Source: Clostridium sp. | GTDB taxonomy: Bacteria > Bacillota > Clostridia > Clostridiales > Clostridiaceae | Direction: 5' to 3' | Length of the DNA stretch: 48,103 nt | Assembly: GCA_031292145.1 (NCBI GenBank) | Contig: JARLHR010000147.1 | Location: 1 to 48,103 of the forward strand | Part shown: positions 1 through 48,103 of the stretch, in pieces | Layout of the letters: every line of letters starts with the position of its first letter | How positions within the stretch are numbered: the stretch's first letter is position 1 | Position numbers and translations under genes: made by a program | Notes under the pieces: generated by a model | The model's input: the letters and a program-made list of their open reading frames with translations, nothing else | Databases searched by the model: none | What the model was told of the DNA's origin: nothing

Positions 1-53
1 ATTTTTGGAGAAATTAAATATACAATAAAGCAGTTATCAAAAGGACAATCGAT

Positions 54-400
54 ATGGATACAAATACAGTCAGACTTCACCGGGTACTTAAGGCAAAACC
101 AGAAAAAGTATACAGGGCATTTCTTGATCCGGATGCTATGGACACAGCCATTCATTTGGCGGAGAATATTTAGAACTAGTACCAAACGAGCGAATTTGTC
201 ATACAGATAAATTTGATAATCCAAACATGAAGGGAGAAATGAAGACAACAATTGTATTTAAGCAGGTTTCCGTCGGGACAGAGATAAATATAGTTCAGGA
301 AGGAATACCTGAAGTAATTCCTGTGGAAGCATGTTACCTTGGATGGCAGGAATCACTTATGCTTCTTGCGAAGCTTGTTGAAGTGGAGATACCGGATTGA
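54..400 (+). pseudogene. Broken SRPBCC/AHSA1 domain gene
   Basis: Remnant of an AHSA1-type SRPBCC (START-like ligand-binding) protein. From the ATG at 54 the first frame reads through a typical N-terminus (VRLHRVLKAKPEKVYRAF, then DPDAM) and stops at about residue 39. A different frame then continues with GGEYLELVPNERI, DKFDNPNMKGEM, EGIPEVIPVE and GWQESL to a TGA at 398-400. These are the usual second-half motifs of the family. Intact members have roughly 40-45 more residues between the two halves, so an internal deletion with a frame change near 140-155 has destroyed the gene. It lies in the host flank, outside the integrated element. Confidence is high for the family and for inactivation. 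Confidence 0.8.
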
Positions 401-650
401 GTATAAGCATGGTTTGGGTTTCGTTATAGTCGGAGTGTTTATAGGAGTCGATTTGTTCTGCAAAGCGAGCAACCAGATCAGCTATAATTTTTTTTGCATT
501 ATCTTTCTGCACCAATCCCTCAGATAAATTACTTTTGGAGTTATAATTTAGGGGAATATTGGAGAAGGGGAAGAGGAGAGGAATAATTGTAACTAATATT
601 TTTAATTATTAAATTGATTTTACGGTTTTACAATTATCATGGGATGTTAA

Positions 651-2759
651 TTGAACAGTAAATCGGTTCTACAGATTATCCTAAGGAATATTTTCTTTCG
701 CACTAAACTAATCTTTTTATTACAATTTTTATTTTTTTACAATGGTGTTTTAGAGGCACAATGGGTACAAACCAATGGCCCCAGGATAGGTACATACATA
801 ACTTGTATCGCAACAAAAGGAGATGATATTTTTGCATGCAATGATGATGCTATATATCGTTCTAAAAATGCTGGGGCAAGCTGGGACATGTTAAATTTTG
901 GCCCTTCTTATCTTTATAGTATAACATCAATTGCTATCAGGGATAGCAATATTTATCTGGGGACTGATGGGGGTGGAGTATATCTATCAACAAATTATGG
1001 TACAAATTGGTCGCCCGTAAATAATGGTTTAGACTACCCATATGTATTTTCTGTAGCAGTTTGTGATACCGTTGTTTATGCAGGCACGCACCATAATGGA
1101 GGAGTGTATCGGACAGATAATAATGGAACTAGCTGGGCACTTGCGGGACTGGCTAATTATGGTGTTTGGTCTTTGGCTGTAAGCGGGACTACGATTTACG
1201 CAGGGACTGAATATGGAGTTTATTTTTCTGCAGATAGAGGAACAACCTGGCAGTCGATTAGTGAAGGCCTGCCTGATACTAATATCGTAATTAGCCTTGG
1301 AATAAGTGGCAGTAATATTTATGCTGGAACGTATAGAAAGGGATTATATGTTTCGACTAATAATGGAAATAGTTGGACAAAGTCCAATATAGCAATGGGA
1401 AATATTCGAGTAAATTCAATTAACATAAATGGTAATAATATTTTTGTAGGGACAGGTGTAGGTTTATATTGGTCTACTGATAATGGCACAACCTAGCAGA
1501 CCTTAAATAATTATCTTTCTAATTATTCTTTCCTGGGAATAGCATTTAGTGGCAATAATATTTACGCAGGTACCACTAATGGCATTTTCCTATCAACAAA
1601 TAGGGGAGGAAATTGGGAATTAGTTGGATTAATATATGGTTCTACTCAACGTCTTGGTGCCATCGGAAATAATATTTTTGCAGTTACTACAACAGACGGT
1701 TTGTATCGTTCAACAAATGAGGGAAAAAGCTGGGAACAATTTAATAATGGATTGCCTTTAACTTTTATTAATGATTTTATAATAAAAGGGGATATAATGT
1801 ATGCGTGTACAAATCAAGGTATGTTTCGTTCAACGGATATTGGTAACACCTGGGCTTTGGTATATAATAATTCCAATGATAATTATGTGAATACCCTTTA
1901 TGTAAAAGGTAATGATTTGTTTTTAGGTACTGATTATGGCAGGATATTTAAATCAACAGATAATGGAGCAAATTGGACTCAGATGTATAGCGGTTCACCG
2001 GATTCCCATGTGTCTTGTTTTGCTGTTAGTGGAAATAATATTTATGCCGGCACCTTTAAAGACGGTTTGTTGTTATCAACTAACAATGGAGGAAACTGGA
2101 ATCAAGTAGAAATTGGTTATCATAATTATGGCTATCATTATGTTTATATTCGGTCTTTAGCTATTAGCGGGAATTATATTTTTGCAGCTACGGACTCCGG
2201 AATTTTTCGCTCTACCGATGATGGAATTACCTGGGCTTCTGCTAATAACGGTTTATCTAGTCTTGGTATCGGTACATTTCTGGTTAATGGAACCAATATT
2301 TTCGTTTTGGCTAATGGTTTATATTTCTCTTCAGATTACGGCACAAATTGGCTCCCAATAAATGGAATTTTTGACAGATTCGGTTCTCTTGTTATAAGCG
2401 GTTCTTATATTTGGGCAGGGGCAGCAATTACGGGAATTTGGAAACGTCCACTTTCTGATGTAGTAGGTATATCTAAAGAAGTAAATCATATAACTAGGGA
2501 TTACACACTTTCTCAGAATTATCCTAATCCTTTTAATCCTAACACAGTAATAACCTATTCATTACAATCTTCTACGAATGTTAAACTAATTTTGTATAAT
2601 TCATTAGGGCAAATCGTAAAGGTACTTGAGAACGGATTTAAGAATGCGGGGATTTATTCTGTTAATTTTAATGCAGCTGATCTTCCGAGCGGAATATATT
2701 TTTATAGATTGGAGGCAGGACAGTTTTCTCAGGCTAAAAAGATGTTACTGTTGAAATAG
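651..2759 (+). pseudogene. Secreted BNR/Ycf48-like beta-propeller with T9SS sorting domain, in-frame nonsense codon
   Basis: Encodes an exported propeller-like protein. Residues about 1-36 (from a TTG start) form a signal peptide ending near LEAQW. Repeats of the type 'N-x-I-Y-A-G-T ... S-T-N-N-G-x-x-W' follow, as in BNR/sortilin-like propellers. The C-terminal ~85 residues are a type IX secretion sorting domain (NYPNPFNPNTVITYSL, then LPSGIYFYRLEAG, ending KKMLLLK). A TAG at 1494-1496 replaces the Trp codon expected in the NGTTW repeat motif. Reading continues in the same frame through 2759, so a single TGG-to-TAG change (or a sequencing error) splits the gene. Adhesion or surface display is inferred only. 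It belongs to the host flank. Confidence 0.8.
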
Positions 2760-3233
2760 GGGTACGTTCCTGCGGGGTGGCATGGACAGTTCATGGAATA
2801 TATATAGTAAGTGATTATAAATAAAGAAGTTAACACAAATTTCAGTATCGATTGTTACTCAGTGCTTACTCATTTGTTACTTGGTTGTTACTGAATTCAG
2901 TCCTGGCGGTTACTAAGTTGTTAGCTGGTTCAGTCTTGCGGGTGGGTGCTGTGTTAGTGCTGCGTTAGTGGAAAGGGGAAAGAAGTGGGGGGAATTGCGA
3001 TTTTGGGCTGAATTAGCACTTTCGGGGGTGCGGATATGGAAAAAGGGCGTATGTCATTTTGGCAGATGACCGGGAGGGAGTTCACATCTATTGAAGTAAA
3101 CTTGCAAGGTCGATGCGGGGAATATGCCAGCATTATACATATCATATACTTTGCATGCACTTATCATTGATTGTGAAAATGCCTTGCAGATACAGATATA
3201 AATTACCCTGCTTTAGTAATTAGGATATTAATG
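2760..3233. other. Host intergenic region up to the left att site
   Basis: No gene is supported here. The stretch 2850-2960 holds imperfect repeats of short units such as GTTACT and TTAGTG, which look like decayed low-complexity DNA. A 68-codon minus-strand frame at 2954-3160 has no recognisable protein character. Confidence 0.5.
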
Positions 3234-3251
3234 GTGGAGGTGGCGGGAGTC
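3234..3251. repeat. attL core: displaced 3' end of tmRNA
   Basis: The sequence GTGGAGGTGGCGGGAGTC is identical to 47976-47993 in the tmRNA gene. Just left of it, 3232-3234 (TGG) spells an encoded CCA on the minus strand. The displaced fragment therefore carries the original tmRNA 3' end, ACCTCCACCA. Right of the core the sequence changes to element DNA. Confidence 0.9.
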
Positions 3252-4193
3252 AACACTTTACAATTAAATGCTTTAATTTCAATAGTTTACAAAGCTGGAA
3301 AATTATTTCACACACAATTCACATATTTATTTAACAGTACTATCCACAAACTCGGCAGCATGTTAATATTAGTTATTAAATCTTTTTCATACAACCTCAA
3401 GTTAGACTCATTTTCTACATCCGTTTCTACTCTGGATTTTTAAGTATACTATGAAAATGCTAAATAGAATTTTAAGGGGGAAATGAATCCCAACCTTTAT
3501 ATAATTTATTTAGAAATAAGATTATCAGGACTATTACAGTAATCCCAATTCAAAGGAAACATTCTGCCGTTTTTTCTTTGCTTTACTTTCTTTCGATAAG
3601 GTAACTTTTATCTCATCGATATTTCTGACTAATTAGTTATATCTGCTTATTCCCCAATTTATCATTCTGATCCTTCAGATTGTCCACCTTGCTTGCTCTA
3701 AGATTAAGAACTCGTTTATTTTCTTTAATACCATCTTTAACCTCCTCAATGGTATAAAACAATTTCTTTCAGATCTACAAGCGTTCAGAAAATTAATTTC
3801 ATCCAGTTCTTTTAATAATATATCAAATTTGACCCAATGGCATTAATAATTCAATCTATTGCACTTTATTGAATTATTTATTCGTTAAATTATAGGAACA
3901 AACTTGGCCTGAAATAGAATAAAATAATGTATTGTGAATATTCATAACCACTTCTCAATTGTTTCTTAAAACTCCTTCAAATATTTAATTTTCCTTAACT
4001 TTTATCCTTTTTTTTTCTAATTTTAATATCGTTCTTCAAACAAATCTTAAATCGCTATTATTTGAATTAAGTCTCTGGAAGACAGGAATTTGAAAAATTG
4101 TAACCGATCTCTATTATATTCTCAATATAGATATTCAATAATTACATTGAAGTAACAAAAATTGTTACTGATATATTAAAGTTCCCCAAAAAT
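3252..4193. other. Left-end region without a recognisable gene
   Basis: About 940 bp of AT-rich DNA with frequent stops in all frames. A 70-codon frame at 3231-3443 starts inside the att core and has no protein-like character. Apart from the putative integrase arm site near 3307, nothing is recognised. It could contain decayed cargo or the promoter of the glycosyltransferase gene that follows. Confidence 0.5.
3307..3323 (+). repeat. Putative integrase arm-type site, left end
   Basis: A copy of the motif TTCACACACnATTCACA, here with A at the variable position. The same motif occurs at 47835-47851 beside the right att core and at 11847-11863 inside the element. Its position about 55 bp inside the left core suggests an arm-type integrase or Xis binding site. 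That role is inference from position and repetition. Confidence 0.5.
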
Positions 4194-4934
4194 ATGATAA
4201 CTATTTCTGCTATTATACCAGCACGTAATGAAAGCAAAACCATTGGTCGTGTAATTAAATCTGTGAAGGATAGTGCCGATGAAATCATTGTAGTGAATTC
4301 TTGTTCACAAGATAATACATCTCGGATTGCATCCGATTCGGGAGCAATTGTTATTGATACCAATATGCCTGGAAAAGATATTGCAATCAAAACAGGCATA
4401 AAGAATTCGACAGGTGAAATTTTGGTTTTTATTGATGCTGATTGGGAGAATCCAAATTCAAATATTTCAAAATTATTAGTCGATGGTCTTTTCTCTGATC
4501 CATCCGTTATTATTGCTAAAGGTTATTACGAAGAAATTCACAATTATTCTGAAAATGGAAGATTGACAGAATTGTGTGCAAAACCTTTACTTAAGATATT
4601 GATGCCAGAATTGTCGCACATAAAAAACCCGTTATCTGGAGAATTTGCAATTCGACGTAAAGATATAATCGATTTAGAATTTGCTCCTGGTTTCGCGGTT
4701 GATTTAGATATATTGATTCAATGTTCAAAAAAAGGTAAGGTTTGTCAGGTTAAATTAAATTCAAAAATTCATAAACATAGAAATTTATCGGAACTAGGCG
4801 AGGATGCAATTGGTATTATTACTACGATTTTTCAAAATTGTCAAACAATAGATAATAAAAAATATTTTAGTGATATTATAGAAAAGATAAGCTTTAAAAC
4901 AAAATTAACCGAAGCTCAATCCATCCAAGATTAA
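4194..4934 (+). CDS. Glucosyl-3-phosphoglycerate synthase-like glycosyltransferase (GT81)
   Basis: A GT-A fold glycosyltransferase of 246 residues. The N-terminal nucleotide-sugar half begins ISAIIPARNESKTIGRVI, with the metal-binding D81-A-D83 in FIDADWENP. The C-terminal half carries signatures of glucosyl-3-phosphoglycerate synthases: GRLTELCAKPLL, MPELSHIKNPLSGEFAIRR, FAPGFAVDLDILI and the HKHRNLSELG segment with the conserved His. Family members transfer glucose from an NDP-sugar to 3-phosphoglycerate. The real acceptor here is unknown. The length is shorter than typical GpgS (about 300), mostly by lacking extra C-terminal and N-terminal segments. It is the first gene of a small plus-strand pair with the dehydrogenase at 4989. 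It faces a minus-strand block that includes a HAD phosphatase, which could serve a GpgP-like dephosphorylation step. Confidence 0.8.
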   Translation: MITISAIIPARNESKTIGRVIKSVKDSADEIIVVNSCSQDNTSRIASDSGAIVIDTNMPGKDIAIKTGIKNSTGEILVFIDADWENPNSNISKLLVDGLFSDPSVIIAKGYYEEIHNYSENGRLTELCAKPLLKILMPELSHIKNPLSGEFAIRRKDIIDLEFAPGFAVDLDILIQCSKKGKVCQVKLNSKIHKHRNLSELGEDAIGIITTIFQNCQTIDNKKYFSDIIEKISFKTKLTEAQSIQD

Positions 4935-4988
4935 CTATTTCGTTTGTTCTCATTTTTTTGATTAATTCAAGATTGCAAGTATTTGTAT

Positions 4989-5909
4989 ATGAAAAATAAA
5001 TATAAAATTGGATTAATTGGCCTTGGAAGTTTAGGACAGCACATTGCTAAAAGGTTATTGATTGAATTTAACACTTTATTTGTTTATGACATTGATAGTA
5101 ATAAAATGGATATGTTATGTAAGGATGGAGCTTATAAAATTGAAAATTATGAACAGTCTCTAATATTATGTGATTTCCTTTTACTTGCCTTACCAAGCCC
5201 ATCATCTATTCTAGAAGTAGTAAATAAGATTTTTGTTCATCGCAACAATTATAATTCTAAAAAATATATTATTGATTTATCAACTAATTCACCGGCGATG
5301 GTAAATAAATTATATAGGTTTTGTAAAAAGAGAAACTGTGTTTACATTGATTCCCCTCTCACTGGTGGAGTTATGGGAGCGAAGCATGGCACAATGACTG
5401 CCATGATTGGGGCAGAAAAGGATGTCATTCCCATAATAAAACCTATACTAAAATCATTTTGTAAGGTAATTGTAAATGTTGGTCAAAGTGGGCATGGAAG
5501 TATGACTAAGTTATTACATAATATGTTAGGAGAAATTCAGGTATACGGAATTGCTGAGGCTTTTTGTTTTGCTGAAAGTCTTGGAATTGATTTAGACAAA
5601 TTTTATGAAGTTTTATCGAATGGTATGGCGACCTCTAAAATATTAACTGAATTATATGCGAATGGTGCTTTGATTGATAATTATGAAGCTCAAGCGTCAG
5701 TATTAACTGCTGAAAAAGATCAAAGATTGTTACTTGAGTTTGCTAAATCTAAAGGAGTGAAATTAACTTTTAGTAATATTGTGTATGCCCAAATTCTGAA
5801 ATTACTTAAGAAGGACCTTGGGGGGGATGATGTTACGTCGGCAGTGAAAATATATGAGAATTACTATGGTGTAAAAATAAAGAAACTCAATATAGTTAAA
5901 TCTAAGTAA
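4989..5909 (+). CDS. Beta-hydroxyacid dehydrogenase family (3-hydroxyisobutyrate dehydrogenase-like)
   Basis: An NAD(P)-dependent oxidoreductase of about 306 residues. The Rossmann nucleotide-binding loop is at the N-terminus (IGLIGLGSLGQHIAKRL). The substrate-binding motif DSPLTGGVMGAKHGTM and the catalytic-lysine helix GSMTKLLHNML follow in the usual order, with an all-alpha C-terminal dimerisation half. Such enzymes oxidise short beta-hydroxyacids or reduce tartronate semialdehyde or succinic semialdehyde, so a glycerate-like substrate would fit the neighbouring glucosylglycerate-type transferase. That link is inference. I chose the ATG at 4989 over a TTG two codons upstream. It lies 54 bp after the glycosyltransferase and converges with the minus-strand genes. 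Confidence 0.85.
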   Translation: MKNKYKIGLIGLGSLGQHIAKRLLIEFNTLFVYDIDSNKMDMLCKDGAYKIENYEQSLILCDFLLLALPSPSSILEVVNKIFVHRNNYNSKKYIIDLSTNSPAMVNKLYRFCKKRNCVYIDSPLTGGVMGAKHGTMTAMIGAEKDVIPIIKPILKSFCKVIVNVGQSGHGSMTKLLHNMLGEIQVYGIAEAFCFAESLGIDLDKFYEVLSNGMATSKILTELYANGALIDNYEAQASVLTAEKDQRLLLEFAKSKGVKLTFSNIVYAQILKLLKKDLGGDDVTSAVKIYENYYGVKIKKLNIVKSK

Positions 5910-5926
5910 TATCATAAAGTGGTGGT

Positions 5927-6586
5927 TTATAACTTTTTCATTTTACAAATAAACCAATAATTGCCTTCCAAAAAGTCAGTAATTGAATAATGCCATGCTC
6001 TACCTATTTTTTCCAAATCTGAAAAGTCAAAAAACCTTTTAGGTAATTTAATATGGTCTTTTTCCGATATTTTCCTCTCAATCTTTTGTAATTCCTTAGT
6101 GGAATGTTTTATTTTATGTTTTGCTCCCCATAATGAATCAACAATTATAATAGAATCTATCCCGGATATTTTTTGGAATAATTCAGATATTGTAGAATCT
6201 GAGAAATGAGAAAGGAAGAAGGAAAAGAAAACACATTCTACTCTGGAAAGAATTGATTTAGATATGTGATAATCTTCATCAAATATATTTTTACATATTG
6301 GAATGATTTTTTTGTCTTTAGGCGAAAAAAAGAGGGCCTTTTTATTAACTTCAAGCGCATAATAATGATTTATTTTATTCGCAAATAAAGGGAACCATTG
6401 ACAATTTCCACAACCAATATCAATAATGTCTCCGTGCATTTTTAATTTCTTAATAAATTTTGAAATCATTATTCGATCATCAGATATTCCTTTATTATTT
6501 TCAATTATCGTTTTTTGATAATGTAAGTATTCTTTGGCATAATATTTTTGGACTTCTTTATTAAGCATTTCGTTAATATCTTTCAT
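5927..6586 (-). CDS. Class I SAM-dependent methyltransferase
   Basis: A 219-residue protein. The SAM-binding motif I is DIIDIGCGNCQWFPLFA (about residues 53-69), followed by an acidic end of strand 2 (YALEVNKKALFF) and a FFSFFLSHFSD segment at the motif IV/V position, where the His-rich loop suits small-molecule methylation. A long helical stretch and a C-terminal W-Y-x-x-x-D-F-x-E-G-x-Y-W-F segment resemble small-molecule methyltransferases acting on nucleotides or sugars. The substrate is not identifiable. It is the last gene of the minus-strand modification block and is convergent with the dehydrogenase (17-bp gap). The kinase gene upstream is separated by 19 bp, suggesting one transcript. 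Confidence 0.7.
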   Translation of the reverse strand: MKDINEMLNKEVQKYYAKEYLHYQKTIIENNKGISDDRIMISKFIKKLKMHGDIIDIGCGNCQWFPLFANKINHYYALEVNKKALFFSPKDKKIIPICKNIFDEDYHISKSILSRVECVFFSFFLSHFSDSTISELFQKISGIDSIIIVDSLWGAKHKIKHSTKELQKIERKISEKDHIKLPKRFFDFSDLEKIGRAWHYSITDFLEGNYWFICKMKKL

Positions 6587-6605
6587 ATCTTATTTCCCTT
6601 ATATT

Positions 6606-7127
6606 TTATTTGCCTTTGAGTAAATATTTTATTTCTTCAGCAATTTGATTCAAATCCATATAATTAATGCTCTCTTTTGATATTATTTTTGTGTTTATTC
6701 TCTTGCTCCATAACTTTTCGATATCCCCTCGTCGTAACCTGTTATCTGTTTTGTCAATTAATGTTTCAACATTATTTAGATGTTTAGGAAAAGGGATGTC
6801 CCATATCCTAGTTTTCAATCTTGATCTACAAATATCTTTGGGTGTAACAAGTTTAATGCAAATGATTTCTTCATCACTTTTACATATAAAAGAAAATAAT
6901 TTCTTCGAAAATCTCCCGACACCCAGACATTCTATAAATTGATTCTTATTGATTTCAATATCTTCTAGAAAATGTTTCTTTGCCGTTAATTCATTTTTAT
7001 ATGATCCATTTCCATATTTTCTTCGGTAATCATCAATGGAAATATCCGGCCAGGAGATATCTTCTTTAAGTTTTTGCAATAAGGTTGTCTTGCCAGATGC
7101 AATGTTCCCGAATAATAAGATTTTCAT
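6606..7127 (-). CDS. P-loop small-molecule (nucleotide-type) kinase
   Basis: A 173-residue P-loop kinase. The Walker A is at the extreme N-terminus (ILLFGNIASGKTTLLQKL, G7 to T14). A DISIDDYRRKYG segment follows, typical of adenylate kinase-like and nucleoside kinase-like folds where the Asp contacts the substrate. The lid-like region has several Arg/Lys (SRLKTRIWD, TDNRLRRGDIEKLW). The length matches single-domain small-molecule kinases. It probably phosphorylates a nucleoside, nucleotide or sugar made by the cluster. Spacing is 28 bp after the nucleotidyltransferase gene and 19 bp before the methyltransferase. Confidence 0.7.
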   Translation of the reverse strand: MKILLFGNIASGKTTLLQKLKEDISWPDISIDDYRRKYGNGSYKNELTAKKHFLEDIEINKNQFIECLGVGRFSKKLFSFICKSDEEIICIKLVTPKDICRSRLKTRIWDIPFPKHLNNVETLIDKTDNRLRRGDIEKLWSKRINTKIISKESINYMDLNQIAEEIKYLLKGK

Positions 7128-7155
7128 AAATATTTATATGCATTTGTGAAGTGAT

Positions 7156-8019
7156 TTAACTTAATAGTTTATGTTCTTCATGATTTAGTTGCTTGATAAC
7201 CCAATCCTGAACAGAGGCTTCTGTACTATCTTTTAACAAAACCGAAAGTGATCGTATTATTTTAATTAGTTGAATCGTTTTTTGAGTAATGTCTTTTGAA
7301 TCATAGACAGCAACTGTATTAATTAGCTGCATATTTATTTCACTAGGTAGCACTTCTTCAATGTCTCTATCAACTCTTCCAAGAAAATCATTATCCTTAA
7401 TTATTTTAATGCGAATTATCTGCATAACATATCTTCTTAATACATTTAATTGCTCAAGAGAATTCCATAAATGGCCTCTTGAAAGGTTTTTGTCAATTTT
7501 TTTAAGGGTATGTATTGCCATCGAAAAAGGATTTGACTTTAAAAAGGGTTGTTTACTATATGTGGGGTTGCTCATTTGTGAGGTTCGATATTTATTAATT
7601 AAATTAAGCTTATCAAATAATATAAAGCCATTTGGCTCCCAAAAAAATTTATCTGCATTTCTTGAATCCACCATACAAATATCAATACAAAAGTCAAGAT
7701 CTTCTTTATAGAATATTGTTTTGAGATTCCCTGTCCAAGGGAATGAGCCTTGATTGATAAGAACATCTACATCAGCAATTTTATGCATAATATTGGTTAA
7801 TTGTTTATTGAAATAATGAACATCGTCTAATAAGCAAAATAAATCTATATCTGATTTATTTATATTATCCTTGTAGGAGAGTGAACCGCCAAGAAGGGCA
7901 CCTTGAACGTATTTATTGTTTAATAAAAAGTTTGATACTTCAAAAAACTTTTCTTTTCTGAAGTTATTAAGTTTAGAAATATTTTGGGGAATAATTATTT
8001 TCGATAATTGCCGTGCCAT
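7156..8019 (-). CDS. Nucleotidyltransferase-fold protein (pol-beta superfamily)
   Basis: A 287-residue protein. The nucleotidyltransferase core is seen as GALLGGSLSYKDNINKSDIDLFCLL (quoted in part; GGS at 44-46, metal-binding D57 and D59), with the third acidic residue in DFCIDICMV (D113). A long helical C-terminal half follows, as in aminoglycoside-type and MNT-type enzymes. Such proteins transfer NMP groups to small molecules or proteins. With no HEPN partner adjacent, it is not a classic MNT/HEPN toxin-antitoxin pair. In this cluster it could activate a sugar or nucleotide. It sits between the PRTase-CE gene and the kinase on the same strand, with an 83-bp gap upstream. Confidence 0.7.
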   Translation of the reverse strand: MARQLSKIIIPQNISKLNNFRKEKFFEVSNFLLNNKYVQGALLGGSLSYKDNINKSDIDLFCLLDDVHYFNKQLTNIMHKIADVDVLINQGSFPWTGNLKTIFYKEDLDFCIDICMVDSRNADKFFWEPNGFILFDKLNLINKYRTSQMSNPTYSKQPFLKSNPFSMAIHTLKKIDKNLSRGHLWNSLEQLNVLRRYVMQIIRIKIIKDNDFLGRVDRDIEEVLPSEINMQLINTVAVYDSKDITQKTIQLIKIIRSLSVLLKDSTEASVQDWVIKQLNHEEHKLLS

Positions 8020-8102
8020 TGATCCTGCTTGAATTGTTATTATAAATTATTATTGGAGATTGTATTAAATATTTCATCTGTTTTAATTCTATCAATATAT
8101 CT

Positions 8103-10001
8103 TTATTTTCTGGGTAATAATTCAATCCACCTGGATATTATTTTCTTATATTCAAATAGTTTGATTTTATTATTATAATAGATGATTTCAATCTTATGGA
8201 TTAATGAATCTTCAAAATCGGTAGGTGAAATATTTTTATTAAAGTTTTGTAAGAAAACTAGGAGTTCTGATTTATTATCTGAGAGAATTAAAGAAGTAAT
8301 GCAAAATATGATTACAGATGGTTGATTGGGCTTCTCTTGTTGGTATCCAAATATTCTTTTTCTAAATTTTTCAATTTCCTCTTCTATATTATTCCCATGT
8401 AGTCGTTTTAATACAATGCATTTATAACATTGAGACCACCAGGTATCATTAATGTTAATCGAAAGGTTAAAAGCCGAAAGTGCCTGAGTAAGATTGGCAA
8501 GATTATTCGTATCCCTATTGGCCCACCACATGTCCAGATGCCATCTTCCTAGCAAATAATAATAATGCGATGAATTCTTTTGGGAGGCAGGAACATGATT
8601 TAAATGTTGTCGTATATTTTTAACCGCAAGGCTAAACTTAGTCCTATCATTCCGATATTCATGTGTCTCTCTTAGGCTACTTTCAAATAGTACAAATCTG
8701 CAAATTGCTTTTTGTTCGTCGTCAAGTTCGGTGTCATCTAGACCCTCAATTATTTCAGTAATTCTTACCCAATTTTTATCACGCATATTATATCGTAAAA
8801 CATGCTTTAATATTTTAGGCTGCGCACCATATTTATCATAATAAACCTCAGCTTTATTTAATCCTTCTCGAAAATCGTCATTCTCATAAAGAGTTTGTAA
8901 TTCATAAGCAATTGAATCATAGCAAGGCTCATCTAATTTATCTTCCGGCTTAGAGTAGAATTTGGTTTTTGGCAATATTTTTTTTGTTCGGGGAATTAAT
9001 TCTTTCCAATCAATTATTTTATTATTAAAGAATATTTTACCGTTTTGCCAAAGAGAAGTTAAAGTAATAGAGGGGACATTACTGTCTGACATAATTATTC
9101 TGCATAAATTACCATACCCGAGGGCCCTGCTGAAATATTTATGCTCTTCCCAGTTACCTTCTTTCGCCCTCAATAATAACTCTCCTATCGATTTAAGGAT
9201 TTTATAGAATTCTGTCAGTTCTGAATAATTTTTCCCGTGATAAATTGATCTGTTATTTAATTTTCCTGATGCAGATTCTTCAATTTTTTCTTGTTCATCT
9301 TTATCTCCGAACACACTGTCGTTTTTATTTGTTGTATAGTGTTTATGAATATTAATATTTAGACCCAATTCTCTTTTAAGCCTATTTTCAACCTTTATAA
9401 TACCTTCATCAAATGTCAGGTAATAAAACAAGTGGATTTCTGACTTTTTTAATTTTCTGATCTGGCTGGGGTTTAGTTTTGTTCTTGAATTTATTTCGTC
9501 ATTAATTTCGCCATCGGGTAAAGTCTTATTTAGTAAAGCGTAAAATATAGCAACCAACTGACCGCCACTATTTAAAAAATCATCAAATAGTAGAATGTTA
9601 GTTTTATTATAGTTGGGTAATTTGTCCAATAGTTCTGTTAGAGAAGGGAAATAATGTTTATGTTTATGAAGTTTCGAAGTGATTTTGAATGAACTCTCAT
9701 TTGGCTCTCCAAGCGATGCAATAAAAGATGAATCAAGCGAAATTAAATGTGAAGCTTCTTTTATTGTTTTATCTGTAATATCATCAAATGATAGAAACTC
9801 AATATTTTCTATTAGATGCAGAGGTAATTCTAAATCCTTAAATCCAACTTCATCAAAATTTTTCAACCATCCTATAACTCTTGACTTTGCTTTAATAATG
9901 CCAATTTTTTGAGCATCGATCTCAAAATCTTTCAACCGGTCCGATATTAAATGAATTCTTTTCTCGTTTTTATCAATGAAATTATTAAAAAGCTTTGACA
10001 T
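8103..10001 (-). CDS. PRTase-CE domain protein with TPR-like C-terminus
   Basis: A 632-residue protein. The N-terminal ~330 residues match the PRTase-CE group, predicted conflict-system phosphoribosyltransferases. It has an alpha-helical lead ending in a GWLKNFD segment, an SLGEPNESS loop, then the PRPP-binding loop NILLFDDFLNSGGQLVAIF with paired Asp and GG. The domain closes with the family ending NVPSITLTSLWQNGK and a Trp-containing strand (IIDWKELIPR). Residues about 360-630 are helical repeats (YYLLGRWHLDMWWANR, ALSAFNLSININDTWWSQCYK), a TPR/TRAF-binding-like sensor or scaffold. The membrane protein gene upstream ends only 5 bp away, so the two are probably translated together. The PRTase-CE identity is from remembered family features; enzymatic activity is unproven. 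Confidence 0.75.
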   Translation of the reverse strand: MSKLFNNFIDKNEKRIHLISDRLKDFEIDAQKIGIIKAKSRVIGWLKNFDEVGFKDLELPLHLIENIEFLSFDDITDKTIKEASHLISLDSSFIASLGEPNESSFKITSKLHKHKHYFPSLTELLDKLPNYNKTNILLFDDFLNSGGQLVAIFYALLNKTLPDGEINDEINSRTKLNPSQIRKLKKSEIHLFYYLTFDEGIIKVENRLKRELGLNINIHKHYTTNKNDSVFGDKDEQEKIEESASGKLNNRSIYHGKNYSELTEFYKILKSIGELLLRAKEGNWEEHKYFSRALGYGNLCRIIMSDSNVPSITLTSLWQNGKIFFNNKIIDWKELIPRTKKILPKTKFYSKPEDKLDEPCYDSIAYELQTLYENDDFREGLNKAEVYYDKYGAQPKILKHVLRYNMRDKNWVRITEIIEGLDDTELDDEQKAICRFVLFESSLRETHEYRNDRTKFSLAVKNIRQHLNHVPASQKNSSHYYYLLGRWHLDMWWANRDTNNLANLTQALSAFNLSININDTWWSQCYKCIVLKRLHGNNIEEEIEKFRKRIFGYQQEKPNQPSVIIFCITSLILSDNKSELLVFLQNFNKNISPTDFEDSLIHKIEIIYYNNKIKLFEYKKIISRWIELLPRK

Positions 10002-10006
10002 AATAA

Positions 10007-10405
10007 TTACATCAATAACCTGATGAAGAGAATCATTGATAAATAAATGGTAAAATAAAAGAACATCAGAGTTCTTGAGAATATTGCACTAATCCAAAGA
10101 TTTTTATATCCTTTAAATTCATCTGTATCCATATCAAAATCTATTTGCGATTCTTTTAACAAACTTACTTTTTTATACAGCATTCTGAACAATCTTTCCT
10201 TATATAGGTAAAATCCATCCAGTATCCATAATGTTGTTATGGGAATTAGTGAGACAATTGTGATTGTATTATTTTTATCTTTTGCGCCGACAACTAAAAT
10301 TGCCGATACAATAGCCACACACCACTTTTTAATCATAAATGAATTTCCAGACAATCGCTCAATTATATTTTGGATAAATTCTAGATGTTTATTTTTATTT
10401 TCCAT
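10007..10405 (-). CDS. Small membrane protein, putative partner of PRTase-CE
   Basis: A 132-residue protein. Two hydrophobic helices sit close together (WCVAIVSAILVVGA and a second from about residue 48 ending TLWILDGFYL). A YKERLFRMLYKKV amphipathic linker follows, then a third strongly hydrophobic C-terminal helix (LMFFYFTIYLSMILFI). The KHLEFIQNIIERL start and the 'WxLDxxYLxxERLFRxLYxxV' pattern recur in small membrane proteins of bacterial defence loci, as far as I recall. That resemblance is from memory. It lies between the HAD gene (13 bp upstream) and the PRTase-CE gene (5 bp downstream) on one strand. A membrane-perturbing effector or membrane anchor for the PRTase-CE protein is a reasonable inference. 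Confidence 0.6.
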   Translation of the reverse strand: MENKNKHLEFIQNIIERLSGNSFMIKKWCVAIVSAILVVGAKDKNNTITIVSLIPITTLWILDGFYLYKERLFRMLYKKVSLLKESQIDFDMDTDEFKGYKNLWISAIFSRTLMFFYFTIYLSMILFIRLLM

Positions 10406-10418
10406 GTGTTAATTATTC

Positions 10419-11033
10419 TTAATTATTTGGTAAATAATTATGCTTGATCAGAATATCTTTTAATTCATTATAATTTTTTGCTAAATAGTCAGGCTTTTCC
10501 TCCCGGATCTTCTCGATTGAATCATAACCCCAGCATGTGGCAATAACGGGAATTCCTATTCCTTTGCAAATAATTATATCTCTGACTGTGTCAGTTATAT
10601 AGGTAATCTCGTGTGTCATTTGAATGTTTTGCAGAATATCTTCTTTATGACCATTATTGTAACCATAGATTCTATCAAATAAGATTTGGGATTTTCCTAA
10701 AATAGATTTTATTGTATCAGTATAAGTTGACGAAACTATAAGGGGTTTTTTATATAATTTTGAATAGATATCTAATACTTCAATAAAAAGTCCAATCTCG
10801 CTTGAAGAGTGACGAAGCAATATTCTATAGAGTTCTCTTAAGGTATTCGATTCGGTTTCAGTCACATTATTTAATTCCGAATTTTTTCCTAATAATCGAT
10901 AAAAATCGCTAAAAGAATTTACTTTTTCATAACTGTCAAAAAGAGTGGCAATTTTCTTTGTAATAATTAGTGCTACTTTTAACGAGTTGCCAATAACTCC
11001 ATCAAAATCCGATATAATTATATTTTGATTCAA
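10419..11033 (-). CDS. HAD-superfamily phosphatase
   Basis: A 204-residue haloacid dehalogenase-type hydrolase. Motif I is IIISDFDGVIGNS (nucleophile D9, acid/base D11). Motif II is LIVSST, motif III Lys is in NGHKEDILQ, and motif IV is TYITDTVRDI with the metal-binding Asp pair. A helical cap lies between motifs I and II, as in phosphoglycolate phosphatase-like C1 members. It would dephosphorylate a small molecule. A GpgP-like role on glucosyl-3-phosphoglycerate made by the GT81 enzyme is possible but speculative. The start overlaps the end of the upstream methyltransferase gene by 4 bp, indicating translational coupling. Confidence 0.8.
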   Translation of the reverse strand: MNQNIIISDFDGVIGNSLKVALIITKKIATLFDSYEKVNSFSDFYRLLGKNSELNNVTETESNTLRELYRILLRHSSSEIGLFIEVLDIYSKLYKKPLIVSSTYTDTIKSILGKSQILFDRIYGYNNGHKEDILQNIQMTHEITYITDTVRDIIICKGIGIPVIATCWGYDSIEKIREEKPDYLAKNYNELKDILIKHNYLPNN

Positions 11034-11725
11034 TGTATTTTTTGAAATAGATAGTTCGGATTTTTCATAATAATCTTATATCTATTTGTTTTTTTTACTT
11101 TTTTGATAACATTTCTAACTTCCCATTCGGTAAAATCTGCAGAATCATCAAATAAAATAAAACCGTTATTTTCTAAATATTTATCACAATTGTTAAAATC
11201 TCGCTCGACAAAATCGTATTTATGATTACCATCAATGTATGCGAAACTTATTTGTCCACCTAACGCAATATCTCTATCAAACAAATCTTTGCATATACTT
11301 TTTTCCCCCCAACTATCAAAGAAAGTATCAGATGAGACATCCAAAGCATAAGGAATATCGTTTTTACTAAATGTCAACAAATTTTTTATAAGGCTCTCTT
11401 TAATATATTTATCAATTTGCGGATAAGTTAAATCTGATTGTCCTACTAGTTTAGTATAGTCTGAAACGACACGATTATCTAAAGTAATCAGGATATTATT
11501 TCGAAAATGTATTCTTTTAAAATATGTAATTACATTTGCGGATAGTCCACAGAAAGTTCCTATCTCAACAATAGGTTTTTTAGAAGGTAAGTTTTTAATG
11601 GCATAGTTAAAACATAAAATATTTCCATGATGAAGCATCCCGGCATTTATTTTTCTTAAATTCTCAATATAATCATCCTTGTAATGGATTGGATATTTTA
11701 GCGATTTTAAGATTCTTTTAAGCAT
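11030..11725 (-). CDS. Class I SAM methyltransferase (methyltransferase-24/CmcI-like)
   Basis: A 231-residue methyltransferase. The SAM-binding region reads KPIVEIGTFCGLSANVITYF. An acidic end of strand 2 is in LITLDNR, and the metal-type loop is FAYIDGNHKYDFVERDFNNC, followed by NNGFILFDDSAD. The 'YIDGNHxYxxVxxDxxxxxxxLxxGGxxxFDD' layout is the Methyltransf_24/cephalosporin hydroxylase-like pattern. The members often methylate sugars or act in surface polysaccharide and natural-product pathways. It is the first gene of the minus-strand block 11725 to 5927. A Bacteroidota-like -7 element (TATATTTG on the minus strand, 11761-11768) lies about 35 bp upstream of its start. Confidence 0.75.
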   Translation of the reverse strand: MLKRILKSLKYPIHYKDDYIENLRKINAGMLHHGNILCFNYAIKNLPSKKPIVEIGTFCGLSANVITYFKRIHFRNNILITLDNRVVSDYTKLVGQSDLTYPQIDKYIKESLIKNLLTFSKNDIPYALDVSSDTFFDSWGEKSICKDLFDRDIALGGQISFAYIDGNHKYDFVERDFNNCDKYLENNGFILFDDSADFTEWEVRNVIKKVKKTNRYKIIMKNPNYLFQKIH

Positions 11726-12042
11726 ATCTTGAATATGTTCTTCATTTTATCACATATTTACAAATATAACATTATAAGAGAAATAATAATAATTTGATCC
11801 CTGATTAGTAAATTTTTGTAAACACTTAACTGTTATGAAAATTTGGTTCACACACCATTCACACTAATATTATTTCAGTTGGACAATTAAATATAAATTT
11901 ATAAAAAGATTTCCAAGCAACCTACTCATGACGAATAAGTTCTTGAATTCTGTAACAAATTGTTTTATAGAGCTAAATTTTCACTGCCATAGTTTTTGCC
12001 ATAGCGCTTGTGATTATTTCTACCTCAAGCATTGTAATTCAA
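11726..12042. promoter_or_regulatory. Intergenic region between the modification block and the CARF operon
   Basis: About 317 bp with no gene. The left part probably holds the promoter of the minus-strand modification block: TATATTTG on the minus strand at 11761-11768 fits the Bacteroidota TAnnTTTG -7 consensus, but no convincing -33 element is seen. The centre (11847-11863) holds a third copy of the integrase arm-like motif. The right part follows the end of the CARF gene. Confidence 0.4.
11847..11863 (+). repeat. Internal copy of the arm-like motif TTCACACACnATTCACA
   Basis: Same 17-bp motif as near both att sites, here with C at the variable position. It lies between two cargo blocks, far from either end, which is unexpected for a simple arm-type site. 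It may mark the junction of two formerly separate elements. Confidence 0.5.
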
Positions 12043-13008
12043 TTATTCTATTTTTAATTTTTCTTTAGTAGCCTTTATTCCATAAAATTTATATCCCCGC
12101 CCGCCTGTAGATGCTATTTCGAAACTGGCAGTTATACTTTCATTATTTATAGCTTTCTTTATCTTCCTGTTAACTTTTGATATATTCCCCCTGAATGTAG
12201 ATATAGATAATCCGTAATTCTTCTTTTTTATATTTTCAAGCTCCTGTCTGTTCGATTCAAGGCCGGGAAAAAGTTCTGCGTGTAATTCAAGTATTCTGTT
12301 TAAGAAATAGTTTGGAGTAGTTAATCCGAAAAACTTCTCGTCCCCCAGGCCACCCAGAACACGTTCTGCGAAATACATGTAATAGGAAAGCTCAACCGGA
12401 GAAAGTGGAATAGTAATGTCCCCTATAGTCAAACCAGGCCAGTTAATAGTAATTCTTGCTGATGGTATAAGGTCCTTTTTTAGGTTATCCATCTCTTCCT
12501 TAAGACGGATTATTTTAGGCAGGGCTGTATCAATTTTTACAGGAATATTTTCAGATTTACCAAACTTGGGGTCATTGACCTGTACAAGGTTTAGTTTATT
12601 TATTTCAGAGAAATCCCCCGATTCAGCTAATAGGATCCAGCAAACCTGCATGGCTGGTGTTCCTGATGATATAGCTGCAGTATAAGTATGGGAATTTTCT
12701 TTGGGTAGGGCATCCGAAATATTTTTTAACTGAATGTAAATCTGGTTATGGTCGGTAACGCTTTTAACCGGAAATTCGAGAGTGGTAACCTTTTTGGCAA
12801 GTCTTCTTTTCTTTATTTCACTTTTAAGATAGTCTGCAATTTTAAGATAATCTATATCGGAGTTACTGCTTTTTGTCCAAAACAGGATTGTTTCATCAAA
12901 CTTCTGATTTGTTAAAGCGGTAAGTATTGCGCCATCAGTTTTGCCTTTTAGTTCCCCCGCATCATTTGTTCCGATAAATGAGATAAGAATGTTTTTCGCT
13001 TTTGCCAT
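12043..13008 (-). CDS. RtcR-type CARF domain protein with C-terminal winged helix
   Basis: A 321-residue protein. The N-terminal ~180 residues look like a CARF nucleotide-sensing domain of the RtcR kind: a first strand and loop ILISFIGTNDAGEL, and the ligand-loop signature TYTAAISSGTPAMQVCWILL (SSGTPAMQ at 114-121). A linker leads to a C-terminal ~90-residue segment (STFRGNISKVNRKIKKAI, ending STGGRGYKFYGI) resembling a winged helix of response-regulator type. It may sense a cyclic oligonucleotide or a terminal RNA phosphate and bind DNA. No CRISPR array, Cas10, or rtcA/rtcB is present in the window. It is the last gene on the strand of the kinase-regulator-nuclease operon, after a 97-bp gap, so it may be co-transcribed or have its own promoter. 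Confidence 0.65.
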   Translation of the reverse strand: MAKAKNILISFIGTNDAGELKGKTDGAILTALTNQKFDETILFWTKSSNSDIDYLKIADYLKSEIKKRRLAKKVTTLEFPVKSVTDHNQIYIQLKNISDALPKENSHTYTAAISSGTPAMQVCWILLAESGDFSEINKLNLVQVNDPKFGKSENIPVKIDTALPKIIRLKEEMDNLKKDLIPSARITINWPGLTIGDITIPLSPVELSYYMYFAERVLGGLGDEKFFGLTTPNYFLNRILELHAELFPGLESNRQELENIKKKNYGLSISTFRGNISKVNRKIKKAINNESITASFEIASTGGRGYKFYGIKATKEKLKIE

Positions 13009-13105
13009 AGAATAAAATAAATATTTTCCCGATGTTCAAGTTATTAAAAAAATGAAGACATTAGCAATTTTTAATAAGTACCTATAATTAATTCTCAAGA
13101 TAATT

Positions 13106-13783
13106 TCATTCTACCAGTTCCATGTAAGGACCTTTGGCTGTATTATATTTTACAAAGTAAAGCAATTCGACATTACCATTCGATTTATAATTTATCATAT
13201 CCTGTGCAATTCTTTTCCTAAACTTAAAATTATCCTTAAACATCTTTTCCGGGATACCGCACGTATTCCGTCTAATTGAATAATCATCTGAATGATCTGC
13301 AAATACAATAAAACCCGGAATCTCCATTTTAACAAGACGGTTATATTGATTAACATTCTGAAGAAACTTCCTGTAAACAGCTTCATGCATCAAACTGTTA
13401 CCTGAATACACCGGAGGATGAATTCTGTCATCCTTGCCGTTAGTTTTGTGAACCTCATGCTTGGTATAGCTTAAAAACCAGTCATATAGCTTTTTATTGC
13501 TCTCTAGTCTGTACGATAGTTCTGCGGGAAACTTGCTGTCATATGTACCTTTCACTTCAATACCGCAAAGGATATTCCGACCAGAATCAGTAATAGCTAA
13601 ATCAATCTGCTCACCTCCACCGAGTGGGACCTCGGCATGCAGAAAAACCTCTTCGGGCATTAGCTTATACAGACGATACATAATTTCGGAAGCCCAGGTC
13701 CTTTCATGCAGATGGTCGTCAGAATCAAAAACATCAAGAGTAGTATCGATAATACACTTCCTTATTAAATTCTGGTTTATCAT
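13106..13783 (-). CDS. PD-(D/E)XK-type nuclease-like protein
   Basis: A 225-residue protein with a restriction-endonuclease-like core: an N-terminal helix with LHERTWASEIMYRL, a strand with E51 (HAEVPLGGG), D61 in EQIDLAITD, and E76-V-K78 in CGIEVKG. Those are the D...E-x-K residues of PD-(D/E)XK enzymes. The C-terminal half is mixed and unrecognised (PGFIVFADHSDDYSIRR). The expected activity is metal-dependent DNA or RNA cleavage, but the target is unknown. It overlaps the preceding small nuclease-like gene by 4 bp (ATGA-type coupling) and belongs to the same operon as the histidine kinase and response regulator. No methyltransferase accompanies it, so it is unlikely to be an ordinary type II restriction enzyme. 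Confidence 0.65.
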   Translation of the reverse strand: MINQNLIRKCIIDTTLDVFDSDDHLHERTWASEIMYRLYKLMPEEVFLHAEVPLGGGEQIDLAITDSGRNILCGIEVKGTYDSKFPAELSYRLESNKKLYDWFLSYTKHEVHKTNGKDDRIHPPVYSGNSLMHEAVYRKFLQNVNQYNRLVKMEIPGFIVFADHSDDYSIRRNTCGIPEKMFKDNFKFRKRIAQDMINYKSNGNVELLYFVKYNTAKGPYMELVE

Positions 13784-14220
13784 ACTACCTCGTCATTTAC
13801 ATTATGAAGAAATAATTTGCCTTGGTCTGAATTGAAACCAACAGAGTAAAGTAGACATGAATTCTCTATTAATGATCTTATTTCCTTCATCTTCAATATA
13901 TCTTTATTAAGTTCAGATTCTTTAAGATTTGATTTATATTTCAATTCAATAATTACAGCCGGCTTTCTACTTTCCTTGTCTAAAATAAGAATATCAACCT
14001 TGTAAAGTTTGTTTCTTCCTGCTTTCGGTATCCTAATAGTAACTTCGAGAAAGACTTTGATATTGCGATCATTGAAAAACTCATCCCTGAAATCTACATA
14101 CAACCACGACTGCCAGTCTTGCTCATTGTAAACTTGGCGTTTTTTTATGAGTTTTACATTTTTATCAAGGACTTTCTCTACCCTTGATGAATAATTATTT
14201 AAGAGGATCATATTTACCAT
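13780..14220 (-). CDS. Small PD-(D/E)XK-type nuclease-like protein
   Basis: A 146-residue protein with another restriction-like core. Following an N-terminal helical segment with YNEQDWQSWLYVDF, the strand pair KVDILILDKESRKPAVIIELKYK carries D76 and E92-L-K94. The Tyr-Lys that follows is common in this fold. The length suggests a single catalytic domain without a DNA-recognition domain. The gene starts 1 bp after the response-regulator stop and overlaps the next nuclease gene by 4 bp. Tight packing argues that both nuclease folds act together or as a heteromer. An alternative is a catalytically active subunit paired with a recognition subunit. Confidence 0.6.
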   Translation of the reverse strand: MVNMILLNNYSSRVEKVLDKNVKLIKKRQVYNEQDWQSWLYVDFRDEFFNDRNIKVFLEVTIRIPKAGRNKLYKVDILILDKESRKPAVIIELKYKSNLKESELNKDILKMKEIRSLIENSCLLYSVGFNSDQGKLFLHNVNDEVV

Positions 14221-14221
14221 G

Positions 14222-15118
14222 CTAAGACTTTTTTAATTGATACCCTAACCACAAAATAACTTCAAGAATTGCATTAGTACAAGTTTTAATTGTATATGAA
14301 GATAAGCCGGATTCAGGGAAGTTTATAATATTATGAGAACCATAAGTACTGCATACAGCGAAAGTCATTTTAACCAGTTCACATACTGAACCAGTATAAA
14401 ATACTTTGGCAGTGGGTTTATGAGGTTTTTCTTTTGTTCTATTGCCGTCAAGTGCATTATGGACAGCCCAAAAATCAAATGTACTATTTTCACGTACTGC
14501 CTGTACTGCAGGAAAACCTTTCAGGTTATTTGCAGCATGCAATAAAATACCTTCAAGAATCCGTCTTATTTTAGCAAGATTATCACTAGAAATATTAAAA
14601 TCTGATTTATTCTGTTTAATTAGTAGATCAATTAATTGTGCTTCTATCTCTTCAGAAAAAGAAAATTTATTTAATATCGAAAATACTTCTTCATTTGGTT
14701 TAACAACTCTTATCCGGTCTGTTTCTTTTTTTAATGCATCAAATAAATCTTCAATACTATCATTATCCTTAAAATATAACGGTTCCTTTGAACGATAATT
14801 TTTAACGCCATCGTATCCCAATTTGTCCCCTGTTATAATATAACGCGGAATATTTTTATAATTATTATCTAATAATTCTAATGCTTTATTAATAAATTCA
14901 GGATTAGCTACCTTGGCGTCAGAATCATCCAAACCCATAACATCAAGTATTATGCAGTCAATAATATTGGCAACTTTGGGTAAAATCTCCTTCATTTCAG
15001 TAAAGTTTTTGAAATGACGTATAAATATGTCCTTTGATTTAGCTTTATTAACAAAACTAAATGCAAAATCATCATCATCGTCAATTAATAATGCCTGTAT
15101 TTTCACTCGATTATCCAT
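14222..15118 (-). CDS. Response regulator with uncharacterised helical output domain
   Basis: A 298-residue protein. Residues 1-135 are a receiver domain: acidic pocket in LIDDDDDFAF (D13-D17), phosphoacceptor D59 in CIILDVMGLDD, Thr/Ser switch in YIITGD (T96) and a Lys near 111 in SKEPLYFKD. Residues about 145-298 form an alpha-helical domain with LAKIRRILEGILLHAANN, FWAVHNALDGNR and SVCELVKMTFAV. It does not match the usual DNA-binding output domains. A HEPN-like or other all-alpha effector fold is possible, but I see no clear catalytic RxxxxH pair. The gene starts directly after the kinase stop codon (0-bp gap), so kinase and regulator are a cognate pair. Confidence 0.75.
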   Translation of the reverse strand: MDNRVKIQALLIDDDDDFAFSFVNKAKSKDIFIRHFKNFTEMKEILPKVANIIDCIILDVMGLDDSDAKVANPEFINKALELLDNNYKNIPRYIITGDKLGYDGVKNYRSKEPLYFKDNDSIEDLFDALKKETDRIRVVKPNEEVFSILNKFSFSEEIEAQLIDLLIKQNKSDFNISSDNLAKIRRILEGILLHAANNLKGFPAVQAVRENSTFDFWAVHNALDGNRTKEKPHKPTAKVFYTGSVCELVKMTFAVCSTYGSHNIINFPESGLSSYTIKTCTNAILEVILWLGYQLKKS

Positions 15119-16366
15119 TTACTTTGACCCTCCAATATTTGGATAAGGTAAATTAATTACAAATTCTGTCCAGCCATTTTTTGATTTAATCCTTATCTTG
15201 CCTCCATGCATTTTTATAACATTTTTAATATAGCTGCCACCAAATCCCAGACCTTTGCTATGATTGCCTTTACTACCTAAGCGGAAATAATCTTCTTCAG
15301 TTAATTCAAATTTTCTACCATTATTGCTGAATTTAATTGTATTACCATAATCATAATAAGCTTCTATTTTTATTTTCTTATCCTTTATTTCATAATTCTT
15401 AAAACCATGTACTGCAGAATTTTCTATGAGTTGATCTAAAATATTGTAAAAACTATTAGAATTAATGACACATAATAACCAATCTTCAACATTTAGTGTA
15501 AAAGTAATGTCTGGGAATTCCGATTTTTTTGTTTCTAAATACTCCTCTAAAAGATTCTTTAGATTATATATATCAAAATCTTCTTTGTCAAACTCGAGGC
15601 TAACCATTTTATTAGCACTTTTTATATTATTTGTAATTCTTTCACAATATTTCTTCATTCTTTCCATGACACTTTGAACTGTTTCTTTTTGAACAGAGTT
15701 ATTAAAGTCCTCAAAAGATATCTCCTCAGTTTCCAATACACTATCTGATAATAAACCTTTGTTCTTCAAATATAAATATACAGTGTCTATAGTTTCATGA
15801 AGTTGGAAAATAACAGGGTTGATATTATGTGACATCATCCTAATAGTATCTATTTGACCTTCTACTTCATTTTTGAACTTTGTTGCAATGTTTGCGAATG
15901 GAAATTTGCCGTATGCCTTTGAGAATTCCTGTAATAATTCAGATTCTTCATCTTTTAGGAAGTCGGGATGCACTTCTTTCCAGGCAAAAAGTAATTTATT
16001 CTGGTCTGTCATACCCCAAATTAGTTTATCTGCCCGATTAGTTTTGTTCTTGGGTGATTTCCTATTCTTAGGGCTTCTGCCAGTGTGTTCATTTACTCCC
16101 AAACCAAACCTTTTGTCAGGCTGAATATTATACTGTTGATTAATTATTAGGTTAATTCTTGCATTAAGATCCCTTGTTCTTCCAATATAGATTATTTCAG
16201 CACCAACGACCCATTTCTTGTTGTCTTTAAGTGCAGAAGTCTCATAATTAGCAGGAATTAATACAGCATAAATACCACTTGAATTCGGCAGAATAATATC
16301 TTTACCTATACTTGATGCTGGTATAAATCCTTCGAATCCATTATTGGTCAACTCCTGCTTGTTCAT
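15119..16366 (-). CDS. GIY-YIG nuclease-histidine kinase fusion
   Basis: A 415-residue protein with two modules. Residues about 28-160 form a GIY-YIG domain: GIY at 31-33 and YIG at 60-62, with R70 in RDLNARI. The closing helix ESELLQEFSKAYGKFPFAN holds the expected catalytic Glu (142) and Asn (159). Residues 172-415 form a histidine kinase: phosphoacceptor H180 in MMSHNINPVIFQL, a long dimerisation helix, the N box QLIENSAVHGF (N316) and the glycine-rich G2 box GLGFGGSYIKNV, ending in MHGGKIRIKS. There is no transmembrane segment, so it is cytosolic. It heads the operon and is directly joined to the response-regulator gene. GIY-YIG domains normally cut DNA; here the domain may instead sense nucleic acid. 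I know of no characterised protein with this architecture. Confidence 0.8.
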   Translation of the reverse strand: MNKQELTNNGFEGFIPASSIGKDIILPNSSGIYAVLIPANYETSALKDNKKWVVGAEIIYIGRTRDLNARINLIINQQYNIQPDKRFGLGVNEHTGRSPKNRKSPKNKTNRADKLIWGMTDQNKLLFAWKEVHPDFLKDEESELLQEFSKAYGKFPFANIATKFKNEVEGQIDTIRMMSHNINPVIFQLHETIDTVYLYLKNKGLLSDSVLETEEISFEDFNNSVQKETVQSVMERMKKYCERITNNIKSANKMVSLEFDKEDFDIYNLKNLLEEYLETKKSEFPDITFTLNVEDWLLCVINSNSFYNILDQLIENSAVHGFKNYEIKDKKIKIEAYYDYGNTIKFSNNGRKFELTEEDYFRLGSKGNHSKGLGFGGSYIKNVIKMHGGKIRIKSKNGWTEFVINLPYPNIGGSK

Positions 16367-16390
16367 TTCAACTCCTTCATAATTTAATGA

Positions 16391-16440
16391 GTCAAATATA
16401 AGCGTTATCGTTTGATTTATATTACCGGCAACGTTGCGGC
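16391..16440 (-). promoter_or_regulatory. Putative promoter and palindromic operator of the kinase operon
   Basis: On the minus strand, TATATTTG (16393-16400) fits the Bacteroidota -7 consensus TAnnTTTG and lies about 27 bp before the kinase start. Just upstream is the perfect 10-bp palindrome GCAACGTTGC (16428-16437), embedded in a locally GC-rich patch. It could bind a dimeric regulator such as the CARF-winged-helix protein. Both roles are inference. Confidence 0.35.
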
Positions 16441-16533
16441 AATTTTAATAGAGATGATTTTAGATGTGTTATGTTCTTGAAATACTTTTAACCTGCCTTA
16501 ATATGTTGATACAATATTTAAGTTAGTCCCTAC

Positions 16534-16737
16534 TCAGTGGAGCTTTTTTTTACATATAGGACAATAATGGCCATATATTTCACCATTGATTAAATCAATG
16601 ATTGAGTCATAAACATCCTGAACAATAATTTCATCTTTCAAATCACCGACACAATCTTCGCAAATGAAATGTCCATTAGAACAAGTTTTGGCCCCATATT
16701 CTTCTTTTTCTTCACCGCAATTATCACAAATTCTCAT
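16534..16737 (-). CDS. Small zinc-ribbon protein
   Basis: A 67-residue protein with two Cys pairs near the N-terminus (CDNCGEEKEEYG, then CSNGHFICEDC) and a C-terminal CPICKKKL. It probably folds into two zinc-binding knuckles, RING- or ribbon-like. It lies 167 bp upstream of the kinase operon on the same strand and could be its first gene or an independent regulator. No enzymatic motif is seen. Confidence 0.6.
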   Translation of the reverse strand: MRICDNCGEEKEEYGAKTCSNGHFICEDCVGDLKDEIIVQDVYDSIIDLINGEIYGHYCPICKKKLH

Positions 16738-17253
16738 TTTGCTTTCTTCGTTCTGGGTACTAATACTTCAGGGATTAATTTGCAATTACTTATTCCATTT
16801 CTGTTAATCTATATTATAATATCTCATTAACTTTTGATTCCGTAAAAAAACATTTCATTTGTTTTATCTTGGTTTTTCTTTGTAAGAATATTTTTCCATA
16901 AAATGTACTAAAAATCCCCCTAATAACCTCCTTATTTTATAAGCATTTAGCCCTCACGATTTTTCGTTCCATAAAACTAAACAAAGTGGAATGAAATTTC
17001 CCCTTTAAGGTTGCATTGGAAATGAAGGCAAAAGGTACCGATTATAAGGAAATTTGTAAAAAGCTTCGGATATAGAAATCCATGTATTATAAAATAATAG
17101 AAAAAAAGTGGAAAATTTATTTGTCCACTTCCTTGACTCTTAATAATAAAATGTGAATAATAGGTATAGGAAACTGAAAATTTAAAACCTTCCGACTCGA
17201 CAACTTTGGACTTGATAATTATATGCGATATAAATCAAAATCAAATCATAAAT
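16738..17253. other. Divergent intergenic region with an imperfect inverted repeat
   Basis: About 515 bp between the minus-strand zinc-ribbon gene and the plus-strand radical SAM gene. No gene is supported. TTTCGTTCCA (16962-16971) and TGGAATGAAA (16987-16996) form a 10-bp inverted repeat with one G:T-type mismatch and a 15-bp spacer. One copy of a repeat shared with 18111-18151 lies at 17184-17207. Confidence 0.4.
17184..17207 (+). repeat. Repeat flanking the radical SAM gene, left copy
   Basis: AAAACCTTCCGA followed directly by CTCGACAACTTT. Both 12-bp halves recur in the same order at 18111-18151, on the other side of the radical SAM gene, where they are separated by an extra partial copy of the second half. 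Confidence 0.6.
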
Positions 17254-18042
17254 ATGGATAATGTATATGGTTCACGCGAATGGGCTACTTCAAATGTAAA
17301 TTTTATTACAGGCTGTAGTAATGACTGTCTTTATTGTTACTCAAAGGCTTTGGCAATAAACTATGGTCGTAAAACGAGCGAGAATTGGCACGTTGAAGAG
17401 GTCAGAGAAAAAGATCTCATAAAAAATCGCAAGAAAATAGATGGAAGGATTATGTTTCCATCATCTCACGATATTACACTACAAAATCTAAATAATTCGA
17501 TTGAATTATTAAAAAAACTACTTAAAGTAGGGAATCAAGTTTTAATTGTATCAAAACCGCATTTTGAGTGCATTAAGGAAATTTGCCTGGAGAGTGAAAA
17601 CTATAAATCAAATATACTTTTCAGATTTAGTATCGGGAGCGCCGATAATAATATACTTAAACTTTGGGAGCCTGGGGCTCCATCATTTGAGGAGAGACTA
17701 GAGTGCTTAAAATATAGTTATGAGCATGGGTTTGCAACAAGTGTTTCATGTGAACCCATGTTGGATAATAATATTGGGGCAGTCATTGATGCTGCTCTTC
17801 CTTTTATTACTGATTCATTGTGGCTCGGTAAAATAAATAATTTAAGCAGGAACTTAATTTTGAATGACATTGATGATGTGAACGTATTGAAGCAAGCTGA
17901 TAAATTATTAGCGTGGCAGTGCGAAGAAGAAATAAAGGCTCTTTACGATAAATATAAGGATGTGGAGAAAATTAAATGGAAATCTTCAATTAAAACAATT
18001 ATGGGAATCCCTTTATCTGCGAAAGTTGGAGCTGATATATAA
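17254..18042 (+). CDS. Radical SAM protein of the spore photoproduct lyase-like group
   Basis: About 262 residues from the ATG at 17254; an in-frame TTG at 17206 would add 16 residues. The radical SAM cluster is in NFITGCSNDCLYCYSKALA, a C-x3-C-x2-C motif that binds the 4Fe-4S cluster. Further conserved pieces are IMFPSSHDIT, VGNQVLIVSKPH and FSIGSADN, followed by SVSCEPMLD, which resemble the SplB/DNA repair photolyase-like family. Such proteins sit on many mobile elements. Their substrates are mostly unknown, and DNA lesion repair is known only for true spore photoproduct lyases. The gene is monocistronic and bracketed by a repeated sequence, suggesting separate acquisition. Confidence 0.7.
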   Translation: MDNVYGSREWATSNVNFITGCSNDCLYCYSKALAINYGRKTSENWHVEEVREKDLIKNRKKIDGRIMFPSSHDITLQNLNNSIELLKKLLKVGNQVLIVSKPHFECIKEICLESENYKSNILFRFSIGSADNNILKLWEPGAPSFEERLECLKYSYEHGFATSVSCEPMLDNNIGAVIDAALPFITDSLWLGKINNLSRNLILNDIDDVNVLKQADKLLAWQCEEEIKALYDKYKDVEKIKWKSSIKTIMGIPLSAKVGADI

Positions 18043-18110
18043 TAAATATATTCTCGCTATTGACTTCTGACATTTCAAGAAGTACATTAAGATATAAGAT
18101 ATTACAACTG

Positions 18111-18151
18111 AAAACCTTCCGAAACGTACAACTCGACAACTCGACAACTTT
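18111..18151 (+). repeat. Repeat flanking the radical SAM gene, right copy
   Basis: The first half AAAACCTTCCGA is at 18111-18122. The second half CTCGACAACTTT is at 18140-18151, preceded by a partial duplicate CTCGACAAC at 18132-18140. It lies upstream of the primase gene. Confidence 0.6.
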
Positions 18152-18267
18152 ATAAAATCTGGTCTAGACAATTTCAAACAGGAAACCAGCAAACAAATTA
18201 ATTAACTTATAGAATTGCTGGTATTATTATGGCAATTCATCTTTGAACTTCAAATTTGGTAAAAAAG

Positions 18268-20409
18268 ATGAACAATAAAGAAATAATCAAAAGGTATGTA
18301 AACGAATGGGGTTTAAGCCTTATAAAAATAAAGGCTGGAGATAAAGAGCCTGTTGGCAAATGGAAAGATTTCCAAACAAGAAAACTAAAGGAACAAGAGA
18401 TAATAGAAAAGTTCGACAACGTTGATGAACTCCGCATAGCGATTGTATGCGGTAAAATATCAGGAAACCTAGAACTTATTGACATAGACAATAAGTTTGG
18501 GAATGTTGAAACACTATACCCAGAGTACCTGGAATTACCAGGCGTAATGGATATTATTAAAAAATGTGTGGTAGAAAAATCAATGAGCGGCGGTCTGCAT
18601 ATTTATTATCGATGCAACGAACTGCAAGGAAACATGAAACTCGCAGAGTGGCCAACTGGCAAGAAAAATGAAAAAGGAAAAGAATTATTTGAAACCGTAT
18701 TTGAGACTCGTGGAGAAGGTGGTTACGTATTGTGTGCGCCTTCTAAGGGTTACGAACTAATTCAAGGTGGATTTGAAAACATTCCTTTCATAAGTAATGA
18801 AGATCGCGAGACTCTGCTAAGCGCTTCACGCAGTTTCGATAGAAAAGTTACTGAAGTAAAGCCAATTGCAGATAGAAAAAAATATAAAAATGGCACGCCG
18901 TGGGATCTTTATAGCAAATCAGAGTCTGCAATTGAAGAGTGTAAGAAGCTACTAATAGAAAATGGCTGGAAACGAAATGGACAAAATGATAAAGAAGAAT
19001 ATTGGTTACGTCCAGGCAAAAATGATGGGGTGTCCGCAAGTTACAGAGACAATAGTTTTGGGGTATTCTCTACTAACGCAGGTGTGTTTGATTCAAATAG
19101 ATCCTATCTACCGGCTTCTGTATATGCTCTATTAAAATATGGTGAAGGAAAAGAAAACTTTAAGAAAGCCATCGATGATTTTATCGTAAAGGGTTTTGGA
19201 GAAAGGTCGGGGGCTGATATTGGTTTAGTTGAAACACATCTGGATTTACTTTACGATTTTAGGTTAAATATTGTAACAGGAATGCTAGAGATGAAACTAA
19301 AAGCTGAAACAGAGTATAAAAACGCAGAGGATTATGATACGTCAAGCATTTTCAGAGAAATGCAACATAAGGATATTAACTACTCATATGAAAGACTGAA
19401 TAACCTGTTGAATTCTGATTTTGTACCACGGTATGATCCGTTTAAGGAATACTTTGAAGGATTACCAGTATGGGACGGAACTGATTACATTAAAGAGTTA
19501 TCGGATACAATTAAGCTCACTGATGAAAGTAAACGCGATTACTGGTATACCTGCTTAAGACGCTGGTTGATAGCATTAACAGCGTGTGCCACTGAAGAAG
19601 ACATTACAAATGAAGTATCTCCAATTTTTTACGGACTCCAAGGTAAGGGTAAAACCAAGTGGCTCAACCGGATAGTGCCAACTGCGCTTGATCCGAAGAA
19701 GTATTTGTTTGTTGGGACAATAAATGATGATAAAGATTCAAAGCTGCATCTATCAAGTAAATTTATTATTAACCTGGATGAGCTTGGCTCATTGAATAAA
19801 GATGAGATTGGATATCTGAAATCTCTTTACTCACTAACCCACATCACCATTAGAGAGCCATATATGAGAAAGAGCAGGGCACTTATAAGGCGAGCAAGTT
19901 TTGCAGGAAGTATTGATCGTGAAGAGTTTCTGACGGACCTTTCAGGAACACGCAGGTTCCTGACATTCTCTGTTTCTGAATTGGATTACCAACATCAGGT
20001 AGATATGGATAAAGTTTATGCGCAGGCGTATACATTATTCAAACAAGGTGAGCGTTTTTATTTTAATGAAGACGAAATAAAAGAAGTAAACATGAATAAC
20101 GAGGATTTCAGGATTAGACCTATAGAGGAAGAACTGTTTTTTCGCTACTTTGAAAAACGTGGGATAAATGGAAAACAAGAATTACTGACAACAACGGAAA
20201 TTGCACACGAATTTGCGGAAATAGATAACTCCTATAGGATGTCTGATGCGTCAATCAGAAAGATTGGACAGCTCCTTAACAAGGAAGGTTTCTCTAAGGG
20301 TAGAAAAAAACGAGGGTCGAATTATGTTTATGCGTGGGATATCAAACGAGTAAACAGAACAACCTTCGCAATATTAAAACAGAAAACGCCTGAGATAAAA
20401 GACAACTAA
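18268..20409 (+). CDS. Bifunctional PrimPol/VapE-type primase-helicase
   Basis: About 713 residues. The N-terminal part is a PrimPol-type primase: YVNEWGLSLIKIKAGDKEPVGKW, a catalytic-type LELIDIDNK acidic patch and the MSGGLHIYYRC His motif. The C-terminal part is a VirE/VapE-type AAA+ helicase: Walker A FYGLQGKGKTKW near residue 455, Walker B FIINLDELG, and the sensor-like IREPYMRKSRALIRRASFAG and DLSGTRRFLTF motifs. A terminal wHTH-like segment follows (ASIRKIGQLLNKEGF). It likely primes and unwinds at the element's own origin, as in phage satellites and islands. The start is the ATG at 18268; a TTG 12 bp upstream is possible. Origin-like repeats lie just downstream. Confidence 0.85.
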   Translation: MNNKEIIKRYVNEWGLSLIKIKAGDKEPVGKWKDFQTRKLKEQEIIEKFDNVDELRIAIVCGKISGNLELIDIDNKFGNVETLYPEYLELPGVMDIIKKCVVEKSMSGGLHIYYRCNELQGNMKLAEWPTGKKNEKGKELFETVFETRGEGGYVLCAPSKGYELIQGGFENIPFISNEDRETLLSASRSFDRKVTEVKPIADRKKYKNGTPWDLYSKSESAIEECKKLLIENGWKRNGQNDKEEYWLRPGKNDGVSASYRDNSFGVFSTNAGVFDSNRSYLPASVYALLKYGEGKENFKKAIDDFIVKGFGERSGADIGLVETHLDLLYDFRLNIVTGMLEMKLKAETEYKNAEDYDTSSIFREMQHKDINYSYERLNNLLNSDFVPRYDPFKEYFEGLPVWDGTDYIKELSDTIKLTDESKRDYWYTCLRRWLIALTACATEEDITNEVSPIFYGLQGKGKTKWLNRIVPTALDPKKYLFVGTINDDKDSKLHLSSKFIINLDELGSLNKDEIGYLKSLYSLTHITIREPYMRKSRALIRRASFAGSIDREEFLTDLSGTRRFLTFSVSELDYQHQVDMDKVYAQAYTLFKQGERFYFNEDEIKEVNMNNEDFRIRPIEEELFFRYFEKRGINGKQELLTTTEIAHEFAEIDNSYRMSDASIRKIGQLLNKEGFSKGRKKRGSNYVYAWDIKRVNRTTFAILKQKTPEIKDN

Positions 20410-20411
20410 GT

Positions 20412-20640
20412 GGTAGGTTAGGGTAGGTTGGTGGTAAGTTATCTTACCACCCCAAAACCTTACAAAACAAACCATAATCAAACAAAATAAGCTAAAGTGG
20501 TAAGTAGTAAGTAAAATAATATATATATAATCAGTAATGTGTAGAGTAGATAGTGAGAGGGGCTGGCAACGTGGTGGATACACTACTACACATCCACACC
20601 CTTTATAGAAAAGTACCTACCACTCTTACCACTTACCACC
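20412..20640. repeat. Iteron-like repeats, candidate replication origin
   Basis: Directly after the primase gene come two 10-bp near-identical tandem units, GGTAGGTTAG and GGTAGGTTGG (20412-20431). A perfect 9-bp inverted repeat follows (GGTGGTAAG 20430-20438, CTTACCACC 20443-20451). A further GTGGTAAG lies near 20497. TTACCAC is repeated at 7-bp spacing at 20626-20632 and 20633-20639. An AT-rich TATATATA stretch at about 20520 lies between. This combination beside a primase-helicase gene is typical of an initiator-bound origin. No experiment supports it here. Confidence 0.45.
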
Positions 20641-20678
20641 AGAGGAATAAAGTAAACTTCAAAATCGAGATTAAAATT

Positions 20679-21035
20679 ATGATAAATATAGATGCGCTAT
20701 TAAAAATAGAACCGACACTAACTCCTTTCGGAATTGAAGGTCCAAAAACACTGCATACGGATGATAAATTTGAAAAAGATTATTTACGACAAATTGAAAC
20801 TTGCATAGACTGGCTAAAAGAGAAAACCGTTGACAGTGAAATAAATCAGATATCTACCAGCTATGGGATAAAGCATATTGTGGAGAGGGAACTCCACACG
20901 TACGTTTCCAACGGATCCTTCATTGCTGCTGTTATTTACCTGGATATACCTTATGAGCGAATTACTGATTCACCTAATATTCTAGTGGCAATTTCAGGAG
21001 ACGAGCTCTACAAAAACGACCCTAATCATTCGTAA
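20679..21035 (+). CDS. Small uncharacterised protein beside the primase
   Basis: A 118-residue protein from the ATG at 20679; the open frame continues upstream through the repeat region, but that part looks non-coding. Central motif SYGIKHIVERELHTYVSNGSFIAAVIYLDIPYERI looks like a compact alpha-helical domain, here quoted in pieces: SYGIKHIVERELHTYVS, then GSFIAAVIYLDIPYE. Similar small proteins accompany primase genes on mobile elements, by recollection only. No catalytic motif is seen. It is framed by the iteron-like repeats on one side and a strong inverted repeat on the other, so a replication-control role is possible. Confidence 0.55.
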   Translation: MINIDALLKIEPTLTPFGIEGPKTLHTDDKFEKDYLRQIETCIDWLKEKTVDSEINQISTSYGIKHIVERELHTYVSNGSFIAAVIYLDIPYERITDSPNILVAISGDELYKNDPNHS

Positions 21036-21045
21036 GGGTTGGTAG

Positions 21046-21081
21046 GGTAGGTTAGTTGTGCATTGACTTAACTAACCTACC
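21046..21081 (+). terminator. Perfect 12-bp inverted repeat after the small gene
   Basis: GGTAGGTTAGTT (21046-21057) and AACTAACCTACC (21070-21081) form a perfect 12-bp stem with a 12-nt loop, 10 bp after a stop codon. No T-run follows, so a classic rho-independent terminator is unlikely. The right arm also overlaps a second short stem (ACCTC 21079-21083 with GAGGT 21093-21097), and the left arm repeats the origin-type GGTAGGTTAG unit. Confidence 0.4.
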
Positions 21082-21139
21082 TCCTCTATAATGAGGTGGC
21101 ACAAAAAACACAACCTACACAACCCGGTATCAATCGTTT

Positions 21140-21172
21140 AATACATGTAAGTTTTATATCAAATACATGTAA
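21140..21172. promoter_or_regulatory. Double palindromic operator
   Basis: AATACATGTAA occurs at 21140-21150 and 21162-21172. Each copy contains the palindrome TACATGTA, and starts are 22 bp apart, about two helical turns. The second copy abuts an ATG at 21173. This is the layout expected for cooperative binding of a small dimeric repressor over a promoter. Confidence 0.5.
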
Positions 21173-21343
21173 ATGGAGAAACTAAAAATGAAAAAAGTAT
21201 TTAATAGAAAGGTAAGCAAAGCCGAACAAGTTTATCTTAAGCAATTACAGAATCGTCCACATGATACAATTTTTTCAGTGGTTTTTTCGAAGGTTCAGGA
21301 TTATCACAATCATCAACCAGATGTAGGCAAAGATAAAGGATAA
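21173..21343 (+). CDS. Small basic protein, 56 residues
   Basis: An ORF starting at the ATG directly after the double operator (a second ATG lies five codons in). The product is rich in Lys and Gln (MKKVFNRKVSKAEQVYLKQL, then IFSVVFSKVQDYHN) and lacks recognised motifs. A helical DNA-binding or regulatory protein is possible. The operator-like repeats right before it are the main support that it is real. Confidence 0.45.
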   Translation: MEKLKMKKVFNRKVSKAEQVYLKQLQNRPHDTIFSVVFSKVQDYHNHQPDVGKDKG

Positions 21344-21478
21344 TGCAAATAAAAACTGACTCTAAATTCACCTTGGGCTGGAAGTAACACTTCTTTAAGT
21401 TCCCCCTTCATATACAGATGCTGAAATAGCAACTAGATATTTCCAGATTCAAAATCGCCTTTGAACCACATAATAAGC

Positions 21479-21754
21479 CTATTTTAAGTATTTTTGTAGC
21501 CAATTTGAAACCGAATCTGAAATGCCAGACCATGCAGCTGGCGCACTAATAACACCGACATAAATTTTATCACTATCATTAAGTAACCTTAATAATTCAT
21601 CCTTTACCTTTGCTGGTTCTTCTGTTGAAACTATAATATAGGAAGATTCAGTAATTCTAGCCCAGGTATTATAGGATTTTATTTTTTTTAATAAATCTTC
21701 GTAATTTCTTTCTGGTTGGGATAAATCATATGTTATTAATAATGTATTTTTCAT
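21479..21754 (-). CDS. SinR/Cas2-like small protein
   Basis: A 91-residue protein with the ferredoxin-like pattern of SinR/Cas2/VapD-type proteins. It starts NTLLITYDLSQPERNYEDLLKKI, where the strand and YDL match Cas2-like strand 1. ESSYIIVSTEEPAKV (strand 2 to helix) and SDKIYVGVISAPAAWSGI follow, then a C-terminal helix (VSNWLQKYL). SinR-family proteins are stand-alone relatives of Cas2 without CRISPR, and no CRISPR array or cas1 is present. The gene overlaps the upstream HEPN gene by 4 bp, so the two form a coupled pair. It could be the antitoxin or a second RNase. The 135-bp gap on its 3' side has no gene. Confidence 0.7.
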   Translation of the reverse strand: MKNTLLITYDLSQPERNYEDLLKKIKSYNTWARITESSYIIVSTEEPAKVKDELLRLLNDSDKIYVGVISAPAAWSGISDSVSNWLQKYLK

Positions 21755-22491
21755 TTTTCATTCTCCAAATCATGGATATGTTTAGCAATTTTGGAAACAA
21801 CTTTAATACAATCATCAACTTCGCTTTTCGTAATTCCATTTTCAGTTGGAGGTAGCTTTGCTAAATCGTAGTCTCCTTTATGTGCAATCATATGCCTTCG
21901 ATTAGTATATTTATCTAAATCACCCTTCAAAGTTTCTTCATTTATATTTGCTTTTACTGATATATCATTAAATATATTATTAAAACCAATAATTTTCATA
22001 TATTCATCGATATTCTTTGTCCCTTGAAACGATTTTTTTTCAAAGTCTGCTTGAAAGCATTTTTCTACTCTATCCAAAAGATCATTTTTCCTTGCAGCTT
22101 CTAGCAATATTTTGGGTTCTATAAATTTTGTAATTTTATCTTGTAGAGAATCTGGAAGTTTCTTCTCTGTTGATGCTATAAGTTTTCTGATATTTGAAAT
22201 TATAAATGTTCTAATAAAAGCATCAAGTGCTGAAATTGATAAAACTATTGAAGCCCTGTAAGCATCAGACAGCTCATTGTTGGTTAAATTACACTTTTTC
22301 TTTGCCTCGGAATGTAACTTTATTAAATTTTTTGCCCGCTTTATGCTTAAAGTAAATATATCAAACGGACCATAAGTTTTTGTAACCCCTTTAGCAACCT
22401 TTGATCCTATGTCTATGTTTTTGGAAGTTAAAATCTCACCTTCCGATTTTATATCTGGTTGGGATTCTTCTTCTTTAATTATTGCTATCAT
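21751..22491 (-). CDS. HEPN-domain protein, putative RNase
   Basis: A 246-residue mostly alpha-helical protein. The C-terminal region carries NRRHMIAHKGDYD, where R-x4-H matches the RxxxxH active-site motif of HEPN ribonucleases. The upstream helices SDAYRASIVLSISALDAFIRTF resemble the RiboL-PSP-HEPN arrangement (quoted pieces: YRASIVLSISALDAFIRTF). Such proteins cleave RNA, often as toxins or abortive effectors. The stop codon overlaps the start of the SinR/Cas2-like gene by 4 bp. It is divergent from the methyltransferase at 22753 with 261 bp between, so it may share a regulatory region with that module. Confidence 0.7.
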   Translation of the reverse strand: MIAIIKEEESQPDIKSEGEILTSKNIDIGSKVAKGVTKTYGPFDIFTLSIKRAKNLIKLHSEAKKKCNLTNNELSDAYRASIVLSISALDAFIRTFIISNIRKLIASTEKKLPDSLQDKITKFIEPKILLEAARKNDLLDRVEKCFQADFEKKSFQGTKNIDEYMKIIGFNNIFNDISVKANINEETLKGDLDKYTNRRHMIAHKGDYDLAKLPPTENGITKSEVDDCIKVVSKIAKHIHDLENEK

Positions 22492-22752
22492 ATTTTATCT
22501 CAAAAATATAGTAAAAGAGTATAACTTTAATTTATTTTGATTACATAGAAAAATAGAGTTAAATATTTATACATTCAAGAATAATTGGATATTTATTGGT
22601 TTTCAGGCGTAGGTCTGTAAGGCTCTTATATGTTTTTTGTCAGGCTGCATAATATAACGTAAAAGATACTTGTGGATACTGGGAGATTGCTTGTTAATGG
22701 ATACATTCGTAATTTAATTTTTGAATATTCTATAGTCAATGCGAAATATGAA

Positions 22753-23817
22753 ATGGTTCATAAGAAGAATAAAACATTAAAAGCTGTTGATTTCTTTTGT
22801 TCTGGGGGGGGAATGACTTATGGTCTAAGGCAGGCTGGTATCAGGGTTTTAGGTGGGATTGATATCGATGTCGCCTGTAAAGAAACATACGAGAAGAACA
22901 ACCCGTGTTCCCAATTCATTCTTGCCGATGCATTCGAATTAAAAGAAAAAAATTTACAAACGATACTCGGGTTAAAAAAGAATGACGACAATCTGATTCT
23001 GGTAGGATGCAGTCCTTGTCAATATTGGTCCATCATTCGTACGGATAAAACGAAATCAAGTAAGTCCAAAAATTTACTTTTAGAGTTCAAAAGATTTGTA
23101 GATTATTTCCATCCTGGATATGTTCTAGTAGAAAATGTACCGGGCATTCTCACCCATAAAAATACCAGTGGACTCGAATGTTTTGTAGTAGCGTTAGAAA
23201 ATAATGGTTACAAGGTTCAATATGATATAGTGAACATGAGCGATTATGGAATTCCTCAATCTAGGCGAAGGTTTTCTCTGTTAGCGACAAGATTGCACGA
23301 GGAACCGATCTTTCCTGTTGCAAATAAAAACTATAAACCAACAGTACGAGAATTTCTGGGTGTTAATCAGGGGTTTATAAAAATAAAACATGGCTACCGG
23401 GATTCTACTGAATTTAATCATTCAACAGCTAGATTAAGTGATAAGAACGAAAAACGATTGAAAAAGACTCCTCATAATGGTGGTTCCTGGTTAGATTGGG
23501 CTAACGATAAAGACCTTAAGCGGCTTCATTACCGAGGTAATGGTTTTATTGACAATTACGGCAGAATAAGTTGGGACAAACCCGCTCCCACAATAACCAC
23601 AAAATTCATTCGTATATCGAACGGAAGATTTGCGCACCCTGAAGAAGATCGGGGTCTATCAATTCGTGAAGGTGCAACTCTTCAAACTTTCCCAAAGGAT
23701 TACATTTTTCCAGCGAAGAGCCTAAATGTTTCGGCGAAAATAATAGGGAACGCAGTTCCACCACTGTTTGCTAAAGGATTGGCGGAAACAATTATTAAAG
23801 CGCATAATCATGAATGA
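22753..23817 (+). CDS. DNA (cytosine-5) methyltransferase
   Basis: About 354 residues from the ATG at 22753. The frame is open to a GTG at 22672, but the paralogue at 36517 starts at the equivalent of 22753 or slightly later. Motifs in order: SAM site AVDFFCSGGGMTYG, catalytic GCSPCQYWS with the PCQ Cys, VLVENVPG (ENV), PQSRRRF, a recognition region with HNGGSWLDW, and the terminal GATLQTFPKDY and IIGNAVPP. It makes 5-methylcytosine in an unknown sequence. The last 8 bp overlap the GHKL ATPase gene, so the two are a unit. It closely resembles DrmMII of the DISARM operon in this window, also through the recognition region. Confidence 0.9.
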   Translation: MVHKKNKTLKAVDFFCSGGGMTYGLRQAGIRVLGGIDIDVACKETYEKNNPCSQFILADAFELKEKNLQTILGLKKNDDNLILVGCSPCQYWSIIRTDKTKSSKSKNLLLEFKRFVDYFHPGYVLVENVPGILTHKNTSGLECFVVALENNGYKVQYDIVNMSDYGIPQSRRRFSLLATRLHEEPIFPVANKNYKPTVREFLGVNQGFIKIKHGYRDSTEFNHSTARLSDKNEKRLKKTPHNGGSWLDWANDKDLKRLHYRGNGFIDNYGRISWDKPAPTITTKFIRISNGRFAHPEEDRGLSIREGATLQTFPKDYIFPAKSLNVSAKIIGNAVPPLFAKGLAETIIKAHNHE

Positions 23818-25486
23818 AGAAATCGAAGATATAACTGCTGAAGACCTAACAATGACATTCGATCCAATGACGATTGAACACCTCGGAGTGCGTATGTACT
23901 CAACATTGCCCCCAGTGTTAGCAGAATTGGTCGCAAATGCTTATGATGCAGATGCTTGCAAAGTAGAAATCATTTTGAAAGATGATAGAACTGAAAAAGA
24001 AATTATCGTTAAGGATAACGGTGATGGGATGACTTTCGATGAAATCAATACCAAATTTTTAAGAATAGGAAGAAATAGAAGAGAAATTGATGGGGATTTG
24101 CCTACACAAAAAGGTAGAAGAACAATTGGTAAGAAAGGACTTGGAAAACTTGCATTTTTCGGTATTGCCCACGAAATAGAGATTACCACTAAGAAAGGTG
24201 GAAAAGAGAATTCTTTTCTGATGAAATGGGAGGATATCAAGGCAGCTACTCAGGCCGAATATAAACCAGTCATTCTTAAAAAAGATGAGGCTTGTTCAAC
24301 AGATGAACAAGGGACCATAATAATACTCCGGGATATCAAAAGAACTAGTAATTTTAATACAGTAAGTATTGCTAATAGTCTTTCAAGAATTTTCATTTTC
24401 GATCCCGATTTCAAAGTATATATTAAGCGTAATAATGAAGACGAATTACCTTTGAACAATGAAATGAAATACGCTGATCTTAAAAAAGAAATCGAGTGGA
24501 ATATTCCGGAAGATGCACTATTTGAATCTACTTACTCCAGAAGAGCTGGAATTACCGGCAAACTTATAACAACAAAAAAGCCAATACCTCCCAAAACCAA
24601 CATGCGAGGTGTTACTCTTTATTCAAGAAAAAAACTAGTAAATCTTCCGGAATATTTTTCCGACAGTACATCCAGTCACTTCTTTTCGTATTTGACCGGA
24701 TGGTTGATGGTTGATTTCATCGATGATTTTGATGATGATGTTATTGCCACCAATAGGCAATCTCTAAATTGGGGCCATCCAGAAATGAAAGAATTACGTG
24801 AATATCTCAGATCGTTATTAAACTGGTTAGAAACAGATTGGAGAAAGAAAAGAGCTGAAATTAGAGAAGCAGATTTGACACAAAAAACAGGTATAAATGT
24901 TCCAAATTGGTTTGCAAAGTTGCCTGAAGATATTAAAAACCTAGTTGAACCTGTGTTGCAAGCTTTAGTTAAAGATAGTGAACTTCCAACTGAAACTACA
25001 AGTAGTATTGTAAGCAATTTTCATCAGATTGTTCCAGAATATCCTAAATACCATTGGCGCTATTTACATCCGGAAGTTCAAAAAATATCCAGATCATATT
25101 ACGAGAATCAAGACTATTATACGGCTTTCCTTGAAACTGCGAAAAGATATGTTAATGCGGTAAGAGAAAAATCACAGATTACCGAGCAGCTAGAGCGAGG
25201 AGTAATGGAGCAAGCTTTCAAACATGATGATCCAATTCTATCTGTTACCGAAAATTTCCGAAAATCAGATGGAAACAATTTTTCTGACCAGACAATTAAA
25301 AACGTAAAAGAAGCACAGAAGATGTTTTCAGTTGGAGCTGTAGTAGGCGGTAGACATGTTATTGCCCATGAAGAAGTTGTGGAACTACGGACGTCAGGAT
25401 TATTCAGGGACGAAGATTGTCTGGATGGATTAAGCTTACTATCTCATCTTTTTTATCGACTTGATAAATCAAAAAAAGTACGTTAG
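23810..25486 (+). CDS. GHKL (Hsp90/MORC-like) ATPase paired with the methyltransferase
   Basis: About 558 residues from the ATG at 23810, overlapping the methyltransferase by 8 bp. The N-terminal GHKL ATP-binding fold shows the N box LAELVANAYDADACKVEI, the G1 box VKDNGDGMTFDEI and the lid RRTIGKKGLGKLAFFGIA. A transducer-like region follows with GVTLYSRKKLVNLP and VIATNRQSLNWGHPE. The C-terminal ~170 residues are helical and unrecognised, ending VVGGRHVIAHEEVVELRTSG, in which R-x3-H-type spacing is reminiscent of but not clearly HEPN (quoted pieces: GGRHVIAHEEVV). Such ATPases occur beside cytosine methyltransferases in restriction-like loci. No separate nuclease gene is attached on this strand, so the restriction mechanism is unknown. 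Confidence 0.75.
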   Translation: MNEEIEDITAEDLTMTFDPMTIEHLGVRMYSTLPPVLAELVANAYDADACKVEIILKDDRTEKEIIVKDNGDGMTFDEINTKFLRIGRNRREIDGDLPTQKGRRTIGKKGLGKLAFFGIAHEIEITTKKGGKENSFLMKWEDIKAATQAEYKPVILKKDEACSTDEQGTIIILRDIKRTSNFNTVSIANSLSRIFIFDPDFKVYIKRNNEDELPLNNEMKYADLKKEIEWNIPEDALFESTYSRRAGITGKLITTKKPIPPKTNMRGVTLYSRKKLVNLPEYFSDSTSSHFFSYLTGWLMVDFIDDFDDDVIATNRQSLNWGHPEMKELREYLRSLLNWLETDWRKKRAEIREADLTQKTGINVPNWFAKLPEDIKNLVEPVLQALVKDSELPTETTSSIVSNFHQIVPEYPKYHWRYLHPEVQKISRSYYENQDYYTAFLETAKRYVNAVREKSQITEQLERGVMEQAFKHDDPILSVTENFRKSDGNNFSDQTIKNVKEAQKMFSVGAVVGGRHVIAHEEVVELRTSGLFRDEDCLDGLSLLSHLFYRLDKSKKVR

Positions 25487-25694
25487 TCATAAAAAAATTT
25501 AAACTCGTTTTTGAGGTTCATATGGGACCCAAAGGCCCCGCCATGTTATACCAGAGGTTACCTTCGAGGTCTGATATATAAGCATAGTATCATTTGGGAT
25601 TAAAAAGTTGAAATAAAATTTTTTATTTGGGAATTTTTAAAAATCACCTTATAAGCAAAAAATAGCCAGGCTTTCACCTGGCAATTAAAACTTT

Positions 25695-25781
25695 CTATTT
25701 CTTTTCTTCACTACCTGCGCTACAAGCAATTGCAGAAAGTACGCCAATTAACGCCTCAAGAAGTACTGTGAAAATGCACAT
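25695..25781 (-). CDS. Tiny hydrophobic peptide (28 residues)
   Basis: The peptide reads MCIFTVLLEALIGVLSAIAC, then SAGSEEKK. A single hydrophobic helix ends in Cys and a charged tail, resembling a minimal membrane peptide or lipoprotein; it also recalls the small 'smalltalk'-type proteins of Bacteroidota. A strong Shine-Dalgarno AAGGAGAAAA lies 6 bp before the ATG. The gene overlaps the end of the amphipathic peptide gene at 25756, on the same strand. Confidence is moderate because the ORF is very short. Confidence 0.5.
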   Translation of the reverse strand: MCIFTVLLEALIGVLSAIACSAGSEEKK

Positions 25782-25875
25782 CTTTTTTCTCCTTATTATC
25801 ATCAACGAATTCTTTTTTAATGATCTTTACGAGTTTGTGAATAATTTTTATAATTTTTTTTATTTCTGGCTCCAT
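25756..25875 (-). CDS. Tiny amphipathic cationic peptide (39 residues)
   Basis: The peptide starts MEPEIKKIIKIIHKLVKIIK, a regular Lys/Ile amphipathic helix, and continues KEFVDDNKEKKDVHFHSTS. A near-perfect Shine-Dalgarno AGGAGGAAC precedes the ATG. It lies 26 bp downstream of the sigma/HTH gene on the same strand, and its 3' end overlaps the hydrophobic peptide gene. The regular cationic helix suggests membrane or nucleic-acid binding, for example a toxin-like or anti-sigma-like peptide. Confidence 0.5.
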   Translation of the reverse strand: MEPEIKKIIKIIHKLVKIIKKEFVDDNKEKKDVHFHSTS

Positions 25876-25901
25876 TGTTCCTCCTTTTGAAAATAAAGCC
25901 C

Positions 25902-26480
25902 TTAACCTAAAGCAGCTAAGGGTTTATTATCAACAATATTAAAATAACGAATGAATGCAGCCTTCATCCTTTTAATAGTATCTCTGACAGTAATGTAATT
26001 GAGTCTCAGTTTCACAGATATTTTGGTTACGCTAAAACCGTCAATTAAAAGTCGTAATATTTTATTTTCTGTCCTGGTAAGACATTTCTGCCAGTTTTGA
26101 AAATCTATATTAAAGTCACATTGACTTTCTACTGACTCTTTGCTCCACGGTTTATTAACCATCCATTCACTGAATTCGACAACCTGTATTGGACTTGTCG
26201 ACCTTCTGAGAAAATATCCTAAAACATCAGTTGTGCTGACGCCCCCTGTTTTTTTCTTGCAAACCGATCTTGTATCAATCTGCTTAGCTCGTTGAGTCAC
26301 AAAACACTTAAAGTCCTGCTTCTTAATCTCTTTACCAGCAGCTACATCTCTCTGGTATTTTTCAAATGACAAGCAAACAAGTTCCTGAATCTTGTCCTTG
26401 CGGCGTTCAGGTTCTTCGTACCTTAATACAGCATAGGATGCCTGCTCCTTAACGATAGGATAGATTTCCTCAAAGCTCAT
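25902..26480 (-). CDS. Sigma factor-like HTH protein
   Basis: A 192-residue protein. The C-terminal ~60 residues resemble sigma-70 region 4 or a LuxR-type HTH: LTRTENKILRLLIDGFSVTKI then RLNYITVRDTIKRMKAAFIRYF, with the two-helix recognition layout. The N-terminal half (EEIYPIVKEQASYAVLRYEE, FVTQRAKQIDTRSVCKKK) is helical and may equal region 2. It may be a mobile-element sigma factor or phage late-type regulator. Two tiny peptide genes with strong Shine-Dalgarno sequences follow on the same strand. It is divergent from the DISARM operon, with a 515-bp shared regulatory region. Confidence 0.6.
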   Translation of the reverse strand: MSFEEIYPIVKEQASYAVLRYEEPERRKDKIQELVCLSFEKYQRDVAAGKEIKKQDFKCFVTQRAKQIDTRSVCKKKTGGVSTTDVLGYFLRRSTSPIQVVEFSEWMVNKPWSKESVESQCDFNIDFQNWQKCLTRTENKILRLLIDGFSVTKISVKLRLNYITVRDTIKRMKAAFIRYFNIVDNKPLAALG

Positions 26481-26995
26481 ATCATAATACCTCGTGTTAG
26501 TTAATAGATAGAAATGGAACGCGGATATTGCGATTTGTTGTTTTGGTGAGTAATTAGTGGGTAAAGAGAAACGTGAGTCTCTCTATATTATTCTTATATC
26601 AAAAAAATAGGAATAAATTTATTAACAAGGTTATAAGATAATATTTGGAGTAAAAAAGTAATCGGTAATTAAAGACAAGGTAAGTCTTAAGTGGTTAATA
26701 AATTTTTATTATACTGTTTTTATTGAAGTTACTTTAAAGACGAAAAATGATTAAAATGTAGGAATCCCTATACGCCTAACCTAGAAAAGGGGGGAGAAGT
26801 TTCGACCTATAATAAATTCTTGGGAGTAAACCACTAATACTTTTTTATCAAATTTGTAATATAATGTTTGACGTTAATGAATTATGGCTCTATTTTAATA
26901 TTAGATTTTATTTCCGTTGATATTCAATAATCATTTATATTAAATTATATTTAATAATCTGGATAGGGATCCAATGGTTTGCTTGCGGAATTTTA
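26481..26995. promoter_or_regulatory. Divergent regulatory region between sigma-like gene and DISARM operon
   Basis: About 515 bp of AT-rich DNA with no supported gene. It must contain promoters for the minus-strand sigma-like gene and the plus-strand defence operon. I could not pick convincing -33/-7 pairs by eye; a TATAAT-like sequence near 26860 is the best candidate for the plus strand. Confidence 0.35.
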
Positions 26996-29311
26996 ATGCA
27001 AAACTTGATTAATAATGTTATAAATGGCCCCTCTCCATTTAGATATGCAATTTGGGGAAGTCAAATTGATTTAAATTCCCCTGCAGTAATATTTGATATC
27101 TTGTGTCAAATTTTAAAAGAGGATGCCGCCAAACAAGAGACTCTTAGTTTTAAAAGAAATGAAGTTGTAGAATATCAACAGATTGATGAGAATGGGAAAC
27201 CTCACTCCTATTATTTTTATTTTGGCGGATTCGAGGGTACGAATTTCAAATTAATCGCAAAATCTCCTCAACAAGATAACTCAACTACTATAACCCTTCG
27301 TACAAGCCATGACTATTGGAAACTAAGAAAATGTAACCGTACTTTTACAAGTACATTTAGAATTAATATATTTGCCAAAATTAATAATAACAAATCTCCC
27401 GAATGTGTATTATCAGAATATTTACAAATTGAAAAAAACAATATAAATTCTTTGAATAGGACCCAAGTTCTATTATTATCCGAATTATCAACTGACCATC
27501 TTCGCGATTCATTGATTGATTATGATTTTGAGAATTTTACCTTTTTAGATTATTTCCCAAGTTCCTTGTGGAAAAATATTAACGAGTCGACTATTTTAAA
27601 AAGCACCGCCTTCGATAGAATAAACCCCAAACCTGTTTTATCTATTTTCAACAAAATAGATATAATGGTAGGATATATAAAATGTCAAATTAAAAAAGAT
27701 ATTGGCTCTAAATTTTTAATAATTAGTAATAATTACAATCAATTATTTTCCATTTATTCGTTTCAAGATATCATTGAGCTATTGGAATATGACAAAATTA
27801 ATATTTTTTATTTTGGCCAGAATAAAGATTTTAATAAACTTCTATTTAGTATTCCAGGCCATTTGCAATCTAATAACCAGGACAAATACATTAAGCCAAT
27901 ATTATTATCTTCAAAGAATGAGAATTTATTATTTAATTCTCTTCATCAAGTTTTTAGAATTGGGGACGATAGTTTAAATAACTGTTTTTACTTATTAAAA
28001 GATTTTTATAAAAAATATTATGTCCTTAATCCTGAGTTTTCTCTAAAGATAAAAAATATTTTTTTCGGTTTATTAAATTGTTATACTAAGGAACAATTAA
28101 CAGTAATTAAAATTCTTGCAGATGATGTTGAGTTAGATGAAGTAAAAAAAACTATACTTAATATTATTAACTTGCTATTAGAGTATAACCCGAAGCAAGC
28201 CTTTGTAAACACAAATAGATTAAATAAAAAAATTGTCGCTTCTTACAAATCTATTGGCTATCCTAATATCATTCTTTATAATGAAATAATAACATCGTTC
28301 AAAACACCTTTATCTTTTCTTTGTATTAATAAATATGCTATTGAGTTACAAGTTATTCCTGGATTATTGACTGGCCAAACAAATTTAGAAAATATTGAAT
28401 ATGTTTTTTATAGACAGGAAGCCAAAATTTATAAATCAATAGTTTTAAAATATTTAACTGTGTTCCATGAATTCATTAAAAATGGTGCGGAGTTTAAAGG
28501 AATACCCTTAGATAATTATAATGAAACTGATTATGAATATGATCCACCTGAAGATTCAGTTTTAATTGACGAGCTATTCAAAATAACGCTTCCGCATGGA
28601 ATCATTAATCATCATAATTCCCCCAAAACTAAGGCCATAATATTACAATTAACTGATGATTCTGATTATTATACATTATTAGTGAATAAATCATACGAGC
28701 CACTTGTAGTTGATGAAGATGTATTAACCATTACTCTAAGAGAATTAAAAATCGGACAGGAAATACTATATGTTGAAGGTCAAAGAAATTTATTATCAAT
28801 GTTCGAGAATATATTTGAAAAAATTAATAGTTCCGCATTATTATGGAAAGATAAATGGAAAGAATATTTAAGGGAATATTTGGTTAAATACAGGATACAA
28901 GATTTTCAACGCGCATTAAATTATAAAGGATTATCCAAAAGTGATGCTGTAATCAAAAACTGGATAAATAATCCAGACGTCATTGGCACTCAAAATCCCA
29001 TTAAAGATTTTGAAATTTTCGCTCAAATTATAAACAATCCTGATTTTTTAAGAGATTATAAAAAAATTGCGGGCGCATGCATATTCCTACAAACAAAATC
29101 CAAAATATTAGGAAAATTGTTAAAAAAGATATCAATCCGAAAGCTTACGGGAGAAAATATCGATGATCTACTTCAAAATTATGATACTAATATTAGAGAC
29201 CAAATAATGGAGGCTACAGATAAATTCAAAATATTGCGTATAACTGGTATTGATCTGAATGAGATTGAGACTGATATTTCTAATACAAATCGTTTATTTA
29301 GGAATACTTAA
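26996..29311 (+). CDS. DrmE-like DISARM protein
   Basis: A 771-residue protein, first gene of the DISARM-like operon. Most of it is unrecognised alpha/beta sequence with no P-loop. The C-terminal ~150 residues (LREYLVKYRIQDFQRALN, SKSDAVIKNWINNPDVIGT, then INNPDFLRDYKKIAGACIFL) match my recollection of the DrmE C-terminal pattern: a helix-turn-helix-like region followed by 'NW...IG...D...A'. The length (DrmE is about 800), its first position and the downstream drmA, drmB and drmMII genes fit class 2 DISARM. The role of DrmE is unknown in characterised systems. The next gene starts directly after its stop (1-bp gap). The alternative is an unrelated accessory protein. Confidence 0.6.
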   Translation: MQNLINNVINGPSPFRYAIWGSQIDLNSPAVIFDILCQILKEDAAKQETLSFKRNEVVEYQQIDENGKPHSYYFYFGGFEGTNFKLIAKSPQQDNSTTITLRTSHDYWKLRKCNRTFTSTFRINIFAKINNNKSPECVLSEYLQIEKNNINSLNRTQVLLLSELSTDHLRDSLIDYDFENFTFLDYFPSSLWKNINESTILKSTAFDRINPKPVLSIFNKIDIMVGYIKCQIKKDIGSKFLIISNNYNQLFSIYSFQDIIELLEYDKINIFYFGQNKDFNKLLFSIPGHLQSNNQDKYIKPILLSSKNENLLFNSLHQVFRIGDDSLNNCFYLLKDFYKKYYVLNPEFSLKIKNIFFGLLNCYTKEQLTVIKILADDVELDEVKKTILNIINLLLEYNPKQAFVNTNRLNKKIVASYKSIGYPNIILYNEIITSFKTPLSFLCINKYAIELQVIPGLLTGQTNLENIEYVFYRQEAKIYKSIVLKYLTVFHEFIKNGAEFKGIPLDNYNETDYEYDPPEDSVLIDELFKITLPHGIINHHNSPKTKAIILQLTDDSDYYTLLVNKSYEPLVVDEDVLTITLRELKIGQEILYVEGQRNLLSMFENIFEKINSSALLWKDKWKEYLREYLVKYRIQDFQRALNYKGLSKSDAVIKNWINNPDVIGTQNPIKDFEIFAQIINNPDFLRDYKKIAGACIFLQTKSKILGKLLKKISIRKLTGENIDDLLQNYDTNIRDQIMEATDKFKILRITGIDLNEIETDISNTNRLFRNT

Positions 29312-29312
29312 A

Positions 29313-31034
29313 ATGCCTCATATGATCCCCAATCAATTTTGGTCGGAAAATAATTTATACGGAGAAAAACAAATATTCCAATTACTTAGTAACTCGGATA
29401 ATTTAGGTGACTACTACATTTTCCATTCTCTTTCGATCATTAATCATCTTCATAAAAGAGAAGGTGAAGCTGATTTTATTATTCTTGGGCCATTAGGTAT
29501 TCTTGACTTGGAGATTAAAGGTGCAAAAAAAATAGTAAGATCCAACGGTTGCTGGGAATATGTAAATAGCAAAAATTCTTACAAATCAATAGAATCCCCT
29601 TTTGCTCAAGCAAAAAATAACATCTATAGTATTACAACATATTTGAAAATAAAAAAATCTCTGGATTTAACTAAACTTCAGGGATATGGAGTTATTTTTC
29701 CTAATTGTACTTTTCAAGAAAAAAGTTCTGAATGGGTTGATTCAATGATTCTTGATGAAAATTGTTTGAATGATATAGAAAATTATCTCCTGGATTTATA
29801 TAAATATTGGCGACTAAAATCTAATTTGGGTGATAATATCTTGCTTTCAAAGGATACAATTGAAATAATAAAGAACTATATGCGAGGAGATTTTAATGCA
29901 CTGGAAAATGTAGCTAATTTCATAAAACGCACAAATCAAATTATCCAGGATTTAACTGAAGAACAATACTCGGTTCTTGAAGCATTAAAATATAATAATA
30001 GACTTTTAATAAAGGGTTTACCAGGAACAGGCAAAACATTATTAGCTATAGAACAGATACATAGAGCATCCAAGAAATACAATAAAGTGCTTTTTCTATG
30101 CTTTAATAGGTTATTGAAAGCGAATATTTACTCACAAGTAAGATCTTTTTCAAATAATATAGAAGTTTTTACAATTGATTCATTATTGTTTAATTCCATT
30201 CATAAAAATATTAAAAAAAGGTTTTCATCAATTGAATTGTTTAAGCAATATGTTTTTGAAAATTTGGAAGAAATAAAAAAATATTTGCCCATTTTTGATT
30301 ATGTAGTTATTGACGAGGGTCAGGATATCCTTAAGGATGGCTACTTTGAAATTATAAATAATATTATTAAAAATAATTTTATTTCAGGATGTTGGTCGAT
30401 TTTCTATGATGATGAAATTCAAAAGATGTTATATGGCTCAGAGGAATTAGAAAGTATTCTTCAAAGACTACAAAAGATGGGCTCGATTTATAATTTAAAT
30501 GTAAATTTTAGAAACCCTGATAGAATAATAAATAGACTTGGAGCAATCACTAAATTACCGATCACTTCTATAAATAAAATCCCATCAGATGAACATAGCA
30601 TCCAATTAGAATATTATAATAATGAACTTGATATTGTAAATTCCATATCTAATAGGCTAAGATATTTTATAGTTGAACAAAAAGTTAAACCAAATTCCAT
30701 TACTATTTTATTTCTTGAAAATAATTTTGGAATTATTAAGATGTTATATGAAAAAACTAAATTATTTATTGATAATTATATAAATTTATCTGAATATACA
30801 GGAAATATTGAAAAAGAAGGTGGAGATCTAATAGTAAAAGAAAGAATGATTCCCTTTTGTACTGTTCATTCGTTTAAGGGTCTGGAAAATAACATAATAA
30901 TAATCCCCTCAATAACCCAAATATCTTCTGATCGAACTAAATTATTATTATATATAGGTTTAACTAGAACTAAAGTTAGAACAATAATATATTTTCACCA
31001 ATCAATTAAGAGTTTATTAAATGATAAATTATAA
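29313..31034 (+). CDS. NERD-domain UvrD/Rep-type helicase
   Basis: About 573 residues from the ATG at 29313, which follows the previous stop; the open frame extends 18 codons upstream with poor context. The N-terminal NERD region (GEADFIILGPLGILDLEIKG) carries E-x-K residues of a nuclease-related domain. The SF1 helicase core follows: Walker A LLIKGLPGTGKTLLAIEQI, motif II YVVIDEGQDI, a Q/VHSFKGLEN motif and the final GLTRTKVRTIIY. Such NERD-helicases occur in several defence operons. The protein may translocate and cut invading DNA alongside DrmA/DrmB. The last 14 bp overlap drmA, showing translational coupling. Confidence 0.75.
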   Translation: MPHMIPNQFWSENNLYGEKQIFQLLSNSDNLGDYYIFHSLSIINHLHKREGEADFIILGPLGILDLEIKGAKKIVRSNGCWEYVNSKNSYKSIESPFAQAKNNIYSITTYLKIKKSLDLTKLQGYGVIFPNCTFQEKSSEWVDSMILDENCLNDIENYLLDLYKYWRLKSNLGDNILLSKDTIEIIKNYMRGDFNALENVANFIKRTNQIIQDLTEEQYSVLEALKYNNRLLIKGLPGTGKTLLAIEQIHRASKKYNKVLFLCFNRLLKANIYSQVRSFSNNIEVFTIDSLLFNSIHKNIKKRFSSIELFKQYVFENLEEIKKYLPIFDYVVIDEGQDILKDGYFEIINNIIKNNFISGCWSIFYDDEIQKMLYGSEELESILQRLQKMGSIYNLNVNFRNPDRIINRLGAITKLPITSINKIPSDEHSIQLEYYNNELDIVNSISNRLRYFIVEQKVKPNSITILFLENNFGIIKMLYEKTKLFIDNYINLSEYTGNIEKEGGDLIVKERMIPFCTVHSFKGLENNIIIIPSITQISSDRTKLLLYIGLTRTKVRTIIYFHQSIKSLLNDKL

Positions 31035-34000
31035 TCTTAAAGCTCGAAATTATATTGTAGATGAGATTAAGAAGGAATTCTGCGGTCCTGGATCGGAAGA
31101 AATTGATTCAGTAAATAATGAAGAGGAAAGGATATCTGAAAATCCAATTAACAGATATTTTTTAGGGGTATTGTATCCTCAAAAGATGGTTGATACGCAA
31201 GAAGATATTGAAGATTTGGATGGTTCTGATAATGACCCAGATGAAAGAGAGGATATGCCTGAAACAGATGATGATGAAGGTATAGAAGAATTTATCATCG
31301 ATGAAAAGGATACCCTTAATGAAGATTTATCAATAACTGCAGCGAATCAGTTTTGTCCCTCCTCCTATGGTATGACTTTTTTCATTAAGGGAAATAATAC
31401 GATTCTGGATTTATCCGTAATGTCTTCAAAATATGTTAAACTAAATAAAGAAGAACAATATGTAAAATTAACCGAAAGTGAGCTTAGTTTAATGCATAAA
31501 TTTGAAGAATTCGGATGTTATAAAATCATTGAAGATAAATTCTATTTTATTTCATTTTTGAATAAAGAGCAAAGAGCGCAACTCAAACATTATTCAAAAA
31601 ACACCTTTTTAGAAAGCTTAACTGAAAATGAAAAACAAAAGTTAATTGAAAAGGAAAATGACAAGAAATTAACAGCTGAAGATCGCCTTAACTATGATAA
31701 AATTTTCCTTCTATTTAGCCGCATTCACGACAAAGCAAAAAATTTTCAACGAAGGGGATATAGAAGAACTCCATTAAAAGAATTTAATAGATCATTTAAT
31801 TTGTCACAAAACAATTTAAATATTTTAGAAGAAATTGATTCAAAAGATTTAACATTACGTATAACTAACAGACCTCCAAATAATGGAATCAAAAAAATTA
31901 CTATTAGTATAATAAATAATAAAAATTTTTCGGGTGATAATAAACCAAAGCCTGAATTATGCTATTTCCAAAATCGTATTCTTGTTAAAATAAATTCAAC
32001 GACCAATTTTGAAGAAATATCTAAAGTACAAATCAGTCAATCAGCTGATCCTTCTGACGCTATGCTTTATTCAAATAAAAAGATATTTGCAGTGGGACAT
32101 GGTTGTTCTGTTAATTGGGATGGTAATAATCCGGTTGAAGTAAATACTGAATTTATTCCATCATATGAAGTCCCACAAACAGACCCTGCTCCGGAAAGAA
32201 TTAATAATTTGGGTCTAAATATTTTTAATATGAAAAATCTTGCTTTTGATAATTTAATGAATAAAAATCAGGTAATATCGGAGCTTAATATTTTTGCAAA
32301 TGATTATTCTAATTGGCTAGGTCAACAGGGAGAGGCAAGTAATGATAAACCCTTTTATGAATACGCCAAGAAGAATATTAATGTTTGTCAAGGAATATGT
32401 AAAAGATTAAGTGAAGGGATAAATCTTCTGCAAGATGTCACTATCTGGAAATCCTTTCAATTGGCAAATGAAGCAATGGTAATGCAAAGGTATAATTCAG
32501 TTAAGTATGTTAATAATCCTAAAAAAATTACTGAACCTTTGAATGAATTGATTAAGGATTATTCCATTATTGAAAATTACATTGCCCAATGGAGACCATT
32601 TCAGCTCGCATTTTTTTTATTAGTTTTGAAATCCATTACCGAACCCCAATCTGAAGACAGAAATATTGCTGATTTATTATGGTTTCCAACCGGGGGAGGC
32701 AAAACTGAAGCTTATCTTGCTGTAATAGCTTTTACATTATTTTACAGAAGGCTAACCGGAGGGAAATTATCTATAGGGACATCGGTAATTATGCGATATA
32801 CGCTTAGATTACTGACAGCCCAACAATTTCAAAGGGCATCCACATTAATTTGCGCTTGTGAAAAAATCAGAGCATTAAATACTGAACTAGGAAAAGAGCC
32901 TATAACTATTGGCTTATGGGTAGGTAGCGCTAATACTCCAAATGATAATCAGACAGCTTGTGAATATGTCAATAAACTTTCAGGGTCTGATACTCAGAAT
33001 ATTATCTCTGAATTTGAAAACCAAAATCCGTTTCAGGTTCAGTTTTGTCCGTGGTGTGGAACAAGTCTTCTAAATCATATTGCCCCCCTACGAAGTGGTT
33101 ATAGGGCGGCAAAAACTGGTGCTAATGGATTTTATTTTAAATGCATTAATCCAGATTGCGATTTTTCTGAAAGATTACCATTACAAGTTGTTGATGAATT
33201 AATTTATAGAAATCCACCTTCTTTATTATTTGCTACGGTTGATAAATTTGCTCGGCTTGCCTGGTTAGGTGAAACTCAAAAAATTTTTGGAATTAAAGGG
33301 ACCGATAGATTTGCTCTTCCCCCAGACCTTATTTTACAGGATGAATTACATTTGATTGCTGGTCCTTTAGGATCAATGTTTGGTTTATATGAAAGTGTAC
33401 TCGATTATCTTTGTTCTTATAATGGGAGAAAACCTAAAATTATTTGTTCTACAGCAACTATTAAACGAGCAGATGATCAGATTGGAGCACTTTTTAACAG
33501 ACGAGTAAATATATTTCCCCCATCAGCTATTATTATTGAAGACTCGTACTTTTCGAAAGAAATTCCAGTCAATTTAAAACCCGGTAGATTATATATCGGT
33601 TTAATTTCCATTGGAAAGACACTTACTACAACACAAGTAAAAATTTTATACACTCTCTTATATCATAATTTAAAAGTGGGAGATTATCTAAGAAAATTAG
33701 AGGATAATCCTGATAATTCTCTAATTACTGATACACTTGATTCATATTTCACAATTATTTCATATTACAATTCGATCAGAGATTTAGGGCATTCAACAGG
33801 ACTATTTAATGATGATGTAAAAGAGAAAATTCAAATGTTACAAGACCGAAGAAGAGAGATTTTTAACAGACCCCTCTGGTTCAAAGAGTTGACAAGTAGA
33901 GAGTCGAGCAAAGAATTGCCTAAAATTCTTAAAACTCTCCAGGATAAAAAATATCCTGAAAAAGAAACTATTCCTGCTATATTTTCAACCAATATGTTTT

Positions 34001-34629
34001 CGGTTGGTGTAGATATATCCCGGCTAAACCTCATGCTGATGAATGGCCAACCTAAAAGTTCTTCCGAATACATTCAGGCTACCAGTAGAATCGGAAGAAA
34101 AGATCCAGGTTTAGTAGTAACCTTATTTGATAATTTTCGACCTCGAGACAAATCGCATTATGAAAATTTTATCTCATTTCATCAAAGTTTCTATAGATTT
34201 GTGGAACCCACGGGTGTTACTCCATTTTCTCTACCTGCAAGAAAAAGAGGAATTCATACATTATTAATTATTATTGCTCGTCTTTTAGGTGGATTAACTG
34301 ATAATCAATCTGCATCAAATTTCACATCAGCAACTATTCCTGATGAATTTATAGAGTTTATATTAGAACGAGTAAAAAAAATCGATTCAGAAGAAACCGG
34401 GCCTATTGAAACTGAAATAAATCATTTTATTGATGAATGGCAAAGTTTAATACATTTACCAAATTTGGTTTTTTCTAATCGAAATAGATTTGGTAATCCT
34501 GATAGTTCGAAAACTCCATTAATGAGAAATTATGGCGAAATATCAGACTCATCTGAAAGAGAAGCTTTCCCCGTTTTGCATTCTTTGCGAAATGTTGACG
34601 TTCCTACAATTTGTAAATTAAAGGATTAA
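31021..34629 (+). CDS. drmA: DrmA, DISARM helicase
   Basis: A 1202-residue protein with the features of DrmA. The N-terminal ~550 residues are specific to the family (acidic stretch near 65-100). A split SF2-like helicase follows: Walker A LWFPTGGGKTEAYLAVIAF, a FCPWCGTSLL zinc knuckle, motif II ILQDELHLIAGPLGS, ICSTATI, and the motif V/VI block FSVGVDISRLNLMLMNGQPK, SSEYIQATSRIGRKDPG and FRPRDKSHYENF. This DELH box and motif VI pattern is distinctive for DrmA. It forms with DrmB the core DNA-sensing and translocating complex. It overlaps the NERD-helicase by 14 bp and ends 4 bp before drmB. Confidence 0.9.
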   Translation: MINYNLKARNYIVDEIKKEFCGPGSEEIDSVNNEEERISENPINRYFLGVLYPQKMVDTQEDIEDLDGSDNDPDEREDMPETDDDEGIEEFIIDEKDTLNEDLSITAANQFCPSSYGMTFFIKGNNTILDLSVMSSKYVKLNKEEQYVKLTESELSLMHKFEEFGCYKIIEDKFYFISFLNKEQRAQLKHYSKNTFLESLTENEKQKLIEKENDKKLTAEDRLNYDKIFLLFSRIHDKAKNFQRRGYRRTPLKEFNRSFNLSQNNLNILEEIDSKDLTLRITNRPPNNGIKKITISIINNKNFSGDNKPKPELCYFQNRILVKINSTTNFEEISKVQISQSADPSDAMLYSNKKIFAVGHGCSVNWDGNNPVEVNTEFIPSYEVPQTDPAPERINNLGLNIFNMKNLAFDNLMNKNQVISELNIFANDYSNWLGQQGEASNDKPFYEYAKKNINVCQGICKRLSEGINLLQDVTIWKSFQLANEAMVMQRYNSVKYVNNPKKITEPLNELIKDYSIIENYIAQWRPFQLAFFLLVLKSITEPQSEDRNIADLLWFPTGGGKTEAYLAVIAFTLFYRRLTGGKLSIGTSVIMRYTLRLLTAQQFQRASTLICACEKIRALNTELGKEPITIGLWVGSANTPNDNQTACEYVNKLSGSDTQNIISEFENQNPFQVQFCPWCGTSLLNHIAPLRSGYRAAKTGANGFYFKCINPDCDFSERLPLQVVDELIYRNPPSLLFATVDKFARLAWLGETQKIFGIKGTDRFALPPDLILQDELHLIAGPLGSMFGLYESVLDYLCSYNGRKPKIICSTATIKRADDQIGALFNRRVNIFPPSAIIIEDSYFSKEIPVNLKPGRLYIGLISIGKTLTTTQVKILYTLLYHNLKVGDYLRKLEDNPDNSLITDTLDSYFTIISYYNSIRDLGHSTGLFNDDVKEKIQMLQDRRREIFNRPLWFKELTSRESSKELPKILKTLQDKKYPEKETIPAIFSTNMFSVGVDISRLNLMLMNGQPKSSSEYIQATSRIGRKDPGLVVTLFDNFRPRDKSHYENFISFHQSFYRFVEPTGVTPFSLPARKRGIHTLLIIIARLLGGLTDNQSASNFTSATIPDEFIEFILERVKKIDSEETGPIETEINHFIDEWQSLIHLPNLVFSNRNRFGNPDSSKTPLMRNYGEISDSSEREAFPVLHSLRNVDVPTICKLKD

Positions 34630-34633
34630 CGAG

Positions 34634-36451
34634 ATGGCAGATGAAATCAGGCGAAGTCAATTAATAACTACATTTGGTGTAGGCGCCATTACAGAGTTAA
34701 AGCAATTTACAGGTATATTAAAAAGTCCTGACGTTTGGCAACCGGCACTTGTAAGTCGATTAAGAAAAGAAGAAAAAATTGATGATCCCAGATTATCTCA
34801 AGTATTAGGAGTAGATTATTTCCTTATGCCTCCAAGGAAAGCAGAAAAAAGCGCATGGTTAGAATTTACTCTTTTTCCAAGAATGTTATTTTGTCCAAAA
34901 TGTAAATCATTAAAGGATGTGAAATATTGGTTTAGAGAATTACCTCATTATTCAGGTGGAAGTAATGATGTCAAACCTTGGGAAATTAAATGTTCTTGTA
35001 GTGAAAAGGGAACAAAATTAATTCCAAGCAGATTTATTACCCTTTGTCCTAAGGGGCATTTGGATGATTTTCCTTTTTATGAATGGGTGCATTATTACAA
35101 TGATTGCCCTCAAGATAATTTGGAAAAGAGAGGATTCAAGATGCGTAGTAGCGGTGGGGGTGCAACACTTGGTGATATCAAAATAACTTGTGATAATTGC
35201 AAAAAAACCCGTAGTCTAGAGGGTGCATTATATACCGATAATCACTTAGATTATTCGTGTAACGGTAATCGACCTGAGCTATTTAATGTGAATCCCTACA
35301 ATGAGAATTGTACTGAGCCAGCGAAAAACATTAGATTCGTTCTAAGAAGTGCATCAATTGTTTATTTTCCAAAAATATACTCATCATTATTAATTCCACC
35401 GTTTACCCATCCAGAGATAGAATATATTCTTGAACAGTCCACATTTTATGACTTAAAAAGATCATTAATTGAAAACAATGAAAATGATACCATCTTTTAT
35501 AAGAAACTTTTGATTGATTTATTATTGCACAAATTTAACATCTGGGATGAGAAAAAAGCTAATACTTGTATTACTTCTTTGTTGAGTCCGAATGAAACAG
35601 AAATTGATTTGGAGACTTACAAATATGATGAATATTCAGCTTTCTCCAATAATACGAATGACAATAACTTTATCATTGAACTACAAGATTGTGAGAGTTT
35701 GGATAAATTCGGAATTAATAAGTTAATTAAAGTAACTAGACTAAAAGAAGTAAGAGTGCTCGCAGGCTTTTCCAGAGTCCGTCCCTTTGAAGCAGATTTT
35801 GAAATATTAGTCGAAAATGAAGAAGAGGAAAATACTCCAATCCAAAATGTAAGTTTCATCAGATCTTGTTCTAGGAAATTAAATTGGTTGCCAGGAGTGG
35901 ACTTATTTGGTGAGGGAGTTTTTATATCATTTGATAATAAATATATGGCAGATCATGAAATGAGTTCAGAAAAGAGAGTAACTCAATTAATGCAAAATTC
36001 TGAGCAATTTCGAAGAGAAGGCTTTTTTTCATTACCCTTTAATGCCCGATTCATTGCTTTACATACACTTAGCCATCAAATTATTAAATTAATAGCGTTT
36101 TCAAGCGGATATCCATTAGCTTCTGTCAGAGAAAGAATTTATTGCAATACTAAATCAAATGATGAGATGAATGCAATTCTAATTTATATTGCTGACACAG
36201 ATTCAGAAGGTACTTTAGGTGGTTTATGCAGAGTTGGTACCGAGGATAAAATTCTAGAATTGATTAACGATGCCATGGAATATTCAGAATGGTGTTCATC
36301 AGATCCGGTTTGTCGAGAAAGTTCGGGTCAAGGCTTAGGCTCATTGAATTTAGCAGCTTGTCATTCATGTACCCTACTACCTGAAACATGTTGCGAATTT
36401 GGAAACAGATATTTGGATAGAATAACTATGGAAAATTACTTCAAAAAATGA
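34634..36451 (+). CDS. drmB: DrmB, DISARM DUF1998 protein
   Basis: A 605-residue protein carrying two metal-binding features. There is an internal Cys cluster (LFCPKCKSLKD, IKCSCSEKG, TLCPKGHLDDFPFYEWVH) and a C-terminal DUF1998-type block (EGTLGGLCRVGTEDKI, SSDPVCRESSGQG, then LAACHSCTLLPETCCEFGN). The C-terminal Cys-rich motif and its position after drmA identify DrmB. In DISARM, DrmA and DrmB form the core of the complex that recognises and restricts unmodified DNA. The start 'ADEIRRSQLITTFGVGAI' is also typical of the family (quoted in part). It is followed by drmMII after 65 bp. Confidence 0.9.
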   Translation: MADEIRRSQLITTFGVGAITELKQFTGILKSPDVWQPALVSRLRKEEKIDDPRLSQVLGVDYFLMPPRKAEKSAWLEFTLFPRMLFCPKCKSLKDVKYWFRELPHYSGGSNDVKPWEIKCSCSEKGTKLIPSRFITLCPKGHLDDFPFYEWVHYYNDCPQDNLEKRGFKMRSSGGGATLGDIKITCDNCKKTRSLEGALYTDNHLDYSCNGNRPELFNVNPYNENCTEPAKNIRFVLRSASIVYFPKIYSSLLIPPFTHPEIEYILEQSTFYDLKRSLIENNENDTIFYKKLLIDLLLHKFNIWDEKKANTCITSLLSPNETEIDLETYKYDEYSAFSNNTNDNNFIIELQDCESLDKFGINKLIKVTRLKEVRVLAGFSRVRPFEADFEILVENEEEENTPIQNVSFIRSCSRKLNWLPGVDLFGEGVFISFDNKYMADHEMSSEKRVTQLMQNSEQFRREGFFSLPFNARFIALHTLSHQIIKLIAFSSGYPLASVRERIYCNTKSNDEMNAILIYIADTDSEGTLGGLCRVGTEDKILELINDAMEYSEWCSSDPVCRESSGQGLGSLNLAACHSCTLLPETCCEFGNRYLDRITMENYFKK

Positions 36452-36516
36452 GTTAAATATTATATTTTAATATATATTACTCTCTTTAATAATTATTTTA
36501 TGGTTTAGTTCCTTAT

Positions 36517-37575
36517 ATGTCCAAAATCAATCTAAGGGCAATTGATTTCTTTTGTTCTATAGGCGGAATGACCTATGGTTTTAGGAAATCCGGCGTTGAT
36601 GTAATTGCCGGCATAGATATTGACCCATCCTGTAAAGAAACTTATGAATTCAATAATCCAGACTCAAAATTTATTACTGCAGATATAGAGCAATATTCCA
36701 ATTCCCAACTTATAAAAGATACCCAAATTAAACGCAGTGATGATAATTTAATTTTTATTGGGTGTAGTCCATGTCAATATTGGTCCATAATGAATACTGA
36801 CAAAACAAAGTCTAGTGCTACAAAAAACCTTCTTTCTGAATTTCAAAAATATGTTGAATATTTTAAACCAGGTTATGTTGTGGTCGAAAATGTTCCAGGC
36901 ATAATGCGAAAAGCAGATAAAAGCAAACTAGATTATTTTATAAAATCATTGAGGGATAATCATTATACATTAGCTTATGGGATTCTCAATGCCAATAATT
37001 ACGGGGTACCACAAAATAGGAGAAGATTTGTATTAATTGCTTCACGAATAAGTAAAAACATATGTCTACCTTTAGGTAAGGAAGACAGTGCGCCTGTAGT
37101 AAAAGATTTTATTGGAGTTGCGAATGGCTTTAAAAAAATTGCTGCAGGATATAATGACGAATCTAATTTTTTACATAAGACAGCTAATTTGAGTGAATTA
37201 AATCTAAAAAGAATCCGACAAACTCGTCATGATGGTGGCAGTAGGTTAAATTGGAAAGACATGAAAGCTTTACAACTAAAATGTTATGTGGGGAAAGATG
37301 ATTCTTTCAATGATATATATGGCCGAATGTCATGGGATAAACCAGCACCTACAATTACGACTAAATTTCACAGTATCTCAAACGGAAGATTTGGACATCC
37401 AGAAGAAGATAGAGCGTTATCATTGAGAGAAGGAGCCACATTACAAACATTTCCGAAAGATTATGTTTTCAAAGATAAAAATATTGGGAAAGTTGCTAAA
37501 CATATTGGAAATGCAGTACCTCCTAATTTAGCATATCATATTGCAAAACAGATATTACGCTGTAATGGAAAATAA
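36517..37575 (+). CDS. drmMII: DrmMII, DNA (cytosine-5) methyltransferase of DISARM
   Basis: A 352-residue C5 methyltransferase. It shows AIDFFCSIGGMTYGF (SAM site), IGCSPCQYWSI (PCQ Cys), YVVVENVPGIM (ENV), VPQNRRRFVL, an HDGGSRLNWKD recognition region, and the terminal GATLQTFPKDYVF and HIGNAVPP. It methylates host DNA to mark self. It is closely similar to the 22753-23817 enzyme, including the region after PAPTITTKF, so the two may recognise the same or a related sequence. The last 11 bp overlap the OLD-like ATPase gene. Confidence 0.85.
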   Translation: MSKINLRAIDFFCSIGGMTYGFRKSGVDVIAGIDIDPSCKETYEFNNPDSKFITADIEQYSNSQLIKDTQIKRSDDNLIFIGCSPCQYWSIMNTDKTKSSATKNLLSEFQKYVEYFKPGYVVVENVPGIMRKADKSKLDYFIKSLRDNHYTLAYGILNANNYGVPQNRRRFVLIASRISKNICLPLGKEDSAPVVKDFIGVANGFKKIAAGYNDESNFLHKTANLSELNLKRIRQTRHDGGSRLNWKDMKALQLKCYVGKDDSFNDIYGRMSWDKPAPTITTKFHSISNGRFGHPEEDRALSLREGATLQTFPKDYVFKDKNIGKVAKHIGNAVPPNLAYHIAKQILRCNGK

Positions 37576-39361
37576 ACTATCTGAGCTCATAGAAACCATT
37601 AGGCGACAAAAAAATAATAATATATTCCCTAATTACATAGATTATATACAATTTCCATTTTTCCGGAATATAGAGTTAGATCAAAGAATTAATTTTGATT
37701 ATCCATTAACAATTTTTGTTGGTCCTAATGGGAGCGGGAAAAGCTCTACTTTACATGCACTGTACGGTTGTCCAGCATGGAAAACCCCATATGATTTTTG
37801 GTTTTCAACTGTAATTGATCCTGTCGAATATATCTCTGAAAGTAGAAAGATAAGACATTCTTTTTTTTATGGATATAGAAAAGATGGTACTGAATTACAA
37901 GTAATTAAAACGAGAATTAAAAAGCGGAATAATCCAGATTACTGGGAAACTAGCAGGCCATTATTAAGCTATGGCATGGACAAGTTACCTGAGGGCATAT
38001 CCAGAAATAGCCCAATAAATAAAAATGTCGTTTATTTGGATTTTCGTGCAGAATTAAGTGCTTTCGATAAATATTTTTATTTTGAAACTCCCCCTCCTAA
38101 TTTATCCTCTAAAACAAAACAAGATTATCTTAGAGTAAAATCCAAAACATTAAATAATATATTCAATGGAAAATATGATATTGTTTTGTCCAGTGGGCAA
38201 AAACCACAGAATGAAACAGTTATCCATTTATCATTTGATGAACTTAATGAAATATCAAAAATACTTGGAAAAATCTATCTTGAAGGAAAAGTAATTAGAC
38301 ATAGACTTTTCCATACTTGGGGATACTCAATTCTATTAAAAAATCAGTATTGTAAATATTCAGAAGCTTTTGCGGGTAGCGGAGAAATTTCTGTTGTAAG
38401 ATTAGTACAAAATATTTTAAGTGCCAAGGTAGGTTCATTGATACTTCTTGATGAGCCAGAGGTATCTCTGCACCCAGGCGCACAGAAACGGCTACAATTT
38501 TTTCTATTAGACCAAATAAAGAAAAAAAAACATCAAGTTATCATTTCAACACATTCAGCCTACTTAATTGAAGCACTTCCAAAGGAAGCAATTAAAGTAT
38601 TCTCTCAAAAATTGGATAATGGTAAATTTATTATTAAAGAAAATATTCTTCCTGAAGAAGCTTTTTATTTTATTGGTCAAGAAATCGATGAGAAAATCTC
38701 AATTATAGTTGAAGATGCCTTAGCTAAGAAATTATTAAATAAAGTGTTAGAAGAATTAGGTTCAGAAGTTATCAATATGTTTAAAATATTGTTTCTTCCA
38801 GGAGGGGCAGGAACTATCAATAAACATTATATCCCCATCTATAATAATGCAAATATTCAAAGATCATTTTTCGTTTTTGATGGTGATCAGAAACTTGTTG
38901 ATAATTTATTTGATTGTCAAAATTTGCAAGAAAGAGACAAAACAATACTGTTCTTGAAACAAGTAATTCTAAATCAAACAAATTGTGATATTCCTTTTTA
39001 CGTAGATGGTAATGTTGAAGGTGGAAATCAAGTTCAACGAATTAATATGATGATTAATTTCTTAAATTATTATAAAAAACATGTTTTTTATTTACCTCAA
39101 TTAAAGCCTGAAGATATCATATGGTCAAATGAGGTTATGGATCAATATTTGACGTCAGTTGGTTCTAGTTTGCAGAGTGCGGGAATAAATAATTTGCCAA
39201 ACTCAAAGCAAAAAATAAATGAAGTATCAAAAATAATTTTTGGGTCTATTAATCAGAATGCAACCGAGGATCTATTAATTACAGCTTGGCTTAAACGTAA
39301 AGAAAAAAATTATACCGATATCGTGGGAATAATTGATAACCTGAAATCATTAGGTCAATAG
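37565..39361 (+). CDS. OLD-like ATPase with TOPRIM-type C-terminus
   Basis: About 598 residues from the ATG at 37565, overlapping drmMII by 11 bp. ABC-type ATPase elements: Walker A LTIFVGPNGSGKSSTLHAL, a signature-like FAGSGEISVVRLV, Walker B LILLDEPEVSLHPGAQ and switch His in IISTHSAYLIEAL. The C-terminal ~220 residues begin SIIVEDALAKKLLNKVL, continue with ILFLPGGAGTINKHYI and FFVFDGDQKLVDN. The E...DxD layout is a TOPRIM-like nuclease site as in OLD-family proteins. It lies where class 2 DISARM often has drmC (a PLD nuclease), which is absent here, so it may replace DrmC as the nuclease. The 3' end overlaps vsr by 12 bp, on the opposite strand. Confidence 0.75.
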   Translation: MENKLSELIETIRRQKNNNIFPNYIDYIQFPFFRNIELDQRINFDYPLTIFVGPNGSGKSSTLHALYGCPAWKTPYDFWFSTVIDPVEYISESRKIRHSFFYGYRKDGTELQVIKTRIKKRNNPDYWETSRPLLSYGMDKLPEGISRNSPINKNVVYLDFRAELSAFDKYFYFETPPPNLSSKTKQDYLRVKSKTLNNIFNGKYDIVLSSGQKPQNETVIHLSFDELNEISKILGKIYLEGKVIRHRLFHTWGYSILLKNQYCKYSEAFAGSGEISVVRLVQNILSAKVGSLILLDEPEVSLHPGAQKRLQFFLLDQIKKKKHQVIISTHSAYLIEALPKEAIKVFSQKLDNGKFIIKENILPEEAFYFIGQEIDEKISIIVEDALAKKLLNKVLEELGSEVINMFKILFLPGGAGTINKHYIPIYNNANIQRSFFVFDGDQKLVDNLFDCQNLQERDKTILFLKQVILNQTNCDIPFYVDGNVEGGNQVQRINMMINFLNYYKKHVFYLPQLKPEDIIWSNEVMDQYLTSVGSSLQSAGINNLPNSKQKINEVSKIIFGSINQNATEDLLITAWLKRKEKNYTDIVGIIDNLKSLGQ

Positions 39362-39766
39362 ACTTAATTTTAATTTTCTAAAAGTATTTTCTTTTTTCCT
39401 TTTTCTTAATTGACACCCCCAAATGGTTATTACCTTCCACCCAGCTTTAATCAAATAAGCTTTGTTTTTTCTATCTTTTTTTATATTTATACCAATTTTT
39501 TCTAACCACCACTTTGTTCTGGTCTTAGGAATTATGGAATATTTGCATTTATTGTGTCCATGCCAGAAACAGCCATTAATAAAAATAACTGCTTTATATT
39601 TAGGTAATACAATATCCGGTTTACCTGGTAACGAATTTACATAAAGTCTATACCTAAATCCTTCTGAAAAGAGATATTTCCTAACAAGAATCTCAGGTTT
39701 GGTATTTTTACTCCTTACCATACTCATATTATAACTTCTTGTTTCGGGTGAATGTACATCTGTCAT
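39350..39766 (-). CDS. vsr: Very short patch repair endonuclease
   Basis: A 138-residue Vsr protein. Typical motifs: ETRSYNMSMVRSKNTKPEILVRKYLF (pieces: SYNMSMVRSKNTKPEI), then LPGKPDIVLPKYKAVIFINGCFWHGH with the catalytic Asp and the FWHGH metal-binding His pair, and a C-terminal TRTKWWLEKI segment. Vsr nicks T:G mismatches formed when 5-methylcytosine deaminates, protecting methylated sites. Its presence beside drmMII (and a second methyltransferase in the element) is logical. It is convergent with the OLD-like gene, with a 12-bp overlap, so antisense effects are possible. Confidence 0.9.
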   Translation of the reverse strand: MTDVHSPETRSYNMSMVRSKNTKPEILVRKYLFSEGFRYRLYVNSLPGKPDIVLPKYKAVIFINGCFWHGHNKCKYSIIPKTRTKWWLEKIGINIKKDRKNKAYLIKAGWKVITIWGCQLRKRKKENTFRKLKLSLLT

Positions 39767-40013
39767 TTTATATAAAATAAAATTATACTAAAATATAATA
39801 AATTAACACGTACTCAAAAATAATCTCTTTTGGGATAAAATATTTTAGGTTATTCTAATTTTAACAATGAAACTAGTGAATTTATTTGCTTCAATGACCT
39901 TTCTGTTGATAAATTTATGATATTAATTATGACAATATTTAGGTAAATCTAATCAGTTATTGATTATTTTTTATGCAAAGGGTATAAGAATTAAAATATT
40001 CGGGAATTATGTT

Positions 40014-40289
40014 ATGAACATTCAAAAGATATTTGATGCTTTGGAAGAAGATGAAATGAATTCTGCTCTGGGGATTATCTGTGTTGAATTAGAAAATCAG
40101 GGGTATGCTATTACTATAGAGAACATAAAAGTAACAGCCGAAGAAATTTTTAACAATAAATACCCATCATTAGAAGAAGTTCCAGATTCTTTGAATATAA
40201 AACTTTCGAAAGGGAACTTTGAAGAACAAAAATTTGCAATTGATTTTGTTGATTATCATAAGGTTATTATTAAAAAATTTAAGAATTAG
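40014..40289 (+). CDS. Small acidic protein, 91 residues
   Basis: The product begins MNIQKIFDALEEDEMNSALG and ends KVIIKKFKN. It is acidic with a helix-rich composition. The ATG at 40014 is chosen; the frame is open upstream to 39960. No motif is recognised. It may be an antitoxin or regulator, but nothing in the sequence shows this. It stands alone between vsr and a 445-bp gap. Confidence 0.45.
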   Translation: MNIQKIFDALEEDEMNSALGIICVELENQGYAITIENIKVTAEEIFNNKYPSLEEVPDSLNIKLSKGNFEEQKFAIDFVDYHKVIIKKFKN

Positions 40290-40734
40290 GCTCACTAGCT
40301 CATATGCAAACATTACATTTTCCCCTGAGATTATTATTCTGATAATTAGTTGGATCTTCTTAGTCTAATAAAAACGCTAAGTTAATATTGCTTGGACTTA
40401 AGCTTATGATTGATCTAGGTACCGGGAAAAACCATACTAGCAGCCTGATGCTTCGTCTTCAAAGGACAATTGTCCCCCAATTTCTATTTCATTATTATGA
40501 ATAATTTCATCAAATTCGAAGTTTTTAAGCTAAAAATGAGATATCTAGTGTAATTACTCGACAAAAGAGGATCACTTCGTTGATTTTTAAGTAAAAGCTG
40601 AAGGTAAATTTGAATTTTTATGACATTTCTCGAGCTGTTTTTATATTTTTAAGACATTGGAATAGCAATTTGTTATTTTTTATGTTAAAAATGGAAGTGA
40701 ATTAGATTTTTTAGAGCAAATTGTAAGGTAAAGT
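40290..40734. other. Intergenic region
   Basis: About 445 bp with no supported ORF. It probably holds the promoter of the gene starting at 40735. No repeat or hairpin stood out. Confidence 0.45.
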
Positions 40735-42777
40735 TTGATTTTTATAGGTAATTCTTCCGAGTATACTGAAATCAATAATGTCTGGTCATTTCAAGATTAC
40801 AAAAATGAAAAAGATTTATTATCTAATTTCTTCGAAAATTTATGCAAAATTCTACATTTCTGGCCTGACATCAACCAATTAATTCTAGTTTGTATTCCTT
40901 CATACCCTCTTTCGAAAGAAGCTATTTCCAAATTTATAAGAAGTTATAAATATAAAGATAGGTTATTATATGCTCCGGAAGATCTCATAGATAAATTACC
41001 AGCCTTACTTCTAAATACAAAAATATTTACTGAAAAAGATTTGCATGATAACAAATTAAAAAATTTTATTAACGGGGACAAAGTTGTCACATATGCTAAG
41101 TATTTATCACGGAAGTTTATAAAAATTATACATAGTATTCAGCCCATAGAAATATATAGAGAATCATTTGCTAGTCTTGATGTTGATGATTCTTTATCGG
41201 GAAATATTTCAGATAATAATTTGTATATGGACTTTTTAATTGAGTATTCAATTGCATTAATGGTAGATGATCTCCGAAAAAGTTGGGGTAAAAACGATAA
41301 ATCGTATATGGATGCATGGTCTGCCTTGTTTCCTACCTCGCATCACCCCGTAGGTTTGTATAAAAGCATGATGCGGAATGTAATTTCTGCTGGGGGACCT
41401 AAATGGGATTTGCATGATATTTTGGATAAAGACTTAAATAATATTGTTGAATGTTTTGAGGATAAGGGTGAAAGATACCCAGCAGTTGTTGGAACTTTTT
41501 ATAAAGATGGTTCGAAAGTTTTTGACGGATTAAATAGAAAAATTAATTTAGTGGGCCCTGGTGAATATTTAATCAATCATATTGTTGCTGATCTTGAAAA
41601 TAAATACGGAATGTTTTATTCATATGACAGTCTCGGCGTTGGCAATCTTATTATTGAAAATAATGAAAAAGGAATGGTGATTTTTAATGCTGATAAATTG
41701 GACCAATCAAACTTTCAGAAAATCAAATCTGATCTAAATCTCAATAAACTCACAGAAAAATTCTACATCTTACATAGCTCTAAACCGCTATACTATTTAA
41801 GGGATCCATCATTTAAGATAATTATTCTACCGACCCATGAACATATCCTATATGTATTAGATCGATTAATTAAGTATATGAGCAATAAAATATTTGAACG
41901 AGAGGATTTTGATGCAATAAGGGTCTTGCTTTACCACGAACGAGTTTTATCTATTTTTAAGATGATCCCATCTCTTGAAGAGTTGGATAATGAACTTTTA
42001 GAATTAAAATCTGGTAAATACTTCAGCACGATAAATTTTAAGCACCGTGATTTTTGGTATGATTATTATTTGTATATAAAACAAAAATATCCTTCCGGGG
42101 AGGAAATAGTCTCTCCTACAAATAAAGTCATTCCTGCTCAATCCCAATTACAGGAAGGAGAAAAAACTCCGGCTACTGATGAGAAACGTAATGAGGATAA
42201 GGTTCTCGATAATTCAGAAACAGATGAGAAAGAACCGGAATCAAAAACTGTTTCTCATAATAATAAAAGTAACGAAGAGAATTCAGTGAACACAAGTCGT
42301 TCTGAGAAGAAACCCCGTGCAACAACAGAACGTAAAATCACTTTCACACTAGATAGTATACAAGGACAGTGGGATATTGAAGACTCAAATTCAGATGACA
42401 TTCTACATGCATCTTATCATAATTCACTCGGTATAATGTTTTTATTAATACTAAATAACTATCATTCTTTTCCCAACAAACCGATTTCTTCTAAAAATCT
42501 TTATTCATTAGCTAAGAAATGGCAGAAGAAAAATGATAGCTCCACAGAAACAACGAATTATCCAAATACGATTTCGGGATCAGTCCGACATGACTTCTCA
42601 GAAAACAAACTTCCTGGTTTGGAATTTATTAAAAAGCATATCTTCATAAAAAGTAAAAAATGTTATTTCAATGCTACCCCGGAGGACAGCAATTTTGAGC
42701 TCTCGATTGATGTAATTCCTCCACTCCCGGAAAATCCGGATACGAAAGACCTCAGATCTTGGGCAGCTCATTCATAG
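40735..42777 (+). CDS. Uncharacterised 680-residue protein
   Basis: A TTG start is used because an in-frame TAA lies 6 bp upstream and no ATG follows for over 150 codons; AAGGTAAAG is a plausible ribosome site. Residues 1-440 are globular and unrecognised (WSALFPTSHHPVGLYKSMM, YPAVVGTFYKDGSKVFDG). Residues about 450-530 form a charged, Ser/Glu/Lys-rich linker, and a basic RKITFTLDSIQGQWDI segment begins a C-terminal domain of about 140 residues. It may pair with the downstream gene at 42947, since three 21-bp spaced repeats lie between. It could be a replication or partition protein of the element, or a defence component. I do not recognise it. Confidence 0.5.
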   Translation: MIFIGNSSEYTEINNVWSFQDYKNEKDLLSNFFENLCKILHFWPDINQLILVCIPSYPLSKEAISKFIRSYKYKDRLLYAPEDLIDKLPALLLNTKIFTEKDLHDNKLKNFINGDKVVTYAKYLSRKFIKIIHSIQPIEIYRESFASLDVDDSLSGNISDNNLYMDFLIEYSIALMVDDLRKSWGKNDKSYMDAWSALFPTSHHPVGLYKSMMRNVISAGGPKWDLHDILDKDLNNIVECFEDKGERYPAVVGTFYKDGSKVFDGLNRKINLVGPGEYLINHIVADLENKYGMFYSYDSLGVGNLIIENNEKGMVIFNADKLDQSNFQKIKSDLNLNKLTEKFYILHSSKPLYYLRDPSFKIIILPTHEHILYVLDRLIKYMSNKIFEREDFDAIRVLLYHERVLSIFKMIPSLEELDNELLELKSGKYFSTINFKHRDFWYDYYLYIKQKYPSGEEIVSPTNKVIPAQSQLQEGEKTPATDEKRNEDKVLDNSETDEKEPESKTVSHNNKSNEENSVNTSRSEKKPRATTERKITFTLDSIQGQWDIEDSNSDDILHASYHNSLGIMFLLILNNYHSFPNKPISSKNLYSLAKKWQKKNDSSTETTNYPNTISGSVRHDFSENKLPGLEFIKKHIFIKSKKCYFNATPEDSNFELSIDVIPPLPENPDTKDLRSWAAHS

Positions 42778-42795
42778 ACCAAGAACATTCTCACC

Positions 42796-42847
42796 TTTTC
42801 TGTAAATTTTTTTTCATTTTCTGTAATTATTCTTCGTTTTTCTGTAA
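42796..42847. repeat. Three direct repeats at 21-bp spacing
   Basis: TTTTCTGTAA occurs at 42796-42805, 42817-42826 and 42838-42847, exactly 21 bp apart, so all three face the same side of the helix. The third copy continues into the palindrome TCTGTAAAAACAGA. It lies between two uncharacterised genes, which suggests an operator or a partition/replication site bound by one of them. Confidence 0.65.
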
Positions 42848-42946
42848 AAACAGATTTTTGCCAGATTTCCTTGAAATTACCTTTGTTGTATTAGTATTGA
42901 GAAATACTAAGAAATATTAATCATCAATAATATAAAGGTTAAAATA

Positions 42947-43792
42947 ATGGGAAAACAAAAGCCTGAGGAGGCTAAACCTACCGATTCTACTAAGAAGGGT
43001 GAGAAACCTGAGCCCGCTAAGGACGAAAATCCCGGAAAGGCTCCAGACCCAGATCCAGGGAACAAGGATACCGGGGATACTAATAAGGACAAGAATCCGA
43101 TAAATTCTCCTGACGACATTAGTGCTAAGGAGATATTTGATCGCATGGCCAGAATATCAGATGAAACTAAAAATAAATATTCTGCGCTTGTAGATGCAAA
43201 AGTCAGGTTGGTTTTTATAGAAGAAGCACATGCCGGGGTTCAAGATTTAGTAAAACCCCAGAAACGTCTTGATAGACGATTAGGAGCTCCAAAGAAAATT
43301 GAAGATTCTGATGAACGTAATCTTCGTATAACTCAGAAAGGTTCACTTGGTGTGGACGTGAGGCTTGCGAGAGAAAAAGTTGATCTTCTACAGGAAGAGT
43401 TCAATAGACTTTGCGGAGGAGAAAAAACAGCATTTAAGTATATGACCCTGCAAATCAATGCTGATTCCAATAATTATGTAAGAAAAAACAAATCTTTCTT
43501 GCTGAATAAGGCTAAAAAATTGCTTGAAGCTTCTTTATTAGCACATGGAGCCATGCTTCTGGAACTTCGCAGAAAGGCTAAGGATGACTCTGAAGAAGGC
43601 ATTAGCCTATTCAATTCTTCACTTCGTGAACTATTATATATAGTTGATAAAGAAGGCGCAATCACATGTAGTGGGACAGCCAGTAAGGCTAAAATTTATC
43701 CCGCCGTCCGTAAGGCATTAAAAGAGTGGAATGGACGCAGTAGAACAATTCCTGACCTTGTCTGGCCACCGGACAAAAACCAAGCACAATAA
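42947..43792 (+). CDS. Uncharacterised protein with disordered Pro/Lys-rich N-terminus
   Basis: A 281-residue protein. Residues 1-60 are Pro, Lys, Glu and Asp-rich, with DPDPGNKDTGDTNKDKNP, and are likely disordered. Residues about 60-281 are predicted helical (FDRMARISDETKNKYSALVD, VDVRLAREKVDLLQEEFNRL, FLLNKAKKLLEASLLAHGAML) and rich in coiled-coil heptads, ending LVWPPDKNQAQ. The ATG at 42947 follows the repeat block by 99 bp. No enzymatic motif is seen. It may be regulated by or be the binding partner of the repeats. A helical adaptor or structural protein is plausible. Confidence 0.5.
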   Translation: MGKQKPEEAKPTDSTKKGEKPEPAKDENPGKAPDPDPGNKDTGDTNKDKNPINSPDDISAKEIFDRMARISDETKNKYSALVDAKVRLVFIEEAHAGVQDLVKPQKRLDRRLGAPKKIEDSDERNLRITQKGSLGVDVRLAREKVDLLQEEFNRLCGGEKTAFKYMTLQINADSNNYVRKNKSFLLNKAKKLLEASLLAHGAMLLELRRKAKDDSEEGISLFNSSLRELLYIVDKEGAITCSGTASKAKIYPAVRKALKEWNGRSRTIPDLVWPPDKNQAQ

Positions 43793-43802
43793 ATAAATAA
43801 TG

Positions 43803-43840
43803 CCTGCAGAGATCTGTTAGGTCCTGCAGGACACTTTTTT
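43803..43840 (+). terminator. Hairpin with T-run after the uncharacterised gene
   Basis: CCTGCAG (43803-43809) and CTGCAGG (43824-43830) form a 7-bp stem with a 14-nt loop. ACAC and TTTTTT follow. It is 11 bp after the stop codon at 43792, fitting a rho-independent terminator. The same stem also stands before the next cassette's AGGAAATTATTAATG leader. Confidence 0.6.
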
Positions 43841-43862
43841 AATTTAAAATAGGAAATTATTA

Positions 43863-44083
43863 ATGAAATATAATGGCTCTATAATTAGTTATGACAAAAA
43901 AGGGGGGGGTATGATTTACGGTCAAACGGTTCAATTTTTCATTCAGATTGGTGCAATACTTTGCATGTGAAGCAAAATGATGTTGCAGAATTGCCGATTG
44001 GCTTAATCCCTTACAATATAATATTCTCATTCACGGATGTAGATCTGGACCTTAGGGTATTATCTCCCAAATCGCACTTATGA
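43863..44083 (+). pseudogene. Small gene with a frame break at an A6G8 homopolymer
   Basis: The ATG at 43863 has an AGGAAATT ribosome-type site. Frame 1 reads MKYNGSIISYDKKGGG and then stops at 43970. A -1 shift at A6G8 (43896-43909) joins it to a continuous frame ending at 44081-44083: YDLRSNGSIFHSDWCNTLHV, then VAELPIGLIPYNIIFSFTDV and LRVLSPKSHL. The combined product is about 72 residues. The shift may be a mutation, a phase-variable tract, a programmed slip (G-GGG-GGT) or a sequencing error. The gene belongs to the cassette array. Confidence 0.5.
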
Positions 44084-44139
44084 AATTACTTACAAGTGAC
44101 ATGAAAAATACTAATGCACAATATTTTAATTAACGTTTA

Positions 44140-44155
44140 TGGGGCATTAGCCCCA
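44140..44155 (+). promoter_or_regulatory. Leader hairpin of the zinc-ribbon cassette
   Basis: TGGGGC-ATTA-GCCCCA, a perfect 6-bp stem 34 nt before the ATG at 44190. An AAAAGGAAATAACT ribosome-site region follows. The same architecture (GC-rich hairpin, AT spacer, AAAAGGA, ATG) precedes the genes at 44767 and 45458. Confidence 0.55.
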
Positions 44156-44189
44156 CAATTTTAAATCACTTAAATAAAAGGAAATAACT

Positions 44190-44633
44190 ATGAGTAAAAT
44201 AAAAATTTGTAATGGTTGTCATGAAATATTCAAGAATGCATCCCTTAAAGAATTTGATCTGTGCCCTGAATGTAAAAAAGGAGAAATTATATTCTTTGAA
44301 GAGGATGAAATTTCCAAAATATACCAGGATGAAGAAAAGATTGATGATTTCAAGGCGTCATTAGTGGAATATGGGTCTCCTGATAGTCAAAGGGAACTTG
44401 ATCTGAGTTGTACTTTTGAAGATAAAACTGAAGCAGAAAATTGCTGTATTGAGATAGAAAATAAAAGTCCATTTTGTTACGTGACAGCTCATGTGGTAGC
44501 TGAGGGATGGAAAATACGGGGATCTGCAACAGTAAAGCTATGTGAAATAAACTCTACCATTGCAGAGGTTGAAAGCATTATTCAAAGATATCATACCTAT
44601 CAAGGTTTTGATTGGATTAGTGTACATTTCTGA
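44190..44633 (+). CDS. Zinc-ribbon protein with RraB-like C-terminus, cassette gene 1
   Basis: A 147-residue protein. The N-terminus carries CNGCHEIF and LCPECKKGEI, a zinc ribbon. The remainder (RELDLSCTFEDKTEAENCC, then VTAHVVAEGWKIRGSATVKL and ESIIQRYHTYQGFDWISVHF) resembles the RraB/ribonuclease E inhibitor-like alpha/beta fold, which is an uncertain call. It is preceded by a hairpin leader and an AAAAGGAAA ribosome site. The gene at 45458 is a clear paralogue of the same layout. Confidence 0.5.
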   Translation: MSKIKICNGCHEIFKNASLKEFDLCPECKKGEIIFFEEDEISKIYQDEEKIDDFKASLVEYGSPDSQRELDLSCTFEDKTEAENCCIEIENKSPFCYVTAHVVAEGWKIRGSATVKLCEINSTIAEVESIIQRYHTYQGFDWISVHF

Positions 44634-44700
44634 AACATTGATGAACACTTGTCGATTAATGCTGGGTGGAAAATTTCCCCTACTATATAAATCAACACTA

Positions 44701-44718
44701 GCTGGTCGAAAGACCAGC
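44701..44718 (+). promoter_or_regulatory. Leader hairpin with GAAA tetraloop
   Basis: GCTGGTC-GAAA-GACCAGC, a perfect 7-bp stem capped by a GNRA tetraloop, 48 nt before the ATG at 44767. It stands 67 nt after the previous stop codon, so it could be a 3' end signal or a 5' leader. Confidence 0.55.
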
Positions 44719-44766
44719 CTTAATTAAAATTATCAATAATTTTTAAAATAAAAAGGAAATAATAAA

Positions 44767-45384
44767 ATGAAAACATGTTCTGCATGCAGTCAAATTTTCA
44801 AACGCAATAGTAATATCGAAATTGACAGTCTATGTCCTAATCTAATTTGTAATGGTAAAGTTTTAGACATTGATGATGACATTTTAGAAACAATAAAACA
44901 GCTTAACAAAAAGGGATATTCAACAGAGTCCTGTTGTTCTGGACATACCTGGGGCGGAGATCTGTATATACTTTTTGATGTAAATGTACGCGCATTACCA
45001 CCGGTTCCCAAACAATTTGATTTTGAAATCGATAGTAATGAGAGATTAAGAATCTATAAAAGAATCCCCGCCTCTGCGGAAATCGAAAGGTTAAGAATAC
45101 TAAACATAGCCACGTTGGATTTGCTAGAATGGTCATTAACAATACCAACTGGGAAACCTATTCTAATTCAATTTGATTTGATTAATTGTCAAGATTTGCT
45201 CAAATTCGAAAAATTGACTCAAAATAAAATTCATTTTGTGAACCCTCAAAAATTTGAAGACGATGGTCGTGAATTTCATGTTTATAATATAACAGTCCCC
45301 CCAACAAGTGTTATCGAAATGCGACGAGAGATAGAAACTTTTGCAGCAAACAATAATGTTGGAGTATTTATCGATGTCAATTGA
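44767..45384 (+). CDS. Zinc-ribbon protein, cassette gene 2
   Basis: A 205-residue protein. The N-terminal ribbon has CSACSQIF and LCPNLICNGK and aligns with the neighbour at 44190. A conserved segment follows: IKQLNKKGYSTESCCSGHTW with GGDLYILFDVN, in which the CCSGH motif is typical of a small unnamed family. The C-terminal half is alpha/beta with FHVYNITVPPTSVIEM, and a Glu-rich helix. No catalytic site is confirmed. It follows a hairpin leader and AAAAAGGAAAT ribosome site. It is downstream of cassette 1 and upstream of cassette 3. Confidence 0.5.
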   Translation: MKTCSACSQIFKRNSNIEIDSLCPNLICNGKVLDIDDDILETIKQLNKKGYSTESCCSGHTWGGDLYILFDVNVRALPPVPKQFDFEIDSNERLRIYKRIPASAEIERLRILNIATLDLLEWSLTIPTGKPILIQFDLINCQDLLKFEKLTQNKIHFVNPQKFEDDGREFHVYNITVPPTSVIEMRREIETFAANNNVGVFIDVN

Positions 45385-45407
45385 TGATATGGGAATAAAT
45401 TTGATTT

Positions 45408-45425
45408 GCGGGGCATGTGCCCTGC
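45408..45425 (+). promoter_or_regulatory. Leader hairpin of cassette gene 3
   Basis: GCGGGGC and GCCCTGC pair over 7 bp (one G:U) around an ATGT loop. It lies 23 nt after the previous stop and 32 nt before the ATG at 45458. The following GATTTTAA and AAAAGGATAAT segments resemble the leader at 44140. Confidence 0.55.
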
Positions 45426-45457
45426 GATTTTAACTGAATTTATTAAAAGGATAATCT

Positions 45458-45946
45458 ATGAATTCAAAAAATACCTGTAATCGAGATCAAAAATTATTTC
45501 AGAATAATACGCTTAATCAATTTGCCACTAGCTCTATCGGCGAGCCCAGTGAAATCATCTACCATGATGAAGAAAAATATCTTAAAATTTTTAGGGATAC
45601 ATCAAATAAGCATAATTTGAAAGAATATTTAGTAGATCCTGACTTTTCCAACAGTCAACGAATGCTTGAAGTAGACTGTACCTTTAATACAAGTAAAGAT
45701 GCTGATAATTTCATAAATGAGATAAGCAGAGAAGGTCTATACTATTTATTTGCAATTGAGGGTCATAAGGGAGCATGGAATGTAACCGGTTCTATAACAG
45801 TGCAATTAGGTGAAATGCCTAAGGCAATAAAAATAATTGAGAATATTATCAATAAATATCATACACATCAATTCATTGATTGTGCAAGTACTAGTTACTT
45901 AGATTGGAATATAGATAAATATTCTGATTATAATGTCAATCAATAG
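45458..45946 (+). CDS. Paralogue of the cassette zinc-ribbon protein, zinc knuckle lost
   Basis: A 162-residue protein. The body (RMLEVDCTFNTSKDADNFIN, WNVTGSITVQLGEMPKAIKI, NIINKYHTHQFIDC) aligns with the 44190 protein (ELDLSCTF.., WKIRGSATVKL, SIIQRYHTYQGF). Its N-terminus keeps the shared start (CNRDQKLF against CNGCHEIF), but the second Cys of each pair is missing, so zinc binding is unlikely. It follows a hairpin leader. This looks like a duplicated, diverged cassette. Confidence 0.55.
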   Translation: MNSKNTCNRDQKLFQNNTLNQFATSSIGEPSEIIYHDEEKYLKIFRDTSNKHNLKEYLVDPDFSNSQRMLEVDCTFNTSKDADNFINEISREGLYYLFAIEGHKGAWNVTGSITVQLGEMPKAIKIIENIINKYHTHQFIDCASTSYLDWNIDKYSDYNVNQ

Positions 45947-45966
45947 GATATAAGAAAATAAACCTG

Positions 45967-46179
45967 ATGAATCCGGGAATCACCGATCTTAATTTTTACT
46001 CAATTCCTGTCGCTGCGCGAGTTCTCTCTGTAGGTAATCTTGCTGATGCGGCCTACAGACTCGCTGCAGTTGGCGGGGTTGGGTATATATTTATTAATAA
46101 AAGAGAAGTAATAAGTAACGGCCTTCCTGTCACCTCCAAAGTGGAGTTCCTTATTATTCTTTTAATTGGTTTATTATGA
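45967..46179 (+). CDS. Possible small protein upstream of xis (weak)
   Basis: A 70-codon frame starting ATG at 45967 and overlapping the xis start by 4 bp. The product is MNPGITDLNFYSIPVAARVL, then SVGNLADAAYRLAAVGGVGY, ending in the hydrophobic FLIILLIGLL. The overlap and C-terminal hydrophobic tail argue mildly for a real gene coupled to xis. The same DNA contains a strong inverted repeat (46017-46064), so it could instead be a structured leader. Confidence 0.35.
   Translation: MNPGITDLNFYSIPVAARVLSVGNLADAAYRLAAVGGVGYIFINKREVISNGLPVTSKVEFLIILLIGLL
46017..46064 (+). repeat. Bulged inverted repeat within the xis upstream region
   Basis: GCGAGT (46017-46022) plus CTGTAGG (46028-46034) pairs with CCTACAG (46052-46058) and ACTCGC (46059-46064), giving a 13-bp stem with a 5-nt bulge and a 17-nt loop. 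It is locally GC-rich against an AT-rich background, suggesting a structured RNA or a regulator site for xis. Confidence 0.5.
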
Positions 46180-46466
46180 AACAAGAATTACTGCTGATAT
46201 CCCGTGATGAGTTTGAACAAATTCTTAAAGATATAATCCGCAAAGAATTTGATAGCATTTTAGGTTCGAAAAAGGAAACAACCACGGAAGATGATGATCT
46301 AATATCCTTTAATGAAGCATTGAGGCTATTGAAAATTTCACGACCAACACTGTTTAAGCATATGAAAAATGGCATTATACCATATCGTAAGGTTGGTAGA
46401 AGACTTTTATTTCCAAAGCAAACGATACTGAAAAAAATAATCCAGAATAAAAAAGAATATCCTTAA
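46176..46466 (+). CDS. Excisionase/MerR-type HTH protein
   Basis: A 96-residue protein. The C-terminal half (LISFNEALRLLKISRPTLFKH, NGIIPYRKVGRRLLFPKQTI quoted in part) is a winged HTH of the excisionase/helix-turn-helix-17 type, with R-x-x-x-x-H-basic wing. The N-terminal ~40 residues are acidic and coiled (FEQILKDIIRKEFDSIL). It is convergent with the integrase gene and overlaps it by 4 bp, so it most likely controls direction of recombination. Confidence 0.75.
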   Translation: MKQELLLISRDEFEQILKDIIRKEFDSILGSKKETTTEDDDLISFNEALRLLKISRPTLFKHMKNGIIPYRKVGRRLLFPKQTILKKIIQNKKEYP

Positions 46467-47800
46467 GAACTTAAATTAAACACTTTTAATTCCTTGTTTT
46501 CATTCCAGGCATTTTTAATCGCATTCTCTTTATCCCTAGATGTAATATCTATATATTTTTTGAAAGTCTTATAATTATGGTGACCCGATATGCTCATCAC
46601 TACTTCTGCTTTCATCCCTCTTAAAAGAGATTGAGTAATAAATGTTCTTCTGGCGGTATGTGTTGTTACCTCCTGCCATTTAGGATACTCTGTTATTTCA
46701 GGTGTATTCCCTCTATACCTTACCATTTTTATTGTATCCACAATTTTGGCATCCTTACAAACTTCTTTTATGTATTTATTCAGCTTCTGATTAGATAATC
46801 TGGGTAACGGGTACGGTGTTCCGGAATAACGTGCAATAATAGTAAGAGCATAGTCCGTAAGCGGTATCTCAAGAACATCTCTTGTTTTTCCGGTCCTTAG
46901 ATACCATTTATTTTCTCTTATATCTTGATGCTCAATCTTGGATAGATCACCGAACCTACCTCCAGTATAGCAGCCGAATAAAAATAAATCCCGAGCTCTC
47001 TGAAGGTGCTTCTTATCTTCAGCAAATTTCATATTATATAGAGTTTTTAACTCCTGCTCAGTTAATGTTATGATGTCAACTTTTTCTTCTTTGATTTTCC
47101 ATTTTTTGAAAGATAAGTACGGGTTTATATTCCTATCATATGCCCAGTTCAGAAAAATCTTTAACAGCCCTATTATCTTATAGGCTGAATTATTAACCAT
47201 TCCTTTCTTCTTCTCCTTCTTCTTTACTTCCTTATTCTCTACCTCATTTTTCTCTACTACCTTTTCCTCTGCCCCATCTTTGAGAAGGTAAGACAGAAAT
47301 TTATCATAAAACATCATATCTAGTCTGCTGAAGGTTAATTCTGATTTTGTATATTTTTCGTACTCCTTCAAATGTTTAATAACTGTGGAATACTTTCTTA
47401 GAGAGTCTGGGCTCATGTCCTTCTTCCTTACTTCTTTGAAAGTATTAAGAGCCTCAAATAAAGTTAGCTGTAACTTTAGGGATCTACCGAATTTCTCAAG
47501 AATCTCTGTTCTTAATTCTTCAAAATCGGCTGAGGGGTTCATAGATAGATGTTGATAGACTGTTTTTTTGATTCCATCTTTATAACTGGAGAGAAAATTA
47601 TTTAATTCTCTGGCGGTTGGGGATTTAATCTTTCCTCTTTCAATTGCCAGTTCTAAAGTTTTATCCCAATACTCTGGCCGGATTCTTTGTTTGGTATTCA
47701 GTTGGATAGTTTTTCCCTTTGCGAGCCCCCTGATGTAACAGTAAATAGCACGCTCAGTTGATTTGAGCTGTTTTCTTTCTAGATAAAAATGTAGGTTCAT
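46463..47800 (-). CDS. int: Tyrosine integrase
   Basis: A 445-residue phage-type tyrosine recombinase of the Bacteroidota layout, with an N-terminal arm-binding region (residues 1-100), a core-binding SAM-like domain (FEALNTFKEVRKKD, then SRLDMMFYDKFLSYLL) and the catalytic domain. Catalytic residues are R282 (TGGRFGDL), H381 and R384 (HTARR), H407/H408 (GHH) and the nucleophile Y416 (KKYIDIT). A Lys/Glu-rich insert lies at about 178-200, between the core-binding and catalytic domains, which is longer than usual. It reads away from the tmRNA attachment site, with the gene start near attR. Arm-like sites at 47835-47851 lie between the start codon and the core. Confidence 0.95.
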   Translation of the reverse strand: MNLHFYLERKQLKSTERAIYCYIRGLAKGKTIQLNTKQRIRPEYWDKTLELAIERGKIKSPTARELNNFLSSYKDGIKKTVYQHLSMNPSADFEELRTEILEKFGRSLKLQLTLFEALNTFKEVRKKDMSPDSLRKYSTVIKHLKEYEKYTKSELTFSRLDMMFYDKFLSYLLKDGAEEKVVEKNEVENKEVKKKEKKKGMVNNSAYKIIGLLKIFLNWAYDRNINPYLSFKKWKIKEEKVDIITLTEQELKTLYNMKFAEDKKHLQRARDLFLFGCYTGGRFGDLSKIEHQDIRENKWYLRTGKTRDVLEIPLTDYALTIIARYSGTPYPLPRLSNQKLNKYIKEVCKDAKIVDTIKMVRYRGNTPEITEYPKWQEVTTHTARRTFITQSLLRGMKAEVVMSISGHHNYKTFKKYIDITSRDKENAIKNAWNENKELKVFNLSS

Positions 47801-47834
47801 TTTTTTTCCTTTTGACTACACTAATATAATAAAT

Positions 47835-47851
47835 TTCACACACTATTCACA
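47835..47851 (+). repeat. Putative integrase arm-type site, right end
   Basis: A copy of TTCACACACnATTCACA, here with T at the variable position, followed by a further CACACAATT. It lies between the integrase start and the attR core. Confidence 0.55.
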
Positions 47852-47975
47852 CACAATTGTTTTACTTTAATTTATCAGGGTTGCCTAAGATCTGAAAGTT
47901 TCTTTCGTTTTTGAAGCCTTTAGAAGGTTTTCAGTTAAACGAAGTTAACTGAAATTAAGCCAAGTAAAGGCATTT

Positions 47976-47993
47976 GTGGAGGTGGCGGGAGTC
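47976..47993. repeat. attR core, 3' end of the tmRNA gene
   Basis: GTGGAGGTGGCGGGAGTC, identical to 3234-3251. On the minus strand this is the end of the tmRNA acceptor and T arm. The base before it (47975) is T, so CCA is no longer encoded (CAA instead). Confidence 0.9.
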
Positions 47994-48103
47994 GAACCCG
48001 CGTCCAAAGTTATGACTCAAAGAACGTCTACACACATAGTCTGTTTTTGTTTTGACTTAAAGATACCAGACAGACAAGGATCACTTTAAGCCTGCTCAGT
48101 TAA
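47976..48103 (-). ncRNA. ssrA: tmRNA (ssrA), 3' part, cut by the window edge
   Basis: Read on the minus strand, 48103 to 47976 ends with the tRNA-like domain: GGACGCGGGTTCGACTCCCGCC then ACCTCCA (quoted in pieces), the T arm and acceptor end shared by tmRNAs. Upstream are GACTATGTGTGTAGACG-type pseudoknot/D-like segments. Only the 3' part is in the window; the tag-coding region and 5' end lie beyond 48103. tmRNA with SmpB rescues stalled ribosomes. The integrated element has replaced its final bases, keeping the acceptor stem intact but altering the encoded CCA to CAA. Confidence 0.85.

Follow-up and report, generated by a model that had tools for sequence, protein, structure and literature searches.

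A candidate inducible kinase–receiver–nuclease cassette with a portable RtcR-like CARF regulator

Does a compact run of genes in a defence-rich stretch of DNA constitute one defence system, and what would control it? The question was raised by an earlier note on a window of 48,103 nucleotides (the whole stretch of DNA that was analysed), which had proposed that five consecutive genes form a new system. Our best reading is that an RtcR-like CARF regulator turns on a kinase–receiver–nuclease defence cassette.

Gene content and setting of the locus

The layout given in the earlier note was confirmed: five minus-strand genes are separated by gaps of 0, 1, -4 and 97 bp and carry H180, D59 and the E-x-K motifs. 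They encode a GIY-YIG-like domain fused to a histidine kinase (15119..16366), a receiver protein with a helical C-terminal output of unassigned fold (14222..15118), two PD-(D/E)XK-like proteins termed PD1 (TnsA_N-like; 13780..14220) and PD2 (13106..13783), and an RtcR-type CARF protein whose C-terminus is, by eye, a probable winged helix (12043..13008). The note had missed a further minus-strand gene (16534..16737) for a zinc-finger/RING-like protein of 67 aa, which belongs to the recurring core of the cassette.

The searches upheld the kinase, receiver and CARF domains, and profile matches for GIY-YIG, PD1 and PD2 fell below cut-off or were absent. The window kinase matched HATPase_c in Pfam (2.5e-8) as well as a solved kinase, and its H180 lies, by eye, within an SHNxxP motif; the window encodes the two elements of a two-component phosphorelay, a kinase ATPase domain with an acceptor H and a receiver fold with the acceptor D59. 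A structure model of the kinase (mean pLDDT 36.3) was left unused. The GIY-YIG domain scored 13.9 bits against a cut-off of 22.4, its motif residues being recognized by eye. PD1 gave a TnsA_N match of 4.9e-4 (21.0 bits against a cut-off of 26.5) and PD2 matched no Pfam family, the PD-(D/E)XK motif being read by eye in both; the zinc finger matched zf-RING_5 below cut-off (1.2e-4). The CARF protein (321 aa) matched PF06956, the RtcR-type CARF domain, above cut-off (6.8e-6), and no AAA family was found in it at E up to 1. All 20 CARF family members gave a PF06956 match under the E limit of 1, the strongest at 1.1e-10. The C-terminus of the window's CARF protein resembles an OmpR-like wing by eye and has no PDB or Pfam profile match.

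The claim that these genes sit in a defence-rich element also held. PADLOC matched two ATPases, one restriction-like (23768-25486) and one OLD/NsnB-like (37541-39361), along with DrmA (31021-34629), DrmB (34634-36451) and two C5 methylases (22672-23817 and 36517-37575). A tyrosine recombinase was recognized by reading (46463-47800). The five-gene cassette is thereby set beside DISARM and restriction genes. Among the libraries searched (Pfam, PADLOC and NCBIfam), none names as a system a cassette that joins a GIY-YIG-like kinase with a receiver and nuclease.

Recurrence of the core and loss of phosphotransfer residues

A second locus in the window's own genome (contig C191) carries CARF, GIY-kinase, receiver, a PD1 remnant and zinc finger, followed first by a protein judged by eye to be PD-(D/E)XK-like and then by one of 380 aa; a third locus (L027), from a different Ignavibacteria genome, shares this gene order. 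In line with the proposal that the genes belong together, the GIY-kinase, receiver, CARF and zinc-finger genes were co-located in all three loci found. Two gene orders occur: in the window the zinc finger precedes the kinase and CARF stands last, whereas C191 and L027 begin with CARF and have the zinc finger behind the kinase. The zinc finger was present in two of the 21 CARF-bearing genomes searched, the same two that have the GIY-kinase. Identities to the window proteins in C191 and L027 were 56-57% for CARF, 42-43% for the kinase, 33-35% for the receiver and 82% for the zinc finger.

The five-gene set in a conserved order did not recur. PD1 is truncated in C191 and interrupted by an in-frame stop in L027, and PD2 was found only in the window in the searches made, plasmids and phages among them. 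A conserved five-gene system was ruled out by profile surveys of the receiver, CARF and kinase, in which the genome sets (phylum, relatives, class) overlap and only some first-look candidates were scored per genome. The receiver profile matched 2/398 phylum genomes, namely the window's own and, weakly and partially, G090 (E 5e-4), and only the window's own among 98 relatives and among 391 class genomes. Pair profiles of CARF (E up to 1e-10) and kinase (E up to 1e-15) each matched 1/398 genomes. Protein scans of viral contigs found no relatives, and a zinc-finger scan of such contigs gave five loci that match over 24 residues only. Plasmids held no relatives of the receiver, kinase, CARF, PD1, PD2, zinc finger, or of the kinase and receiver of the split form described below, and phages none of the receiver or PD2.

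The two relatives of the window locus have lost the acceptor residues, with H180 of the kinase replaced by K or N and D59 of the receiver by E. In the GIY part (16.2 and 16.8 bits against a cut-off of 22.6), by eye, R70 is replaced by H and E141, which we take to be the catalytic glutamate, by K. Joint loss of the kinase H, the receiver D and PD1 fits a single phosphorelay pathway. Since C191 and L027 are closely related, with 89% identity in DNA across 2.4 kb, the joint decay counts as one event and the fused form as two independent cases. Between these two loci dN/dS was 0.13 for CARF, 0.28 for the kinase, 0.54 for the receiver and 0.15 for the zinc finger. Constraint on a kinase devoid of its histidine indicates that phosphotransfer is dispensable or that the kinase has another role.

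The CARF gene, its cassettes and a common promoter

Scanning genome contigs with the CARF C-terminal part gave 22 loci, 19 with Ignavibacteri- or Melioribacter- record titles and one each from Labilibaculum, Bacteroidetes and Chlorobiota. Three were set aside (L023, L039 and L041) as the contig ends inside CARF; the remaining 19 and C191 (L013) make up the 20 CARF loci considered here, from which the window is excluded. The L035 CARF is in two ORFs (209-886 and 949-1170), its stop being set at 1170. What follows CARF differs widely: type I restriction in four loci (L021, L024, L031, L036), DUF1016 in two (L022, L025), an OLD/NsnB-like ATPase in three (L020, L028, L035), a reverse transcriptase in three (L026, L034, L038), the fused GIY-kinase and receiver in two (L027, C191), a separate GIY-YIG-like protein with kinase and receiver in three (L029, L032, L033), a small nuclease-like protein in one (L037; PADLOC mREase_II, 1.4e-8) and cassettes without assignment in two (L030, L040). 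CARF is thus not specific to the five-gene system, and the reading that suits it better is that of an exchangeable regulator. With the DNA switch that it has in common with these loci (described below), the gene set probably represents one interchangeable unit within a common immune regulon.

The split form, of which L029 holds two sets and in which the L032 contig stops within the kinase gene, is linked to the fused form by architecture, since profile comparisons of the GIY, kinase and receiver proteins of the two forms gave no significant homology. Its GIY-YIG-like proteins matched GIY_YIG_2 below cut-off (1.5e-4, 0.0076, 0.019 and 0.06). HATPase_c was matched at 0.036 by the L033 kinase, and the L029 kinase matched no family; in the alignment, the acceptor H is kept in four of four kinases. 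The split-form receivers matched no receiver family in Pfam, their profile aligning with the SLN1 receiver at 0.017, and all three keep the D and end in a C-terminal RNxxxH, presumably a HEPN RNase signature; HEPN profiles did not match them. A profile of these receivers found none in 255 class genomes, a set without a positive control.

The genes might instead constitute a stress or DNA-repair two-component system rather than phage defence, as would suit a set of five in which PADLOC names nothing save the CARF domain. We regard this as quite unlikely in view of the adjoining DISARM and restriction genes, the presence of the same regulator ahead of restriction, DUF1016 and reverse transcriptase cassettes, and the rarity of the set in its class (1/391 genomes). 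Cas10 (PF22335), the messenger source to be expected for a Csa3-type factor, exceeded the cut-off in 6/21 CARF-bearing draft genomes, which are the 20 genomes from the CARF C-terminal scan and that of the window, and fell below it in the window's genome (96% complete), and no cas genes were recognized among the CARF-neighbouring ORFs read by eye.

The strongest evidence for one regulated unit is that the cassette bears a CARF-type promoter. A repeat scan detected a palindrome ahead of the window kinase gene, and its 10-bp core recurs in the gap that separates CARF from the gene after it in L029 and L032. When the stretches behind CARF were read, they proved to share a box, TTGCnRCAAYRTTGC, in which TTGCnR is directly repeated at a period of 11 bp, an arrangement that would suit a winged helix; regions upstream of the CARF genes shared only A+T-rich words. 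Within 60 bp of the CARF stop, the box was exact in 12/20 loci, had at most one mismatch in 13/20 and at most two in 16/20, the four loci without one at this limit being L022, L025, L037 and L040. Behind 186 further genes in these loci the corresponding counts were 3, 5 and 5, and all five of these boxes stand at cassette ends. Some boxes are not independent (L013/L027 and L029/L032).

Downstream of the box, TAnnTTTG, which we take to be the Bacteroidota -7 promoter element, begins at an offset of precisely 42 nt, counted from the first base of the box, in 12/23 boxes (window included) and at 43 nt in one more; the shorter TAnnTTT occupies the 42-nt offset in 16/23, against a background of 0.0007 per base. 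In the window, the promoter (16393..16442, minus strand) consists of the box (core 16428-16442), 24 nt and TATATTTG (16393-16400), and lies directly before the kinase gene, with CARF 3.4 kb off at the opposite end of the set.

As these same loci had supplied the consensus, which was derived by eye, the window was kept out of the matrix test. A matrix from the 16 post-CARF boxes scored the window site (16393-16442, minus) at 36.9 bits, compared with 13.9 for the next non-overlapping site in the window and 18.9-34.9 for the 16 boxes when each was left out in turn. The exact pattern occurs once in the window and in none of 100 shuffles. Four other contigs of the window's genome (330 kb, chosen via earlier matches and so non-random) held no exact box and reached 14.6 at best.

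Viral contigs gave 15 matches to the box-plus-promoter pattern, seven with exact spacing, and the CARF profile found nothing in these 15 loci. We dismissed these sites as chance, as the exact-spacing sites that were read fall in or over long phage-type ORFs; since the loci were selected by the pattern, their matrix scores (up to 31.3) make an unfair control, and the 330 kb take that role.

It could be argued that another factor binds the box, and that defence elements simply carry CARF and the promoter along jointly. CARF binding is itself deduced from the DNA pattern, the window box is distant from its CARF gene and 4/20 CARF genes lack a box, all of which would accord with this. We think it decidedly improbable, given a box beside CARF in 16/20 loci with unrelated cassettes against 5/186 other genes, and the lack of an exact box in the 330 kb from elsewhere in the genome.

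In 15/16 loci the first base of the box lies 2-7 bp beyond the CARF stop (42 bp in L030), a spacing tighter than a promoter needs. This placement, the same-orientation boxes at cassette ends in six loci and a window gene order that is approximately a circular permutation of that of C191 could all reflect a recombination site for cassette exchange behind CARF. Such a site is very improbable as the explanation of the box, for the offset to the promoter element is fixed at 42 nt in 12/23 boxes, those at cassette ends included.

If CARF acts at the box, it could do so as a repressor of the cassette that a ligand relieves, in the manner of BrxR, which heads many defence systems and is a repressor (PMC9122601); the closeness of the box to the promoter would suit this role. 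Inspection by eye showed no TTTG-type -33 element in the stretch from the box to the -7 element, making an activator likelier than a repressor, and RtcR, the nearest family, activates (PMC7790460). Repression is therefore unlikely, and we retain activation by CARF as the preferred reading.

Proposed circuit and comparison with known systems

With moderate confidence, we interpret the locus as an inducible kinase–receiver–nuclease cassette with a portable CARF regulator in charge. The gene layout, the domains as qualified above, the recurring core and the common promoter with its spacing were observed, whereas CARF binding, its ligand, activation and a defence role are all steps that we infer. 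The CARF C-terminal domain would bind the box at 16428-16442 and drive the GIY-kinase promoter; activated there by an RNA-damage ligand, CARF would raise kinase and receiver expression. Within the kinase, the GIY-YIG-like part may sense or cut foreign or damaged DNA and thereby control autophosphorylation of H180. Phosphate would then pass from H180 to D59, a transfer with which the joint loss in the relatives agrees, and the helical output of the receiver may free PD1 and PD2 to cause DNA degradation, death or dormancy.

A wider proposal is offered tentatively and is possible rather than probable. Ignavibacteria may possess an immune regulon in which AAA-less RtcR-like CARF activators, through a box that they all recognize, 42 nt ahead of the -7 element, control interchangeable cassettes (restriction, reverse transcriptase, ATPase and GIY-kinase–receiver), CARF-distant ones included. 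The HEPN-like receivers ending in RN...H that several cassettes encode would make the 2',3'-cyclic phosphate RNA serving as the CARF signal, closing a self-amplifying circuit triggered by damage.

A concrete operator and promoter layout links cassettes of many kinds to a small CARF regulator, and CARF target genes become predictable from DNA alone. What non-CRISPR CARF regulators sense can also be addressed with a single protein and a 50-bp fragment.

It is already known that regulators, CARF ones included, stand at the head of defence operons. CARF regulators in this position have been proposed for a decade, mainly sigma-54 (RtcR-like) or CRISPR-linked ones. The titles and abstract openings returned by searches of open-licence papers contained no report of the box TTGCnRCAAYRTTGC, of Ignavibacteria CARF regulators heading defence cassettes, or of a GIY-YIG histidine kinase in defence. 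Detocs is a phosphorelay defence with a buffer protein and other effectors; a phosphorelay would be common to both, and the present cassette differs in its GIY-YIG-like part and PD-(D/E)XK-like proteins. PADLOC 2.0.0 returned no Detocs name among its matches. The Pfam families HisKin-conflict and iREC (PF22561 and PF22563) match the CARF-headed L038 locus, whereas the window kinase has no PF22561 match at E up to 1. HATPase and REC appear among the domains of predicted, unvalidated systems in a figure legend of the DefensePredictor paper, in which CARF has no occurrences (PMC13092281).

BrxR WYL and CapK/CapS share with our regulator that one family heads many defence operons; they belong to other protein families, and BrxR and CapS repress (PMC9122601, PMC13373217). 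The Csa3 CARF-wHTH factors of archaeal CRISPR combine CARF and a DNA-binding part in one small protein (PMC8844856), as the present protein probably does; the CARF here is RtcR-like, and Cas10 is not over cut-off in 15/21 genomes. The closest likeness is to RtcR and RtcR-like CARF-AAA-HTH proteins, which have the same type of CARF domain and stand beside defence operons, restriction systems and CoCoNuTs among them; sensing of 2',3'-cyclic-phosphate RNA and activation of defence genes have been proposed for them (PMC4012209, PMC11090510, PMC7790460). RtcR-like regulators are described beside restriction systems (PMC4012209), and the CoCoNuT authors propose a feedback loop in which 2',3'-cyclic-phosphate RNAs, products also of HEPN RNases, turn defence operons on (PMC11090510). 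The CARF protein described here differs from RtcR in being small, with no AAA+ domain found, in belonging to a family mostly from Ignavibacteria (19/22 record titles), and in being associated with a Bacteroidota-type promoter with a defined box in place of a sigma-54 promoter.

Genomes with two CARF loci

Two loci bearing the RtcR-type CARF gene, L020 and L029, share one MAG (MAG_55), as do L023 and L032 (bin-312); two genomes beyond that of the window therefore carry a pair of CARF loci with differing neighbours.

Uneven conservation in the fused-form cassette

Between the second locus of the window's genome (L013) and its close relative L027, the receiver genes (L013:3249-4127; L027:12008-12955) share 45% amino acid identity with a dS of 0.83, whereas neighbouring genes share 79-92% with a dS of 0.29-0.45 and the loci are otherwise near-identical. 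The pattern resembles an exchange of one of the two receiver alleles. Among members of the fused-form cassette, conservation between the window and these two loci is highest in the zinc-finger gene (window 16534-16737), at 82% versus 33-35% for the receiver. A perfect TTGACA-17-TATAAT match within the window's kinase gene (15563-15591, minus strand) is probably due to chance. Downstream of CARF, a minus-strand cluster (8103-11725) encodes, as judged by eye, a phosphoribosyltransferase/TPR-like protein, a membrane protein, a HAD-like protein and a methyltransferase; no PADLOC match at 1e-5 was found for its 632-aa protein.

Far-end boxes and reverse transcriptases

Extra CARF-type boxes lie on the cassette strand at the far ends of cassettes (L024:19270, L025:12076, L029:13985, L031:10125, L034:15267 and L038:15613), and five of the six precede additional genes. 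Beyond the L025 box, the first same-strand gene among our own gene picks appears only at 13804; transcription from this box may therefore yield an RNA that is not translated. Two CARF-headed loci (L034:10953-15237; L038:10746-15583) encode a reverse transcriptase followed by receiver-like proteins with terminal RNx5H motifs; in L038, the last protein combines iREC with Response_reg, and HisKin-conflict (PF22561, 5.1e-19) is fused to the reverse transcriptase.
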